Source: Candidatus Krumholzibacteriota bacterium
GTDB lineage: Bacteria > Krumholzibacteriota > Krumholzibacteriia > Krumholzibacteriales > Krumholzibacteriaceae
Length of the DNA stretch: 64,000 bases
Reading direction: 5' to 3'
Assembly (NCBI GenBank): GCA_016932415.1
Contig: JAFGCX010000031.1
Span: forward strand, 1 to 64,000
Positions within the stretch are counted from its first letter, which is position 1. The number at the start of each line of letters is the position of its first letter. Made by a program: the position numbers and the translations under genes. The notes beneath the pieces were generated by a model, which saw nothing but the letters and a program-made list of their open reading frames with translations, was not told where the DNA came from and searched no databases. Below are positions 1 through 64,000 of the stretch, in pieces.

Positions 1-1
1 A

Positions 2-49
2 GAAGAGGAGAAACGGCCCGTTTCGCTTGACTCTCGGGTAGGTCGATAG
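2..49 (+). CDS. possible C-terminal tail of an upstream gene
   Basis: An open frame enters the window at base 2 and runs 15 codons to a TAG at 47-49, with an acidic/basic composition. Upstream of recJ many bacteria carry secD-secF, so this could be the end of secF, but nothing in 15 residues proves it. The other two forward frames also stop within 40 bases, so the choice of frame is not secure. Bases 50-162 hold no other gene that I can support. Confidence 0.2.
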   Translation, partial: EEEKRPVSLDSRVGR

Positions 50-162
50 AGGCCGGTGGCAACTCCGGTCCCAGATAAATGATCACCGCCCGTCTTCACA
101 GGCGGGGACAGGATCCGGCTTACAGGCCTGCTTTACCATTTCATATCGGAGAGATGCGAACA

Positions 163-1881
163 ATGGAAAACTGGATCATCAACCATTATGACAACACTCT
201 TGGTGACACCATCGCCGGAGCCCTGGGAATCGAGGCTGCCTGTGCCAGGTTATTGATCAACAGGGGGATCAGATCGGTTGAAGATGCACTCGAATTTCTT
301 GAACCATCAATGACTCATCTTCACGATCCATTTCTTTTTTCGGAGATGGAAGAAGCGGTATCGCTGTTTGAAGGTATCGCCAATGAAGGCAGGAAGATCC
401 TCATTCACGGCGATTACGATGCTGATGGCATATGCGGTACGGCACTTTTATATGAAGGACTGAAAAGGTACGGAGCTGATGTCCATTTTTTCGTTCCGGA
501 CAGGGCGAAAGACGGGTATGGCCTTTCAATGCGAGTGATGGAAAGAGGAATCGAGAAAAACCTTGGATTGCTGATTTCGACCGATTGCGGTTCGAGTGAT
601 GGAGAGGTGGTATCGTTCCTTTCCCGAAAAGGAGTCAAGACGATCATCACTGACCATCACGACATAGACGAAAGGATTCCCGAGGCAGATGTTTTTATCA
701 ATCCAAAGCTGCCGGGAGAAAAATACCCCTTCAGGGAACTCGCCGGAGTGGGAGTGGCGCTGAAGTTCCTTCAGGCTGTCGAGACGCGAACCGGTAAAGA
801 TCTCGGTCTTCCCGGGATGCTCGATCTTGTAGCCGTCGGGACGCTTGGTGATTATGTGAATCTGAATGACGAGAACAGGGTCCTGGTCTCGCTCGGGATG
901 AAGACCCTGGGAAAATGGGAACGGGAGGGATTCAAGGCGCTTCAGGGCGCTTCCAATCTAGCCCGGAAAGGATTCACGGCGAGGCAGATCTGTTTTACCC
1001 TGGTACCCAGGTTGAATTCTCCCGGAAGGATAGGAAGCACGAGGGATACTGTTATCCTCCTGACCACTCATGACAGGGAAGAAGCAATCTCGATCGCCAG
1101 GACGATCGAGGAAAAAAATAATACGAGAAGATCGTTGGACAGTTCCGTAACGGAGGAAGCCTCGTATCTTGCCGATATAAATATCAGTAAAGGCGATCCG
1201 AACGCGCTCGTTTTTTCCTCGGAATCCTGGCATGAAGGGGTCGTAGGAATCGCCGCGTCGAGACTGACCGAAAAGTATTCGCTCCCCGCGGCTCTTATCG
1301 CGGTAAAAGGTGAGACTGGGAAAGGTTCGGTCCGGTCGGCGGGAAGGATCGACGTCAGAAAGACACTGGAATCGTGTTCAGAATATCTCGTAGCGTACGG
1401 CGGACACCGTGAAGCAGGGGGATTCAGTATCAGGAAGGAAGATATTTATGATTTCCGGAAAAAATTCAACATCGCTGCCGGAGATCAGTTCAACGTTGAT
1501 GATGCCTGCGGGCAGCTTGTCATCGATATGGAGATCGAACCTGGCGATCGTGCTCATCAGCTGCTGGCGTTCCTTGATAGAATGGAACCATATGGACCGG
1601 GGAACAGGGAACCGTTATTCCTGGTCAGAAATATCAGGGTGATAGAGGGAAGCCGGATCGTCGGTAACGGCCATCTGAAAATATGCGGTATCGATACCAG
1701 TGGAATGACTCACGATTTCATTGGATTTTCCCTCGGACGCGCCTGGAATCCGGCTGATATAATGGGTAAATCGCTTGATATGGCAGTAAACCTGCGGATG
1801 AATTCCTGGCAGGGAAGAGAAGAACTCCAATACCAGGTGAAAGCGATAAGGTATTATCAGATAGAAAGCGTAATGCCATGA
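163..1881 (+). CDS. recJ: single-stranded-DNA-specific exonuclease RecJ
   Basis: RecJ is a cytoplasmic 5'-3' single-strand DNA exonuclease of the DHH phosphoesterase family, used in recombinational repair and mismatch repair. The 572-residue product carries the DHH-family metal-binding motifs in order: DYDADG at about residues 84-89, DHH at 164-166 and, in the DHHA1 domain, a GGH at about 413-415. A C-terminal OB-like region follows. Length is normal for the family (about 560-580). The frame is open from an ATG at 79, but I choose the ATG at 163 because GGAGAG at 148-153 lies 9 bases ahead and family homology starts there; 154 is the alternative. The stop overlaps the dtd start (ATGA), implying translational coupling. 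Confidence 0.96.
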   Translation: MENWIINHYDNTLGDTIAGALGIEAACARLLINRGIRSVEDALEFLEPSMTHLHDPFLFSEMEEAVSLFEGIANEGRKILIHGDYDADGICGTALLYEGLKRYGADVHFFVPDRAKDGYGLSMRVMERGIEKNLGLLISTDCGSSDGEVVSFLSRKGVKTIITDHHDIDERIPEADVFINPKLPGEKYPFRELAGVGVALKFLQAVETRTGKDLGLPGMLDLVAVGTLGDYVNLNDENRVLVSLGMKTLGKWEREGFKALQGASNLARKGFTARQICFTLVPRLNSPGRIGSTRDTVILLTTHDREEAISIARTIEEKNNTRRSLDSSVTEEASYLADINISKGDPNALVFSSESWHEGVVGIAASRLTEKYSLPAALIAVKGETGKGSVRSAGRIDVRKTLESCSEYLVAYGGHREAGGFSIRKEDIYDFRKKFNIAAGDQFNVDDACGQLVIDMEIEPGDRAHQLLAFLDRMEPYGPGNREPLFLVRNIRVIEGSRIVGNGHLKICGIDTSGMTHDFIGFSLGRAWNPADIMGKSLDMAVNLRMNSWQGREELQYQVKAIRYYQIESVMP

Positions 1882-2330
1882 GAGTAGTGGTGCAGAGAGT
1901 CCGTGAAGCAAGTGTGGAGGTCGGCGGGAGGATTATATCCTCGATCGGACCCGGCGTTGTTGTGCTGGCCGCTTTTAAAAGCGGAGATACAGACGAAGAT
2001 CTTGACTGGACAGCCAGAAAGATCCTTGAATTGAGGATCTTTGAGGACGATCAGGGAAAGATGAACAGGTCTCTGATCGATCTATCCGGTGAGGTGCTTG
2101 TCATCTCACAGTTCACGCTGTATGGTAATTGCAGGAAAGGAAGGCGTCCCGCTTACTCGGGCAGCGCTCCAGCGGAAGAGGCTATGAGGCTTTACAGGAG
2201 ATTCATCGAGATCTCCACCGGCTATTATCCCAGAGTCGCTGAGGGTGAATTCGGTGCTCATATGAATGTCAGCCTGGTAAACGACGGGCCGGTGACACTG
2301 CTGATCGACAGGGAGACAGAGGGGATATGA
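1878..2330 (+). CDS. dtd: D-aminoacyl-tRNA deacylase
   Basis: Dtd hydrolyses the ester bond of D-aminoacyl-tRNAs (and Gly-tRNA-Ala), recycling tRNA and keeping D-amino acids out of protein. The 150-residue product has the usual family length and both signatures: SQFTLYG at residues 77-83 and the cross-subunit Gly-cisPro motif GPVT at 137-140 near the C-terminus. It is a cytoplasmic homodimer in characterised members. The start codon overlaps the recJ stop by four bases. The recJ-dtd adjacency is seen in many bacteria, often beside secDF and relA. Confidence 0.96.
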   Translation: MRVVVQRVREASVEVGGRIISSIGPGVVVLAAFKSGDTDEDLDWTARKILELRIFEDDQGKMNRSLIDLSGEVLVISQFTLYGNCRKGRRPAYSGSAPAEEAMRLYRRFIEISTGYYPRVAEGEFGAHMNVSLVNDGPVTLLIDRETEGI

Positions 2331-2361
2331 AGGACGAAGTATCACAGGAAGGGCATAATTG

Positions 2362-2979
2362 ATGAATCCGTTTTTATCATTTGAAGTCCAGCAGGACCTT
2401 ATACTTGCCTCCGCGTCGCCGAGGCGCAGGGAGATCCTCGATAATCTCGGATTTGAGTTCGAGGTCTTTCCTTCTTCTGTCGATGAAGATGAAGTCATAT
2501 GGACCGATCCGGTAAAAGTAGTCAGGCTCCTCTCGGAGTTAAAAGCAGTCGACGTTCAAAAGTCGCATCCTCTCAAGACTATTATAGCAGCTGACACAAC
2601 GGTCGTCTGCGACGGCGAAGTGCTTGCCAAACCGGCAGGAAGGGATGACGCGGTCAAGATGCTGGAAACACTCTCGGGGCGCATGCATCAGGTGATCACC
2701 GGCGTTGTCCTAATATCCCCCCCTAATATCAGGTTCATAGAGGAAGAAACAACCGATGTCTTTTTCAGAAAAATATCATCAGCCGAGATATCGGAGTACA
2801 TAGACACGGGGGAGCCTTTTGACAAGGCCGGGGCATACGCGATCCAGGGGTATGCTTCTCTTTTCGTGGAGAGGGTGGAGGGATGTTTTTACAACGTCGT
2901 CGGGTTGCCTGTGCCGAGACTTTTCAGGATGTTCAGGAAACTGGAAAAAGTAATATTGGCAGGGAAGGGGCAAGGATGA
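2362..2979 (+). CDS. maf: Maf-family nucleoside triphosphate pyrophosphatase
   Basis: Maf proteins are house-cleaning nucleotide pyrophosphatases that convert non-canonical or surplus NTPs to NMPs. Visible motifs are the N-terminal LASASPRRREIL (phosphate-binding loop), AADTTVV in the centre, LAKP, and the AGAYAIQG block near residue 150 typical of the dTTP/UTP-hydrolysing (YhdE-type) subgroup, so that substrate is the likeliest. The 205-residue length fits. The ATG at 2362 is preferred over the in-frame TTG at 2359, with AGGAAGGG at 2346-2353 as ribosome-binding site. The stop overlaps the next start (ATGA at 2976). Confidence 0.93.
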   Translation: MNPFLSFEVQQDLILASASPRRREILDNLGFEFEVFPSSVDEDEVIWTDPVKVVRLLSELKAVDVQKSHPLKTIIAADTTVVCDGEVLAKPAGRDDAVKMLETLSGRMHQVITGVVLISPPNIRFIEEETTDVFFRKISSAEISEYIDTGEPFDKAGAYAIQGYASLFVERVEGCFYNVVGLPVPRLFRMFRKLEKVILAGKGQG

Positions 2980-3395
2980 CTGTTTTTGAAAAAGAAGCCA
3001 GATTCCCCACGGGGGGGGACGGAACGATAGTCGACATCACCGGCGACCTCAAGGCGGCTCTTGCCGAGAGCGGCATAAAATCGGGTCAGCTGAATGTCAT
3101 AGTTCCAGGATCGACAGGAGCAATAACGGCTATAGAATATGAACCCGGTCTGATAGGAGATCTTCCCGAGTTTTTCGAGAAGATCATTCCATCGGGCAGA
3201 TCGTATCGGCACGATGAGACCTGGGGGGATGGAAACGGATTTTCCCACCTGAGAGCGGCTCTCGTGGGACCATCCCTCTCGATCCCGGTCTCCGGGGGGA
3301 AGCTTGTCCTCGGGCAATGGCAGCAGGTCGTTTTTCTGGAATTCGACAACCGGCCGAGGAATAGAAAGATCCACATCAACATCATCGGAGAGTAA
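2976..3395 (+). CDS. yjbQ: YjbQ/UPF0047 family protein (secondary thiamine-phosphate synthase-like)
   Basis: This 139-residue protein matches the YjbQ (UPF0047) family. Members have weak thiamine-phosphate synthase activity in complementation, but the physiological role is unsettled. Diagnostic blocks are the GSTGAITAIEYEPG segment, a conserved HDETWGDGNGFSH region with the His and Asp residues that form the metal/phosphate site, and the C-terminal LGQWQQVVFLEFDNRPR block. The frame is open further upstream, but the ATG at 2976 is supported by GGGAAGGGG just ahead, by overlap with the maf stop, and by homology starting there. Confidence 0.9.
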   Translation: MTVFEKEARFPTGGDGTIVDITGDLKAALAESGIKSGQLNVIVPGSTGAITAIEYEPGLIGDLPEFFEKIIPSGRSYRHDETWGDGNGFSHLRAALVGPSLSIPVSGGKLVLGQWQQVVFLEFDNRPRNRKIHINIIGE

Positions 3396-3401
3396 GAGGC
3401 G

Positions 3402-4514
3402 ATGTTTTTTCGTACAGTAGATTATGTTGAAGGCGCGGTCAGGATCATCGATCAGACTCTCCTTCCTTCGGAAGAGAAGTATCTCGATCTCCGGACTGTA
3501 GAGGATGTCGCCGAAGCGATCAGATCTCTCAAAGTCCGCGGAGCACCGGCGATAGGGATCACGGCGGCTTATGGAGTGCTTCTTTCCCTTGAATCTGTTC
3601 TCATCAGGTCGGATCCAGATCTTCCGCGGTATATTTTCGATCGTGAGAAGGGAAGGACAGTCTCTGTATCCCGATCGGACGATTTTGACGCTCTGCGCAA
3701 CGAGCTTTTTGGAGCGATAGATCTTCTTGCCGCGACCAGGCCAACCGCCATGAATCTTTTCTACGCTCTTGGGAGGATGAGGAGTATTGTCGAAAACGCC
3801 CCTGATGATATAGAGTCGCTCTGTGACAGGATAGAAAAAGAAGCATTTCTTGTATTCGAAGAGGAGATCGACCGGGAACTGATGATCGGCGAATATGGTT
3901 CTGGTATCATTGAAGACGGAATGAGAGTCCTTACGCACTGCAACGCGGGAGGACTGGCGACGGCGGGGTTCGGCACGGCTCTGGGAGTCATATATTCGGC
4001 GGTCTCCAGTGGAAAGAGGATAGAACTCTATGCCGACGAGACAAGGCCTCTTTTTCAGGGGAGCAGGCTGTCGGCATGGGAATCGATGAAAAAAGGTATC
4101 AAAACCACTATCCTGTGCGACAGCGCGGCCGCGTCGCTGATCGCCGCGGGGAAGATTGACGTGGTGATTACCGGAGCCGACAGAATAGCGATGAATGGAG
4201 ATACGGCAAACAAGATAGGGACGCTCCCGCTGGCGATAATCTGTTCTAACTATGGAATCCCCTTTTACATAGCGGCACCGGTATCGACATTTGATCCTGA
4301 ATCTGAAAGTGGAGAGGACATAGTCATCGAATACCGCGATAGTGAAGAATTGACCTCATATCAGGGAATCAGGATCGCTCCGGAGGGGGTAAACGTATAT
4401 AATCCGGCGTTTGACGTCACCCCGGCTTCGCTGATTACCGCCATAATTACTGAAAAAGGATTGATAAAGAGCCCTTTTGATATTAATATAGGCAAAATGA
4501 GGTTATCGGAATGA
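3402..4514 (+). CDS. mtnA: S-methyl-5-thioribose-1-phosphate isomerase
   Basis: MtnA isomerises methylthioribose 1-phosphate to methylthioribulose 1-phosphate in methionine salvage. The 370-residue protein belongs to the eIF2B-like family and shows VRGAPAIGITAAYG near residue 47, HCNAGGLATAGFGT with the catalytic Cys at 180, YADETRPLFQGSRL, and ITGADRIAMNGD with the catalytic Asp at 260. The 80-residue Cys-Asp spacing agrees with the characterised enzyme from Bacillus. It follows yjbQ by six bases. No other methionine-salvage gene is nearby, so it may serve salvage with unlinked partners or a methylthioadenosine shunt. Homologues acting on ribose 1,5-bisphosphate exist, but the motif set fits MtnA best. 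Confidence 0.93.
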   Translation: MFFRTVDYVEGAVRIIDQTLLPSEEKYLDLRTVEDVAEAIRSLKVRGAPAIGITAAYGVLLSLESVLIRSDPDLPRYIFDREKGRTVSVSRSDDFDALRNELFGAIDLLAATRPTAMNLFYALGRMRSIVENAPDDIESLCDRIEKEAFLVFEEEIDRELMIGEYGSGIIEDGMRVLTHCNAGGLATAGFGTALGVIYSAVSSGKRIELYADETRPLFQGSRLSAWESMKKGIKTTILCDSAAASLIAAGKIDVVITGADRIAMNGDTANKIGTLPLAIICSNYGIPFYIAAPVSTFDPESESGEDIVIEYRDSEELTSYQGIRIAPEGVNVYNPAFDVTPASLITAIITEKGLIKSPFDINIGKMRLSE

Positions 4515-4583
4515 CAAAAGGCTAGTTTCAAATCCCGCTCTGATCGGCCTGTCTGCCATTTTAAGATAAATAATTAAAGAAAC

Positions 4584-4612
4584 TTGACATATACAGGTGC
4601 CGGGTATATATT
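4584..4612 (+). promoter_or_regulatory. sigma-70-type promoter of the rplM operon
   Basis: TTGACA at 4584-4589 matches the -35 consensus exactly and TATATT at 4607-4612 matches the -10 at five of six positions, with a 17-base spacer. Transcription would begin near 4619, about 40 bases ahead of rplM. The site lies in the 145-base gap after mtnA, which holds nothing else I recognise. Confidence 0.75.
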
Positions 4613-4659
4613 TTGATACTTAATTTTCCGGGGATAAGTGTGTTTTTCGGAGGAATATG

Positions 4660-5091
4660 ATGCAAAAAACTACGGTATTAAAGCCGGGAGAGTTCGAAAG
4701 AAACTGGTATCTGATTGACGCCAATGGTAAAACGCTCGGCAGGCTGGCGTCGCGGATCGCCACGATTCTCAGAGGCAAGAACAAGCCAGGATATGCTCCT
4801 CACATGGATATCGGCGATTTTATCGTCGTTGTCAACGCCTCGAAAGTCAAGGTGACGGGCAACAAGCTTGAAGACAAGAATTACTGGTCCTACAGCGGGT
4901 ATTCCGGTGGTCTGAGGTTGACGAGCCTCAAGGTCAAGATGGAAAAGGATCCGGTTTTTCCTCTGACGAACGCGGTCAAAGGCATGCTTCCCCATAACAA
5001 ACTGGGGCGAAGACTGCTCAAAAAGCTTAAAGTTTATGCCGGAGCCCAGCATCCTCACAAGGCCCAGGCACCTGAGGTCCTTGAGTTTTAG
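4660..5091 (+). CDS. rplM: 50S ribosomal protein L13
   Basis: L13 is an early-assembling protein of the large ribosomal subunit. The product (143 residues from the second ATG) has the family pattern: W-x-L/I-I-D-A near the start, LGRLAS-IA, an NKPGYAPHMD segment, WSYSGYSGGLR and the C-terminal LKVYAGAQHPHKAQAP block. Two ATG codons are adjacent at 4657 and 4660; GGAGG at 4649-4653 is three bases from the first and six from the second, so 4660 is preferred. It is the first gene of rplM-rpsI-rpsB-tsf and is served by the promoter at 4584-4612. Confidence 0.97.
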   Translation: MQKTTVLKPGEFERNWYLIDANGKTLGRLASRIATILRGKNKPGYAPHMDIGDFIVVVNASKVKVTGNKLEDKNYWSYSGYSGGLRLTSLKVKMEKDPVFPLTNAVKGMLPHNKLGRRLLKKLKVYAGAQHPHKAQAPEVLEF

Positions 5092-5149
5092 TACGGACAG
5101 GTAAGGCCGGTAAGTCTTATACCTTTTAAACATGAGGGGAGGTGTTGAT

Positions 5150-5542
5150 TTGTCGAAAGAAGTATTCCATTCGGTCGGAAGAAGGAAGTCATCTGTAGCG
5201 CGTATCTATCTTACAGAAGGAAAGGGTGACATCCTGGTCAACGGCGTATCTCTTCCCGAATACATGAAGAGGGAAAGCCTTACGCTTCTGGTCCGTCAGC
5301 CGTTGAATATTACGAACGCTGAGACCAAGTATGATATAAAGGCTACCGTCAAGGGAGGCGGAACCGCCGGACAGGCGGGAGCAATACGTCTCGGGATCTC
5401 AAGAGCTATCATATTGCACGATGAGACGATGAGAGGAGTCCTTAAATCAGGAGGATTTCTTACCAGAGACGCGAGAGAAAAAGAGCGTAAGAAATATGGC
5501 CAGCCAGGAGCGAGGAAGAAGTTCCAGTTCTCGAAGCGCTAG
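5150..5542 (+). CDS. rpsI: 30S ribosomal protein S9
   Basis: S9 belongs to the small-subunit head; its C-terminal tail reaches the P-site tRNA. The sequence has SVGRRKSSVARIYL at the N-terminus, KGGGTAGQAGAIRLGISRA in the middle and the basic tail ending QFSKR. An in-frame ATG lies at 5132, but the strong ribosome-binding site GGGGAGG at 5136-5142 is inside that extension and sits properly before a TTG at 5150. Starting at TTG gives 130 residues, the same as the E. coli protein. L13-S9 pairing is nearly universal in bacteria. Confidence 0.95.
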   Translation: MSKEVFHSVGRRKSSVARIYLTEGKGDILVNGVSLPEYMKRESLTLLVRQPLNITNAETKYDIKATVKGGGTAGQAGAIRLGISRAIILHDETMRGVLKSGGFLTRDAREKERKKYGQPGARKKFQFSKR

Positions 5543-5641
5543 AGCCGACAATTCACACATCCCTTTTCGACCCATGGTGTCCCGTACGGGGATCGGGCCG
5601 GTAGAATGAAGGGGTGGAGGATAAACCAAAAGGAGAAAAAA

Positions 5642-6454
5642 GTGGAAGTCCAGATCAAGGATCTGCTGGAAGCGGGCGTTCATTTCGGGCACCAGACGCG
5701 GCGCTGGAACCCCAAGATGAAACCGTATATTTACAAAGAACAGAACAGCATTTATATCATCGACCTGCGTAAGACTCTCGATAAACTTAAAATCGCATAT
5801 AGCATGCTTCATGAGATCGCCAGCGAGGGTAAGACTGTCCTTTTCGTGGGAACAAAAAGGCAGTCGAAGGAAAGCGTTCGCGATGATGCCACCAGATGCG
5901 GGATGTACTATATCAACGAACGCTGGCTCGGAGGCACATTAACGAACCACAAGACCATCGGCGCCAGTTTGAGCAAGATCGACGATTTTGAAGCAATGGA
6001 AAGAGATGGCAGGATCGAACAGTTGTCGAAGAAGGAACGGCTCGATATCGAAAAGAAGAAAGCCAAACTGTTGAAGATCCTTGCCGGTATTCGCGGCATG
6101 AGCAAAATGCCATCATGTGTCATAGTATTTGACACCAATAAAGAATCGATAGCTATAAGGGAAGCGAAAAGGCTGAATATTCCGATCATAGGCCTGGTCG
6201 ACACGAACAGCGACCCTGATGAAGTCGACATCGCTATCCCTGCTAACGATGATGCCATACGTTCGATAAAATTATTCACAAAAACTCTGTCAGACGCTGT
6301 GATAGAAGGAAGAGCAAAATACCTGAAGAACAAGGATTTTGTCGAATCCAAGGGTAAGAAAAAGGAACAGGCGACAAGAGAGAATATAACGCCCGTCAGC
6401 AAAGCTCCCTCGGAGAAAGCTGTGACAGAACCGGAAGAGAAGAAATCAGAATAA
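5642..6454 (+). CDS. rpsB: 30S ribosomal protein S2
   Basis: S2 binds late to the 30S subunit and contacts S1. The 270-residue product shows the family core LLEAGVHFGHQTRRWNPKMKPYI, TVLFVGTKRQ, NERWLGGTLTN and the DTNSDPDEVDIAIPANDDAIRSI block. I place the start at GTG 5642, six bases after AGGAG (5631-5635); an ATG at 5606 has no such signal. The C-terminus carries about 30 extra charged residues rich in Lys and Glu. The 99-base gap after rpsI contains a perfect 10-base palindrome at 5581-5590 (CCCGTACGGG), possibly part of a leader structure. Confidence 0.96.
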   Translation: MEVQIKDLLEAGVHFGHQTRRWNPKMKPYIYKEQNSIYIIDLRKTLDKLKIAYSMLHEIASEGKTVLFVGTKRQSKESVRDDATRCGMYYINERWLGGTLTNHKTIGASLSKIDDFEAMERDGRIEQLSKKERLDIEKKKAKLLKILAGIRGMSKMPSCVIVFDTNKESIAIREAKRLNIPIIGLVDTNSDPDEVDIAIPANDDAIRSIKLFTKTLSDAVIEGRAKYLKNKDFVESKGKKKEQATRENITPVSKAPSEKAVTEPEEKKSE

Positions 6455-6478
6455 AGATCAGCCCGGAGGAATTAATAA

Positions 6479-7075
6479 ATGGAAATAACACCGAAATTAG
6501 TCAAGGAACTCAGGGACAGGACTAACGTTGGAATGATGGACTGCAAGAAGGCTCTTCAGGAGACCGGAGGAGATATCGAAGCGGCGATAAAGATCCTGCG
6601 CGAGAAAGGACTTTCTTCCGCTGCCAAAAGAGCGCACAGGGAAGCTAAGGAAGGTACGATCTTTTCATATATTCACAGCAATAACAAGCTCGGGGTCCTG
6701 GTCGAACTGAATTGTGAGACAGATTTTGTGGCAAGGACCGATGATTTCCAGGAACTGGGGAAGAATATCGCTATGCAGATCGCGGCGGCGAATCCTTCCG
6801 TTGTGAGCCGTGATGACGTTTCCGAAGAAGATCTTGAGCGTGAAAGAGAGATATTCAGAAACCAGGCGCTCAAGTCGGGAAAGCCGGAAAAGATACTTGA
6901 TAAAATCGTTGAAGGAAAGATTGAAAAGTTCTACAGTGAGAATGTACTTCTTGAGCAGACCTATATAAAAGATGACAAGATCGTCGTCGGGGATCTGATC
7001 AAGGAAGTAATAGGGAAACTTGGAGAAAACATGGTTATTAGACGTTTTGTCCGGTTCCAGCTGGGAGAGGAATAA
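6479..7075 (+). CDS. tsf: translation elongation factor Ts
   Basis: EF-Ts is the nucleotide exchange factor that reloads EF-Tu with GTP. The N-terminal UBA-like domain has the signature TNVGMMDCKKAL (residues 15-26), followed by the core with ELNCETDFVART. At 198 residues this is the short form with a single core subdomain repeat, as in Thermus, versus 283 residues in E. coli. GGAGG sits just before the ATG at 6479. It ends the rplM-rpsI-rpsB-tsf operon; a hairpin terminator begins 43 bases after the stop. Confidence 0.96.
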   Translation: MEITPKLVKELRDRTNVGMMDCKKALQETGGDIEAAIKILREKGLSSAAKRAHREAKEGTIFSYIHSNNKLGVLVELNCETDFVARTDDFQELGKNIAMQIAAANPSVVSRDDVSEEDLEREREIFRNQALKSGKPEKILDKIVEGKIEKFYSENVLLEQTYIKDDKIVVGDLIKEVIGKLGENMVIRRFVRFQLGEE

Positions 7076-7084
7076 TCCTGAACG

Positions 7085-7114
7085 GTGAAACAGGCTAAGT
7101 GAGACTGGTATAAT
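7085..7114 (+). promoter_or_regulatory. candidate promoter for the pyrH operon
   Basis: A perfect TATAAT at 7109-7114 is preceded by TGG (7106-7108), giving an extended -10 element. GTGAAA at 7085-7090 matches the -35 at four of six positions with an 18-base spacer. The predicted start point (about 7121) falls inside the left arm of the following terminator hairpin, so promoter and terminator overlap. Confidence 0.5.
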
Positions 7115-7118
7115 AAAG

Positions 7119-7152
7119 AAAGCGTGGGAATATATAATTCCTGCGCTTTTTT
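7119..7152 (+). terminator. Rho-independent terminator after tsf
   Basis: A 13-base left arm (7119-7131) pairs with 7137-7149 through a five-base ATATA loop. Eleven pairs are Watson-Crick and two are G-U wobbles. A run of six T follows (7147-7152, partly within the arm). It lies between tsf and pyrH and would separate the ribosomal operon from the pyrH-frr-uppS-cdsA-dxr-rseP operon. Confidence 0.75.
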
Positions 7153-7168
7153 ATGAAGGGAGATCTCG

Positions 7169-7882
7169 ATGACAGCGCGTCCAGAGATCAGGAGAGTGCT
7201 TCTGAAAGTAAGCGGGGAGGTCTTCGGTGGGGTGGAACAGAGTATAGATCTTGATATGACAGGAGAGTTCGCATCCGATTTAAAAGAGGCGCTTGAAACG
7301 GGAGTCGAGATCGCCGTGGTCGTGGGAGGTGGTAATATACTCAGGGGGTCGATGATCAGCGGAAAGAAGGTCCAGAGGATATCGGCGGACTATATGGGTA
7401 TGCTCGGTACGGTCATAAACGCTCTCGCGCTCCAGGGTGTCCTGGAGGAAATGGGCGTGGAAGCAAGGGTGATGACTCCTTTCGGAGTAGGACAGGTCGC
7501 AGAACGGTTTATCAGGAGGGAAGCAGCCGGTCGTCTCCGCGAAGGGATGTTGCTGATTCTTGCCGGAGGAACGGGAAACCCTTATTTTACGACGGATACC
7601 GCGGCAGCGCTGAGAGCGGCGGAAATCGAGGCTGATATCCTGATAAAAGGGACAAAGGTGCAGGGTATCTATGACAGCGATCCAGTCAGGGATCCTTCAG
7701 CAAAACTGATAGAAGAGTTGAGTTTTTCTGAAGTACTCCGGGACGACCTTAGAGTTATGGATGGTACGGCGGTAGCATTATGCAGGGATAACGATATTCC
7801 GATCATTGTCTTCAATATAATGGAAAAGGGAAATCTCAAGAAGGTATTACAGGGCGAAAAGATAGGATCTATCGTAAGATAA
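7169..7882 (+). CDS. pyrH: uridylate (UMP) kinase
   Basis: PyrH phosphorylates UMP to UDP in pyrimidine nucleotide synthesis and belongs to the amino-acid-kinase fold, forming hexamers. The 237-residue protein begins with the phosphate-binding LLKVSGEVFGG, then VVVGGGNILRG, DYMGMLGTVINALALQ and AGGTGNPYFTTDTAAALRA, all canonical. AAGGGAG precedes the ATG by about six bases. pyrH-frr follows tsf in most bacteria, as here. In many species PyrH is inhibited by UTP and activated by GTP; the sequence does not decide that. Confidence 0.96.
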   Translation: MTARPEIRRVLLKVSGEVFGGVEQSIDLDMTGEFASDLKEALETGVEIAVVVGGGNILRGSMISGKKVQRISADYMGMLGTVINALALQGVLEEMGVEARVMTPFGVGQVAERFIRREAAGRLREGMLLILAGGTGNPYFTTDTAAALRAAEIEADILIKGTKVQGIYDSDPVRDPSAKLIEELSFSEVLRDDLRVMDGTAVALCRDNDIPIIVFNIMEKGNLKKVLQGEKIGSIVR

Positions 7883-7892
7883 GGAGGTTAAA

Positions 7893-8456
7893 ATGGATCA
7901 GATTGACAAGATATTCTCGGAAACTGAAGATCATATGAAAAAATCGATTGAGATGACAGAGATGGAATTGGCTTCTATAAGGACTGGAAAAGCATCTCCC
8001 ACGCTTCTCGACAGTGTAAAGGTCGACTATTACGGGTCTTCAGTACCTCTTAAACAGATCGCAAATATCGCGATCCCCGATGCCAGACTTATCACTGTTC
8101 AGCCCTGGGAAAAACCTATCGTAGGCGAAGTCGTGAAAGCGATACTCGCCTCGAATCTTGGACTGACTCCCCAGAGTGATGGCACCTTTATTCGAATACC
8201 CCTGCCGCCGCTGACTGAGGAAAGAAGGATCGAACTCGTAAAGTCAGTAAAGCACATAGTGGAGGACGGAAGGATAGCGATCAGAAATATTCGGCGGGAA
8301 GCCAATGACAGGGTGAAAAAACTGGAGAAATCCCATGATATATCAGAGGACGATTCTCATAAATACCAGAAGGAAATACAGGAAATGACTGATGAGTCGA
8401 TCAAGGTACTCGACAATGTCTCTGACGTAAAAGAACAGGAAATAATGGAATTTTAA
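7893..8456 (+). CDS. frr: ribosome recycling factor
   Basis: RRF splits post-termination ribosomes together with EF-G. The 187-residue protein has typical length and the features LASIRTGKASPTLLDSVKVDYYG (N-terminal helix into hinge), PWEKPIVGEVVKAI and IRNIRREANDRVKKLEK in the C-terminal three-helix bundle. GGAGG sits 5-6 bases before the ATG. The TAA stop overlaps the uppS ATG by one base (TAATG), indicating coupled translation. Confidence 0.97.
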   Translation: MDQIDKIFSETEDHMKKSIEMTEMELASIRTGKASPTLLDSVKVDYYGSSVPLKQIANIAIPDARLITVQPWEKPIVGEVVKAILASNLGLTPQSDGTFIRIPLPPLTEERRIELVKSVKHIVEDGRIAIRNIRREANDRVKKLEKSHDISEDDSHKYQKEIQEMTDESIKVLDNVSDVKEQEIMEF

Positions 8457-9247
8457 TGACGAAGTGGTGGGAGGAGACGATCGGGACTGAGATGAAAGAA
8501 GAAGAAATAGAAAATGAGATAGAAGCCCTTAAAAAGACAAAAGGACTGCCGGAACATATAGCGATAATCATGGATGGAAACGGCAGGTGGGCCAGGAAAA
8601 GGAAATTGCCCCGGATCGCCGGACACAGGTCGGGAAGGGAATCAGTCCGCACGACCGTCCAGACATGCGCCAGGATAGGAATACCTGTCCTTTCCCTCTA
8701 CACATTCTCGCTTGAAAACTGGAACAGGCCCGCGGGGGAAGTAAAAGCACTTATGTCGTTTCTAAGGAGAGTCCTTGAATCTGAATTCCTTGAACTCGAC
8801 AAGAACAACATTCAGCTGAGGGCCATGGGAAGGCTCGACCTCCTCCCGAAGTCGACTAAAAAAGTCCTGGACGAGACGATTGAAAAGCTGTCCCGAAACG
8901 ATGGAATGATCCTTAATCTATGTCTGAGTTACAGCGGCAGGGCCGAGATCGTCGATTCGGTGAAAGGGATCGCCCGTGATCTGATCGAAGGGAAAATCCA
9001 GGTCGATTCGATCGATGAGACACTTTTCAGGCAGTACCTTTACTCTCCCGATCTGCCCGATCCGGATCTTCTGATCAGAAGCAGTGGGGAATTGAGAATA
9101 AGCAACTTCCTTCTCTGGCAGATAGCCTATTCCGAAATTTTCGTCACGGATGTCCTCTGGCCCGATTTTCGGGAAGAGCACCTGTTGAAAGCTATCAATG
9201 AGTATCTGTGCCGTGATCGAAGATTCGGGGGTTTAAAAAGCAGGTAA
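8456..9247 (+). CDS. uppS: isoprenyl transferase (undecaprenyl diphosphate synthase)
   Basis: UppS adds isoprene units in cis to farnesyl diphosphate, making the C55 lipid carrier for peptidoglycan and other glycans. The catalytic IMDGNGRWA motif places the metal-binding Asp at residue 40, followed by GHRSGRES, TFSLENWNRP and the dimer/active-site segment LIRSSGELRISNFLLWQ. The first 30 residues, before the family core, are a charged helical extension (Lys/Glu-rich) longer than usual; a start at ATG 8492 would remove part of it. Its position between frr and cdsA is the standard gene order. Confidence 0.95.
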   Translation: MTKWWEETIGTEMKEEEIENEIEALKKTKGLPEHIAIIMDGNGRWARKRKLPRIAGHRSGRESVRTTVQTCARIGIPVLSLYTFSLENWNRPAGEVKALMSFLRRVLESEFLELDKNNIQLRAMGRLDLLPKSTKKVLDETIEKLSRNDGMILNLCLSYSGRAEIVDSVKGIARDLIEGKIQVDSIDETLFRQYLYSPDLPDPDLLIRSSGELRISNFLLWQIAYSEIFVTDVLWPDFREEHLLKAINEYLCRDRRFGGLKSR

Positions 9248-9252
9248 TAGGG

Positions 9253-10131
9253 ATGAACGAAGATCATTCGGGCAGAGCCGGGAAGGCTGAAAAGTCCGGC
9301 GGCAAAAAAAGTACGATCCTTGACAGGCTGATAATGTCAGCGATATTCATTCCATGTTTTTTGATCACGGCAAGAAGAGGGGGGATCTATTACCTGATCC
9401 TGATCGATATGATCATCCTCGTGGGATTGTGGGAATTCTACCGGATGATGGAAGCAAAAGGGTTAAAACCATACAAGATAATAGGTATCCTGAGTGGAAT
9501 AGCGCTTCCATGGTATATTTTCTTTCAGCAGGGTGTGTACGCCAACCTCCTTCTGACAGTCATCTTTATAGGAATTATGACGAGTGAACTCTGGAGAAAG
9601 GAAAAAGAAAGGGCTGTCTATCATATCTCCGTCACGATCTTTGGAGTCTTCTATGTCGCGTGGCTGGGAAGTCATTTTATACTCGTCCGCGAACTGCCGC
9701 AGATCCTCGGGCAGGATTATTCTGCTGGTTATTCATATGTCGTAATGATATTCGCTCTGACATGGAGCTATGACACGGGAGCTTATACGACAGGAAGGCT
9801 CTTTGGCAGGCACAAGTTATTTCCCTCGGTCTCGCCCGGCAAGACTGTCGAGGGCTCTATCGGGGGAGTCTTCTTCTCGATCGGTGGTATATTCATCGTC
9901 AGGGCTATAATGGCTCCTTACATCGGATGGATCGACGCAGTTCTTCTCGCCGTTGTAGCCTCTGTAATAGGACAGATCGGCGACCTGGTCGAATCGATGC
10001 TGAAAAGAGATGTCGATGTAAAGGATTCTTCCGAGACTATTCCCGGACACGGGGGAGTACTTGACAGGTTCGATTCAGTCCTGTTTACTGCTCCGGTGAT
10101 ATATTATCTGCTCAGATACTATTTGTTCTGA
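9253..10131 (+). CDS. cdsA: phosphatidate cytidylyltransferase (CDP-diglyceride synthase)
   Basis: CdsA makes CDP-diacylglycerol from phosphatidate and CTP, the precursor of membrane phospholipids. The 292-residue protein is strongly hydrophobic with several membrane segments from about residue 24 onward and ends with the family signature: SMLKRDVDVKD followed by IPGHGGVLDRFDS. The 20-residue N-terminus is charged and cytoplasmic-looking. It is five bases after uppS and 20 before dxr. Confidence 0.95.
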   Translation: MNEDHSGRAGKAEKSGGKKSTILDRLIMSAIFIPCFLITARRGGIYYLILIDMIILVGLWEFYRMMEAKGLKPYKIIGILSGIALPWYIFFQQGVYANLLLTVIFIGIMTSELWRKEKERAVYHISVTIFGVFYVAWLGSHFILVRELPQILGQDYSAGYSYVVMIFALTWSYDTGAYTTGRLFGRHKLFPSVSPGKTVEGSIGGVFFSIGGIFIVRAIMAPYIGWIDAVLLAVVASVIGQIGDLVESMLKRDVDVKDSSETIPGHGGVLDRFDSVLFTAPVIYYLLRYYLF

Positions 10132-10151
10132 TTACAGAGAAGGTAGCTACT

Positions 10152-11315
10152 TTGAAAAAAGTCGTCATTCTTGGTTCGACCGGATCGATAGGTAGAGCCG
10201 CGGTAGAGATCATTTCCCAGGCAAGTGATGATTTTGTCATAACGGGCCTGGCCGCGGAAAGCAATATCAATCAGATGCAGGAACAGCTTGCCGATTTTCC
10301 CGACGCATTTTTCTCGCTATACAGCGAGGCGGCTCTGAACAGGTTGATCAAAAAGGATCCTCTTCTTGGAAAAAGGGAGAGGGGGTCGGGATCGGATGGA
10401 GTCCTTGCCCTTGTAGAGGAAGGTGCCGCCGATATTGTGATAAATGCCATGGTAGGGATCTCGGGCCTGTTGCCGACGATCAAAGCTCTTGAAATGGGTA
10501 GCAGCGTAGCTCTGGCAAACAAAGAGGCTCTCGTAACCGGTGGTCATATAATAAACGACCTGATCCAGAATACTGCGGGACGGATCATACCGGTCGACAG
10601 TGAGCATTTCTCGCTTTCGCGATGCCTGAGGGGCAACAGGGAAGATACTCTGGAGATCATCCTGACCGCTTCAGGAGGACCTTTTTATAAAAGGGATATG
10701 ACGGGCCTGTCAGACGTAACGGTAGAAGAAGTGCTCGACCATCCCACATGGAAAATGGGCAAAAAAGTCACCGTCGATTCGGCTCATCTTATCAACAAGG
10801 GACTTGAAGTAATAGAAGCGCACTGGCTTTTCGATTTCCCGTATGATTCGATAGGCGTGGTAATTCATCCTCAATCGATCGTGCATTCCCTTACCAGGAT
10901 GAAAGATGGTTCGCTTCTGGCTCATCTCGGACCAGCGGATATGCGTCTTCCCATAATCAATGCCCTGTATTATCCCGTCGTAGCTCAATATCCGTGGGAA
11001 CCACTGTCGGTAAATGATTTTGGAAGGCTTGATTTCGTCCAGTTTGAGAGGAAGGATTATCCAGGGTTCGATATCGTAATGCAGGCGGCGAAAGCCGGAG
11101 GCACCGCGCCGACCGTTCTAAATGCCGCTGATGAAGTAGCCGTCTCATCTTTTTTATCAGGAAAGACGGGATTTATGACGATTATAGATTGGATAAGAGA
11201 AGCGCTGGACGCGCATATTCCGTCTGAAGCTTCCTCTCTCGAAGATATTATTGAAGCGGACAGATGGACAAGAAGGTTTTTGAGTGAAAGACATAAAGAT
11301 GCTGTTATAACCTGA
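10152..11315 (+). CDS. dxr: 1-deoxy-D-xylulose 5-phosphate reductoisomerase
   Basis: Dxr (IspC) commits DXP to the MEP pathway of isoprenoid synthesis, with NADPH. The N-terminal Rossmann motif GSTGSIGRAAVEII, LANKEALVTGG, PVDSEHFSLSRCL, ILTASGGPF, HPTWKMGKKVTVDSA and NKGLEVIEAHWLF are visible. The usual 'SEHSA' and 'ATMMNKGLE' segments read SEHFS and AHLINKGLE, conservative drifts around the flexible loop. Length 387 is normal. The start is a TTG at 10152. Linking dxr with uppS places precursor and lipid-carrier synthesis in one operon. Confidence 0.95.
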   Translation: MKKVVILGSTGSIGRAAVEIISQASDDFVITGLAAESNINQMQEQLADFPDAFFSLYSEAALNRLIKKDPLLGKRERGSGSDGVLALVEEGAADIVINAMVGISGLLPTIKALEMGSSVALANKEALVTGGHIINDLIQNTAGRIIPVDSEHFSLSRCLRGNREDTLEIILTASGGPFYKRDMTGLSDVTVEEVLDHPTWKMGKKVTVDSAHLINKGLEVIEAHWLFDFPYDSIGVVIHPQSIVHSLTRMKDGSLLAHLGPADMRLPIINALYYPVVAQYPWEPLSVNDFGRLDFVQFERKDYPGFDIVMQAAKAGGTAPTVLNAADEVAVSSFLSGKTGFMTIIDWIREALDAHIPSEASSLEDIIEADRWTRRFLSERHKDAVIT

Positions 11316-11325
11316 TGGAGGTTCC

Positions 11326-12666
11326 ATGTTTCTAACAATAATCGCTTTTGTTTTTGTCTTGAGTATTGTTGTCCTGGTTCATGAACTGGGTCATTTTCTC
11401 GTGGCAAAGTTGAACGGGATTTACGTCATAACTTTTTCAATCGGTTTCGGCCCGAAAATACTCAGGTTCAAGTACGGGGAGACGGAATATGCGCTTTCAG
11501 CGCTTCCATTCGGCGGATACGTAAAATTTGCCGGAGAAAACGAGGGAGAAGAAGACAAGGAAGACGATTTCGAGAAGGATATTCCGGAAGAGAGACTGTA
11601 TAAAAGCAAAAAGCCTGTCCAGAGGATGTCTGTTGTCCTCGCGGGACCGGCGATGAACGCGATTCTGGCTATCGTCCTTTACATATCGACTATATGGATA
11701 CAGGGCATCTTCGTGAGGAATCCTGGCGATGTGGTCAGTGGTGTCATTGATGATTCTCCCGCCGCCGTGGCTGGCTTTCAGACGGGAGACAGGATTATAG
11801 AGATCAACTCGAAGATTTTAAAACCCGGCGAGGAGATAAGCGACCTGGTCGATTACACTGAAGGCGCGAGTTCCACATTCCGGTTTTTAAGAGGGATCGA
11901 CACTCTTACCGCGCAAGTGACGCCCGAATGGAATGAGGAAGCGGGCCGGCTTACGATAGGGATCTTTTCGAGCAGCAGGCCGATAATCGGGGACGTAAAA
12001 AAGGACAGTCCGGCTTATAAAGCCGGGATCCGTAGCGGTGCGCTAATCCTGGCCATGAATGATACGACTGTCTATACCTACCTTGAAATGGCAGAGAAAA
12101 TCTATTCGCGCAACGGGATCCCGATAGAATTCAAGTGGGAACTCAATGGGGAGATACACAGTTCCGTGATCACTCCCACATCGATGGACGCTCCATCAGG
12201 AGGAGAAAAACTCGATGTGATCCAGGTCGGCGCGATCGGTGTAGGGGAGTTTTACGAGAAGCAGAGAGTCTCTTTTCCCGTTGCCGTCAAATACGGGGCG
12301 AAGGCTTTCAGCAACCTCTTCGTGTCGATAATGAGTTTTCTCGGCAAACTGGTTACGGGAAAAGCCACACTCAAGGCTGTCGGAGGGCCGATAAGAGTCG
12401 GTGTCATGGCGGGGGATATGATCAGATGGGGATTCAGCTATCTGATTAACTTCCTGGCGTTTTTCTCGATGAACCTGGCGATCTTCAATCTGTTGCCGAT
12501 CCTTCCATTTGACGGAGGCCATTTCGTCATTTTTGTGGTCGAGGCTCTGACCGGGTATAAACCCGGACCGAAGGTTCAGAATGTGATGGCCCAGACAGGA
12601 TTTATCATCCTGATAATTCTAATGGTGTTCATACTTTTCCTTGATCTGTTCAATCTTGTGAGGTGA
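11326..12666 (+). CDS. rseP: site-2 zinc protease RseP
   Basis: RseP is an inner-membrane intramembrane metalloprotease that cleaves anti-sigma factors and remnant signal peptides. The 446-residue protein has the catalytic HELGH at residues 19-23 in the first membrane helix, two tandem PDZ-like regions between roughly 125 and 300, and the C-terminal NLLPILPFDGGH carrying the third zinc ligand Asp. GGAGG precedes the ATG. A plausible local client is the anti-sigma factor encoded at 33832-34425, though that is inference. The stop codon abuts the stop of the convergent lipoprotein gene with no gap. Confidence 0.95.
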   Translation: MFLTIIAFVFVLSIVVLVHELGHFLVAKLNGIYVITFSIGFGPKILRFKYGETEYALSALPFGGYVKFAGENEGEEDKEDDFEKDIPEERLYKSKKPVQRMSVVLAGPAMNAILAIVLYISTIWIQGIFVRNPGDVVSGVIDDSPAAVAGFQTGDRIIEINSKILKPGEEISDLVDYTEGASSTFRFLRGIDTLTAQVTPEWNEEAGRLTIGIFSSSRPIIGDVKKDSPAYKAGIRSGALILAMNDTTVYTYLEMAEKIYSRNGIPIEFKWELNGEIHSSVITPTSMDAPSGGEKLDVIQVGAIGVGEFYEKQRVSFPVAVKYGAKAFSNLFVSIMSFLGKLVTGKATLKAVGGPIRVGVMAGDMIRWGFSYLINFLAFFSMNLAIFNLLPILPFDGGHFVIFVVEALTGYKPGPKVQNVMAQTGFIILIILMVFILFLDLFNLVR

Positions 12667-13023
12667 TCACGGCTTTTCACGTTCAATGAGTAGTTCGATT
12701 CTGCTGAAAACGGCATGCCATCTCTCAGGGTTTTCCTTCAGGCTGTCAATTGTCCTGAGGATCCTTTCCTTATCGACACCTTCTTTGAGGGTATCCCATT
12801 TTTTTAGGCTGTCAGACGGATTATCTTGGAGATTTTTCTCTAATTCGTTTATTTTTACGTAGAGTTGGACAATATACCGTTCATCGGCTGTCAGAGTAAA
12901 ATCCTTTTCCGGAGTTTTACCACCCGGGTTATCGCAGCCCGCGTGAAGAACAAGGAAGACCTGAATGACAGGAATGAAGATCAGTGATCTTATCCTCGAA
13001 ATATTGCGAAACAAAGAACTCAT
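12667..13023 (-). CDS. small predicted lipoprotein, unknown function
   Basis: A 118-residue protein with a basic N-terminus, hydrophobic stretch (residues 13-27) and lipobox LHAGC, giving lipid-modified Cys30. The mature part is charged and predicted helical, with Lys/Glu/Asp-rich segments resembling small periplasmic helical-hairpin lipoproteins such as the DUF4296 group; I do not claim that assignment. It sits antisense between rseP and the Omp85 gene, convergent with rseP. No strong ribosome-binding site is visible. A role as an accessory of the outer-membrane assembly machinery is possible by position only. Confidence 0.72.
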   Translation of the reverse strand: MSSLFRNISRIRSLIFIPVIQVFLVLHAGCDNPGGKTPEKDFTLTADERYIVQLYVKINELEKNLQDNPSDSLKKWDTLKEGVDKERILRTIDSLKENPERWHAVFSRIELLIEREKP

Positions 13024-13112
13024 GCTTTATCCGTGGTTGGTAGTTTCAATACAGTCTCACGAGATCCAGAGTAAGACATCATATCGCCACGTGAAGAACT
13101 TAAATATAAAAT

Positions 13113-15056
13113 ATGAAGTTGTCAATTAATATGGTGGCGAGGACAATCAATCAGAATTCTGGAAGAATCGTCATTATACTTTTTCTTGTAATGCTGATCG
13201 CCGGATATTCCTCCGATCTGTTATCAGATGATTTCGGTCTCGATCTCCCTTACGTCAAAAGGATCGTCATACTTGGCAACGTGACTTTTGACGACGGTAT
13301 TCTCAAAAAGAGGATGAGGACCAGGGAAGCACGTTATTATAATATCTTCAACAAGCCACGTTTCAGAAGGGATTTCATCCGAAGGGACCTTGAAAGCCTG
13401 AAGACTTTCTATAGACTTAACGGATTTTTCGAAGTCACCGTTAATCTCGAGTCCATAGACAGGGATAAAAAGGGGAATCACGTCACATTACGTATCTTGG
13501 TGAATGAAGGTCCGCAATCGATTGTACGCAGTCTGCATTTTTCCGATCAGGATGCAGTCGCTCCGGAAACGCTGATAAAAGGCCTCAGACTTACAAAAGG
13601 TATGCCTTATAACCCGAACCTGGTGGAGACGGACAGGTACACCCTTTTCAGCCATTTTTTCAGAAAGGGATATCTTGGCGCGATGGTCGCCTGCAATACG
13701 AGGGTAGATTCAACGGATATTGATATATCGTGGGAAATTGCTCCAGGATCCCCGGTCAGAGTGGAGAAGATAGACATAAGCGGAAACCAGAAGGTCCGGG
13801 ATGAGCTGATCCGAAGGGAATTAAAGATAGGATCGGGACAGTATTTTCAGCTCCGGAAAATAATCGAAAGCAAACAGAACCTTTATGATACGGGATGTTT
13901 CAGCTCGGTGGAGATAGAACCCAAAGCGTTGGATGTTGATAGCGGAAAAGTCGATCTTCAGTTACAGGTCAGGGAAAGGAAGATGGGATATCTCGAATCG
14001 GGTCTCGGTGTCGGAAATGTTCACGCTAACAGGGTCTTTGCCGAATGGGGGCAGAGGAATCTTCTGGGACGGGGATACGCGCTGGATATCAAAACGGCTT
14101 TTGCTTTCAGGATCTTCGAGGATAACAAGTATGCATTATCGGACGTCAAGTTTGAGAATAAATATCAACGGCACGAAGGCGAACTTAGATTCCCGCACAT
14201 CCTGTCGACATGGAACACTTTTTCAGTGGGATCTTTTTACGAACGCGACGCCACAGTGGAACCGGTTATTGTCGAAGCGATCAGTTTTAACGGTACCGTA
14301 TCGCGCAGGATCTCAAGGCAGACTTCACTTCTTCTTGGATATGTCTATGAAAAAATAAGAAGGCAGGATGCTATCGATGAAAAGGAAAGGTCACTTCGAA
14401 GGTCACTCGATTTTACTTACCACAGAGATACGAGGGATTTCTATTTTAATCCGCGGCGGGGAAGATACATCGCGCTTGAGGCGAGATACGCCGGTGGGAT
14501 CCTCGGGGGAGACGATCATTACTATTCCATAGTACCGTCATTTCAGGATTATCGCCGCCTGTCAGAAGAGACGGTCCTTGCGTACAGGGTAAGGGCCGGT
14601 TACGCAAAAGCTTTTGGAGATAGCCGGGATACCGGGTTGCCGATCGAAAGCAGGTTTTTCCTCGGAGGAGGTAACTCTGTCAGGGGTTACCGCGAAAACA
14701 CACTGGGACCTCTTAACAGCACGGGAACAGCCAGGGGAGGCAACATCATGCTTCTGGCGAATATTGAGATGAGGTTTCCACTGCCAGTGATCTCAAAATA
14801 TAACTTCGGAGGAGCATTCTTCCTGGATGGCGGAAATGTCTGGGACTCCGTTTCCGATATAAAATTTGAAGAATTTGTTTTCATGAAGGAAAGATCCGAT
14901 ATATCGACCGCGGATTTCAGGTACAGTGCCGGTTTTGGATTGAGGTACTACACTCCGGTAGGACCTATCAGAATAGACGCGGGATTTCCGATAACCCGGC
15001 CCGTAGACATCGATTACGATTACTGGATCCACATCAGCCTCGGACAGATCTTTTAA
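13113..15056 (+). CDS. Omp85-family outer-membrane assembly protein (BamA/TamA type)
   Basis: Omp85 proteins insert beta-barrels into the outer membrane. This 647-residue protein has an N-terminal hydrophobic segment (about 19-34), three recognisable POTRA repeats (about 46-136, 137-215 and 216-292, the last starting KIDISGNQKV) and a C-terminal 16-strand-type barrel with the family motif FLGGGNSVRGY (VRGY at 523-526) and a terminal Phe. Position after dxr-rseP is that of bamA, but BamA normally has five POTRAs, whereas three POTRAs and an adjacent tamB are the hallmark of TamA. It may serve both roles. Start ATG 13113 has only a weak ribosome-binding site. Confidence 0.9.
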   Translation: MKLSINMVARTINQNSGRIVIILFLVMLIAGYSSDLLSDDFGLDLPYVKRIVILGNVTFDDGILKKRMRTREARYYNIFNKPRFRRDFIRRDLESLKTFYRLNGFFEVTVNLESIDRDKKGNHVTLRILVNEGPQSIVRSLHFSDQDAVAPETLIKGLRLTKGMPYNPNLVETDRYTLFSHFFRKGYLGAMVACNTRVDSTDIDISWEIAPGSPVRVEKIDISGNQKVRDELIRRELKIGSGQYFQLRKIIESKQNLYDTGCFSSVEIEPKALDVDSGKVDLQLQVRERKMGYLESGLGVGNVHANRVFAEWGQRNLLGRGYALDIKTAFAFRIFEDNKYALSDVKFENKYQRHEGELRFPHILSTWNTFSVGSFYERDATVEPVIVEAISFNGTVSRRISRQTSLLLGYVYEKIRRQDAIDEKERSLRRSLDFTYHRDTRDFYFNPRRGRYIALEARYAGGILGGDDHYYSIVPSFQDYRRLSEETVLAYRVRAGYAKAFGDSRDTGLPIESRFFLGGGNSVRGYRENTLGPLNSTGTARGGNIMLLANIEMRFPLPVISKYNFGGAFFLDGGNVWDSVSDIKFEEFVFMKERSDISTADFRYSAGFGLRYYTPVGPIRIDAGFPITRPVDIDYDYWIHISLGQIF

Positions 15057-15070
15057 CGGAGCCAAGGGAT

Positions 15071-18000
15071 TTGGTTAAAAAAATATTAAAATCAAGGATC
15101 ACGTCATTCGTTTCGCTGATAATAAGCCTTCTGCTGACAATGACGATTGTCGCCGGGATCATCTTTCATACTGATTTCTTCGCGAAGAGAACGTCAACGA
15201 TGTTTTCCCGGTATCTTTTCAGAGGGACCGGGTACACGCTGGAATTCAGGGCGATCTCCGGAAATCCGCTGGAGAGGATAAAAATCGAAGATCTTCGTAT
15301 CAGGTACAGGAGCAGTGAGTACGCCTTTGACCTTCTGCGTGTCGAAGAGATCTTCCTTAGCTATGATCTCGCGTCGCTATTCTCAACCGAGCCGTCGATA
15401 AACGAAATTATTTTCAATAGACCTCATGCGTGGATCAAGCCTGATTCCACGGGGGAGAATATACTGCCATTTAATGGGACTTCCACGGGTCGGTCAGGCC
15501 AGGTGAGATTCAGGGTGGAAAAATTCGATATCAATAACGGACAGTTAATATACCAGGGGAATCAGAGAGCCGACGCGTTGAAGAATCTGAATCTGGAAGG
15601 TGCCGTACGTTCCGGGGAAAAAGGGATAATAGCCGATATCGGCTCGGGGAGTGCCGAGGATATAAGGCGAAAACTTCATATCAGGAATATAAGTGGCAAT
15701 ATAAGAAAGAACTCGGGAAGTCGATCTCCTGTAGACCGGATCGAAGTCAGTGACCTGTTCCTTGAACTGGATGAATCGTCGTTGCTGATCAACGGGACAT
15801 TCGATCCCGATTCAACAAGGTTCGGGCTGAATATCGCCGCTGAACCATTTGATGTCGAGGAGATATCAAGGCTTGTAGGTATAGAATCGGGACAGTTTGG
15901 AGAACTGCAGGGAGTCCTCGCGGTAGAGGGTACGACGGGAGATCTCAAGATACGCGGTATGTTGAACGGTATATTGTCAGGATTCGCGCTTGATGGGTTC
16001 AAACTCGACCTCCGGTACGACACAAGAGCGGTTATGCTGAACAGTGGAGAAGGAAGATTAAATGGCGCCCTTGTGAATGGTAGCGGTGTTATGCCGGTCA
16101 GTGGTGAGCGGATCATCAAACTTGATCTCGACGTCAATGATCTTGACCTCTCTGCCGGTTTCATAAGAAATAATTCGATTCCCGACACAAGGTTCAACGG
16201 TATGTTGATATTGAGATATGATGTCGATTCGAAAGAATTGTATTTCACGATGGACCTGAAGGAAGGGCATCTCAGAAAAATACCATTCAGCACAATGACT
16301 GCTTCGGGCTCATACAGGGCTGATACTCTCTTTATGGACCAGATGACAATGGCATATCCGACTCATGATATTTCGACTACAGGTACGATATCCAGGGATG
16401 GTGGGATAAGGCTGTTCATCGATACCGAATGCGCTAAAGATGACACTTTGTTTTCATATTTCAATATAGACGAATATCGGGCGAATCTTAAGTTCAACGG
16501 AATATGGGAAGGCAGTTTTGCCCGATGGGACCTCAGGGCCAGCGGATGTTGCACGGACATATTCTACAAAGGAGCGTACGTTCCTTCCGGAGATATTAAA
16601 TTTGCTTTAAGCAGGGACGAATCATTTCGTTTCCTTTTTGAGATGCGGGGGGATAGCTGCGATATTGCGCCGTTGTCGTTTTCAGGGATAGACCTGTCCC
16701 TGGAATACAATGACAACATAACAAGTATCAAGAGACTGTACCTGCAGAGGCCGGGCCTGGTCGCCGACATGCGTGGAGATCTGATAAAAAACGAAGATAT
16801 AACCGAGATAGTATTCAATGAAGTCTCAATAGATGCCCTCGAGGAACGCTGGTTGAGCAATGGAAAATTCAGCGTCAACATAAGTGAATCAAGGATCGAG
16901 TTCGATGACCTGCAGCTTCATTCCAGGCTCGGGGCTCTCTATATGGGGTGTGTCGTGGGAAGAGAAGACCGGAGGATCAACGGGAACTTTACTTTCGACA
17001 GGCTTGGGCTGTCACTTTTTAACGCGGCTGGACTGATCAATAAGCCGGTAACGGGGAAGGGAGCGGGAGTGATAAATTGCCGAGGAACGATCGACCAGCC
17101 CGGTTTTGACCTCGATATGGTTCTTGAGCAGATGATCTATGACAGCCTTTCCGTGGATTCTCTGAAACTTGTCGCGAACTATTCGGACCGGATATTCGAG
17201 ATCGATACTTTGTATATCGATTCTCCTGAAGGCATCCTTGAGATGAAAGGCACAGTCTCGGGAACTGATCCAAGAGAACTTTTAAAAGGGAGGGAAAAGG
17301 CGCTGCGCGGAGCCGTTGCCGATTTAGACGCCGTATGCGAGGATCTTTCACTCGTACCGCTTTTTTCACTTTCGGAAAAATCACCTTTTTCAGGTGGTGA
17401 TTTTACGGGAATAATATCGGTCAGGGATTCACTGACCCATCCCCTTCTTGGAGTCGAGGGAAAGATCTCAGGGCTTTCAACCGATCGGTACAGGATCCCG
17501 ATGATCGACATTTCAGCCGATATAGACAGACAGTCGCTCAAGCTCGATGGGATAATGGAATTATCACAAGGACAGAGAGGGAGATTCAACGGAAATATCA
17601 ATCTGAATCACGAGAAATGGTTCTATTCGATAGACCAGCATGAACCGATATCGGTCGGATTGAGTATTCCCGACGGGGAGTTGTCCAGCATCACAGGCAT
17701 GACCGATATAATCGCCGAGGCCGAAGGAAGGTTTTCAGCCGAATTCACCGTAACCGGTACTGCTTCAGAACCCAAGCTGCGGGGAAGACTGGATCTTGAC
17801 CAGGCAGGTTTCAGGCTGGGAGGGATGGAGGAAAGATACAGGGGGATCAGGGCTGTAATAACCCTGGACGATACGCTGGTCACGATCAGGGAACTGCACG
17901 GGAAGGAAGGTAAGAACGGCAATTTCAATTGCGTGGGCAGCGTATCGCTCAAGGGATGGAGGCCAGAAAGGTATGACATAGATATAGAAGTCGACAAGAT

Positions 18001-18964
18001 TCTCATAGCGAGCATTCCCGATGTAATGGCGATAGTAAGTGGAAACCTTGCAGTCGGAACTACTGAAAGCGGTGGAAAGAAGATTCCCGTAGTCACGGGC
18101 GACCTGAGTGTCAACAGGGCTGAGGTGTATATAGATTTCGGCGATTTCGCCTCTGTGCAGAAAAGTGGATCGCTTGAGCCGCCGGGATGGATGGCGGAGG
18201 TCGACCTGGAAGTGAAGGGAAATACGTGGCTGAAGACACCGGACGCCAACGTCGAGATGGAAGGTGCTGTCACTCTGCATCATGATCAGAAGGGGTCATA
18301 CGTGCGCGGTTCCCTTAATCTTATAAGGGGCTGGTATAATGTCTATAATAACAAGTTCCGGGTATCTTCGGGGAAACTGGAATTCGTGCACGCCGACAGT
18401 TTCAGGCCTGTCATAGACGTTCAAGCCGAGACGAACGATCCCGAAGGCAGAAAGATCTATCTTACCCTTTCCTGGCACCAGGACGATATCGAACCGAGGC
18501 TTTCCCTGTATCACGAGGACGCTGGATACAGCGAGACTGATATCTGGAAAATGCTCGGAGGAGGAGTCATCGGAACGTCGGAAGGGGCGGGTGCGAGCTG
18601 GGATGCCATGAATACAGCCCAGAACCTGGCGGCCAACTACATAGAACGGATGTTAAACTCCCAGATGCAGGGAGTATTAATAGAAGTCGAGACGAGTGGA
18701 GGAGCAAGCAGCGCTACAGAAGGGTTCGAGCCGGAAGAGACGATTGTGGCGATCGGCAAGTATCTCTCGGAAGGCCTTTATGTCAAATATAAACAAGGGT
18801 TGTCTATCTCAACGGCGCGTCATTTCGAGGTAGAATACAGGTTGAGCCGGCTCTTCCTGATCCGTTCCGAAGTCATAATGTATTCCGAGAAAGTACTTCA
18901 GGGCAGAAGCAAAAGAAACAGCGATGAGATCAACGTGGATTTCAAGGTCCGCTGGGAATTCTGA
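15071..18964 (+). CDS. tamB: TamB-type translocation and assembly module protein (DUF490)
   Basis: TamB/AsmA-like proteins span the periplasm as long hydrophobic beta-grooves, working with Omp85 proteins and in phospholipid transport to the outer membrane. The 1297-residue product has one N-terminal membrane anchor (about residues 15-35), a long repetitive beta-rich body and a C-terminal DUF490 domain ending in Phe, as in the family. It starts with TTG 14 bases after the Omp85 gene and is thus probably translated with it. Gene pairing with an upstream three-POTRA Omp85 protein supports a Tam-like complex. Confidence 0.88.
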   Translation: MVKKILKSRITSFVSLIISLLLTMTIVAGIIFHTDFFAKRTSTMFSRYLFRGTGYTLEFRAISGNPLERIKIEDLRIRYRSSEYAFDLLRVEEIFLSYDLASLFSTEPSINEIIFNRPHAWIKPDSTGENILPFNGTSTGRSGQVRFRVEKFDINNGQLIYQGNQRADALKNLNLEGAVRSGEKGIIADIGSGSAEDIRRKLHIRNISGNIRKNSGSRSPVDRIEVSDLFLELDESSLLINGTFDPDSTRFGLNIAAEPFDVEEISRLVGIESGQFGELQGVLAVEGTTGDLKIRGMLNGILSGFALDGFKLDLRYDTRAVMLNSGEGRLNGALVNGSGVMPVSGERIIKLDLDVNDLDLSAGFIRNNSIPDTRFNGMLILRYDVDSKELYFTMDLKEGHLRKIPFSTMTASGSYRADTLFMDQMTMAYPTHDISTTGTISRDGGIRLFIDTECAKDDTLFSYFNIDEYRANLKFNGIWEGSFARWDLRASGCCTDIFYKGAYVPSGDIKFALSRDESFRFLFEMRGDSCDIAPLSFSGIDLSLEYNDNITSIKRLYLQRPGLVADMRGDLIKNEDITEIVFNEVSIDALEERWLSNGKFSVNISESRIEFDDLQLHSRLGALYMGCVVGREDRRINGNFTFDRLGLSLFNAAGLINKPVTGKGAGVINCRGTIDQPGFDLDMVLEQMIYDSLSVDSLKLVANYSDRIFEIDTLYIDSPEGILEMKGTVSGTDPRELLKGREKALRGAVADLDAVCEDLSLVPLFSLSEKSPFSGGDFTGIISVRDSLTHPLLGVEGKISGLSTDRYRIPMIDISADIDRQSLKLDGIMELSQGQRGRFNGNINLNHEKWFYSIDQHEPISVGLSIPDGELSSITGMTDIIAEAEGRFSAEFTVTGTASEPKLRGRLDLDQAGFRLGGMEERYRGIRAVITLDDTLVTIRELHGKEGKNGNFNCVGSVSLKGWRPERYDIDIEVDKILIASIPDVMAIVSGNLAVGTTESGGKKIPVVTGDLSVNRAEVYIDFGDFASVQKSGSLEPPGWMAEVDLEVKGNTWLKTPDANVEMEGAVTLHHDQKGSYVRGSLNLIRGWYNVYNNKFRVSSGKLEFVHADSFRPVIDVQAETNDPEGRKIYLTLSWHQDDIEPRLSLYHEDAGYSETDIWKMLGGGVIGTSEGAGASWDAMNTAQNLAANYIERMLNSQMQGVLIEVETSGGASSATEGFEPEETIVAIGKYLSEGLYVKYKQGLSISTARHFEVEYRLSRLFLIRSEVIMYSEKVLQGRSKRNSDEINVDFKVRWEF

Positions 18965-19040
18965 GAGAAATGCCTTGAAATCAACGGAATGGAACGACAT
19001 CTTTCAAGTGAAGCAGAGATTGAAGATTCGGAGGAGGAAG

Positions 19041-22000
19041 ATGAAGAAAACTGCCGGAATAGTGTTATTTTTTCTGGCCCTTGATCTTTTCCTTTTACAC
19101 CTGCCCCTTTCCAGTGTCAGCGCCCAGGCATGGTGGTTCGGAAAGAACAAGGTACAGTACAAGGATTTCGAATGGCAGATTCTCAAGACTCCTCATTTTG
19201 ATATCCATTTCAACCAGGGGTACCGCGATCTCGCCGGCAGGACTGGCGTCGTCCTTGAATACGGTTACGGCAAGCTCTCCGTGGACCTGAGGCATCACAT
19301 ATCATGGCGTATACCGGTGATCCTTTACGGCAGCCATTCGGATTTTCAACAGACCAACACGACCTGGCAGCTGCTTCCCGAGGGCGTACAGGCTTTCGCC
19401 GAACCGAGCAGAAGGAGGGTCGTCCTTCATTTCAACGGTTCAAACGTCGATTTCAGTCACACCGCGATACATGAACTTGTCCATATTTTTCAATTCGACA
19501 TTATATACGGAAGCCTTCTCAGATCAGTGTTTTCAAGGAATATGCTTTTTAATATTCCTCTCTGGTTTGCGGAGGGTACTGCGGAATATTTCTCTGCCGG
19601 AGGAGTCGACGATGAATGCAGGATGTTCATGCGCGACGGTACGATCTTCGATTATCTTCCTTACGATCTGAATTATGCCGGTGGATACATGAATTACAAG
19701 GCCGGACAGTCAGCAATATCCTATATCGCCGAGACTTATGGTAAGGAAAAGGTCATTGAACTGATGGATCAACTTCGGTTCAACAGGTCGATGGAGATGT
19801 CCCTTCATCGTACTATAGGTATCTCGACAGAGGAGCTTACGAAGAATTGGAAAAACAATCTCAGGCGGGAATACTGGCCCGAGTACGCCGATAAGATGGA
19901 GGCGGAATCAATCGCCAGAAAAGTCACCGATCATCTTAAGAAGCATAACTATATAAACTCAAAACCCGTATTTTCGCCTGATGGAGAGTATATCGCCTAT
20001 TATTCTGACAGGAGCGGTCTTGAAGGTATCTATATAATGGATTCAGTCACAGGCAAGAAGAAGAAAAAACTTCTTGTCGGGTCGACATCGAGTCAGTTCG
20101 AATACATAAGGACGAGACTTTCAAGCCTGACGTGGAATCCTGAATCGTCGGAGATTGCTTTTGTCGCCAAGTCGGATGGAAGGGACAGGTTGTTTCGGAT
20201 GGGTGTCCCGGGGGGAAATATCATCGAGGAGATAGACCTTCCACTCGATTTCTTTTTCAACCCGGTATGGTCGCCGGACGGAGAAAAGATCATTGTCGTG
20301 GGCACGCTCAGGGGGCAGACAGATCTCTTTTTTTATGACCTTGGAATGAAGAAACTTTTCCAGGTCACCGATGATACATGTGATGAAAAATATCCCGCCT
20401 GGTTCCCCGACGGAAAGAGGATCGTATATACACGTTATCCCGAACCCGTCAAGCAGCCTGTCTTCACGACTGACAGCACCGGAGTGGACAGGATTGAGAA
20501 CCTCGACTATGCTGACATGAGTAACGTTCTTTCCGTCAAGGGTGATATCTGGATGATAGATATCCTGAGCGGAGAGAAAAGGCTCGTTATCTCCACTCCA
20601 GGCAACGACGAATCGCCACAGATACTATCCAATGGCCTGGAACTGTTATTTGTCTCGGATGAATCAGGGATAAGCAATCTTTACCGTGGAAGCTTCGAAA
20701 TCGGAAGCTACCACCGTTTTACCGACATACTCGGAGGCCTGTTCAATCCTTCCGTCTCAAACGTCAAGGACCGTCTGGTCTTCTCCGCTTTTAACGCCGC
20801 CGGGTATGATCTTTTCATAATGGATAATTTCGAGGAAAAGTCGAGGGTGTCATATTCGACGGGTGGGCCCCTGTTGGCCGGGATCAAGGAGGAAAAATGG
20901 CCTTCGTTCGGAGTGCTTCCGGAGATCGATCCCTATGGAGGTTCCGGGTTGGAAGGTCCTGACCCTGAGGTTGAGCGGATCACTGTGGAAGAAAAGATGC
21001 CAGGGTCGCCCGACGGGAAGGAAGATCAATCGGTCGATACAAGTTCCGGTGCTGGAACCCCCCAGGGAGGAAGGTTTCCCGGCAGGAGATGGGAAAACGG
21101 AGCCGAAGTACCTGACGTGGTTATCAACGAAGATTCAAAAGAGAGGATCGATCCAGATTCGCTCGAGGCCCTGCGCGAATCTTTCAGAAAACGTGTGGGC
21201 ACAGTTGAAAAGTACAGAATCAAATTCTCTCCCGACTACATAGGAAACGGAATGGGGGTCTATTTCGCGACCGGACTCGGGTTCGGACTGTCCAACCAGA
21301 TCGCGTTCAGCGACCTTCTGGGTGACCATCACCTCTTTCTGGCGTTCAGCCTCTATGGATCGGTAGAAGACAGCGATATGATGCTGTCATATTACTATGT
21401 CAAGAAGAGGATCGATTATTCGCTCGGTATCTTTCAGTTCAAGAACTACCTCAATTCCAGGTTCTCCTCCGTGGGGGAGACATTTCTGGACTACAGATAT
21501 TTTACCGAGAGGAACTACGGCCTTTTTGGTAATGCTTCTTTTCCCTTTTCTACTTTTACAAGGGCGGAGATGGAACTCCAGGCGTACATGAGTGAGAGGG
21601 AGTTTCTTATACTCGATGATGGATCGTATTACGGGTATACCGTTTATGACAGCGATGTATCGGTAAAGAGGATGTTGCAACCATCTTTTTCCATAGTTCA
21701 TGACTCGGCTTACTACGGGTCTTTCGGACCAGTGATAGGGTCCAGATGGATGCTCAGTTTTTCAAGGGCCCTGTCGTTCAGTGGACGCGACATATCGAGG
21801 ACGACGGCGTTTCTCGATTATCGCAGGTACAGACCTCTCTTCTACAGGAACTACCTTGCCTTCAGGACAGTGGCAAGCAGCAGCAACGGGGAAGATAGGC
21901 GGTATTTCTTCCTCGGAGGCCCGACGACGATGCGAGGATACGATTACCTGCAGTTCCAGGGTTCAAGGATGATGCTTTTCAACCTCGAGTACAGGTATCC

Positions 22001-22292
22001 ACTCGTTGACGCGATAATATTCGGATGGCCGGGCAGATGGGCCTTGACGAATATCGGAGGGACGTTGTTTTTTGATACGGGATCTGTTTGGGGTGATGGA
22101 AGATATATCGAGAAGCTGCCCGCCGCAATAGACCCGGTGATGATAAACGATCTGGAGTTTTACAGTGATTTCGGGGTTGGATTCTATATGAGGATGGGTT
22201 TTCTCATATTTAATTTTCAGCTTGCCTGGCCGACTGATTTTTCAAATACCGGTGAACCGGTGTTCCATTTTTATCTGGGTCCGCAATTCTGA
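19041..22292 (+). CDS. secreted zinc peptidase / TolB-like propeller / Omp85-like barrel fusion protein
   Basis: A 1083-residue protein with a signal peptide (cleavage after about Ala30). Residues 40-270 look like a gluzincin peptidase: HELVH at 144-148, then WFAEGTAEYF with Glu178 as likely third zinc ligand. About 300-660 carries six PD40/TolB-type propeller blades (FSPDGEYIAYYS and similar). A low-complexity linker (about 670-730) leads to a C-terminal barrel with the Omp85-type motif GGPTTMRGY (RGY at 965-967) and a terminal Phe. I choose ATG 19041, preceded by GGAGGAGG; the frame opens further upstream within tamB. It follows tamB by 76 bases. Function unknown; likely an outer-membrane-anchored protease or chaperone facing the periplasm. 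Confidence 0.88.
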   Translation: MKKTAGIVLFFLALDLFLLHLPLSSVSAQAWWFGKNKVQYKDFEWQILKTPHFDIHFNQGYRDLAGRTGVVLEYGYGKLSVDLRHHISWRIPVILYGSHSDFQQTNTTWQLLPEGVQAFAEPSRRRVVLHFNGSNVDFSHTAIHELVHIFQFDIIYGSLLRSVFSRNMLFNIPLWFAEGTAEYFSAGGVDDECRMFMRDGTIFDYLPYDLNYAGGYMNYKAGQSAISYIAETYGKEKVIELMDQLRFNRSMEMSLHRTIGISTEELTKNWKNNLRREYWPEYADKMEAESIARKVTDHLKKHNYINSKPVFSPDGEYIAYYSDRSGLEGIYIMDSVTGKKKKKLLVGSTSSQFEYIRTRLSSLTWNPESSEIAFVAKSDGRDRLFRMGVPGGNIIEEIDLPLDFFFNPVWSPDGEKIIVVGTLRGQTDLFFYDLGMKKLFQVTDDTCDEKYPAWFPDGKRIVYTRYPEPVKQPVFTTDSTGVDRIENLDYADMSNVLSVKGDIWMIDILSGEKRLVISTPGNDESPQILSNGLELLFVSDESGISNLYRGSFEIGSYHRFTDILGGLFNPSVSNVKDRLVFSAFNAAGYDLFIMDNFEEKSRVSYSTGGPLLAGIKEEKWPSFGVLPEIDPYGGSGLEGPDPEVERITVEEKMPGSPDGKEDQSVDTSSGAGTPQGGRFPGRRWENGAEVPDVVINEDSKERIDPDSLEALRESFRKRVGTVEKYRIKFSPDYIGNGMGVYFATGLGFGLSNQIAFSDLLGDHHLFLAFSLYGSVEDSDMMLSYYYVKKRIDYSLGIFQFKNYLNSRFSSVGETFLDYRYFTERNYGLFGNASFPFSTFTRAEMELQAYMSEREFLILDDGSYYGYTVYDSDVSVKRMLQPSFSIVHDSAYYGSFGPVIGSRWMLSFSRALSFSGRDISRTTAFLDYRRYRPLFYRNYLAFRTVASSSNGEDRRYFFLGGPTTMRGYDYLQFQGSRMMLFNLEYRYPLVDAIIFGWPGRWALTNIGGTLFFDTGSVWGDGRYIEKLPAAIDPVMINDLEFYSDFGVGFYMRMGFLIFNFQLAWPTDFSNTGEPVFHFYLGPQF

Positions 22293-22408
22293 TAATCCCG
22301 TATTTACCACATGGATCAGTAATGGTATTATATCCGGCACGGTATTTCGCGACTGCCGGTGAGCCGGACGATAGGTTTGCGGGTGAACAGCAAAAGGAAA
22401 AGCGCTTC

Positions 22409-24568
22409 ATGATGAAATTCGATCTTAATCCGCGGCAGAAGGAAGCAGTGCTATCCACTGATGGATACTATCTTATTCTCGCCGGCGCGGGAAGCGGGAA
22501 AACAAGGGTCCTGACTGAAAGGATCGCCTACCTGATAAGAGAAAAAAATGTATCTCCGGAAAGGATCCTCGCCTTCACCTTCACTAATAAAGCGGCCGGA
22601 GAGATGCGAGCCCGCGTTGAAAGATCCCTTTCGCAAAGAAAAATTCCTTTCTGGGTCTCCACGTTCCATTCTACGGGGCTGAAAATATTACGGAAAGAGG
22701 CGAACAGGATCGGGTTCAGGAACAATTTCGCGATATATGACGAGGATGATTCGATCAGGTTGATCAAGGATATCATCAGGAAGAAAAACTGGAATCTCGA
22801 TGAATATCCGCCTTCGATCGTCCGGAACAGGATCTCCGCGTGGAAGAACAGTCTTGTCACTCCCGACGAAGCGGTCGAGACAGCCATCGACGGTATTGAA
22901 GAGCTTCAGGCAAAGGTCTATCTTGCCTATGACATCGAACTGAAGAGATCCAATTCCTTTGATTTTGACGATCTGATAACCAGGGTCGTCGAACTCTTTA
23001 CCGCCCATCCAAAGATAAGGGAAAGGTATGCCAGGCAATTCAAGTACGTCCTCGTTGACGAGTTCCAGGATACCAACACGATCCAGATGATGATGATCGA
23101 TATGCTCGCGTCGAAGAACAGGAACCTGTTTGTCGTCGGAGACGACGATCAGGCTATCTATGGATGGCGGGGGGCGACGATCGAGAATATACTCCAGTTC
23201 GACAGGCTGTATGAAGGGACCGTAACGATCCGCCTCGAGGAGAATTATCGCTCTACAAACAATATTCTGTCCGCTTCCAACGCTGTCATATCGAATAATC
23301 TCGATCGCAAAGGGAAGAAGCTCTGGTCAAAAAAGGGTGATGGTGAAAAAGTACGGACAGTCTACGCGTCTGATGACAGGGGAGAGGCCCTCGCGGTAAG
23401 GGAAGCCGTGATGAGATTGATAAGGAACGGATACAGGAGGGATGAGATAGCAGTCCTCTACAGGACTCACGCCCAGTCAAGGGCGCTCGAAACGGCAATG
23501 ATAAGGGGAGGGCTCCCATACCAGATAATCGGAGGAGTTAGGTTCTATGAGAGAAAAGAAATAAAAGACCTTCTCGGGTATCTGAAACTGGTCAACAATC
23601 CTGATGACAACCTTAATTTCAAGCGAGTGATAAATGTCCCGAAGAGAGGTATTGGAAACGTTACGATAGAAAGGATAGAGGAAGAAGCGGGGGACGGGAG
23701 TCTTCTGCCGGCAATCATATCGGGTGAGATACTCGACAGGTTTTCCTCATCCCAGAGGAAGCGTATAGAAGAATTTTCAAAACTGATTTCAGTAATGCGA
23801 TTAAGGGCCAAAAACGACACGGCTTATGAAATACTGTCATATCTAATAGAAACAATTGGATACAGAGAATACTTAAAGGAAGATATCAAGACTGCGCAGG
23901 TGAGGCTGGAGAATGTAGAGGAATTGCTCAACGAGACGAAGAGATTCGCCGCTGTCTCGGATGACCCCTCGCTACCCGCATTTCTCGAGGAGATAGCTCT
24001 GATAAGCAATGTCGATTCGATGAGAGATGAAGACAAAATCGCTCTTATGACCCTTCACAATTCGAAAGGCCTCGAATACAGATCAGTGATGATCACGGGG
24101 CTCGAGGAAGGCCTGTTACCGCATTTCTCGTCTTTTGATGACGAGAGGGAGATGGAAGAGGAAAGAAGGCTTTTTTACGTCGGAATGACAAGGGCGAAAG
24201 AGGAATTATATCTTTTCTGCGCGGCAAGCAGGATGCAATTCGGCAACTGGAACGACAACCGACCTTCCAGGTTTCTCGAAGAGATCCCTGAAAAGTATAA
24301 GGAGATAACCGGCGTAAACCGGCAGATCGAAGGAGGGGGCGATATTTTCAGGCAGGTAGATCAGATCGAATCGCTGGAACGCGGTGAGGACAGGATAAGC
24401 AATGACAGCAGGTTCAGAGTAGGGGTCTCGATCTCTCATCCATCATTCGGCGAAGGGACGATAAAGAAGGTGGAAGGGACGGGGATGGAGATGAGAGTGA
24501 CCGTTCACTTCACCGGATTCGGGCAGAAGAAATTCCTGGCTCATTACGCGCCATTCAGGTTCAATTAA
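22409..24568 (+). CDS. pcrA: UvrD/PcrA-type ATP-dependent DNA helicase
   Basis: A superfamily 1A 3'-5' helicase of repair and replication. The 719-residue protein starts with the Q motif (LNPRQKEAV), Walker A AGAGSGKT, then DEFQDTN (Walker B), GDDDQAIYGWRGA, ENYRS and the C-terminal TLHNSKGLE and VGMTRAKEEL motifs. The last 50 residues (HPSFGEGTI onward) form the Tudor-like RNA-polymerase-binding domain of PcrA/UvrD. Adjacent ATGs at 22409 and 22412 follow AAAAGGAAAAG; the frame extends upstream without signals. It is separated from the preceding gene by 116 bases and appears monocistronic. Confidence 0.94.
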   Translation: MMKFDLNPRQKEAVLSTDGYYLILAGAGSGKTRVLTERIAYLIREKNVSPERILAFTFTNKAAGEMRARVERSLSQRKIPFWVSTFHSTGLKILRKEANRIGFRNNFAIYDEDDSIRLIKDIIRKKNWNLDEYPPSIVRNRISAWKNSLVTPDEAVETAIDGIEELQAKVYLAYDIELKRSNSFDFDDLITRVVELFTAHPKIRERYARQFKYVLVDEFQDTNTIQMMMIDMLASKNRNLFVVGDDDQAIYGWRGATIENILQFDRLYEGTVTIRLEENYRSTNNILSASNAVISNNLDRKGKKLWSKKGDGEKVRTVYASDDRGEALAVREAVMRLIRNGYRRDEIAVLYRTHAQSRALETAMIRGGLPYQIIGGVRFYERKEIKDLLGYLKLVNNPDDNLNFKRVINVPKRGIGNVTIERIEEEAGDGSLLPAIISGEILDRFSSSQRKRIEEFSKLISVMRLRAKNDTAYEILSYLIETIGYREYLKEDIKTAQVRLENVEELLNETKRFAAVSDDPSLPAFLEEIALISNVDSMRDEDKIALMTLHNSKGLEYRSVMITGLEEGLLPHFSSFDDEREMEEERRLFYVGMTRAKEELYLFCAASRMQFGNWNDNRPSRFLEEIPEKYKEITGVNRQIEGGGDIFRQVDQIESLERGEDRISNDSRFRVGVSISHPSFGEGTIKKVEGTGMEMRVTVHFTGFGQKKFLAHYAPFRFN

Positions 24569-24652
24569 AAGAAGAATAAGGCGAGAGACCGGGATATGAT
24601 GATCACTCCGCGCTCTTTTTCCGAAGATGATGCCTCACAGCTCCACGGTCGT

Positions 24653-26677
24653 TTAAAACCGTCTGTCTGGCCGGATTCTTTCCCTCAGCCGTCTGAATGA
24701 ATCTTTCGATCTTTGATCAGGCGCGGCTGTTTCCGCTTCTTCCAGCAGCTCGACGGCTTTTTCAGGACTATGTGTTGCCAACAGGCACCGGGTCATTCCA
24801 AGGATAAGAGAATTGTAACTCGAACTCCTCACTACGGGGAAATTGAAAGCGAGTTGATACGAGGCGATAGCCTGCCTGTAATAACCGAACGCTTCATAGT
24901 TAAGACCGAGATCGAGATAGAAAAGCTCCTCGCTTCCCGTTGCCAGGTCACCGGAAAGACTGAGTAAAGAAGGGAACTCGATCTCTTTCCTGCGCGAGAA
25001 TTCCCGATGGTGGCGAGTGCTCCTGAATATCGTCAGAACGGGGCCGCTGGAAGCATCTTCCGCGCTTTTAAATACGATATCATAGTCTCTGGCCAGAGCA
25101 ACGTAAAAAGCGTTCTGCTTTGAATATCTGGCCGGATCTTTCATATACCTCGAACAGACAGAACTGCTTGTGATTATTATATCGGCCATCCTGTAGAGAG
25201 AAAGGTCATAAAAACTCTCAGAACGTTCCGACACGGACTGGAACATCGGTATCGGAAGCAGAGCGTAATCGACGCGGCCGCCGATCCTTTCGAGGATCAT
25301 CTTTCTGACCTTTTCCGGCTGGGCCGCGATCACCTGCGGTTTTATAAACTCCGGGCCGTAAGCTTCAGTCACAATAAACGAACCACTGGGAATATTCTCT
25401 CTGATCCATTCTTTCGCGATCGTTCGGTTATCCGGCCGGTATTTCTGAATATGCTCCGGACAGGAAGCGGCTATCGGAAAGGCGATCAGGAAAGAGAGGA
25501 CAGACAGGGTGGAAAATCTGATCAACCGGGACAGTCTGGCCGTGAATATATACCGGTATGTCCCGGCGATCGCTGCCGAGGCAAAGATCAGCAGCAGCGG
25601 CAGGACGGGAAGGAGATATCTGTCCGCTTTCATCGACCAGGAGGATATTACCAGTAAATAAGGCAACGCGAATGAGGCGAATATTATCGAATTTTTATCG
25701 CGAATCCTGACCGCAAAGTAAAAGATGGCCGAGATCGAAAGAAAGAGAAGCGGCCATCCGGGCAACAGGCCGGGTAGCGAGCCGGCGTAGAATCTCAGCG
25801 ATGACGTACTTTCGAGGCCAAAATGTCCGGATTGCATATGCTGACGCTCAAGGGAGATATCCTTCCAGAACTCCGGCCAGTCGAGGACGGTATATGGAGA
25901 GGTGATTATGAAGACGGCGATGGCTGTTGCCGACACGAGAAGGAGGGACCTGATGATGGAAGAGACGCTTTGATGTTTTGATCCTATCGCGGCGCGATCT
26001 TCACTCTTGTCAAAAAAAGCCGCGGCATGGACTGCCAGGAGCGGAATAAAAAGAAGCGCCGCCGTGTATTTCGTCGATATCGCCAGACCGGTAAATATCC
26101 CCGTGATTATCCTGACGCGGAAGCTGTCGCTTTTCAACAGTCTCGTCATCAGGATCAGGGACGCCGTGATGAAGAAGGTCAGTGGAATGTCTACTTCGAT
26201 CAGCTGTGATTTGGAGATATGGAATGTGTTGAGTGCGAGAAGGATCGCTGAAATGATCCCGGCCGTTCTGCCGGCGAGTATCCGGCCGGCATGGAAGACC
26301 GCCGCTATCGTGGCGACACCGAACAGTGCTCCCACCGCGCGACCGGCATAGTAAAAGAGAGTCTTGTCGATTATATAGGCTGCCTGGAAATGGGCGGTTG
26401 ATGAGATGATACCGGAGATCTTCATTGACAGAAAGAGTATCCCCTGGACCGCGAAATGGAGGTAGATCATAAGACCGGGATAATTAAAGAAATGTGGATT
26501 GAGATCAGGCGTCCTTCCGGTTCCCCAGCCCCACATCTCCCACGCTTTGATCAGCGGCGTCGCTTCCTCATATATCTCGGGCAGGGCCCAGCCCAGCCCC
26601 AGGAATCTAAAGACTGTTCCGGAGATCAGGACTATAAAAAGGACAGGGATATTCTTTTCAAGAAATAAGCGTTTCAT
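24653..26677 (-). CDS. GT39-type membrane glycosyltransferase with C-terminal TPR-like region
   Basis: A 674-residue protein. The first 420 residues are a polytopic membrane domain resembling dolichyl-phosphate-mannose protein mannosyltransferases (GT39/ArnT-like): an acidic EIYEEATPL segment in the first periplasmic loop (Glu37-Glu38) and FNYPG downstream. These enzymes transfer sugars from lipid-phosphate donors on the periplasmic side. A soluble domain follows and the last 120 residues have helical repeats resembling TPRs (AFGYYRQAIASYQLAF, PEKAVELLEEA). It is the last gene of a minus-strand group. Donor and acceptor are unknown. Confidence 0.8.
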   Translation of the reverse strand: MKRLFLEKNIPVLFIVLISGTVFRFLGLGWALPEIYEEATPLIKAWEMWGWGTGRTPDLNPHFFNYPGLMIYLHFAVQGILFLSMKISGIISSTAHFQAAYIIDKTLFYYAGRAVGALFGVATIAAVFHAGRILAGRTAGIISAILLALNTFHISKSQLIEVDIPLTFFITASLILMTRLLKSDSFRVRIITGIFTGLAISTKYTAALLFIPLLAVHAAAFFDKSEDRAAIGSKHQSVSSIIRSLLLVSATAIAVFIITSPYTVLDWPEFWKDISLERQHMQSGHFGLESTSSLRFYAGSLPGLLPGWPLLFLSISAIFYFAVRIRDKNSIIFASFALPYLLVISSWSMKADRYLLPVLPLLLIFASAAIAGTYRYIFTARLSRLIRFSTLSVLSFLIAFPIAASCPEHIQKYRPDNRTIAKEWIRENIPSGSFIVTEAYGPEFIKPQVIAAQPEKVRKMILERIGGRVDYALLPIPMFQSVSERSESFYDLSLYRMADIIITSSSVCSRYMKDPARYSKQNAFYVALARDYDIVFKSAEDASSGPVLTIFRSTRHHREFSRRKEIEFPSLLSLSGDLATGSEELFYLDLGLNYEAFGYYRQAIASYQLAFNFPVVRSSSYNSLILGMTRCLLATHSPEKAVELLEEAETAAPDQRSKDSFRRLRERIRPDRRF

Positions 26678-26690
26678 ATTATCCGCACGC

Positions 26691-27725
26691 TCACGGCCTG
26701 AGATCCTCTATAAACGAAGCGTCTATCCAGTATATCCCCGCGGATCCGCCGCCCGGTTCACTTGACATCCTTATCATAAGGTCGCGCGTCATGCCCCCAT
26801 CGGGATGTTCGAATTCCTTTTTCATCCTTGCCGACATAAAAAATAAATATTTTCCATCGGGGGATATATACGCGGAATGTTCACGCCCTCCTGGCGTGTT
26901 GACCTTCGCGCCCATATTGACAAGGTCGGACCATGTGTCATCGGGATCGCGGAAACTTATGAAATAATCATCCCCGCCGAGTCCGTCTTCTCTGCCCGCG
27001 ACCGGGACGATAATGAAATCCTCATCGGGAGATATGAAAGCGTTATACTGAGCCGAAGTGGAATTGACGTTTTCCGGGAGCTTCTCCGCTTCGGTATATT
27101 TTCCATCAATGAGCCGTGATCTGAAGATGTAGCTCGACCTGCCCTCGTTACGCGTAAAATAGAGCGTACCATCCCTTGTAATCGATGGAAAGAATTCAGC
27201 CGCTTCAGTCGTGATCGGAGGCCCGGGCGTGTAAGGTTCGCTCCACGAATCGCCGATCCTGTCCATCATCCATATATTCTGGCTTCCCGCGGCGATCCCG
27301 TTCGCCGAGTCAGGTCTGGTGGACAGAAACATGAATCTGCTTCCGTCGGGAGAGATGGCAGGTTCAGCGTCCATATAATCGGGATTTCCCGAGAAAGAGG
27401 CGACTTCCGGTTTTGTCCAGACTCCGTTGATATTCTTCGTACAGAGGATCTGGGTTATCCTGTAGAACCCGACAATAGCGGTGAAATATATCTCTTTTCC
27501 GTCCGGAGTCATGGCGATATCCCTCGTGAAGAGCCCTGTCGTCACAAGCCCCGGCGCGAACAGTTCAGGTTCGAGTCCGGGCGTGTCCTGTCCGAGATAC
27601 TCGCCCGTAAGAACGGGAAACGTCTGGTCTCCGGACGAACGAGGACCGTCAGAGCAACCAGAAAGCATTATAAAAATGACCGGTACGACAGTGAGGGTCG
27701 ATTTCAGTATCGAGGAAAGACGCAT
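26691..27725 (-). CDS. TolB-like (PD40 repeat) lipoprotein
   Basis: A 344-residue predicted lipoprotein: hydrophobic signal with lipobox LSGC (Cys24). The mature part holds about five PD40 repeats (MTPDGKEIYFT, ISPDGSRFMFLS, ITRDGTLYFTR, ISPDEDFIIVP, ISPDGKYLFFMS), predicting a beta-propeller like the periplasmic TolB domain. Such propellers usually bind proteins or glycans; there is no catalytic motif. The frame extends 21 codons further upstream, but the signal peptide fits only a start at 27725. It lies 13 bases ahead of the glycosyltransferase gene and could be co-transcribed with it. Confidence 0.82.
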   Translation of the reverse strand: MRLSSILKSTLTVVPVIFIMLSGCSDGPRSSGDQTFPVLTGEYLGQDTPGLEPELFAPGLVTTGLFTRDIAMTPDGKEIYFTAIVGFYRITQILCTKNINGVWTKPEVASFSGNPDYMDAEPAISPDGSRFMFLSTRPDSANGIAAGSQNIWMMDRIGDSWSEPYTPGPPITTEAAEFFPSITRDGTLYFTRNEGRSSYIFRSRLIDGKYTEAEKLPENVNSTSAQYNAFISPDEDFIIVPVAGREDGLGGDDYFISFRDPDDTWSDLVNMGAKVNTPGGREHSAYISPDGKYLFFMSARMKKEFEHPDGGMTRDLMIRMSSEPGGGSAGIYWIDASFIEDLRP

Positions 27726-27833
27726 CAGACATACCTCCGCTAAAAAGAGATGACAGCCAACGGGCAGGCGGGCATGAGAATTATACATCAGGCCAGGCGA
27801 CCGGGCAACAGTGATCTTGAAAGGCCGCCGGGA

Positions 27834-28355
27834 TCAGCTGTCCAGGAACTCGAAATACTCGAGCTCCCTGAAATGGAATAACCGCGCGAGGATAAGATCA
27901 GGAAAACTGCTGATCAGCGTATTGTACCGCATCACTATATCGTTGTAGATCTGCCTGGAGAACCTTATTTTTTCCTCCGTCTCCTTCAGTTCATCCTGTA
28001 GCCTGATAAAATTACCACTGGCTTTGAGTGATGGATACTGTTCCTTCAGGGCGATGAGTGATTTCAATGACTTCGACAGATTATTTTCCTTTCCAGTCCT
28101 CTCTTTCTGCCTGGCGGCGACAGCTTCAGAACGGCTTTTCGTGACTTCATCGAAGACTCTGGCTTCGTGAGCGGCGTATCCCTTCACGATCTCGACGATA
28201 TCAGGGATCAGCTGATGCCTGCGTTTAAGCTGTATATCGATCTGGGATGCGGCGTTTGAGCACCTGTTTCTGTATTTTACAAACCGGTTAAAGACTATCG
28301 CTATCCATACGAAAAGGGACGCGGCGGCAATCGAATAAATATAGATCCGGGTCAT
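27834..28355 (-). CDS. lemA: LemA family membrane protein
   Basis: A 173-residue protein with one N-terminal membrane helix (residues 5-23) and a long helical bundle, with the family-typical segment around residues 45-70: LKRRHQLIPDIVEIVKGYA followed by HE. LemA proteins are widespread, membrane-anchored and functionally unclear; they are commonly encoded next to DUF2207 or TPM-domain proteins, as here. It follows the DUF2207 gene by 63 bases on the same strand. Confidence 0.9.
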   Translation of the reverse strand: MTRIYIYSIAAASLFVWIAIVFNRFVKYRNRCSNAASQIDIQLKRRHQLIPDIVEIVKGYAAHEARVFDEVTKSRSEAVAARQKERTGKENNLSKSLKSLIALKEQYPSLKASGNFIRLQDELKETEEKIRFSRQIYNDIVMRYNTLISSFPDLILARLFHFRELEYFEFLDS

Positions 28356-28418
28356 AACAGTTCACTTCCTGACTTTATCGATCAGCTTGCTGTATCCTCG
28401 AGCAATATCTCACGAATA

Positions 28419-30380
<1,962 letters not shown>

Positions 30381-30585
30381 GATTCCTCCAGGTTTATATG
30401 TGTATGCTAAAATCCCTATGCCAGGCGATTATCAAATGCCCTACCGAATATCTATACAATATAAGATAGATAATATTCAAGGAAATGATACTATCGACCT
30501 GCGGAGTTGACATGTGGAGGTCAAACTTGATAGCTTCTGGAAGATCGGCAGAAAAAAGAGGAAGTTCTTCAAGATAGAGGTACAA

Positions 30586-30879
30586 ATGAGCCTGTCGGAA
30601 AAAGAACTGGAACACCTTCAGGACCTGGCGAGAATAAAACTTGATCCTGAACTGAGGGAGAAATTCCGGTTTCAGCTTGATTCGATAATAAGATTTGTCG
30701 ACGAACTCGGCAATATCGATCTTTCTCCGCGCGAAGAAGACGGACCTGACGGCATCGATCCGCGCAGCCTTCGAGAGGATATGCCAGGAGAGAGCCTTAA
30801 AAGAAAGACGATCCTTGAGGAAGCTCCCGAGAGTGACGGAAAATATTTCAACGTACCGCCCGTTCTCGACACTGAATAG
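30586..30879 (+). CDS. gatC: aspartyl/glutamyl-tRNA amidotransferase subunit C
   Basis: GatC is the small belt-like subunit that stabilises GatA-GatB in the amidotransferase converting Glu-tRNA-Gln or Asp-tRNA-Asn to the amide form. The 97-residue product begins LSEKELEHLQDLARIKL and ends with the Y-F-x-V-P-P motif (KYFNVPPVLDTE), both typical. ATG 30586 with AGAGG six bases ahead is chosen over an upstream in-frame ATG at 30514. It leads gatC-gatA-gatB. Confidence 0.93.
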   Translation: MSLSEKELEHLQDLARIKLDPELREKFRFQLDSIIRFVDELGNIDLSPREEDGPDGIDPRSLREDMPGESLKRKTILEEAPESDGKYFNVPPVLDTE

Positions 30880-30900
30880 CGACCAGTACGAAAGAACAAT

Positions 30901-32361
30901 ATGTCGAATATCACCGATTTAAGTATAAGCGATCTCCAGCGCCTCTGCCGGGACAGGAAAATAGGTCCTGTCGAAGTTGTGAAAGCATATCTCGAAGAGA
31001 TAGATTCAAAAGAACCTATCGTCAAAGCTTTTCTGGAAGTCTACCACGAATCGTCGATAAAGCGGGCGAGAGAGCTCGAAGTCGCGCGACCGGATAATAT
31101 GCCTCTCTACGGAGTCCCCATAGCCTTGAAAGATAATATATGCATGAAGGACAGGTTGCTTACCTGCGGTTCGAGGATATTACGGCACTACAGATCTCCC
31201 TATAACGCGACGGTCGTAAAGAGGCTGATTGAAGCGGGAGCGGTGATCATTGGTAAAACAAACCTCGATGAATTCGCGATGGGTTCCTCGACGGAAAATT
31301 CCGCTTTCCAGGTCACAAAAAACCCATGGAACGAGGAATGCGCGCCGGGTGGATCAAGCGGGGGATCGGCGGCAGCAGTCGCGTCGGGAATGGTTCCGGC
31401 AGCCCTTGGGTCGGATACCGGTGGTTCGATAAGACAGCCAGCCGCTTTCTGCGGCATCACGGGATTAAAGGGGACGTACGGGAGGGTCTCAAGATACGGA
31501 CTGGCAGCTTTTGCAAGTTCGCTCGATCAGATCGGGCCTCTGGCGAGGGATGTAGATGATTGCGCCCTTATAATGGAAGTAATATCGGGCCATGATCCGA
31601 AAGACGCCAGTACGATCGGTGGACCTTCTCCGGGGCTTATCCATTCCATCGATCAGGGAATCAAAGGTATGAAGATCGCCATACCAGCCGGGATAGTGAA
31701 ATGGGAAGTGGAAAAACCGATACTTGATTTCCTCGACGAGGCGGTCCGGATGATGCGGGGAGAAGGCGCTACGATAGATGAGACGGCACTTCCCGGTATG
31801 GAAACGTCGATAGCCTGTTATTATATCCTGGCAACCGCGGAAGCTTCTTCCAATCTTGCCCGGTATGACGGCGTAAAGTACGGGATGAGGGTCGAAAGCC
31901 AGTCGCTTCAGGAGATGTACGAAAATACGAGGGGAGAAGGCCTCGGTGATGAAGTACAGAGGAGGATATTGCTGGGCACTTATGTACTCTCCTCCGGTTA
32001 TTACGAAGCTTACTACGGAAAAGCTAAGAGGGTGAAGGAGATGATTCGGGCCAGCTACGGAAAACTATTCGAAAAATATGACCTGATCGTCATGCCGACG
32101 ACCCCGTCGACGGCTTTCAGGCTGGGCGAGAAAGTCGACGATCCGGTTTCGATGTATCTCTCGGATATATTTACCGCCTGGGTCAATATAGCAGGCCTCC
32201 CGGCAGTCTCGATCCCGGCAGGTCTATCTGATGACGGGTTGCCTGTCGGTATCCAGTTGATCGCCCCAACGGGAGAAGAGGTCCAATTAATGAAAGCAGC
32301 CAAATCGCTCGAAAGATCATTCCGTTTCCGCCAGAGGTTTCTGCCCCGGTCGTTAGTGTGA
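30901..32361 (+). CDS. gatA: aspartyl/glutamyl-tRNA amidotransferase subunit A
   Basis: GatA is the glutaminase/amidase subunit. The amidase-signature triad is in place: Lys77 (VALKDN region), cis-Ser152 in GGSSGGSAAAV and nucleophile Ser176 in GSDTGGSIRQPA, with the same 24-residue Ser-Ser spacing as characterised GatA. Length 486 is normal. Ammonia released from Gln is channelled to GatB. The presence of GatCAB suggests that this organism charges tRNA-Gln and/or tRNA-Asn indirectly. Confidence 0.96.
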   Translation: MSNITDLSISDLQRLCRDRKIGPVEVVKAYLEEIDSKEPIVKAFLEVYHESSIKRARELEVARPDNMPLYGVPIALKDNICMKDRLLTCGSRILRHYRSPYNATVVKRLIEAGAVIIGKTNLDEFAMGSSTENSAFQVTKNPWNEECAPGGSSGGSAAAVASGMVPAALGSDTGGSIRQPAAFCGITGLKGTYGRVSRYGLAAFASSLDQIGPLARDVDDCALIMEVISGHDPKDASTIGGPSPGLIHSIDQGIKGMKIAIPAGIVKWEVEKPILDFLDEAVRMMRGEGATIDETALPGMETSIACYYILATAEASSNLARYDGVKYGMRVESQSLQEMYENTRGEGLGDEVQRRILLGTYVLSSGYYEAYYGKAKRVKEMIRASYGKLFEKYDLIVMPTTPSTAFRLGEKVDDPVSMYLSDIFTAWVNIAGLPAVSIPAGLSDDGLPVGIQLIAPTGEEVQLMKAAKSLERSFRFRQRFLPRSLV

Positions 32362-32373
32362 CGGGAGAAGTAT

Positions 32374-33816
32374 ATGTCCGCTGAAAAATATGAAGTCGTC
32401 ATCGGATTGGAAGTCCACGCGCAGCTTAATACGAAGAGTAAAATATTCTGCGACTGCAGGGCCGAATTCGGAGAGAGGCCAAACACTCTGACATGCCCGG
32501 TGTGTCTGGGGCTTCCCGGCGCCCTGCCGGTGCTGAACAGGGATGCGGTGCTTAAATGTGTCAGGCTCGGTCAGGCGCTCGGGTGTGACATCTCCCCGGT
32601 AAGCGAATTTGCCAGAAAAAACTACTTTTATCCGGATTGCCCGAAGAATTACCAGATCTCGATGTACGATCGTCCATTGTGCAAAAACGGATCGGTAGTG
32701 ATCGAAACGGATGGAAATACGAAAAAGATCGGGATAGAGAGGATCCATCTCGAAGAGGACGCGGGAAAACTCGTTCATGGGATAGATGGACATAGCGGGA
32801 TCGATTTCAACCGCTCCGGGATCCCATTGGCAGAGATAGTGACGAGACCGGAGATCAGCTCGGCGCCGGAGGCTGTGGAATTCCTCCGCCACCTCAGGCA
32901 GACAGTGCGATACCTCGATATCTGCGATGGTGACCTGGAGAAAGGATCGCTCAGGTGCGACGTAAACATCTCGATCATGCCGGGCGGTTCGAAGACACAT
33001 GGGACCAGAACGGAAATAAAAAACCTTAATTCATTCAGAGCGGTCAAGGCGGGCATAGAGTTCGAGATAGAGAGACAGAAAGATCTCATAGAGAGTGGGC
33101 GGAAGATAACCAAGGTGACCCAGTTATGGGATGAATCGGAAAAAAGACTCATCCAGATGAGGGGAAAGGAAGAAACGAGCGATTACAGATATTTCCCTGA
33201 ACCTGACCTTCCGCCTGTCATGGTGGATGAGTTTTTCATAAGAGAGGCCGAAGCTGAGATGCCTGAACTTCCCGATGAGAAGAAAAGAAGGTTCATCGAG
33301 GATTATCTGCTCTCCGAATATGAAGCCGGGGTTCTTACCGTGGAGAAGGGGTTGGCTGACTATTACGAAGCGCTGGTCGAGGAGACCCGCGATCCGAAGA
33401 CGAGCTGCCACTGGGTGATGAGGGAGATACTCGGCGAATTGAATGAATCTGCGATCGCAATCGAGGAATTTTCCCTGACACCAGTGATGATCGCCGAACT
33501 TATCAGCCTGGCGGAGCGAGGCGTGATAAACGCTCCCGTAGCCCGCGAAGTATTCCTGGAGATGAAGTCGTCGGGAAGATCAGCCACCGAGATCGTAAGT
33601 GAGAGAAACCTGGAACAGATCAGTTCACCGGACGAACTGGAGGTCATGGTCGATCAGGTGATCGCTGACAATCAGGAGGAAGTCGAGCGATTCAGAAACG
33701 GCAATCCCAGGCTTCTCGGATTTTTTATTGGAGAGGCGATGAATAAGAGCGGAGGAAAAGCCAATCCACGGCTCCTCAATGAGATCTTCCTTAAAAAACT
33801 CCAGGATCCAGATTGA
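32374..33816 (+). CDS. gatB: aspartyl/glutamyl-tRNA amidotransferase subunit B
   Basis: GatB activates and amidates the misacylated tRNA. The 480-residue protein opens with VIGLEVHAQLNTKSKIFC and continues with zinc-site Cys residues (CDCRAEF, CPVCLGLPG), HLEEDAGKLVH, and a C-terminal helical YqeY-like tail domain ending LLGFFIGEAMNKSGGKANP. Start ATG 32374 follows GGGAGAAG, 12 bases after gatA. It ends the operon; the next gene is convergent. Confidence 0.96.
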   Translation: MSAEKYEVVIGLEVHAQLNTKSKIFCDCRAEFGERPNTLTCPVCLGLPGALPVLNRDAVLKCVRLGQALGCDISPVSEFARKNYFYPDCPKNYQISMYDRPLCKNGSVVIETDGNTKKIGIERIHLEEDAGKLVHGIDGHSGIDFNRSGIPLAEIVTRPEISSAPEAVEFLRHLRQTVRYLDICDGDLEKGSLRCDVNISIMPGGSKTHGTRTEIKNLNSFRAVKAGIEFEIERQKDLIESGRKITKVTQLWDESEKRLIQMRGKEETSDYRYFPEPDLPPVMVDEFFIREAEAEMPELPDEKKRRFIEDYLLSEYEAGVLTVEKGLADYYEALVEETRDPKTSCHWVMREILGELNESAIAIEEFSLTPVMIAELISLAERGVINAPVAREVFLEMKSSGRSATEIVSERNLEQISSPDELEVMVDQVIADNQEEVERFRNGNPRLLGFFIGEAMNKSGGKANPRLLNEIFLKKLQDPD

Positions 33817-33831
33817 AAAAAATGACCGGGA

Positions 33832-34425
33832 TCAATCCTGAAGGATCATCTTCGTCATGCGGAAGAAGACGACAACGATGGTCAGCGACATGAGGGCGGA
33901 TATGGAAATTATCAATGTCTGATCCATCTCACCCGATCTCATGACGAGAGAACCGGTATCCTCGATAAATTTTGTGACGGCAGAGCAATACCGGGCCAAT
34001 GCCGCTGAAAGGCTTGCCGTAATAGATTCGATCCCGTTACCGGTCAGACGATCGACAAGAGATGCATATTCCGAGGATAGCCGAAGCAGGACAGATTCTA
34101 CGTCCCTCCGAAAAATCGATACCGCGGTGGCGGATAAAGCTATAAGAGCAGGCATAAGGAAGGGAAGACGGAAGATTGCCGACAGGGAAGCTTTTTTCTT
34201 TCCGATGTTCAATCGATCAAGCACCGATGATGAAATGACAGAGAGATCGGGCAATTCGCCGCTGAGAGCCTCGAGTGATGATTCGAGTTCGATATACCGG
34301 CCCAGGGCCATCGCGCAGCTCTCGCAGGTCCCGATATGATCTTTCACTGCCTTTGTCTCGGATACTGAAAGGTCTCCATCGATGTAGCGGGGCAGTATCT
34401 CTTCGAATTTCCGGCAATCATCCAT
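33832..34425 (-). CDS. anti-sigma factor with zinc-finger (zf-HC2) domain
   Basis: A 197-residue protein whose N-terminus has the anti-sigma zinc-binding pattern: Cys4 and H30-x3-C34-x2-C37, the ZAS/zf-HC2 fold that clamps ECF sigma factors. Two hydrophobic helices follow (roughly residues 85-105 and 170-190), so it is membrane-bound with a periplasmic loop that could sense envelope state. I take ATG 34425, preceded by GGAGAG and overlapping the sigma gene by eight bases; an ATG at 34446 is the alternative. Overlap with the sigma gene marks it as the cognate regulator. Confidence 0.85.
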   Translation of the reverse strand: MDDCRKFEEILPRYIDGDLSVSETKAVKDHIGTCESCAMALGRYIELESSLEALSGELPDLSVISSSVLDRLNIGKKKASLSAIFRLPFLMPALIALSATAVSIFRRDVESVLLRLSSEYASLVDRLTGNGIESITASLSAALARYCSAVTKFIEDTGSLVMRSGEMDQTLIISISALMSLTIVVVFFRMTKMILQD

Positions 34426-35005
34426 TCCGGTCTCTCCTTCGATCATACTCGCTCTGATGTGAAAACATATCCTTCAATTCATTCCGGGCCCTGTGAAGAT
34501 ATGTCTTAACCGTTCCTATCGGGATCTCCATGATCTCGGATATCTCGATATATGATTTTTCCGCGAGGTACCTCAATTCGATCACTTCCCTGTATTTACC
34601 ATCAAGCCTGGCGATAAGGCCGCGAATCTCGGCAGAATCCTGCCGGGCCAGGAATACCCTGTCGGGGCGCTGATTCGACGGCCCGGAAAGATCGATGGTA
34701 TCGACCGGCACTGTCTCGGGCCTTTTTTTTCCCCTGGCGTTGAAAGATTCGTTTCTGGCGATCGTATATATCCAGGTCGATAATCTCGAGTCTCCACGGA
34801 ACCGGGAGAGTCCGCGATATATTTTAATGAAAATATCCTGGACGAGATCATCGATGTCGTCGCTGTTTCCGATGACCGATCTGACCGCTGAATATACGAC
34901 CGGGGCATGTTTTTCAATAATCGCACGAAAAGCTCTTTCACTTCCGTTAAGCGATTTTTTGACCAGTTCATTATCATCGGCACCTTTCAAAACCCGGTTC
35001 TCCAT
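34418..35005 (-). CDS. ECF-subfamily RNA polymerase sigma factor
   Basis: A 195-residue sigma-70 family protein with only regions 2 and 4: DDIDDLVQDIFIKIYRGLSRF (region 2.1-2.3) plus STWIYTIARNESFNARG, and a C-terminal region 4 with LAEKSYIEISEIMEIPIGTVKTYLHRARNEL as helix-turn-helix. The ATG at 35005 has no ribosome-binding site; a TTG at 34990 follows GGAG by nine bases and may be the true start. The gene is translationally coupled to its membrane anti-sigma factor. A TGAAAC-containing promoter lies just upstream, suggesting autoregulation. Confidence 0.92.
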   Translation of the reverse strand: MENRVLKGADDNELVKKSLNGSERAFRAIIEKHAPVVYSAVRSVIGNSDDIDDLVQDIFIKIYRGLSRFRGDSRLSTWIYTIARNESFNARGKKRPETVPVDTIDLSGPSNQRPDRVFLARQDSAEIRGLIARLDGKYREVIELRYLAEKSYIEISEIMEIPIGTVKTYLHRARNELKDMFSHQSEYDRRRDRNG

Positions 35006-35013
35006 AACAGTAT

Positions 35014-35040
35014 GACATTATAAACCCAGGAAATGTTTCA
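35014..35040 (-). promoter_or_regulatory. candidate ECF-type promoter of the sigma gene
   Basis: On the minus strand TGAAAC (35040-35035) is followed after 17 bases by TGTC (35017-35014), one mismatch from the TGAAAC-N16-CGTC pattern of many ECF sigma factors. A TATAAT (35022-35017) overlaps it, so a housekeeping promoter is also possible. Transcription would start only a few bases before the annotated ATG. Confidence 0.4.
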
Positions 35041-35105
35041 TTAATCTAATGATATTCACAATAATGACACAAAAAACAGAAAAATCATAAACAATCCGAT
35101 TATTC

Positions 35106-35131
35106 TGAAACAAATCGGAGGCCTGCCCGTC
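35106..35131 (+). promoter_or_regulatory. candidate ECF-type promoter for the divergent membrane protein gene
   Basis: TGAAAC at 35106-35111, a spacer of exactly 16 bases and CGTC at 35128-35131 match the ECF consensus known from Bacillus SigM/SigW-type factors. Transcription would begin near 35139, about 58 bases ahead of the ATG at 35197. The site faces away from the ECF sigma gene. The recognition specificity of this particular sigma factor is unknown. Confidence 0.55.
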
Positions 35132-35196
35132 TAACTGGACAGAAAACGACGCAATCAGTCAGTTAAGGGTGGAAACGGTATTGAAAGGAGTACAAA

Positions 35197-35562
35197 ATGC
35201 TTGAATTGAGTCCAGCGGTCGTGGGTATAGCTGTTCCGGTCATGTTTCTCATATGTGCTGTCGCGATCGTGATCACGGCCATTATAGTAAACGGAGGGCA
35301 GAAGGAACTTCGTCATCGTGAAAGGATACTCGCGATGGAGAAAGGTCTGGATCTGCCGAAAGATCCCCCAAAAAAGAAGCGCCCGGCATACCTGACGATG
35401 CGCGCCTGGGGACTTGTCTTTTCGTTCATCAGTATCGCTCTCCTCGTCGGATTGATACCGGAGGCCGGGTTTCGCCACGGTATGTGGGGACTTATGCCGG
35501 GTGGGCTTGGGGCAGGTCTGCTTATCGCGGCTTATCTCGAACAGAAGGATAAGAGCGAGTAA
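35197..35562 (+). CDS. small membrane protein, DUF6249-like
   Basis: A 121-residue protein with a membrane helix at residues 8-32, a basic cytoplasmic loop containing RHRERILAMEKGLDLP, and two more hydrophobic segments (about 72-85 and 98-112). The RERILAMEKG motif resembles the DUF6249 family. AAAGGAG precedes the ATG. It is divergent from the ECF sigma gene, has a candidate ECF promoter and is followed by a strong terminator, so it is a monocistronic candidate target of that sigma factor. Function unknown. Confidence 0.82.
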   Translation: MLELSPAVVGIAVPVMFLICAVAIVITAIIVNGGQKELRHRERILAMEKGLDLPKDPPKKKRPAYLTMRAWGLVFSFISIALLVGLIPEAGFRHGMWGLMPGGLGAGLLIAAYLEQKDKSE

Positions 35563-35587
35563 AAACAGTCTCGCACTCAAAGAGCAT

Positions 35588-35626
35588 AAAAGGAAAAGCA
35601 GGTTTGTCCGGCTTTTCCTTTTTTTT
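35588..35626 (+). terminator. Rho-independent terminator
   Basis: A perfect 12-base stem (35588-35599 with 35611-35622), an 11-base loop and a T run to 35626. It closes the transcript of the small membrane protein gene. Being A-rich on the left arm, it could also act on transcripts from the other strand. Confidence 0.85.
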
Positions 35627-35731
35627 CCGCGCCCGGGGGACTGGACTCGACAGGGCGATTAAGATTTTGACTGCGATAATAAGCCGTATTATCTTGAGAT
35701 AGAGCCAGTTCCGGGAATCAAGAGGTGAAGG

Positions 35732-37216
35732 ATGAGATTGTTCGCCCTGGTAGTCTGCCTGTCGACCCTCGTTTCAAGCTGCGCATGGATCGGTGATGAT
35801 ATCGATACCGGAGTTCCTCTCGTCAAGCCCGGTCCCGGCTTCAGGATCCCGGCGGATACTCTGTACGGAGCCGCGGGCAGAGTAATAGATGTCGAATTCG
35901 TTCCGAAGCAGAACAGGCTCGTTTCGCTGGCTGCAACCGGCAGTGAAAGCTCGGTGATCTCATTTTTTCACGCCCCGTCAGGGAAACTCGAAAATACGAT
36001 GGAGAACGACAGGTTTCTTGATCTCGACACGGGATTCAGTAACGATGGCAGAAAATGGGCGATCGGAAGCAGAACGGTTTTTCTACTCAACACGGAAGAC
36101 AAGAGGATCATCAGGGTCTTCGAATCAGATTCATACCAGCATCAGAAACTGCTTGATATAGATATGACCGTAGCCTGGCCGTTCGGGATCAGGAATTACG
36201 AGGTGATGAAGAAATATCATTACGTGACCGCGCTTGCGTTTTCGCGCGACGACAGGTATATGGCCTCGGGGCATGTCAACTGCCAGGTCAGGGTATGGGA
36301 GATCAGATCGGGTAAACTCCTCCTGACTCTATGGCTTTCAAAAATACACGAAGCTGTCTCTGATCTTGAATTCAGTCCTGATGGAAGGTTTATCGCCGCC
36401 ACGCAAAATGACAGTAAGATCTACTTCTGGGAATTCCCTTCGGGAAAGGAGAGGCATATCGAGGGACACGGCAAATCGGTCAACGCTGTATCCTTTGATC
36501 CCTCGGGGAGGTGGCTTGCTTCGGGCAGTGATGACAGAACCGTCAGATTGTGGGATACCGGTACCGGTGACCTGCTCAGGGTATTCACGGGTCACGAAGA
36601 TGACGTCCTTTCGACCGCTTTCACATCGAACGGGGAGTACATAGCGAGTGCCGGGAGAGATGGAAAAATAAAAATATGGGAAGCGCGTTCGGGATATGAG
36701 ATCGTCACCCTGGCCGGTCATTCGGCCCAGGTGAACAGTATCTCATTCAACTCGAATGCGTCTCTGCTCGCGAGCGGCAGTGACGATATGACAGTAGTCA
36801 TATGGGACATCTCCCGGTTTGACCTGGTGCGCGACAGTTCAGCGATCCCCATGGCGGTCTATCCCGCGAGGATAAGGGGGAAGGTCGAAGTTGATGACGA
36901 AAGCGGAGACGGCAGATTTTCACCGATGGAAAAGGGCAGCCTTTCCGTAACGGTGGAGAACACCGGAGAGGAAGCGGCGTACAGGGTAGTAATGATGATC
37001 CTGCCTTCAGGCGATACATCCGATTTTATAACAGGCGATTCGGATGTGATCGAGATGATACTGCCGGGAAAATCGGTGACCTCTGTTATACCGGTGATCC
37101 GAACGGAAAGCCCCGCAAACGGAGATGAAGCTGGATTTGAACTCCGATGCTACGAATTCAACGGTTTCCACCTGCAGGAACCGGTGAGGTTCTCGATCCC
37201 CAGGGCCCGGGAATGA
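35732..37216 (+). CDS. WD40-repeat lipoprotein
   Basis: A 494-residue predicted lipoprotein with lipobox VSSC (Cys17). Several WD40 blades lie between about residues 160 and 370, for example VNAVSFDPSGRWLASGSDD then TVRLWD, and VNSISFNSNASLLASGSDD then TVVIWD. The C-terminal 115 residues form an Ig/CARDB-like beta domain (VEVDDESGDGRFSPMEKGSL then SVTVEN) with a Ca-binding-like acidic stretch. It is probably an outer-membrane or periplasmic protein-binding scaffold. Not obviously in an operon; the next gene begins 161 bases later. Confidence 0.82.
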   Translation: MRLFALVVCLSTLVSSCAWIGDDIDTGVPLVKPGPGFRIPADTLYGAAGRVIDVEFVPKQNRLVSLAATGSESSVISFFHAPSGKLENTMENDRFLDLDTGFSNDGRKWAIGSRTVFLLNTEDKRIIRVFESDSYQHQKLLDIDMTVAWPFGIRNYEVMKKYHYVTALAFSRDDRYMASGHVNCQVRVWEIRSGKLLLTLWLSKIHEAVSDLEFSPDGRFIAATQNDSKIYFWEFPSGKERHIEGHGKSVNAVSFDPSGRWLASGSDDRTVRLWDTGTGDLLRVFTGHEDDVLSTAFTSNGEYIASAGRDGKIKIWEARSGYEIVTLAGHSAQVNSISFNSNASLLASGSDDMTVVIWDISRFDLVRDSSAIPMAVYPARIRGKVEVDDESGDGRFSPMEKGSLSVTVENTGEEAAYRVVMMILPSGDTSDFITGDSDVIEMILPGKSVTSVIPVIRTESPANGDEAGFELRCYEFNGFHLQEPVRFSIPRARE

Positions 37217-37383
37217 CCAAGGAAATAGCCCTGTCGGATATCTTTTCCGGACATTAAAATATCGCTGGCGAAAAATAGCGGAGAATGATAATATCTGATC
37301 CGTCCGGATGATCCTAAAGCGGCGGATCGTAGAGTTCCGGATACGATGGATGTTTTCCGGGATGTGATGAAGGGAGGATGAAG

Positions 37384-38025
37384 ATGGGGAAAATATTCCG
37401 TTTCCTTATCCAGGTAACATTTCTAATCATAATTATTCTCGTTACTGCCTCTTCCGCGGGCGCCGAGGTCGTGATAAACGAGATCATGGCTGATCCGGCG
37501 AGGGACTGGGACGGCGACGGCGAGTACAATTACAGGGACGATGAATGGATCGAGATACTCAACACCGGCTCCTCAGGTGTCGATCTGTCAGGGTATCTGT
37601 TGAGCGACGGGGAAAGCGCGCCTGTCTGGAGATTCGGTTTTTCGGGGATGCTGATGCCGGGATCGGTGATGGTTGTATTTGGAAGCGATTCGAGGGCCTG
37701 GGAAGAATCGAATGACCAGCCGGTCTATGGCCTGAGCCTTAATAACGCGGGCGATCAGGTCTCCCTCTACCGCGTAGCAGATGGCGACACGATACTCGTC
37801 GATCATCTTGTCTTCAGCGACAAGGCAGCGGAGGATGACCGTACGCTTGGACGCTCGTTGGCCGATACCTGGCGCTGGGAACTGTACGACGCGTATAATC
37901 CCTGTACCGGTACATGCGATCCAGCCGGAAACGGGTGCTTGCCGACTCCCGGCCATTCGAACGGGTGCATAACCGCGGCAGGGGAAGATACCTGGGGGAG
38001 CATCAAACAGAAGTACCAGCAGTAG
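37384..38025 (+). CDS. secreted lamin-tail-domain (LTD) protein
   Basis: A 213-residue protein with a signal peptide (hydrophobic 6-24, cleavage near AGA-EV). The LTD fold follows: VVINEIMADP, an acidic DWDGDGEYNYRDDEWIEI stretch, then ILNTGS, VDLSGYLLSD and a GSVMVVFG strand. LTDs occur in secreted bacterial proteins, often with nucleases or C-terminal sorting domains; here the protein is essentially a lone LTD with a Cys-rich end (four Cys). I choose ATG 37384, six bases after GGAGG (37373-37377), over ATG 37378 which abuts it. Function unknown. Confidence 0.78.
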   Translation: MGKIFRFLIQVTFLIIIILVTASSAGAEVVINEIMADPARDWDGDGEYNYRDDEWIEILNTGSSGVDLSGYLLSDGESAPVWRFGFSGMLMPGSVMVVFGSDSRAWEESNDQPVYGLSLNNAGDQVSLYRVADGDTILVDHLVFSDKAAEDDRTLGRSLADTWRWELYDAYNPCTGTCDPAGNGCLPTPGHSNGCITAAGEDTWGSIKQKYQQ

Positions 38026-38135
38026 AGTAGCGTAGAAAAACAGATCATTACGGACCGCTGAGAAAGAATCTAAAATAATGATCCGCCGCTTTTTTCTTTA
38101 CCGCAGAGCCTGGTGTATGATAGCGTTTATCCGTT

Positions 38136-39863
38136 ATGGAATCTGAAAATACAGCAATATCCGAGGACAGGATCAACAGATGCTGGGAGTTTCTTTCCTG
38201 CGGGAGGGAGGACTGTCCCGCTCATGGCAAGACGGGGATCCCCTGCTGGGAGGTCACGGGACACAGGTGCCGCGACAAAGTCTTTGGCAGGATAGAGGAA
38301 AAACTGATACAGTGCTGCTTCAAATGCGATTTTTTCATCCAGCTCAAGGAAAGGATGAAAGGGAGAAGATGGGCCGATATAACACTCCTGGAGACTCTCG
38401 AGGACGCGCTGATCAGATCTTCCAAATATTCGAGCAAGGTCGAGGAACTCTACATGGAGGTGATCAGGCGCAGCAAGCTGATGAATCTGCTCAGCGAGGT
38501 CAGCAAGATCATAGCTCATCTGGATAAAGAGGAAGATATCATACTAGCGATCCTCACTGTCATAACTGCAAGGGAGGGGCTCGGATTCAACAGGGCGTTC
38601 ATTTTTCTGAGAGGGAACGAGTATGACCTTCTCAGGGGAAAATATGCCCTTGGCCCGTCGACTCCGGAAGAGGCGGTCAATATCTGGAAGATCCTGGACA
38701 AGGATACGAAAGGTTCGATCGAGAAGTTGGTCGCCAAGGGTAAGAAGCTTCACTATCTCAAAAACAGCCTACTGACAAAACTGACAAGCGGGTTGAGTAT
38801 CCCGACCGAAGGGGACAGCGGGATCATTTTCAGGGGACTCGACGAGATCAGATTCGTTAAAAGAGAAGACCTGACCACAGAAAACGACCTTGTAATCGCG
38901 GACTCTCTAGGGCTTGAGGATTTCTGCGTATGCCCGATCGCCACTGCCAAGGACAGGCTCGGGCTCGTCATTGTCGACAACAAGTTCACCGGGAAAGAGG
39001 TGACGCCGGAAGACGCGCACCTTTTAGAAATGATCGTAAGCCACGCAACTTCATCGCTTAAGGCGGCGCAGTTAAAGGAGTCTCTAAGGACTAATGTCGA
39101 GAGCCTCAAATCGGCATACAGAAAGTTGAAAGCGAACGAGGAAAGAATGATGAAAGCTGAGCGTCTCGCGATATCTGGCGAGATGACCTCTTCGGTCATT
39201 CATGAGATAAAAAACCCTCTCGTCTCGATCGGCGGATTCACCAGGAATCTTCTCAAGACCGGAGATTTCAACGAAAAAGACAGGGAGAAACTCGAAATCA
39301 TCCTCAACGAGACGATCCGGCTGGAGACCTACCTTGAGAGTCTCAGTTCGAGCGTCAGCGAACTCAATATCGAGGACAGTAATATCAACCAGATACTCGA
39401 GGATAACTGCAATCTTCTTGAGAATGAATTCGAGGAGAAGAAGGTGAGGCTTTTTAAAAGCTTTGATCCGAATCTTCCTTACGCTCCTGTCGACCACGTC
39501 AAGATACACGAAGTATTCCTCAATATCTTCCAGAACTCCCTTGAGGCGGTCGACATGGAAGGATCGATATGGGTCAGAACGATCTATTCCACTGAGTCTA
39601 AAAGCGTTATCATAGAGATCTCGGATGACGGTTCGGGCATAGGGCAGGACCAGATGACCAGGATATTCACACCGTTCTTTACGACGAAGGAGAAAGGATC
39701 TGGACTCGGCCTCGCTTTCGCCCAGAGGATAATCAAGGACCATGGCGGGAATATAGCCGTCTCGAGCGTAAAGGGGCGAAAAACCTCATTTATCATCACT
39801 CTGCCCTCGGTACACTGCCGATTCATTGAAATTCACGAGTCTGCAATTGACAAATCGTCGTAA
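38136..39863 (+). CDS. orphan sensor histidine kinase with two-CW and GAF domains
   Basis: A 575-residue soluble kinase. Residues 16-67 form a Cys-rich two-CW domain: C16-W17, C22, C27, C37-W38, C45, C60-C61, C64. A GAF-like sensor domain spans roughly 120-310, then a coiled-coil, HisKA with SSVIHEIKNPL (phospho-accepting His356), and a HATPase_c domain with N, D-x-G and G boxes (SDDGSGIGQ, GSGLGLAFAQ near 521). No membrane segment is evident, so it acts in the cytoplasm. The two-CW cysteines could bind metal or sense redox. There is no adjacent response regulator. Confidence 0.9.
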   Translation: MESENTAISEDRINRCWEFLSCGREDCPAHGKTGIPCWEVTGHRCRDKVFGRIEEKLIQCCFKCDFFIQLKERMKGRRWADITLLETLEDALIRSSKYSSKVEELYMEVIRRSKLMNLLSEVSKIIAHLDKEEDIILAILTVITAREGLGFNRAFIFLRGNEYDLLRGKYALGPSTPEEAVNIWKILDKDTKGSIEKLVAKGKKLHYLKNSLLTKLTSGLSIPTEGDSGIIFRGLDEIRFVKREDLTTENDLVIADSLGLEDFCVCPIATAKDRLGLVIVDNKFTGKEVTPEDAHLLEMIVSHATSSLKAAQLKESLRTNVESLKSAYRKLKANEERMMKAERLAISGEMTSSVIHEIKNPLVSIGGFTRNLLKTGDFNEKDREKLEIILNETIRLETYLESLSSSVSELNIEDSNINQILEDNCNLLENEFEEKKVRLFKSFDPNLPYAPVDHVKIHEVFLNIFQNSLEAVDMEGSIWVRTIYSTESKSVIIEISDDGSGIGQDQMTRIFTPFFTTKEKGSGLGLAFAQRIIKDHGGNIAVSSVKGRKTSFIITLPSVHCRFIEIHESAIDKSS

Positions 39864-39943
39864 AACGTTTACCCTCCTTAATCTGTGTTAGGATTGGAGC
39901 CGCCTTCAACCGCGGCCGCGATTATTATCTGTGAGATTTTTAT

Positions 39944-40468
39944 ATGGATGGCGAAAAAGGCATAATAATGCTCTTCACCGGAAACGGCAAGGGGAAGACT
40001 ACCGCTTCTCTCGGAGCCGCGATGAGAGCGGCCGGCCATAATTCTCGCGTTTTCATGATCCAGTTCATGAAAGGCAGGCTCTACGGAGAACTTGCCGCGG
40101 CAGAGGCGCTCGACAACCTGACAATCGAACAGCATGGCCGGGACGAATTCGTAGATCCTGAAGACCCGGAACAGATCGATATCGATCTGGCCAGGGGCGG
40201 TTGGAAAAGAATGCTCGAAGTCGTGGAGGAGGGTCTCTTCGATATGATCATTCTCGATGAGATCAACGTAGCCGTCTCTTTCGGATTGATCCCTCTCGAG
40301 GAAGTCATTCGATTCCTTGAAAGCAGGCCTGAAGATCTCGACGTCATCCTGACCGGCAGGTACGCTCCCGATGAGTTGGTCGAGCTTGCCGATACTGTGA
40401 CAGAGATGCGTGAGATCAAACATCATTACAACCAGGGTGTGCAGATGAGGAAAGGGATCGAGTTTTGA
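39944..40468 (+). CDS. cobO: cob(I)yrinic acid a,c-diamide adenosyltransferase (CobA/CobO type)
   Basis: This enzyme transfers the 5'-deoxyadenosyl group of ATP to cobalt in corrinoids, making coenzyme B12. The 174-residue protein has the P-loop GNGKGKTT (residues 13-20), a DMIILDEINVAV Walker-B segment and a C-terminal HHYNQGVQMRKGIEF matching the family. The gene leads the operon of a B12-dependent mutase, so its probable job is to supply adenosylcobalamin to that enzyme. The ribosome-binding site is weak. The 80-base upstream gap is too short for a cobalamin riboswitch. Confidence 0.9.
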   Translation: MDGEKGIIMLFTGNGKGKTTASLGAAMRAAGHNSRVFMIQFMKGRLYGELAAAEALDNLTIEQHGRDEFVDPEDPEQIDIDLARGGWKRMLEVVEEGLFDMIILDEINVAVSFGLIPLEEVIRFLESRPEDLDVILTGRYAPDELVELADTVTEMREIKHHYNQGVQMRKGIEF

Positions 40469-40544
40469 CAGGAAAAGATATTTCTCTTTTCCAACGGGAC
40501 CAGAGTCGGAGTCTCAGTCAGACCACGATCCAGCAAGGTGACAG

Positions 40545-41510
40545 ATGAGGCCAGGATACGACATAGACAAGCTTCTCGAACGATTCGACGCGGGACAGGT
40601 CGCCGCCGCGGCGAGATTGATCACGATCCTCGAAAACGGTGGGGAAGACGCGGAAAAGGTACTTGATGGGATATTCAGCAAAACTAAAGATGCTTACAGG
40701 GTCGGTTTTACAGGTCCTCCCGGAGCGGGAAAGAGCAGCCTTCTTTACAAGGTGACGGAAAAGTTCAGGGAGAAAGGGCGAAAGATCGGAATACTGGCTA
40801 TAGACCCGACAAGCCCCTTCAGCGGGGGAGCCCTTCTTGGCGACAGGATCAGAATGCAGAACCTTTCAGAGTATCCCGACGTATTCGTCCGGAGCCTTGC
40901 AAGCAGGGGAAGCCTCGGCGGTATCTCAAACTGCACCGATGAAGTCACCGACCTGATGGATGCCTTCGGGAAAGACCTCGTGTTGATCGAGACAGTCGGA
41001 GTAGGGCAGTCCGAGTTGGAGATATCGGAGAAAGCGCATACAGTGGTAGTCATCCTGGTTCCCGAATCGGGCGACGCCATCCAGGCGATGAAAGCGGGAT
41101 TGATGGAGATCGGGGATATCTTCGTGATGAACAAATCAGATCATAAGGACGCCGAGATGGCGGCCGGAGAAATAGCCAATTCACTCAGGCTGAAAGATAT
41201 TCCCAAGGGGCACTGGGAACCGAAAGTCCTTCTTACCTCGGCTCGCGAGGGGACCGGAATAGATGAACTGGTCGAAACGATAGAGGAACACAGGGCGTAT
41301 CTGGTCGAGCACGATCTTATATCCGCGAAAAGGAGGGAGATCCTTTTTTCCAGGGTGCGAAACGCCCTCATGGACAGGATCGAGAAAAGACTGAGAAACA
41401 GCGAGATCGTCAGGGATATCATGAAGAACCGGATGGAAGAGGTATATATGGGAAGACTCACTCCCTATGCCCTGGTCCATGAACTTGAAAAGACAGTTTC
41501 AATAAGGTAG
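40545..41510 (+). CDS. meaB: MeaB-type G-protein chaperone of acyl-CoA mutase
   Basis: MeaB (ArgK-like) is a P-loop GTPase that gates loading of adenosylcobalamin into acyl-CoA mutases and protects them during turnover. The 321-residue protein has Walker A GPPGAGKSS at about 57-65, switch region LIETVGVGQSE and the G4 motif NKSD. It is encoded 27 bases ahead of the mutase large subunit. Its partner here carries isobutyryl-CoA-mutase-type residues, so it may be the stand-alone equivalent of MeaI rather than a true MCM chaperone; sequence alone does not separate them. Confidence 0.92.
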   Translation: MRPGYDIDKLLERFDAGQVAAAARLITILENGGEDAEKVLDGIFSKTKDAYRVGFTGPPGAGKSSLLYKVTEKFREKGRKIGILAIDPTSPFSGGALLGDRIRMQNLSEYPDVFVRSLASRGSLGGISNCTDEVTDLMDAFGKDLVLIETVGVGQSELEISEKAHTVVVILVPESGDAIQAMKAGLMEIGDIFVMNKSDHKDAEMAAGEIANSLRLKDIPKGHWEPKVLLTSAREGTGIDELVETIEEHRAYLVEHDLISAKRREILFSRVRNALMDRIEKRLRNSEIVRDIMKNRMEEVYMGRLTPYALVHELEKTVSIR

Positions 41511-41537
41511 CTGCTTCATCGGAGACTGGAGTACAGG

Positions 41538-43196
41538 ATGGATAAAAAAAAGATCTACGAGGAACAGAAGAAAAAATATGAAGAGGAATATTCAAGCCGT
41601 GGTCTTCAGGATATCGAGTTCACTACAGTCTCCGGCGCGCCGGTGAGGAAACTCGCCGTTCCCGAAGATATTGAAGGCATCGATTATTCCGATGATCTTG
41701 GATTTCCCGGACAATATCCATATACCCGGGGCGTATATCCGACGATGTACCGCGGCCGTTTCTGGACAATGAGGCAGTTTGCCGGTTTCGGAACGGCATC
41801 GGATACCAATCAGAGGTATCACTATCTTCTCGATCATGGACAGACAGGACTTTCCGTAGCTTTTGATATGCCGACGATCATGGGATACGATTCGGATCAC
41901 AAAAGATCGGAAGGTGAAGTCGGAAGATGCGGAGTAGCAATAGATTCACTGCGGGACATGGAGATCCTTTTCGATGGAATAGACCTTGCCGGAATAACAA
42001 CATCGATGACGATCAACGCTCCCGCTTCGATTCTGCTCGCTTTCTATCTTTCAGCCGGAGAGAAAAAAGGAACCTCGCTGGGCAGCATGGGAGGGACGAT
42101 ACAGAATGATATCCTCAAGGAGTATATCGCCCAGAAATCGTGGATATTCCCACCCGGGCCGTCGATGAGGATCATCACCGACATACTCGGTTTCTGCAGC
42201 GATCACGTTCCCAGGTGGAACACGATCAGCATAAGCGGATATCATATCCGGGAAGCCGGATCGACAGCGGTCCAGGAACTGGCCTTCACTCTTGCCGACG
42301 GTTTCGCCTATGTGGAAGCGGGAATAGCCGCCGGGCTCGATGTCGACAGGTTCGCTCCGAGACTCTCTTTCTTTTTCAACGCCCATCTCGATTTCTTCGA
42401 GGAGATAGCCAAGTACAGGGCGGCGAGAAGGATCTGGGCAAAGAGAATGAAGGAAAAATACGGAGCAAAAGATGAACGTTCGCTTCTGCTGAGATTCCAT
42501 ACCCAGACGGCAGGATGTTCCCTTACGGCCCAGCAGCCCGAAAACAACATCGTGCGGACAGCTTTCCAGGGATTATCGGCCGTACTTGGCGGTACGCAGT
42601 CTCTGCATACCAATTCGATGGATGAGACCCTCGCGCTTCCTTCCGAGAAAGCCGTCAGGATAGCCCTGAGGACGCAGCAGATAATCGCCCACGAGACCGG
42701 GGTGATCAATACGGCGGATCCCCTTGCGGGAAGTTATTTCATTGAGGCTCTTACCATGGAGATGGAAGAGGAAGCGGAAAAATATTTCAAAAAAATAGAT
42801 GAGTTCGGGGGAGTAGTCAAAGCGATAGAAGAAGGGTTTTTTCAGAAAGAAATCGGAAAGGCGGCGTACGAATATCAGAAAGCGGTTGAAGCGAAAAGAA
42901 AGATCATAGTCGGGCTCAACGAATTCGGACTCGAAGGCGAGACGATAGATATCCCCCTTCTGAAGATCGACCAGAAGGTGGAAGAATCACAGCGCAAAGC
43001 GGTCGGCAGGGTGAGAGAGGAAAGGGATAACGACAAGGTGGAGAGGGAGCTCGAATCGCTCGAAAAAGCAGCCAGAGGAAATGACAACCTGATGCCGCAT
43101 ATCATCCGGTGCGCGAAGTGTTACGCGACAGAAGGTGAGATTATAGAGACCCTGAAAAAAGTTTTTGGCGAGTATCGCGAACCGCTGTTCTATTGA
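41538..43196 (+). CDS. B12-dependent acyl-CoA mutase large subunit, isobutyryl-CoA-mutase-like
   Basis: The 552-residue protein is the catalytic TIM-barrel domain of the methylmalonyl-CoA mutase family, without the B12-binding domain, which is the next gene. The barrel motifs [32 protein letters not shown] and [10 protein letters not shown] are intact. Two residues that select substrate differ from methylmalonyl-CoA mutase: Phe81 (codon 41778-41780) where MCM has Tyr89, and Gln199 (codon 42132-42134) where MCM has Arg207. Phe/Gln is the isobutyryl-CoA mutase pattern (butyryl-CoA to isobutyryl-CoA). It sits in an operon with cobO, meaB and the small subunit. Substrate assignment is inferred. 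Confidence 0.88.
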
Positions 43197-43234
43197 TTCC
43201 GCGATACGGCGTGTCTGTAAGGAGGAAAGAAAAG

Positions 43235-43630
43235 ATGTCAAGAAAAGTAAGAGTCCTCGTCGCGAAACCCGGACTGGATGGACATGACCGGGGAGCAAAA
43301 GTCGTGGCGAACGCTTTGAAAGACGCCGGGATGGAGGTCATATATACCGGTCTTCACCAGACGCCGGAAATGATAGCCGAATCGGCGATACAGGAAGATG
43401 TCGACGTGGTAGGGCTCAGCATCCTGTCAGGAGCGCATATGACGATGTTTCCGAGGGTGATGGAACTTCTAAGGGAGAAGGGTGCCGAACATATAATCGT
43501 TTTCGGAGGCGGTATCGTACCGGTCGAGGACGTCGAAAAGCTTGAAAAGTCCGGAGTTTCGAAGATATTCGGGCCGGGGACTGACACGCGCGACATAATT
43601 GATTATATTAATTCGGTATTCGCGGAATGA
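43235..43630 (+). CDS. B12-binding small subunit of acyl-CoA mutase
   Basis: A 131-residue Rossmann-like cobalamin-binding domain with the base-off/His-on motif D15-G-H17-D-R-G20, in which His17 is the lower cobalt ligand, followed by [10 protein letters not shown] and FGGGIVP. It complements the large subunit encoded 38 bases upstream, giving a split heterodimeric mutase as in isobutyryl-CoA mutases. ATG 43235 follows AAGGAGG (43219-43225); in-frame codons further upstream overlap the large-subunit stop but lack a signal. It may also serve the second large subunit at 46290-47969, which has no small subunit of its own here. Confidence 0.92.
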
Positions 43631-43740
43631 TCTGACCGCGATCGCGTCGGGAAGCGGGGGCAGATATTGCCGGTCCGCGCCGGACAGCGGGAAATGGATA
43701 TTAAAATAGTGTTGAACAACTCAAGAAGGAGGAACGGTAG

Positions 43741-44922
43741 ATGAGCGAAGTAGTGATCGCCGGCGCGGTGAGGACCGCGATGGGTAAATTCCAGGGAGGA
43801 TTATCTTCCTTTACCGCGCCCCAGCTCGGGGCAAAGGCGATAGAGGAAGCAGTAAAAAGAGCGGGGATCGAAAAAAGCCTGGTCACTGAAGTAATCATGG
43901 GCAATGTGGTGGGTGCGGGGCTGGGGCAGAATCCCGCGCGCCAGGCGGCTCTCGGTGCAAAACTGGATTTCGCGGTCTCGGCTCTTACCGTGAACAAGGT
44001 ATGCGGTTCAGGGTTGAAAGCGGTTGTACTCGGTACGCAGGCTCTGAAACTCGGTGATGAGGAGATCGTAGTCGCCGGTGGGATGGAATCGATGAGCAAC
44101 GCTCCGTATATCCTTCGACAGGCCAGGACGGGGTACCGTCTTGGTGACGGGAAGATAGTGGATACGATGGTGTACGATGGCCTGTGGGACGCCTATAACG
44201 ATTTTCATATGGGTAACACGGGGGAGATCACGGCCGAAAGGTATGGCGTATCCCGCAAGGAGATGGACGAATACGCTTATAACAGCCACCGTAAGGCGGT
44301 CGCGGCGATCAAATCGGGAAAGTTCAAGGACGAGATCTTCCCGGTCGAGGTCCCGGTAAGAAAAGGTGATCCTGTCATCTTCGATACCGATGAAGGCCCG
44401 AGAGCTGAAGTCAGTATCGAGACAATGGGAAAACTCAAACCTGTCTTCAAGAAAGACGGTGTGATAACCGCCGGTAACGCGTCGCAGATAAGCGACGGAG
44501 CGTCAGCGCTGGTCCTTATGACAGACACGAAAGCTTCCAAGCTTGGCATCGAGCCTGTGGCGAGGGTAACGGGCTACGCGACGGGGGGTCTCGAACCGGA
44601 ACTCGTCATGATGGCCCCCACAGTGGCCGTTCCAAAACTTCTGAAAAAGACCGGCATGAAACTCGACGATTTCGACCTCATTGAACTGAACGAGGCATTC
44701 GCCGTTCAGCCGTGCGCGGTCATGAAAAATCTAGGCATGGATCCGGAAAAGGTCAATATCAATGGTGGAGCCGTGGCGTTGGGACATCCGATAGGTTGCT
44801 CCGGCACCAGGATACTGGTCACCCTTATACACGCGCTAATGCATACGGGCGGGAAAAAAGGCCTCGCGACTCTATGTCTCGGTGGAGGAAACGCGGTCGC
44901 TTTAAGTATAGAGATGTTGTAG
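43741..44922 (+). CDS. acetyl-CoA C-acetyltransferase (thiolase)
   Basis: A 393-residue type II thiolase that condenses two acetyl-CoA to acetoacetyl-CoA or cleaves 3-ketoacyl-CoA. Active-site Cys88 lies in [21 protein letters not shown], the GHPIGCSG His motif and C-terminal LCLGGGNAV (second Cys) are all present. GGAGG precedes the ATG. With the adjacent 3-hydroxyacyl-CoA dehydrogenase and the crotonase at 59.6 kb it makes a C4 acyl-CoA route linking to butyryl-CoA, the likely mutase substrate. It follows the small subunit after 110 bases. Confidence 0.94.
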
Positions 44923-44977
44923 GAGAGAGAGGCCCGCTCCGGCGCGGGACGTCTTTCGAGTTTTGAAGGAGAGTAAT

Positions 44978-45832
44978 ATGGCAATAGAAAAGGTCGCCGT
45001 AATAGGCGCTGGGACCATGGGCAATGGCATCGCGCAAGTGTTCGCGGCGCATTCATTCGAGGTCCTGATGATCGACGTGAAGGAAGAATTCGTCAAGAGA
45101 GGGCTCGACGCGATCGATAAAAGCCTGGCAAGGATGGTGAAAAAGGAAAAGATATCGGAAGGGGAAAAGGGCGAGATCCTCGGCAGGATCACTACTTCGA
45201 CCGATACCTCCGACGCGGCCTCATGCCAGGTGGTAGTCGAGGCGGTCTTCGAGGATTTTGAGGCGAAAGCGGCGATATTCAGAAAACTTGACGATGTTTG
45301 CGGGAAAGAGACGATTTTCGCCAGCAATACATCCTCGATCTCGATCACCGCGCTCGGAGCAGCTTCAGGCAGACCGGACAGGTTCATCGGAATGCATTTC
45401 ATGAACCCCGTTCCCTTGATGAAACTCGTCGAGATCATCAGGGGGTTAGCGACAAGCGACGAGACGACAGGCCTGATAACCGGTCTCAGCGAAAAACTTT
45501 CCAAGACTCCGATAGAGGTAAACGATTATCCCGGTTTCATCGCCAACAGGATACTGATGCCGATGATAAACGAGGCTTGCTACTGTCTGATGGAGGGTGT
45601 CGCGACTGCCGAAGCGATAGACGGAGTGATGAAACTCGGTATGGCCCATCCGATGGGGCCTTTGACGCTGGCGGACCTCATAGGTCTTGATATCTGTCTC
45701 AATATTCTCAGGGTCCTCCATGACGGTCTAGGAGACCCGAAATACAGGCCATGTCCCCTGCTTGTCAAAAAAGTTGAGGCGGGATACCTCGGAAGAAAGT
45801 CGGGGAAAGGTTTCTACGATTACGTAAGCTGA
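44978..45832 (+). CDS. hbd: 3-hydroxybutyryl-CoA dehydrogenase
   Basis: NAD(P)-dependent oxidoreductase of the 3-hydroxyacyl-CoA dehydrogenase family, interconverting acetoacetyl-CoA and 3-hydroxybutyryl-CoA. The 284-residue protein has the Rossmann motif [13 protein letters not shown], the ASNTSSISI segment, catalytic [14 protein letters not shown] and [12 protein letters not shown]. The length and lack of a crotonase domain mark the monofunctional bacterial type. ATG 44978 with AAGGAG at 44966-44971 is the start. It is the last gene of the plus-strand operon and converges on the epimerase gene 12 bases away. Confidence 0.93.
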
Positions 45833-45844
45833 CAGATCTGGCGG

Positions 45845-46252
45845 TTATTTCTCCTCCAGTTCGATAAGGACTTTCATAGTCGATCCTGGATGGAGGAACG
45901 CAACCGGGTGTCCTTCGGCTCCGTCGCGGGGCACCCGGTCGATCAATTCTATACCCTCGGAAGACAGTTCATCGAGAATCTTCCTGATATCATCGACTTC
46001 AAACGAAAGGTGATGGATTCCAGGCCCGCGTTTATCGACGAATTTCGTTATCGCGCTCTCCGGTGTTATTCCCTCCAGAAGCTCTATCTTCGTGTTGCCG
46101 GTCGAAAGAAAAGCGATCTTCAATCCCCTGTCGGGAAGCGTCTTTTCTTCGATAAGTTCAAAACCGAGAATATCGCGATAGAGTCTTTTAGCCTCATCGA
46201 TATCTTTCACGGCGATCCCAATATGATCAAGTTTTTTCAGTCTGTCCCGCAT
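45845..46252 (-). CDS. mce: methylmalonyl-CoA epimerase
   Basis: A 135-residue VOC-fold metalloenzyme that interconverts (2R)- and (2S)-methylmalonyl-CoA. Visible are LDHIGIAVKDIDEAKRLY with the first metal His, IELLEG, GPGIHHLSFEVDD with the second His pair and the C-terminal VLIELEEK with metal Glu. ATG 46252 is preceded on the minus strand by AGGAGGT. Longer open sequence upstream overlaps the mutase gene and is not needed. It completes the carboxylase-epimerase-mutase set of the minus-strand operon. Confidence 0.93.
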   Translation of the reverse strand: MRDRLKKLDHIGIAVKDIDEAKRLYRDILGFELIEEKTLPDRGLKIAFLSTGNTKIELLEGITPESAITKFVDKRGPGIHHLSFEVDDIRKILDELSSEGIELIDRVPRDGAEGHPVAFLHPGSTMKVLIELEEK

Positions 46253-46289
46253 CTTTTTACCTCCTGAGGATCTGCCGGCGGCCGGCCAA

Positions 46290-47969
46290 CTATATTGTCG
46301 AGCCAGGCGAGTAACGTCCGAAAACCTTTTCAAGCGACGTAGAGATCTCGCCGAGAGTGCAATTTCCTTTTACCGCTTCTATTATCAGAGGCATGAGGTT
46401 GCCAGTCCCTCTGCAGCCGTTCTCCACCGCGAGAAGGAGAGAGGCGATCTTATCCTTATCCCTTTTTTCCTTGAAAGCTTTCAATCTGGCGACATGCCGT
46501 TTCTCGATATCGGGATCTATGATGAATTCCCTCACCCTGGCAGAGTCACCACCTGTATATTTATTAACGCCGACGACTATGATATCCTTTGCTTCGACGC
46601 TCTTCTGGTATTCATAAGCGCTTCTTTCGATCTCTTTCTGTGGGAACTGTGCTTCTATAGCTCTGGTCATTCCGCCGATCTCTTCGATACGGCCCATAAG
46701 ATCGAGAGCCTTTTTCTCGATCTCATCGGTCATCTTCTCTACGTAGTAACTTCCGCCGAGAGGGTCTATCGTCTCGCACGCTCCCGATTCTTCCGCTATT
46801 AGTTGCTGTGTCCTCAGAGCTGTCAGCACTGAATCCTCGGATGGCAGGCTGAGAGCCTCATCCTTGGAATTGGTATGCAGCGACTGGGTACCGCCAAGCA
46901 CAGCCGCCAGCGCCTGCATCGCCACCCTTACGACATTGTTCTCGACCTGCTGCGCGGTAAGAGAGCAACCGGCCGTCTGTGAATGGAATCTAAGAAGACA
47001 TGATTTGTCCTTTTTCGCTCCGAAGCGTTCCTTCATAATCCTGGCGTAGATCCTTCTTGCCGCCCTGAATTTCGCCACCTCTTCGAAGACGTTATTATGC
47101 ACGCAGAAGAAAAACGACAACCTGGGAGCGAATTCATCGACTTCGAGCCCGGCATCGAGGGCAGCCTTTACATATTCGACAGCGTCGGCCAGGGTGAAAG
47201 CGATCTCCTGCACAGCCGATGATCCCGCTTCTCGAATATGGTATCCGCTTATGCTGATAGTATTCCATTTTGGAGCGTTCATCCTGCACCATGAGAAGAT
47301 ATCGGTGATGATCCTCATCGAGGGAGCGGGAGGATAGATATATGTTCCCCTGGCGTAATATTCCTTAAGGATATCGTTCTGGATCGTTCCGGCTATCTTG
47401 TCAGTCGGTACACCTGTCTCTTCGGCGAGGGCGGCGTACATGGCGAGAAGGATCGAGGCGGTCGCGTTTATTGTCATTGAAGTCGAGACGCGGTCGAGTG
47501 GAATATCCTTCATGAGCCTTCTGAAATCCTCGATCGAGTCGATCGCGACTCCCGTCCTGCCGATCTCCCCTTCAGCCATCCTGTGATCGGAATCGTATCC
47601 CATCTGTGTCGGGAGGTCGAAAGCTACGGAGAGTCCGGTCTGGCCTCTCTCGAGAAGATACCTGAATCTTTCGTTCGTCTCCTCAGCCGAACCGAAACCG
47701 GCGTACTGTCTCATCGTCCAGAACTTTCCGCGGAACATCGTCGGATAGACGCCGCGGGTGAAGGGGAATGAACCGGGAAATCCGAGGCGTTTTTCGTAGG
47801 TGCTTTCCGGGGCGTCTTCGGGAAGATACAGCGGGCCGATCTCTATGCCGGAAGTCGTGGCGAAGCGCTCCCTGCGTTCATTACCCTTATCCTTGAAAGG
47901 AGTGTAGATGTTTTTCCACCAGTCGTCCTTCGTCACAGCGTTCCTCTTTGCATCTGGCATCGATCTCAT
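46290..47969 (-). CDS. methylmalonyl-CoA mutase large (catalytic) subunit
   Basis: A 559-residue mutase barrel domain lacking a B12-binding domain. Substrate-selecting positions are Tyr89 ([10 protein letters not shown], codon 47703-47705) and Arg207 ([10 protein letters not shown], codon 47349-47351), identical in identity and numbering to the Propionibacterium methylmalonyl-CoA mutase, so it should isomerise (R)-methylmalonyl-CoA and succinyl-CoA. Motifs [21 protein letters not shown] and [10 protein letters not shown] are intact. It lies 11 bases after the carboxylase gene and 37 before mce. No cobalamin-binding subunit gene is adjacent, so it must borrow one. Confidence 0.92.
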
Positions 47970-47980
47970 ACCTCCGGGTC

Positions 47981-49534
47981 CTACAGGGGGATGTTTCCAT
48001 GTTTTTTGGGGGGAAGTTGCTGTCTCTTGTTGAGAAGGCTCTCAAGAGCGCTTATCAGCATCGGTCTTGTACTGTCCGGAGAGATGACGTCGTCGAGATA
48101 TCCCAGAGAAGCGGCGATGTAGGGGTTCTCAAACTGCTCCGCATAGTGATCTATCTGTCTCTGCAACTCCTTTTCGGGGTCATCAGACATCTTGATCTCT
48201 TTCCTGTAAAGGATATTGGCCGCTCCCTCGGCGCCCATCACGGCCAACTCGGCTGTCGGCCAGGCGATATTGTAATCAGAGCGGATATGCTTGCTCGACA
48301 TGACGCAATAAGCTCCTCCGTAAGCCTTTCTCGTGACGACAGTCAGTTTCGGCACTGTCGCTTCACAGTAGGCATAGATAAGTTTAGCGCCGTGCTTTAT
48401 TATCCCAGCCCATTCCTGGTCGGTGCCGGGAAGGAATCCAGGTACATCCTCGAAGGTTATGAGCGGGATATTGAAAGCGTCGCAGAAACGGATGAACCTC
48501 GCTCCCTTTATCGAAGATTCAATGTCGAGGACTCCGGCAAGATGCTTCGGCTGGTTCGCCACTATCCCGACGACATGACCGTTGAGGCGAGCGTATCCGA
48601 CGACGATATTTTTGGCGTACATCTTCTGGACTTCAAGGAATTCGCCGTCATCGACTACAAGGTTGATCACGTCGGTTATGTCATATGGGGCGTTAGCGTT
48701 TTCCGGTACGATCTCGTTGAGACGCGGGTCCATCCGATTCGGGTCATCGGAAGGTGGAAGATAGGGAGGGTCTTCGAGATTGTTCTGCGGAAGATATGAG
48801 AGAAGGCGATGGATCTGATCGATGCAATCGTCGTCGTCCTCGGCGAGGAAATGGGCGACGCCGCTCTTTGTGTTATGGGTTCTTGCTCCGCCAAGTTCTT
48901 CCTGCGTCACATCCTCGTGGGTGACCTTCTTGATCACGTTGGGGCCGGTGATGAACATATGGCTGGTACCGTCGACCATGAAGATGAAATCTGTCAGGGC
49001 GGGGGAATATACCGCTCCTCCGGCGCTCGGGCCCATTATCGCCGATATCTGTGGCACCACGCCCGAGGCGAGCGTGTTTCTCAGAAATATCGAAGCGTAG
49101 CCCGCCAGGCTGGCGACGCCCTCCTGAATTCTCGCTCCACCACTGTCGGAGAGCCCTACGACGGGAGCTCCGTTATCCAGGGCGATATCCATCAGTCTTA
49201 TGATCTTGCCGGCGTTCGATTCGCTTAAAGATCCTCCAAAGACCGTAAAGTCCTGCGCGAAAGCGTAGGTCAAACGGCCATTTACCAGGCCGTGACCGCA
49301 TACGACACCGTCTCCCACCATTTTTTTTTCAGCAAGTCCCGGCCAGGTCGATCTATGCGTCACGAATACGCCAAGTTCCTGAAATGAGTCCTCGTCAAAA
49401 AGCAGATGAATCCTTTCCCGAGCGGTCAGTCTTCCTGATTTGTGTATCTTCTCGATCCGTTCCCTTCCTCCACCGAGAAGCGCCTGTTTGCGTTTTTTTT
49501 CGAGAGTCTCGAATTTCTCTTTTCTTGATTTCAA
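47981..49534 (-). CDS. acyl-CoA carboxylase beta subunit (propionyl-CoA carboxylase or methylmalonyl-CoA decarboxylase type)
   Basis: A carboxyltransferase of about 517 residues that moves CO2 between biotin and propionyl-CoA/methylmalonyl-CoA. The N-terminal half has [16 protein letters not shown], the acyl-CoA-binding [12 protein letters not shown] and [15 protein letters not shown]; the C-terminal half has [10 protein letters not shown] and [11 protein letters not shown] take a TTG at 49534, seven bases after GGGGGAGG; an ATG at 49576 is in frame but lacks that signal. Linkage to mce and the mutase suits propionyl-CoA carboxylase. MmdA of sodium-pumping decarboxylase is the alternative; no biotin carrier or membrane subunit is in the window. 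Confidence 0.92.
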
Positions 49535-49601
49535 AACTGATCCTCCCCCGGAGGGTTCCGGAATTCCTTTATACATAAATAATCGATATACTTACTCACC
49601 T

Positions 49602-49630
49602 ATATTATTTAAAGATCCAGTCGTGGTCAA
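49602..49630 (-). promoter_or_regulatory. candidate promoter of the carboxylase-mutase-epimerase operon
   Basis: On the minus strand TTGACC (49630-49625) is separated by 17 bases from TAATAT (49607-49602), matching the -35 at five of six and the -10 at four of six positions. It would serve the carboxylase gene starting at 49534. It is back to back with a plus-strand candidate at 49650-49678. Confidence 0.45.
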
Positions 49631-49649
49631 TGGATTATAATGAATTTGA

Positions 49650-49678
49650 TTGTAAAACTCGCCGCTTGGGATTATCAT
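49650..49678 (+). promoter_or_regulatory. candidate promoter of the lipoprotein-metalloprotease pair
   Basis: TTGTAA (49650-49655) and TATCAT (49673-49678) with a 17-base spacer; the -10 matches five of six consensus bases and the -35 four. Transcription would begin near 49685, 60 bases before the lipoprotein ATG. Confidence 0.45.
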
Positions 49679-49745
49679 GTCACTTTCCATTTTGGCTCTT
49701 GTGCCGCCTGAAATGTTATTGCATTTTAATAAAAGGAGGTCAGCG

Positions 49746-50315
49746 ATGAACTGGAAATCACTGTTTTTCAGAACAGTCGTACCCGTCTTATCGCTCGTAT
49801 TCGTCTTTTCGTGCGCGAAGAAAGAGGAAGCGGCGACGGAAAACAAACCCGAAGGTGGAGAAGAGGTCTTATCTTACGTTTCCGACGAGGTCAGTTTCGG
49901 GCTTTTTTTCGACAGCGAGGGGACGAGCAGGACGATCAAACTGAAGAAGGACCAGAAGGAATTCACCGGTTATCTGTTCGTCGATCTTCCTCCGCAGACT
50001 TCGATAGCCGCTGTCCAGTGGAAGCTTGAACTGCCCGAAGGGGTAGAGCTTGTCAATGACAAGTACCGCGATGAGCGGATCATGTCTATTGGCCAGATAA
50101 AGGTAGGGTTGAGCGAAAGATTCAAACCTTGCCTCGAAGGGCCAAAGGTATTGATACATACCCTGACATTCCTGGTTGTCGCCGATCTGGAGAATGCCAC
50201 CTTTTCTATTCTCCCGACCCAGGACAGCAAGACACTCGGAATCGCTTCATGCGAAGAAGGGTTCCCTGAGATCAGAGCTTCCGCGTACAAGGCGGTCGTA
50301 AACCCAGGCAACTGA
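49746..50315 (+). CDS. predicted lipoprotein with cohesin-like beta domain
   Basis: A 189-residue predicted lipoprotein with lipobox VFSC (Cys23), then an Ala/Glu-rich linker. The following domain is beta-rich with alternating patterns such as FTGYLFVDLPPQTSIAAVQWKLELPEGV that resemble cohesin or Ig-like modules which bind other surface proteins. That resemblance is tentative. ATG 49746 follows AAAAGGAGG; upstream codons are open but carry no signal. It is 14 bases ahead of the M6 metalloprotease gene, so the two are probably co-expressed and may interact on the outer membrane. Confidence 0.78.
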   Translation: MNWKSLFFRTVVPVLSLVFVFSCAKKEEAATENKPEGGEEVLSYVSDEVSFGLFFDSEGTSRTIKLKKDQKEFTGYLFVDLPPQTSIAAVQWKLELPEGVELVNDKYRDERIMSIGQIKVGLSERFKPCLEGPKVLIHTLTFLVVADLENATFSILPTQDSKTLGIASCEEGFPEIRASAYKAVVNPGN

Positions 50316-50329
50316 TTTCCGGTGTTATT

Positions 50330-53173
50330 TTGAAACTGTTTTTTTCAACGACCAGATTTTTTTGCGGACTTGCCCTGGCTCTGATCCTGCTGGGCACGAT
50401 CCCCGGCGCGGGCCTTTCGAGGCCGGTCTCTCCCCGAGACGGCGGCCCCATGCCCGAGTCCTGTCTGAAGACGCTCAAGGAAGAGAAAGGCGCTTTCAGG
50501 CCTGGGCTAAGGTGGTTGAAAAGCAGAAGGTCTTTTCTTCACGATAAAAATCATTTTATGCCGTTCCCCGATGCCTCTGCCGGAGGATCGGGAGCGGTCA
50601 TCAAGGGGAGCACTCTGCCGCCGGTTACCGGTGATTTCGTAATACCTGTGATAACAGGCGCCTTCAGCGATTTCAGCGAGACGCCGGAGTCTGTGGAAGA
50701 ACTCCAGAGAATACTCTTCGATGGTCCGGCTTTTCCGGGAACTTTTTCCGAATATTACAGCGAGAACTCTTTCGGGAATCTTGACGTCTCAGGAAAAGTA
50801 TACGGCTGGGCGGAGCTTTCGCAACCAGAGATATATTATACAGGGCCGGTGAATCACGGCCTTACTCCCGGCGTATCGCACACGGACGAGATGATCGCCG
50901 AGACTGTCGCCGCTCTCGACGGCGTCATCGATTTCGGTCTTTATGACAACGATGGCCCCGACGGTGTGGCAAATTCGGGGGATGACGACGGTTATGTCGA
51001 TCTTCTCGTCATTGTTCATCCCGCAAGGGGAGGAGAATGCGGCGGTCCCGATCATATCTGGTCTCATTCATGGCAGTATTCATCATGGAACGAAGAGAGG
51101 GAGCCTCTCGAGACGCAGGATATATCCGCCGGTGGAGGCCATATAGTCATCGATGATTATTTTATAGCCCCTGCAGTTTCCTGCGAAGGCGGTCTGATAG
51201 AGATAGGAGTCTTCTGCCACGAGTTCGGCCATTCCCTCGGGCTTCCGGACCTTTATGACTATAACGGCGGAGGAAGAGGGATAGGTTTCTGGGGACTGAT
51301 GGGGAGTGGTAACTGGAATACTCCCAAGTCGCCGGCGCACCTGTCCGCGTGGTCGCGCGAACAGCTTGGCTGGATAGATCCTGTAGAGATCGGCTGGGTC
51401 GAAGAGGAGCGCGTTCTTGAATCGATAAACGAGGGTGGAACTGTCCTGAAACTGGTATTGCCATCGAAACGTTTCCGCAGGATGCCGAATCCGTTCCCAG
51501 TGGGCGGAAAAGCGATGATTTGCGCCTATACCGAAGCCGAGGCGTCGGCGAGGGGATGGAACGGAGGAGCGGGGTATGGGAACGGGTGGAACGAATCGAT
51601 CTTTCATCCATTTCACACTGATGGAAACGGCAGCTTGATCTTTGAATACAATATCGGCTTGGATGTCGAACCGGAGTACGATAACGTCTATCTCTATCTC
51701 GACGCCGGTGGTAGTTCGCATCTCGTCGCTCAGTATACGGGAACGGTCTACCCGTTCAGGGAGGAGATAGACCTGGAGCCGTTTCTTCCCCAGGGTCCGG
51801 TGGATTTCATCATGAGGTTTCTCTTCGTCTCGGATTTTAATTTCAGCGACGAGGACAACAGGTACGATTCAATGGAAGGCTGGTCGCTGAATATCGATAA
51901 CGTCGGACTTTACGGGGGTGGTAACGAGTATACATGCGATTTCGAGAAAGATGAGGGGGGTTGGCGTTGCGGCTCTGATCCTGCCGAATATTTTCTCGTC
52001 GAGAACCGCCAGCGGGGAGGTTTTGATATGAACCTTCCCGGTTCGGGACTTCTGGTGTGGCACGCCGAAAACAGCATAGCCTTCTCGGATCTTGGTAACA
52101 GTGGGGGATATTCCAATACGCAGGCGCGGGGTCTCGTCCTGCAGGAAGCTGACGGGCAGTTCGATCTGCTTGCGTATCTGGTCCCGCCCAATACCGGCGA
52201 CAAGGGCGACCCTTTTCCGGGAAGCACTGGAAATAGTGATTTCGACTCGTACACGGTGCCGTCGAGCAGGGGAAACGACGGGCTTTCAACCCCTGTTTCG
52301 ATACGTGGGATCTCCGGAGGATCGGCATTCTTCAGAGCAGGGATGCCCGCCCCCGTGATTTCCTCAGTCGAGCCTGGTTCTGTTGTCAGGGGAGAGGATC
52401 AGACAGTGATCCTTGATATAGCAGGTTCCGGATTCCTCTATGGCTCGACCTGTTTCCTTTCCAACGGCGCGACGATCATTCCAGCCATGGAGACCGAATG
52501 GTTCGGAGAGGGATCGTTAGAGGGATCGTTCGAAGCGGAACAGCTCTACCGCGGCCTGTGGGATCTTACCGTCATAAGCGGAGACGCTCAGACATCCTCT
52601 CTCCCCGGCGCTCTCGCTGTCGAGTCGGTCTTCGGTCCGTTCAGAGTAGAATCGATGAGAAGTACGATAGATATCTTATGGGATGTCTACCTTACCGAAG
52701 GGCTCACAGGGTGCATGCTTTACAGAAAGTCGGAAGGGACAGGTTTCGTACCGGTAAGGGCGGATACTTTCAGGGAAGGCTCTGGGGAATTCATCTGGTC
52801 GGACAGCGGCGTCATACCGGAGATAGAGTATTCATACAGGATAACCGCCTTTTATCCCGGCAGGTCGGAGGACCTGATCCTTGCCGGGCCGTGGAGTATC
52901 GAGGATGAACCCTTTTCTCTCGATCGTGCCTATCCCAACCCGTTCGCGGAATCGGTATCGGTCGATTTTTTCCTCGACCGGCCTATGATGATAGAGATGC
53001 TCGTCTATGATGTGTCGGGCCGGCGCATCGATTCGATCGAACGGGCGCCGTACACGAGAGGTGAAAATACGATAGTATGGATCCCTCGCTCCGGGACATC
53101 GGCATCTGTCTATTTTATTATCCTTGATAACGGTACCGCGAAAAAAACCGTCAAAGTCGTATTCCTCCCCTGA
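50330..53173 (+). CDS. M6-family secreted metalloprotease with C-terminal PNPF sorting-type domain
   Basis: A 947-residue secreted protein: signal peptide (about 1-30), an M6 (immune-inhibitor-A-like) peptidase domain with zinc motif HEFGHSLGLPD at 297-307 and the Met-turn-like GFWGLMGSGNW, a carbohydrate-binding-like beta domain in the middle, an IPT/TIG-like segment (about 675-760) and a final 80 residues reading AYPNPFAESVSVDF, YDVSGRRI and VYFIILDN, the FlgD-Ig/Por-type secretion tail common in FCB bacteria. The start is a TTG with a weak ribosome-binding site. It likely degrades extracellular protein. No type IX secretion gene is in the window. Confidence 0.87.
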   Translation: MKLFFSTTRFFCGLALALILLGTIPGAGLSRPVSPRDGGPMPESCLKTLKEEKGAFRPGLRWLKSRRSFLHDKNHFMPFPDASAGGSGAVIKGSTLPPVTGDFVIPVITGAFSDFSETPESVEELQRILFDGPAFPGTFSEYYSENSFGNLDVSGKVYGWAELSQPEIYYTGPVNHGLTPGVSHTDEMIAETVAALDGVIDFGLYDNDGPDGVANSGDDDGYVDLLVIVHPARGGECGGPDHIWSHSWQYSSWNEEREPLETQDISAGGGHIVIDDYFIAPAVSCEGGLIEIGVFCHEFGHSLGLPDLYDYNGGGRGIGFWGLMGSGNWNTPKSPAHLSAWSREQLGWIDPVEIGWVEEERVLESINEGGTVLKLVLPSKRFRRMPNPFPVGGKAMICAYTEAEASARGWNGGAGYGNGWNESIFHPFHTDGNGSLIFEYNIGLDVEPEYDNVYLYLDAGGSSHLVAQYTGTVYPFREEIDLEPFLPQGPVDFIMRFLFVSDFNFSDEDNRYDSMEGWSLNIDNVGLYGGGNEYTCDFEKDEGGWRCGSDPAEYFLVENRQRGGFDMNLPGSGLLVWHAENSIAFSDLGNSGGYSNTQARGLVLQEADGQFDLLAYLVPPNTGDKGDPFPGSTGNSDFDSYTVPSSRGNDGLSTPVSIRGISGGSAFFRAGMPAPVISSVEPGSVVRGEDQTVILDIAGSGFLYGSTCFLSNGATIIPAMETEWFGEGSLEGSFEAEQLYRGLWDLTVISGDAQTSSLPGALAVESVFGPFRVESMRSTIDILWDVYLTEGLTGCMLYRKSEGTGFVPVRADTFREGSGEFIWSDSGVIPEIEYSYRITAFYPGRSEDLILAGPWSIEDEPFSLDRAYPNPFAESVSVDFFLDRPMMIEMLVYDVSGRRIDSIERAPYTRGENTIVWIPRSGTSASVYFIILDNGTAKKTVKVVFLP

Positions 53174-53189
53174 CCTGTCGATACCCGTT

Positions 53190-53813
53190 CTAAAACGAGT
53201 ATGATGCTCCCAGCGAGAAGGTATAATGGACGAACTGGGAGTTTTGCGCCGAGACGCTCTGCCGGTCGAAACGGTAGATAGTATACTCGTACGGAGCATA
53301 AAGTACGTCGATTCCCGCCTCAACGAGCATCTTCTTCCATACATACCTTCCGAGGTTCAACCCGGTGACCAGGTAAAAGGTCGTCTGTGATGGTTTGAAG
53401 GTGTCGGTGGGGGTGACCGTTATAGGGTTTGCCGATTGAAGCGCGAAGGCCGCTCTTACTCCGGGCCTGAACGGAAGGAAATGGGATGAGAAGGCGATCA
53501 GGCCTATCTGGCTGTTGAATCCATGAATATTCTCTCCGTTGCCGCTGCAGGCATACGATCCGAGCCTGCTTTCCAGATAAAGATTGGTATATATCTCGTA
53601 ACGGAACGCGGCATCGATCCCCGCGGCCTGATCGAGTCCGAAATAATCGGCGTCAAGCGCCGAAAAGGAACCAAGAAGCGCGATGTTTATCCTGCGGTCG
53701 GTCTGAGTCAACGCGGTGGAAGATAAAAGATGAAGGGACAAGAGGCAGATGACCAGTATTATCGCCGATCTGGCAAGAATCTTCGCGGACAGAGGAACTG
53801 AGTTAATCGCCAA
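53190..53813 (-). CDS. predicted outer-membrane beta-barrel protein, unknown function
   Basis: A 207-residue protein with a signal peptide (hydrophobic residues 12-33) and a body of alternating amphipathic strands with many Tyr/Phe, ending in SYSF with a terminal Phe, typical of small outer-membrane barrels. No family is recognised. The start is a TTG at 53813 with AAAGGAG five bases ahead. It is divergent from the DtxR-FeoA/FeoB genes and shares a regulatory gap with them, so it may be iron-controlled. Confidence 0.7.
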   Translation of the reverse strand: MAINSVPLSAKILARSAIILVICLLSLHLLSSTALTQTDRRINIALLGSFSALDADYFGLDQAAGIDAAFRYEIYTNLYLESRLGSYACSGNGENIHGFNSQIGLIAFSSHFLPFRPGVRAAFALQSANPITVTPTDTFKPSQTTFYLVTGLNLGRYVWKKMLVEAGIDVLYAPYEYTIYRFDRQSVSAQNSQFVHYTFSLGASYSF

Positions 53814-53832
53814 TTCGTCTCCTTTCGAGTAG

Positions 53833-53916
53833 CGCCTTATCTTCCTTTTTCAGTACAAATATAATGATAAATATGATTTAAAGAAAGAAATATTGAGATT
53901 GACAGGAGATAAGGCG
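53833..53916. repeat. inverted pair of AGATAAGGCG motifs between divergent genes
   Basis: CGCCTTATCT at 53833-53842 is the exact reverse complement of AGATAAGGCG at 53907-53916, 64 bases apart. Each copy, read outward, points to its neighbouring gene. The right copy fills the -35/-10 spacer of the feo promoter and the left lies 20-29 bases before the barrel-protein start. It may be an operator of the DtxR-type regulator next door. Confidence 0.55.
53860..53878. promoter_or_regulatory. Fur-box-like sequence
   Basis: The 19 bases match 14 positions of the E. coli Fur consensus GATAATGATAATCATTATC. It is central in the divergent gap upstream of the iron operon. The region is A/T-rich, so a chance match is possible. 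Confidence 0.3.
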
Positions 53917-53927
53917 ATATTTAGACT
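53899..53927 (+). promoter_or_regulatory. candidate promoter of the DtxR-FeoA/feoB operon
   Basis: TTGACA at 53899-53904 is a perfect -35; TAGACT at 53922-53927 matches the -10 at four of six, with a 17-base spacer. The AGATAAGGCG motif occupies the spacer, where a repressor would block RNA polymerase. Confidence 0.55.
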
Positions 53928-53956
53928 CAGCCATCGTTGGAAGGGAGGTCGGCAGG

Positions 53957-54628
53957 ATGGATAAAAAAATTTGTTTTCATGATCCTGAAGATGAAGTGCT
54001 GGAGGCGGTCTGGGTAATAATGGAACGCGGAAAACCTGTTGATGATGAAGGAATTATCAATAGAGACCACCGGGGGATCATAACGGCCGAGATGATTCGT
54101 TCGCTTGTCGGCAGTGGACTTCTGAAAAAAAAGGGCGAAGGGTATGATTTCACGGTGGAAGGCAGGGCCCGGGGAGAAAAGATCATCAGGAGACACAGAC
54201 TTGCCGAGAGGCTTCTTGCCGATGTCCTGAATGTCAGGAATAATGAATATATTGAGACGAACGCCTGCCGCTTCGAACATTTCCTTTCTCCCGAAGTGAC
54301 AGATCATATATGCGTCCTGCTCGGTCATCCCAAGTTATGTCCGCACGGCAACCCGATTCCGCCCGGTGAATGCTGCGAGAGAGCTCAACGCCAGGTAGAA
54401 TCGGCGGTGATACCGCTCAGCCGTCTTCGCTCCGGAGAAAAAGGAAGGGTCCTTTACATGACTATGAAAGACCATGACAGGCTCGATCGCCTTACTTCCC
54501 TGGGATTGTTTCCTGGGCGGCAGATCAAGGTCCACCAGAGAGAGCCATCATTTGTCGTCTTTCTTGACGAGACGCAGCTTGCTCTCGACAAGAAGATCGT
54601 AGAGGATATTTATATTATCAGAAGCTGA
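53957..54628 (+). CDS. DtxR/MntR-type metal regulator fused to FeoA domain
   Basis: A 223-residue protein. The N-terminal half resembles iron-dependent DtxR repressors: winged-helix (SLVGSGLLKKKGEGYDFTVEGRARG), then HRLAERLLADVL and an FEHFLSPEV segment with the conserved metal-site His/Glu, and a cluster CPHGNPIPPGECC with three Cys. The C-terminal 75 residues form an SH3-like FeoA domain (PLSRLRSGEKGRVLYM, LGLFPGRQIKVHQREP). The fusion ties iron sensing to FeoB, 32 bases downstream. GGGAGG eight bases before ATG 53957. Iron is the likely effector; Mn is possible. Confidence 0.86.
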   Translation: MDKKICFHDPEDEVLEAVWVIMERGKPVDDEGIINRDHRGIITAEMIRSLVGSGLLKKKGEGYDFTVEGRARGEKIIRRHRLAERLLADVLNVRNNEYIETNACRFEHFLSPEVTDHICVLLGHPKLCPHGNPIPPGECCERAQRQVESAVIPLSRLRSGEKGRVLYMTMKDHDRLDRLTSLGLFPGRQIKVHQREPSFVVFLDETQLALDKKIVEDIYIIRS

Positions 54629-54660
54629 ACGACAGCGAGAATAACGTTACGGATATTTCA

Positions 54661-56754
54661 GTGGAAACAGCCCAAAACAAAAAAATTCTCCTCGTAGGAA
54701 ATCCAAACGTAGGTAAAAGCGTAATATTCAATTATCTCACCGGAAGCTATACCGTTATATCGAACTATCCCGGAACGACAGTCGAGGTATCATCCGGGGC
54801 AATGAGACACAGGCACGACAGGGAAGTGATAGATACTCCCGGTGTCAACTCGCTTTTTCCCGCCAGCGAAGATGAAAAGGTCACCAGGGACATCCTTCTT
54901 CAGAACACCGATGCCACTGTCATCCAGGTGATAGACGCGAAAAACATATATCGTGGTCTTATCCTCACCACTCAGATCGCCGAAACAGGTTGCAGGATGA
55001 TAGTCGTCCTGAACATGATGGATGAGGCGAGACAGAGGGGGGTCGAGATCGATGTCGAACTTCTTTCATCGGTCCTCGGAGTCGATGTGATCGAGACGGT
55101 AGCTGTCGAAAAGCGCGGTCTTTCAAGGCTCGTGTCGGTCATCAATTCAGACAGCGCCGTAACGTGCGGGATCAGCGTCGAATATCCTCCTGTCATCGCC
55201 AGAGCGGTATCGGAAGCGAAAGAGCGCGTCAATGGCCTGGCTAAATACGATCTGTTCAGCCTGTTGACTCTGATCTCTGGCGACATCGATATCTTCGAGG
55301 ACGATCTGGAAGTGGACGGGAAAAAACTTGGTGGCATCACGGCGTTGATGAAACAGAAGGAAGAGGAGATGCCCGAGCCGGTCTCTTACCAGATAATCTC
55401 GGCGAGAAAAAAGGAAGTCGATAAGATCATCGATAAAGCGGTGATCAGAAAAGAGGCGGGGAGATCGGCAGGCGGCAGGGGATTCTTCAATTTTATACCG
55501 GCGCTTTCGATAGCCGGCGTATGGCTGGTCCTGATCCTGTTTTTCGGGAGAGCGAATCTCATGGATTGGGGCCTCTGTCCGACCCTTCCGGTCCTCTTTC
55601 TCATGGTGCTGGGCATTTCGATCGCCGGCGCCGAGCGGATGGACCGTTTCACCCTTCACCCGGTCACGGGGTATCTGATGCTCGCCGCCGTGATATTTCT
55701 TATCTACGAACTGGTCGGGGTCTTCGCGGCCGGCAGTCTGGTCGATTTCCTCGAAAACGGCCTTTTTCGCAGGTTTGTGATCCCCTTCGCGGCAAAGTAT
55801 TCAGGAGATGGTTTCATATCCGACCTTCTTGTCGGTGACTACGGCATCATCAGTATGGGGTTGACATATTCGATATCGATTGTTCTGCCGATAGTAGTCA
55901 TGTTCTTTCTCGTCTTCGGGATCCTCGAGGATACCGGGTATTTCCCCAGGCTGACGGTTCTGACTAACAATGGATTCAAGATCCTGGGTGTAAACGGAAA
56001 AGCGACCCTGCCGTTCGTTCTCGGATTCGGGTGCGTGACGATGGCTGTGCTTGCCAGCAGGATCCTTGAATCGAGAAAAGAAAGGATCATCGTCGTCACC
56101 CTTCTCGCCCTCGCTGTTCCATGTTCAGCGCAACTGGGCGTGATGCTGGCACTGATGTCGGCGATCTCGTTCAGAGCAGTCCTTATGATCAGCTTTATAG
56201 TCATCGCCGAACTTCTGGTCGCCGGGTTTATCCTCGGGCGCCTGCTCGCCGGAAAGACATCCGATTTCATAATCGAGCTTCCCCCGCTGCGAGTGCCGAG
56301 AGCGGCAAATATAATCCTTAAGACAGGGGCGAGGGCGAAGTGGTTTCTGAAAGAAGCTCTTCCATATTTCATACTTGCCACTTTGATCCTTTTCACCCTC
56401 GACAAGTCGGGCGGCATGAAGATCGTCTACTGGCTCGTCGAACCGGTGACGTCAAGATTTCTCGGGCTTCCGGTCGAGACGGCCGCGGTATTCATAGTCG
56501 GATTTTTCAGAAGGGATTACGGTGCGGCTGGATTGTACAGTCTCTGGCAGAGCGGCCAGCTGTCGGGAAACCAGATCGTCGTATCGCTTGTCGTGATGAG
56601 TCTCTTTCTTCCGTGCCTTGCGACATTGATAGTCACGGTGAAGGAACTGGGCGTGAAGGTGGCGTCGGCGATATTGCTGCTTGTAGCGACAGTCTCGATC
56701 CTCACGGGAGGTCTTCTGAACTACCTGCTGACACTTCTTCGAGTCAATTTCTGA
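54661..56754 (+). CDS. feoB: ferrous iron transporter FeoB
   Basis: A 697-residue inner-membrane Fe(II) transporter. The N-terminal G domain has G1 GNPNVGKS (13-20), G2-like NYPGTT, G3 DTPGVNS and G4 NMMD. The C-terminal half is polytopic with the two Gate-type cores: GFGCVTMAVLASR and PCSAQLGVM. The usual 'GCNVPAIMATR' and 'SCSARLPVY' motifs are degenerate, though both Cys are kept, as in the FeoB subgroup that pairs with DtxR-FeoA proteins. Start is GTG. The next gene converges at its stop with a two-base gap. Confidence 0.9.
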   Translation: METAQNKKILLVGNPNVGKSVIFNYLTGSYTVISNYPGTTVEVSSGAMRHRHDREVIDTPGVNSLFPASEDEKVTRDILLQNTDATVIQVIDAKNIYRGLILTTQIAETGCRMIVVLNMMDEARQRGVEIDVELLSSVLGVDVIETVAVEKRGLSRLVSVINSDSAVTCGISVEYPPVIARAVSEAKERVNGLAKYDLFSLLTLISGDIDIFEDDLEVDGKKLGGITALMKQKEEEMPEPVSYQIISARKKEVDKIIDKAVIRKEAGRSAGGRGFFNFIPALSIAGVWLVLILFFGRANLMDWGLCPTLPVLFLMVLGISIAGAERMDRFTLHPVTGYLMLAAVIFLIYELVGVFAAGSLVDFLENGLFRRFVIPFAAKYSGDGFISDLLVGDYGIISMGLTYSISIVLPIVVMFFLVFGILEDTGYFPRLTVLTNNGFKILGVNGKATLPFVLGFGCVTMAVLASRILESRKERIIVVTLLALAVPCSAQLGVMLALMSAISFRAVLMISFIVIAELLVAGFILGRLLAGKTSDFIIELPPLRVPRAANIILKTGARAKWFLKEALPYFILATLILFTLDKSGGMKIVYWLVEPVTSRFLGLPVETAAVFIVGFFRRDYGAAGLYSLWQSGQLSGNQIVVSLVVMSLFLPCLATLIVTVKELGVKVASAILLLVATVSILTGGLLNYLLTLLRVNF

Positions 56755-56756
56755 TC

Positions 56757-59468
56757 TTATTTGACGATCAGGACCGAGTTGAAACTTCCGAATCCGTCAG
56801 GTTCCTGGTTCTCGTTCGCAGGGTCTATGATCTTCAGTTTCTTGTCGATCAGGAATCGATATGTGTACCTGCCGCTGGGAAGGGTAAGGAGCGCCTGCCA
56901 AGTCCCGCGAGCGCTCTTTCTCATCGGGGCGGCATCGGCCGCCCAGTTGTTGAATTCGCCGATGACCGACACTTCGGTGGCATCGGGATAATTCAGGCTG
57001 AAAGTCACGCCGCGCGGCTGGTCGGTAACTTCTCCAGCGATCTGTCCGGTAGTATTTATTCGGTCCGAGGGTGGATCATCCGGCATGCTGTATGTCTTGT
57101 TGACGAGACCGGCAACCGGCAATCCTGATTCATCGACGATCGTCAGAAGGACCGGCGATGGCTGATCGGTCCAGAAAGAAGAGATAAGGAGCGAATTATG
57201 TCCTTTTCTCAGGACCGCGGTCCCGGAGTATGCCTGCCCGGTGCTGCTGGCGGATAATATCTCCGTCGAATTGATCCAGAACGAGACTGAATTCGGCGTA
57301 TCGATCGACCATTTTACTTTTTTCCCCGTTGTCAGCTCGACGGCTGTGTAAAGAAGCATCGCCCTTTCCGATCCCGAGCCGTAAAGACGATCGGGGAGAA
57401 CGGCCCCGCGCGAATCTATCGCCCCCGGAGCCACATTTCTCCACCTCAGGGTCCTGCCGTCGACAGACATATAAGTGCTGTATAGATCGTCCTGGAGCTG
57501 GACCGCTTCTTCAAGAGCCCATCTTCGGTTCTTTACCGGGCCGAGGTGCAGCCAGTCGAAGGGCCTGAGGAGTTTCTCTTCGAAGAGCGCGATTCTCTTT
57601 CCGTCAAGTATCACTGACAGGGAAAAGGGGTATACGCCTGGTGAAAGCCCGCCCGCGAGAGAAATTTCAAGAGGCAGCGTGGTGATCTCCCTGGAAGGAT
57701 CGATTATGAATCTTGCCGGGAGTTCCGGAGAACAGCTCATTTTTTCAAGGAATACTCCATCTACGATACCTTGCAGCCGCTGATCAGGCCTGTACCTGAC
57801 AGAGATGTTCACAGGTACCGGCCGGCCCTCCGATAACCTTCGGCCGGCGGGGAATTCAAGAGAGAGGTCGTACCCCGTAGTCAGCGTGACGCTTTCGACC
57901 ATGTGGATCTCGATCCTCTTCCCTTCATGCATAAAATCAAAAAACAGCGGAAGGGTCACGACTCCCGGTTCGGAAGAGGGTGGAAGCACAAGCATTCGTT
58001 CCCATCTGTTCCGGTCTTCCGGGGCTCCTGGGGCAACTGAGATCCCCTCATCGGCAAGCATCCACCTGTTTCCCGAAATCTGGATATATAGTCTTTTTAT
58101 TTCAAGGGGCGCCCGGGCGCTTCCGAGAGATATCCCGACCGGGACAGCCTCGCCGGTGCGCACAGCTTTTTCAGGGACGGTCACCGCCGCTTCGATACCG
58201 GTCGTTTCCATCATCATCGCCGAAAGGGCGGCCTTGGCCTCGAGCAGTTCCTCGATCGATTCGACTGATCCTTTCGCCACGATCTTCCTCGTCCTCGGGG
58301 AGAGGCGGTTCCACCTGGTCTCGTCGAGGATCTTCCAGAGTTTGTCTCCCGCGTTGAGTATCGATGAGACCTCACCCACGCTCATCAGCAATCTGTTGAC
58401 GATGGTGATCGACGATATATGATTTTCAAGATCGAGTTCGTTTTTTTCAAGGATTGACGACAGCGCCTCCACGTCGGAATAGAGAGCGGCGCGATATTTC
58501 TCATTAAGAAGCGATTCCCTTTTCAGTATCGATGTGAAATTGACGAGTGACGAAATAATGTCCGAACGGGGAAAAAGCGCGTTGCTCCTGCCGGGCCGGC
58601 TCCAGTATCCGGTCCACTCGTTATCGCCCCGCCGGGAGCCCGTCCCGCCCGTTTTGCTCTTCTGATCGTAAAGCTGAGCGAGCCGTTCGATCGGGAATTT
58701 GTCTATATTCGACAGAAGGCTGAAAACCACCGGTCGCATATCGGGATCATCCCACATCGCCCCATTGATCATTTCACCGCCCTGTCCCGATGCTGTCTTG
58801 TATATCGACCTGTCAGCGACGCTTATCCTCCTGCTCGGACCAAGCATCCTGTCGATCACCATCGGGAGAAGGAATTCCGGCGTAAAAAGGGTGAGATAGT
58901 GCCCTTTTTCCGAGACAGGAAAAAAGGCGTCCATCGAATGATCGAAGAATGTCCGTTCATTCTTCGCGGCAAGCTGTTTCGACCAGAGGTGAAGTTCCAG
59001 GGCTTCTTCATATTTTCCCGCTCCGGCAGCGATCATCGAAAGGGCGTGAAGCTCGATCGCGGCGAGACTGTTGACCGATGGCGAGAGAGCGATCTTTTCC
59101 GTGTCGGTGCGTGCCGGGCTGCCCTTGATAAAACCATGACGGGTGAGCGCGTCATCCTTGAAATTATCAAGGGTGATCCTGCTGATGACGGGATAAAAGC
59201 GTTCCATCATCGCCGCGTCCCCATTCATCACCAGAAACGATGTCATCGCTGTCAAAGGCGCTTTTGAAAGAGGGTGCAGAAGATGCGAGGGAGGCAGATC
59301 CGATGGTTTCCCTCCCGACTGAAGAAACCCGATTATCTGCTGTCTCATGATACTCTCTACCGACTGCGTATCATTACCGGAGGTCTCAGCGGCGAGGTTG
59401 GCCCGTGTTGTAGAAAATAGCATAACCACCAATAATATAATCAGATATGTCGATTTATCCGATCTCAT
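56757..59468 (-). CDS. large secreted protein with C-terminal glycogen-binding-like (AMPK-type CBM) domain
   Basis: A 903-residue protein with a signal peptide (hydrophobic 8-22, cleavage near AAE). Residues up to about 430 are mainly helical; about 430-700 are beta-rich; the last 90 residues form an early-set CBM48/AMPK1-like module: VTFSLNYPDATEVSVIGEFN, NWAADAAPM, GTWQALLTLPSGRYTYRFLI. Such modules bind alpha-glucans or act as protein docking domains. No catalytic motif is recognised. It is monocistronic and convergent with feoB. Substrate and role unknown; surface or periplasmic location is inferred from the signal. Confidence 0.78.
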   Translation of the reverse strand: MRSDKSTYLIILLVVMLFSTTRANLAAETSGNDTQSVESIMRQQIIGFLQSGGKPSDLPPSHLLHPLSKAPLTAMTSFLVMNGDAAMMERFYPVISRITLDNFKDDALTRHGFIKGSPARTDTEKIALSPSVNSLAAIELHALSMIAAGAGKYEEALELHLWSKQLAAKNERTFFDHSMDAFFPVSEKGHYLTLFTPEFLLPMVIDRMLGPSRRISVADRSIYKTASGQGGEMINGAMWDDPDMRPVVFSLLSNIDKFPIERLAQLYDQKSKTGGTGSRRGDNEWTGYWSRPGRSNALFPRSDIISSLVNFTSILKRESLLNEKYRAALYSDVEALSSILEKNELDLENHISSITIVNRLLMSVGEVSSILNAGDKLWKILDETRWNRLSPRTRKIVAKGSVESIEELLEAKAALSAMMMETTGIEAAVTVPEKAVRTGEAVPVGISLGSARAPLEIKRLYIQISGNRWMLADEGISVAPGAPEDRNRWERMLVLPPSSEPGVVTLPLFFDFMHEGKRIEIHMVESVTLTTGYDLSLEFPAGRRLSEGRPVPVNISVRYRPDQRLQGIVDGVFLEKMSCSPELPARFIIDPSREITTLPLEISLAGGLSPGVYPFSLSVILDGKRIALFEEKLLRPFDWLHLGPVKNRRWALEEAVQLQDDLYSTYMSVDGRTLRWRNVAPGAIDSRGAVLPDRLYGSGSERAMLLYTAVELTTGKKVKWSIDTPNSVSFWINSTEILSASSTGQAYSGTAVLRKGHNSLLISSFWTDQPSPVLLTIVDESGLPVAGLVNKTYSMPDDPPSDRINTTGQIAGEVTDQPRGVTFSLNYPDATEVSVIGEFNNWAADAAPMRKSARGTWQALLTLPSGRYTYRFLIDKKLKIIDPANENQEPDGFGSFNSVLIVK

Positions 59469-59524
59469 ACTTTTATATTCTCCTAACCTGCATATTTTTC
59501 AATCGTTCATCAGGTAATTTTATA

Positions 59525-59553
59525 TTGACAGCAACGTGTATGCCATCTTTAAT
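59525..59553 (+). promoter_or_regulatory. promoter of the enoyl-CoA hydratase gene
   Basis: TTGACA (59525-59530) and TTTAAT (59548-59553) with a 17-base spacer; exact -35 and five of six at the -10. Transcription would begin near 59560, just before the AAAGGAG ribosome-binding site. Confidence 0.6.
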
Positions 59554-59578
59554 GTCTCAGTCAAGAAAGGAGAATTTA

Positions 59579-60361
59579 ATGGGATATCAATGTATCACGG
59601 TAGAGAAGAAAGACTGGCTGGCGAGAGTCGCGATCAACAGGCCTGATAAGCTTAACGCCTTGAGTATAAAGACAGTTATGGAATTAACCGAGGCGTTCAC
59701 CGGGATAAGATCCGACGATTCGATATCGGTGGTGATCCTCGAGGGCGCAGGAGGAAAGGCTTTCGCCGCCGGAGCTGACCTCAACGAGCTTTCCAAGCAG
59801 GATATGCTCGACGGGAAGGAATATTCGGCAAGGGGCCACAGGCTTTGCAACCTGATAGAATTCCTTGAGAAACCGGTAATTGCGTCGATCTGCGGATTCG
59901 CGCTCGGAGGCGGATGTGAGATCGCGATGGCGTGCACGCTGAGGATCGCCTCGGAGAAAGCCCGCCTCGGCCAGCCGGAGATAAATCTCGGTACTATCCC
60001 GGGTTTCGGAGGGACGCAGAGGCTCGCGAGGCTGATCCCCCGGGGGATCGCGATGGAACTCGTGCTGACCGGAAGGGTTTTAAAAGCTGATGAAGCGCTA
60101 GCCCTGGGGCTGCTGAACAGGGTAGTCCCGGACGGGGAACTCGAAAGCGCCGTCCTTGAAATGGCTGATACCCTCGCCGCCAAGCCTCCATTCGCGCTGA
60201 GGGCTAATATGGAAGCTGTGTTGCACGGATCTGAAGTGTCGTTCGAGGAAGGGTGCAGGATAGAGACGAACCTCTTCGCGCTTACGTGCGGAACAGAGGA
60301 TATGAAGGAAGGTACTCTTGCCTTCCTCGAAAAGCGAAAAGCCGAATTTACCGGGCGATAG
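59579..60361 (+). CDS. enoyl-CoA hydratase (crotonase)
   Basis: A 260-residue crotonase that hydrates trans-2-enoyl-CoA to 3-hydroxyacyl-CoA. Catalytic Glu114 (GGGCEIAMA) and Glu134 (LGQPEINLG) have the same 20-residue spacing as the Glu pair of the rat mitochondrial enzyme. The oxyanion hole (GAGGKAFAAGADL) is intact. ATG 59579 follows AAAGGAG; longer open sequence upstream overlaps the promoter. With thiolase and Hbd it makes the central steps between acetoacetyl-CoA and crotonyl-CoA. No butyryl-CoA dehydrogenase is in the window. Confidence 0.94.
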   Translation: MGYQCITVEKKDWLARVAINRPDKLNALSIKTVMELTEAFTGIRSDDSISVVILEGAGGKAFAAGADLNELSKQDMLDGKEYSARGHRLCNLIEFLEKPVIASICGFALGGGCEIAMACTLRIASEKARLGQPEINLGTIPGFGGTQRLARLIPRGIAMELVLTGRVLKADEALALGLLNRVVPDGELESAVLEMADTLAAKPPFALRANMEAVLHGSEVSFEEGCRIETNLFALTCGTEDMKEGTLAFLEKRKAEFTGR

Positions 60362-60384
60362 ATCTCCTTGGGCTGGCAGGAGAT
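60362..60384 (+). terminator. weak hairpin after the crotonase gene
   Basis: ATCTCCT (60362-60368) pairs with AGGAGAT (60378-60384) around a nine-base loop directly after the crotonase stop. There is no clear T run, so termination is uncertain. Confidence 0.3.
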
Positions 60385-60400
60385 TTGCTGTAAAAAGATT

Positions 60401-60475
60401 GAATAATACGCTGTTACCTATTAGATTAACCGGTGACCGGCTGGGCTGTCGAATCGAATCGAATAAGACGCTGTT
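60401..60475 (+). repeat. 15-base direct repeat ahead of tRNA-Leu
   Basis: GAATAATACGCTGTT (60401-60415) recurs as GAATAAGACGCTGTT (60461-60475), one mismatch, exactly 60 bases apart. A short GAATC tandem lies before the second copy. Either could belong to the promoter region of the tRNA-tig transcript. Confidence 0.5.
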
Positions 60476-60510
60476 TTGAACCAGTTGGAAAAAAAGAAGA
60501 TAGGATATAG

Positions 60511-60596
<86 letters not shown>

Positions 60597-60649
60597 GGAG
60601 AAAAATTACCAGCCGGAGGAAAAACTGGCCGTTTCAGAGGAAAGGAATC

Positions 60650-61948
60650 ATGGCAGAGAATCTTGAAGATCTCGGTATCAGCGTAAATATCACCGAAGAG
60701 GATGATTGCAGGAAAATACTCAATATAGAGGTCCGATCGGATCTTTTCACCGGAGAGAAAGAGCGGATACTGAAGAATATGATGAAATCGATCGTTCTCC
60801 CGGGATTCCGCAAAGGAAAGGCTCCAAGAGACAGGGTAAAGACCCAGTTTGCCGGCGAGATCCATAACGAGGCGATGAAGGTCGTATTGCCTATGGCCTA
60901 CGAGCATGCTCTTTACAGCGAAAAGGTCCAGCCGATCGGAGAGCCGGTCTTCAGCGAGATAGTAGCCGAAGATGACAAGCCTCTTACTTTCAAGGTCGAA
61001 CTTGAGACGGCGCCCCGGATAGAACTGAAGCAGTACAGGGGGCTTGCTTCGAAGCCCGAAGAGGTCAGTGTCGAAGATAAGGAGATCGAGAATGTACTGA
61101 AGAATCTTCAGCAGCGCGAGGTCTCCTATAACACCGTCGACCATGAAGCGCGAAGCAACGATATGGTGACGATAGATTATGTCTCGATAGATGAACAGGG
61201 GGAACCTGAAAACGACAGGGGAATGAAGGATTATCCCGTTCAGCTGGGCGAGGGGCAGCTTTTCCCCGAATTCGAGAAGGCGATCCTTGGGAAAAAAGCC
61301 GGCGAAGAGGGCGAAGTGGCGATAGACTATCCCGATGACTACAAGCCTGAAAGGCTTGCGGGACTGAAAGTAAGTTTCCGGTTCACAGTCAAGGAAGTGA
61401 AGGAAAAGATCCTTCCGGAGATCGACGACCAGTTCGCCGCGAGGATAGACGAGAAGTTCAAGACTGTCGATGACCTGAGGAATGACATCAGGGAAAAGCT
61501 CCTCGATGAGAAAAGCCGGGAAGCAAGGCGCAAGGTCGAAGAAGAGGCGGTGGACAGGATACTGGAAAAAAACCCGTTCGATGTACCCGGAAGCATGATA
61601 GAGCGATTCAGGAGCGAACTCGAAAGCGAGGACGAAAGAAGAAGATCGATGAGCGGGATGCCTCCGGAGGAGGATGAAGAGAAGAAGAAAGAGATGACGG
61701 AATTCTTTGACCGGATGGCAAGAAGAAATATCAAGAGGTATTTCCTTCTCGGCCATATCGCCAACCTCGAGAAAGTCGAGATCTCTGCCGGAGATATGGA
61801 TAAAGAGATCGAAAGACTTGCCGAAGAAGGCGGTAGAGAGCTTGAAGAGGTCAGGAAGGTCATTGAGAAGGGAAGCGAGAATTATAATAATCTGCGCAGC
61901 CGCTTGCGTGAAAAGAGGATCTTCGAGATCCTGCTGGAGAAGGAATAA
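60650..61948 (+). CDS. tig: trigger factor
   Basis: Trigger factor is the ribosome-bound chaperone and peptidyl-prolyl isomerase that meets nascent chains. The 432-residue product has the ribosome-docking motif GFRKGKAPR, a central FKBP-type domain (about 150-245, [29 protein letters not shown]) and the C-terminal helical chaperone arms. ATG 60650 follows AGAGGAAAGGA. An open frame runs back through the tRNA gene but is not coding. It heads tig-clpP-clpX, a standard bacterial order. Confidence 0.96.
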
Positions 61949-61982
61949 AACCCTGGTTGAGAAATAGAGAAGGAGATCTGAA

Positions 61983-62600
61983 ATGGCCGATAAAGTAATA
62001 AAAAATATTCCAATCCCGTACGTGATCGAGACGAGGGGGAGGGAAGAACGCACTTACGACATATATTCCCGTCTTTTGAAAGACAGGATAATCTTTATCG
62101 GTACTCAGATCGAAGATAATATGGCGAACGCTGTAATAGCCCAGCTTCTTTTCCTTGAGGCGGAGGATCCGGAGAGGGATATCTTCATCTATATCAACAG
62201 TCCCGGTGGCGTTGTCTCCGCCGGACTGGCGATTTACGACACGATGCAGTATATTTCCTGTGATATCGCGACGATATGCATGGGACAGGCGGCAAGCATG
62301 GGAGCGGTCCTTCTCTGCGCGGGAAACAAGGGCAAGAGATCGATACTTCCGCACGCGAGGGTCATGATCCATCAGCCATCGGGCGGTTCCCAGGGACAGG
62401 CCAGCACGATCGAGATATACACGAAGGAGATAATCAAGCTCAAGGACAAGCTCAACGGCATAATCGCCCACCACACCGGACAATCTGTAAAGAAGGTTGC
62501 CAAGGACACGGACAGGGACTACTTCATGTCCGCCGAGGAAGCTCTTGAATATGGACTTATAGATAACGTGCTTATATCGAAAAGCGATAAAAAGCAGTAG
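61983..62600 (+). CDS. clpP: ATP-dependent Clp protease proteolytic subunit
   Basis: ClpP forms the two-ring barrel protease fed by ClpX. The catalytic triad is visible: Ser105 in GQAASMGA, His130 in MIHQPSGG and Asp179 in DTDRDY. INSPGG (oxyanion strand) is near residue 72. The 205-residue length includes a short N-terminal propeptide-like segment, [26 protein letters not shown] precedes the ATG. Substrates are delivered by the clpX product encoded next. Confidence 0.97.
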
Positions 62601-62680
62601 AACTTTGTGAACGATTCTCCGCTATTGTTGTATAATATAAGTAGAGGAAGATCTATACAATAAGGAGTGTTGAAAGCCCT

Positions 62681-63931
62681 ATGAAAAAGAAGACACAATC
62701 TCCAAGAGCGATAAAATGTTCATTCTGCGGAAGGGGACAGGATGAAGTCGCCAAGCTTGTATCCGGTCCTTCCGTGTACATATGCAATGAATGTATAAGA
62801 TTGTGTAATGACATCCTCGAAGACGAGATGTCGGGGGCTGTCCTGTACGATGAGGAGCATTTTCCAAAACCGGTCGAAATAAAGGAGAATCTCGACAGTT
62901 ACGTCGTTGGCCAGGATGAGGCGAAGATCAGCCTTGCCGTCGCGGTCTATAATCACTACAAGAGGATCCGGCACGAAAGAGGGACGGATGATATAGAGCT
63001 CGAAAAGAGCAACATCCTTCTTGCCGGGCCGACAGGCGTCGGAAAGACCCTTCTCGCGCAGACGCTGGCGCGTTTCCTGAAGGTGCCTTTCGCGATCGCC
63101 GACGCGACGAGCCTTACCGAAGCGGGCTATGTCGGCGAGGACGTCGAGAATATCCTTGTCAGGCTTCTGCAGAAAACAGACTACAACCTTGCCGCGACCG
63201 AGAGAGGGATAATCTACATAGACGAGATCGACAAGATCGCGCGAAAGAGCGAAAATCCTTCGATAACGAGGGACGTCTCGGGAGAGGGTGTCCAGCAGGC
63301 GCTGCTGAAGATCCTCGAGGGGACTGTCGCCAATGTCCCGCCGCAGGGAGGGCGCAAGCATCCGCAGCAGAAATTCATCGAAGTCGACACGAGAAATATC
63401 CTTTTCATATGCGGAGGAGCGTTCCAGGGACTAGAAGAGATCATCGAGCGCAGGATCGGGCGGAAGGTCGTCGGATTCGAGACAGACCGGGGACAGGGAT
63501 ATCGCAAGGAGATCAACGAGATCATGCAGCATATCCAGCCGGAGGACCTCGTTAAATACGGGTTGATCCCCGAGCTGGTCGGCAGGCTGCCGATAGTAGC
63601 GACGCTTCAGGACCTCGATCAGCAGGCGCTGATCGATATAATGATAAAACCGAAGAGCTCATTGCTTAAGCAGTACAAGAAGCTGTTCTCGATGGAGGAT
63701 GTGGAACTCGAGTTCACGCCCGGTGCTCTTAAGGCGATAGCGGACCTTGCCGTGCGAAGGAAGACAGGCGCGAGAGGATTGAGAGCGATCCTCGAAGACA
63801 CGATGCTTCATATCATGTATGATGTTCCTTCTCGTCCGAATGTGCAGAAAATCCTTATCACCGAGGAAACAATCGTTGACAAGAGAGAACCGGAACTGTT
63901 TCTTGAGAAAGAAAACAAGAAGAGAGCCTGA
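62681..63931 (+). CDS. clpX: ATP-dependent Clp protease ATP-binding subunit ClpX
   Basis: ClpX is the AAA+ unfoldase partner of ClpP. The N-terminal zinc-binding domain has Cys13, 16, 35 and 38 (CSFC ... CNEC). Walker A GPTGVGKT is at 116-123, Walker [12 protein letters not shown] follows, and [14 protein letters not shown] is near the sensor-2 region. The 416-residue length is normal. AAGGAG precedes the ATG. The 80-base gap after clpP contains a TATAAT at 62631-62636 without a well-placed -35, so an internal promoter is possible but unproven. Confidence 0.97.
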
Positions 63932-63978
63932 GCCCAGGTCTCCAGGAAGCAGATAACAAATACAGATATTGGAGCATC

Positions 63979-64000
63979 ATGAGTAAGAATGAAAACAGTA
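63979..64000 (+). CDS. start of a downstream gene, possibly lon protease (partial)
   Basis: An ATG at 63979 follows GGAG (63971-63974) by four bases and the frame MSKNENS stays open to the window end. In many bacteria lon follows clpX, which is the only basis for the guess. Seven codons cannot identify the protein. Confidence 0.4.

Follow-up and report, generated by a model that had tools for sequence, protein, structure and literature searches.

A zinc peptidase, a TolB-like propeller and an Omp85-type barrel predicted in one outer-membrane protein of Krumholzibacteriota, a candidate membrane-tethered quality-control protease

The DNA analysed here (the window) is a stretch of 64,000 nt from a MAG of the little-known phylum Krumholzibacteriota, and its nearest relatives are Candidatus Krumholzibacteriota MAGs as well. 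On its plus strand, positions 19041–22292 (stop included) form one ORF translating to 1083 aa, which we characterized with Pfam, a profile search of the genome and AF2. A strong Shine-Dalgarno-like sequence, GGAGGAGG, stands at 19030–19037 ahead of the ATG at 19041, and the product from this ATG opens with a Sec-type signal peptide (residues 1–28, 19041–19124) in which we saw no lipobox on reading the sequence; for both reasons we place the start here rather than at a longer alternative ATG at 18924. All on the same strand, the gene is preceded by an Omp85 gene with POTRA repeats (13113–15056, 647 aa, over the NCBIfam BamA cut-off) and a tamB-like gene (15071–18964, 1297 aa, PF04357), and is followed by a uvrD/pcrA-type helicase gene (22322–24568). 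The helicase gene and, further upstream, rseP (11326–12666), which encodes a site-2 protease, were assigned by Pfam and NCBIfam, and neighbourhood comparison identified these two and the frr-uppS-cdsA-dxr cluster (7893–11315) as conserved neighbours. The ORF, its length, its motifs and the gene order were all recovered as the initial annotation gave them when the sequence was re-read, and a promoter/terminator scan gave no usable signal. Past uvrD, the minus strand at 24653–30380 encodes a PMT-type glycosyltransferase, a PD40 protein, LemA and a DUF2207 protein, a set that adjoins uvrD in the nearest relatives too. A spurious fusion of two genes by the reading frame was ruled out, as the orthologues are single ORFs in many species, and a 3042-aa ORF at locus L051 proved to be an open frame running through the operon and not a true fusion.

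The N-terminal part of the protein is a peptidase MA-like zinc domain (residues ~40–285, 19158–19895), in which residues 93–274 match Peptidase_MA_2 (PF13485) at 36.6 bits against a Pfam cut-off of 32.4, and which AF2 models confidently as a mixed alpha/beta domain (pLDDT mostly 75–90, with short loops lower). It carries the zinc-binding and catalytic motif HELVH (residues 144–148, 19470–19484) and, downstream, the sequence WFAEGTAEYF (residues 175–184, 19563–19592), in which E178 is the proposed third zinc ligand. Among 64 aligned homologues there are 53 zinc-type proteins (24 operon-type and 16 paralogous sequences from Krumholzibacteriota and 13 from the Bacteroidota sample), and every one of them has H144, E145, H148, E178 and also E182. 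The HExxH motif with its downstream Glu ligand and the score above the PF13485 cut-off place the domain in the peptidase MA, or gluzincin, group by sequence, and the gluzincin-type peptidase that had been proposed thus has an intact zinc site whose ligands are conserved, not lost, among these homologues. We accordingly predict from sequence that the protein is a zinc metallopeptidase, which would be proteolytically active. A sequence search yielded no solved relative of this domain (best match 4mcj, E 0.07), and the structure comparison of the whole model listed matches to the propeller and none to the peptidase domain.

This propeller occupies residues ~290–600 (19908–20840). PD40 scores 75 bits in Pfam, NCBIfam finds TolB-type propeller repeats, and the AF2 propeller, which is well predicted, superimposes on TolB with a VIA-align Z of ~26 (2.2–2.7 Å over ~240 residues, ~20% identity), a match that makes it six-bladed and bears out the TolB-like propeller of the initial annotation. 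The TolB family model itself (TIGR02800) does not reach its cut-off (119 vs 343 bits), its best matches falling in the propeller repeats. TolB of the Tol-Pal system has the six-bladed propeller fold in common with our protein, in which the N-terminal domain of TolB is not visible and the propeller is instead joined to a peptidase and a barrel; that the protein replaces TolB is unlikely, as the source genome has a separate TolB-like gene (G000:C30, 253 bits, below the family cut-off). A low-complexity linker follows (residues 601–722, 20841–21206), disordered in AF2 over residues 606–693 and with pLDDT below 30 over most of 606–690. Comparison of orthologues shows that this linker is hypervariable, with lengths of 39–179 aa, and that the peptidase and the barrel are the best-conserved parts.

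The C-terminal region (residues 723–1083, 21207–22289) is predicted to form a 16-strand Omp85-type outer-membrane barrel. The profile search of the genome placed PF01103 at 21474–22289 with 33.8 bits against a cut-off of 24, and the NCBIfam match to Omp85 was weak. The AF2 model of the full protein was built with 13 sequences; modelled alone, the barrel has 16 strands at low to moderate confidence (pLDDT 58), and its listed structural matches are all Omp85 barrels of BamA, Sam50 and Toc75 type (Foldseek E 1e-8), with VIA-align giving Z of 17–20 over 263–300 residues to BamA and Sam50. The L6 motif GG-x3-RGY (residues 959–967, 21915–21941) falls between strands 11 and 12 of the model, and its beta-13 partner motif of the form FFDxGxVW, here FFDTGSVW (residues 1010–1017, 22068–22091), places D1012 on predicted strand 13, positions that we take to be those of the L6 motif and the Asp in BamA as well. 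R965 is present in 64/64 aligned homologues and G966 and D1012 each in 63/64, F1010 is invariant, and the L6 and beta-13 motifs are kept in every homologue group. The barrel profile also matches the neighbouring Omp85 protein of the window (hhalign 95.7%). By predicted fold and by these motifs the barrel belongs to the Omp85 superfamily, and both the barrel with its GG-x3-RGY motif and the lack of POTRA held up as first described, since Pfam found no POTRA in the protein, whose N-terminus is taken up by peptidase and propeller. Taken together, these results argue for a real outer-membrane protein of three parts, in which a zinc peptidase and a six-bladed propeller precede a BamA-type barrel. 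The source genome (G000) has nine Omp85-superfamily barrels over the PF01103 cut-off, which looks large; among its other relevant genes are one for a separate 748-aa BamA-like protein (L056) and a second tamB-Omp85 gene pair (L055 4646–10530, G000:C10) besides that of the window.

The layout had been presented as if unique, and this did not stand. Heinz and Lithgow (2014) named a POTRA-less WD40-Omp85 subfamily with an N-terminal TolB-like propeller, likened to a fusion of BamA and BamB, and our protein shares its propeller, its Omp85 barrel and its lack of POTRA, a correspondence drawn from the layout as described in the available part of that paper (PMC4104836). Our protein adds the peptidase domain, which that part of the text does not mention for WD40-Omp85 proteins, and the 'Metallo' subfamily given there is a separate one, defined by PF00149 (PMC4104836). 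We found nothing specific in the literature on the three-part layout or on relatives with a pseudopeptidase, and the available portions of two 2025 papers on Bacteroidota BAM structures (PMC12611786, PMC12578637) and of a paper on TamL (PMC12045153) describe no such protein as a subunit.

BamA, TamA and Sam50 have the barrel fold and the L6 RGY and beta-13 D motifs in common with our protein, which differs from them in lacking POTRA and in bearing an enzyme. An enzyme domain N-terminal of an Omp85 barrel is likewise found in PlpD-type proteins, in which it is a lipase, whereas ours is of protease type with a propeller in the place of POTRA. This likeness raises an alternative in which the N-terminal module would reach the cell surface through export or display by the barrel and serve there as a protease, either in nutrition or in the processing of surface proteins. 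PlpD-type proteins retain POTRA between passenger and barrel, however, and we found none here; a folded propeller would be an unlikely passenger, and the operon context favours assembly machinery. Surface display would fit the long flexible linker, as well as a protein encoded on plasmid pSR116 of Salinibacter ruber (L094 5923–7821; WP_118831798, 'basic secretory protein-like protein'), which is 30% identical and has an active-type peptidase with intact HELVH, a propeller and a Sec signal, and no barrel. The next ORF encodes a serine carboxypeptidase and not a barrel, which rules out a split gene. There is also the precedent of PlpD itself, a patatin-type Omp85 protein according to the available text of PMC4104836. 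On balance we regard surface display as unlikely.

In Krumholzibacteriota, tamB lies directly upstream in 25/25 in-operon orthologue loci examined, which span families f1, f2 and f4–f8 of the class, so that the link to tamB and an Omp85 gene first noted has far stronger support than the single window could give. Where contigs reach, the gene order in most loci is (dxr-)rseP-omp85-tamB-[gene]-uvrD. The gene is absent from 23 of the 69 sampled genomes, all belonging to f5 (23/33 sampled f5 genomes), and in the five gene-less f5 genomes with both flanks present tamB directly adjoins uvrD and the rest of the cluster is unchanged, which marks the gene as a precise accessory of the operon. In one single-contig genome (G042) the gene is split, with its N-terminal part by tamB and its C-terminal part by uvrD more than 2 Mb apart (L057, L071), reflecting either a rearrangement or a misassembly.

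Since the gene directly follows tamB and an Omp85 gene, a role beside the Omp85/TamB machinery is the most likely one, and we see about an even chance that the protein is a periplasmic zinc protease, tethered to the outer membrane, by which proteins at this machinery are processed or cleared in the manner of BepA. Its topology, proteolytic activity, substrate and partnership we infer as follows: the Omp85-type barrel would sit in the outer membrane with the N-terminal part in the periplasm, by the usual Omp85 topology; the flexible linker would let propeller and peptidase reach proteins at the membrane; the propeller may dock or present substrates; and the zinc site would cut misassembled or immature outer-membrane proteins, beside the Omp85/TamB assembly and lipid-transport machinery, much as BepA acts at BAM. 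The likeness to BepA, an M48 periplasmic zinc metallopeptidase of E. coli, lies in having a zinc metallopeptidase expected at an Omp85 machine. BepA itself is a soluble protein that carries TPR repeats and has neither barrel nor propeller, and the tests run here showed no homology between the two proteins. At BAM, BepA either aids the maturation of LptD or degrades it (PMC8423444).

The operon also holds uvrD and isoprenoid/lipid genes, so that linkage does not prove a common function, and several observations count against this reading: most f5 genomes manage without the gene, the barrel-less Salinibacter version is soluble, and a 953-aa paralogue in the source genome with the same three-part layout and an intact zinc motif (L038 8480–11338, G000:C1) lies away from tamB, among conserved housekeeping genes beside dapF and near a Big_5 Ig-like protein gene. 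The uvrD and isoprenoid genes of the cluster, together with paralogues located elsewhere, would suit a general envelope peptidase functionally unlinked to Omp85 and TamB, whose operon merely reflects inherited gene order. We consider this very improbable, as the barrel itself is of Omp85 type and a TamB/AsmA linkage recurs in Bacteroidota amid otherwise different neighbours: by Pfam, three zinc-type Bacteroidota loci (L124, L125, L126) have the order TamB/AsmA-like-rnr-gene, two (L127, L136) have a large ORF without Pfam match and then rnr, and in two others (L122, L123) the TamB/AsmA-like-rnr-gene arrangement is not present.

Queried with a Hymenobacter homologue at E ≤ 1e-15, 101 of 148 sampled Bacteroidota genomes gave matches; these are sequence matches, most of them in ORFs of ~1030–1190 aa, with the domain layout checked for part of them. 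The layout is therefore widespread and common in Bacteroidota. Eleven of the 64 aligned homologues, all from Bacteroidota/Chlorobiota, have lost HExxH, and a few of them still have one of the two downstream Glu residues; all retain W175, G179, Y183, G222 and G234 as well as the Omp85 motifs. A maximum-likelihood tree (midpoint root, quick search) unites these zinc-dead proteins in a single, fully supported group, for which one loss is enough, and by sequence the zinc site was thus apparently lost once, in one Bacteroidota clade, with fold, propeller and barrel motifs kept. At five Bacteroidota loci (L128–L132) the T9SS genes porU and porV are only a few kb away from the zinc-dead homologue, with porU identified at four loci by NCBIfam and at the fifth as a C25 peptidase, and porV confirmed at three; this hints at a link between the pseudopeptidase branch and type IX secretion.

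A whole clade without a zinc site counts against the protease role, and its retention of the fold shows that a scaffold may persist where proteolysis has gone. The protein might then be mainly a scaffold or insertase-like accessory, with the conserved work done by propeller and Omp85 barrel and proteolysis secondary or lineage-specific, as the single zinc-site loss, the conservation of the L6 and beta-13 motifs in all groups and the proximity of clade members to porU-porV would allow; yet in Krumholzibacteriota the peptidase is conserved as well as the barrel and its zinc residues are all invariant, and we think such a role improbable. Returning to a tethered protease, we offer tentatively, and with some doubt, a broader proposal in which the family across Krumholzibacteriota and Bacteroidota would supply an Omp85-TamB machine with a proteolytic subunit of its own, while the pseudopeptidase branch in Bacteroidota, near type IX secretion genes, would have taken on a new role as regulator or scaffold.

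The policing of outer-membrane assembly outside Proteobacteria is poorly known. The protein described here belongs to a widespread, uncharacterized family and is a good candidate for a quality-control protease tethered to the membrane; built onto an Omp85 barrel, and in an operon with another Omp85 protein and TamB, it is directly testable. A related form occurs in about two thirds of the sampled Bacteroidota, cultivable members of which carry the family, and the natural pseudopeptidase branch offers a way to tell a scaffold role from a protease role.
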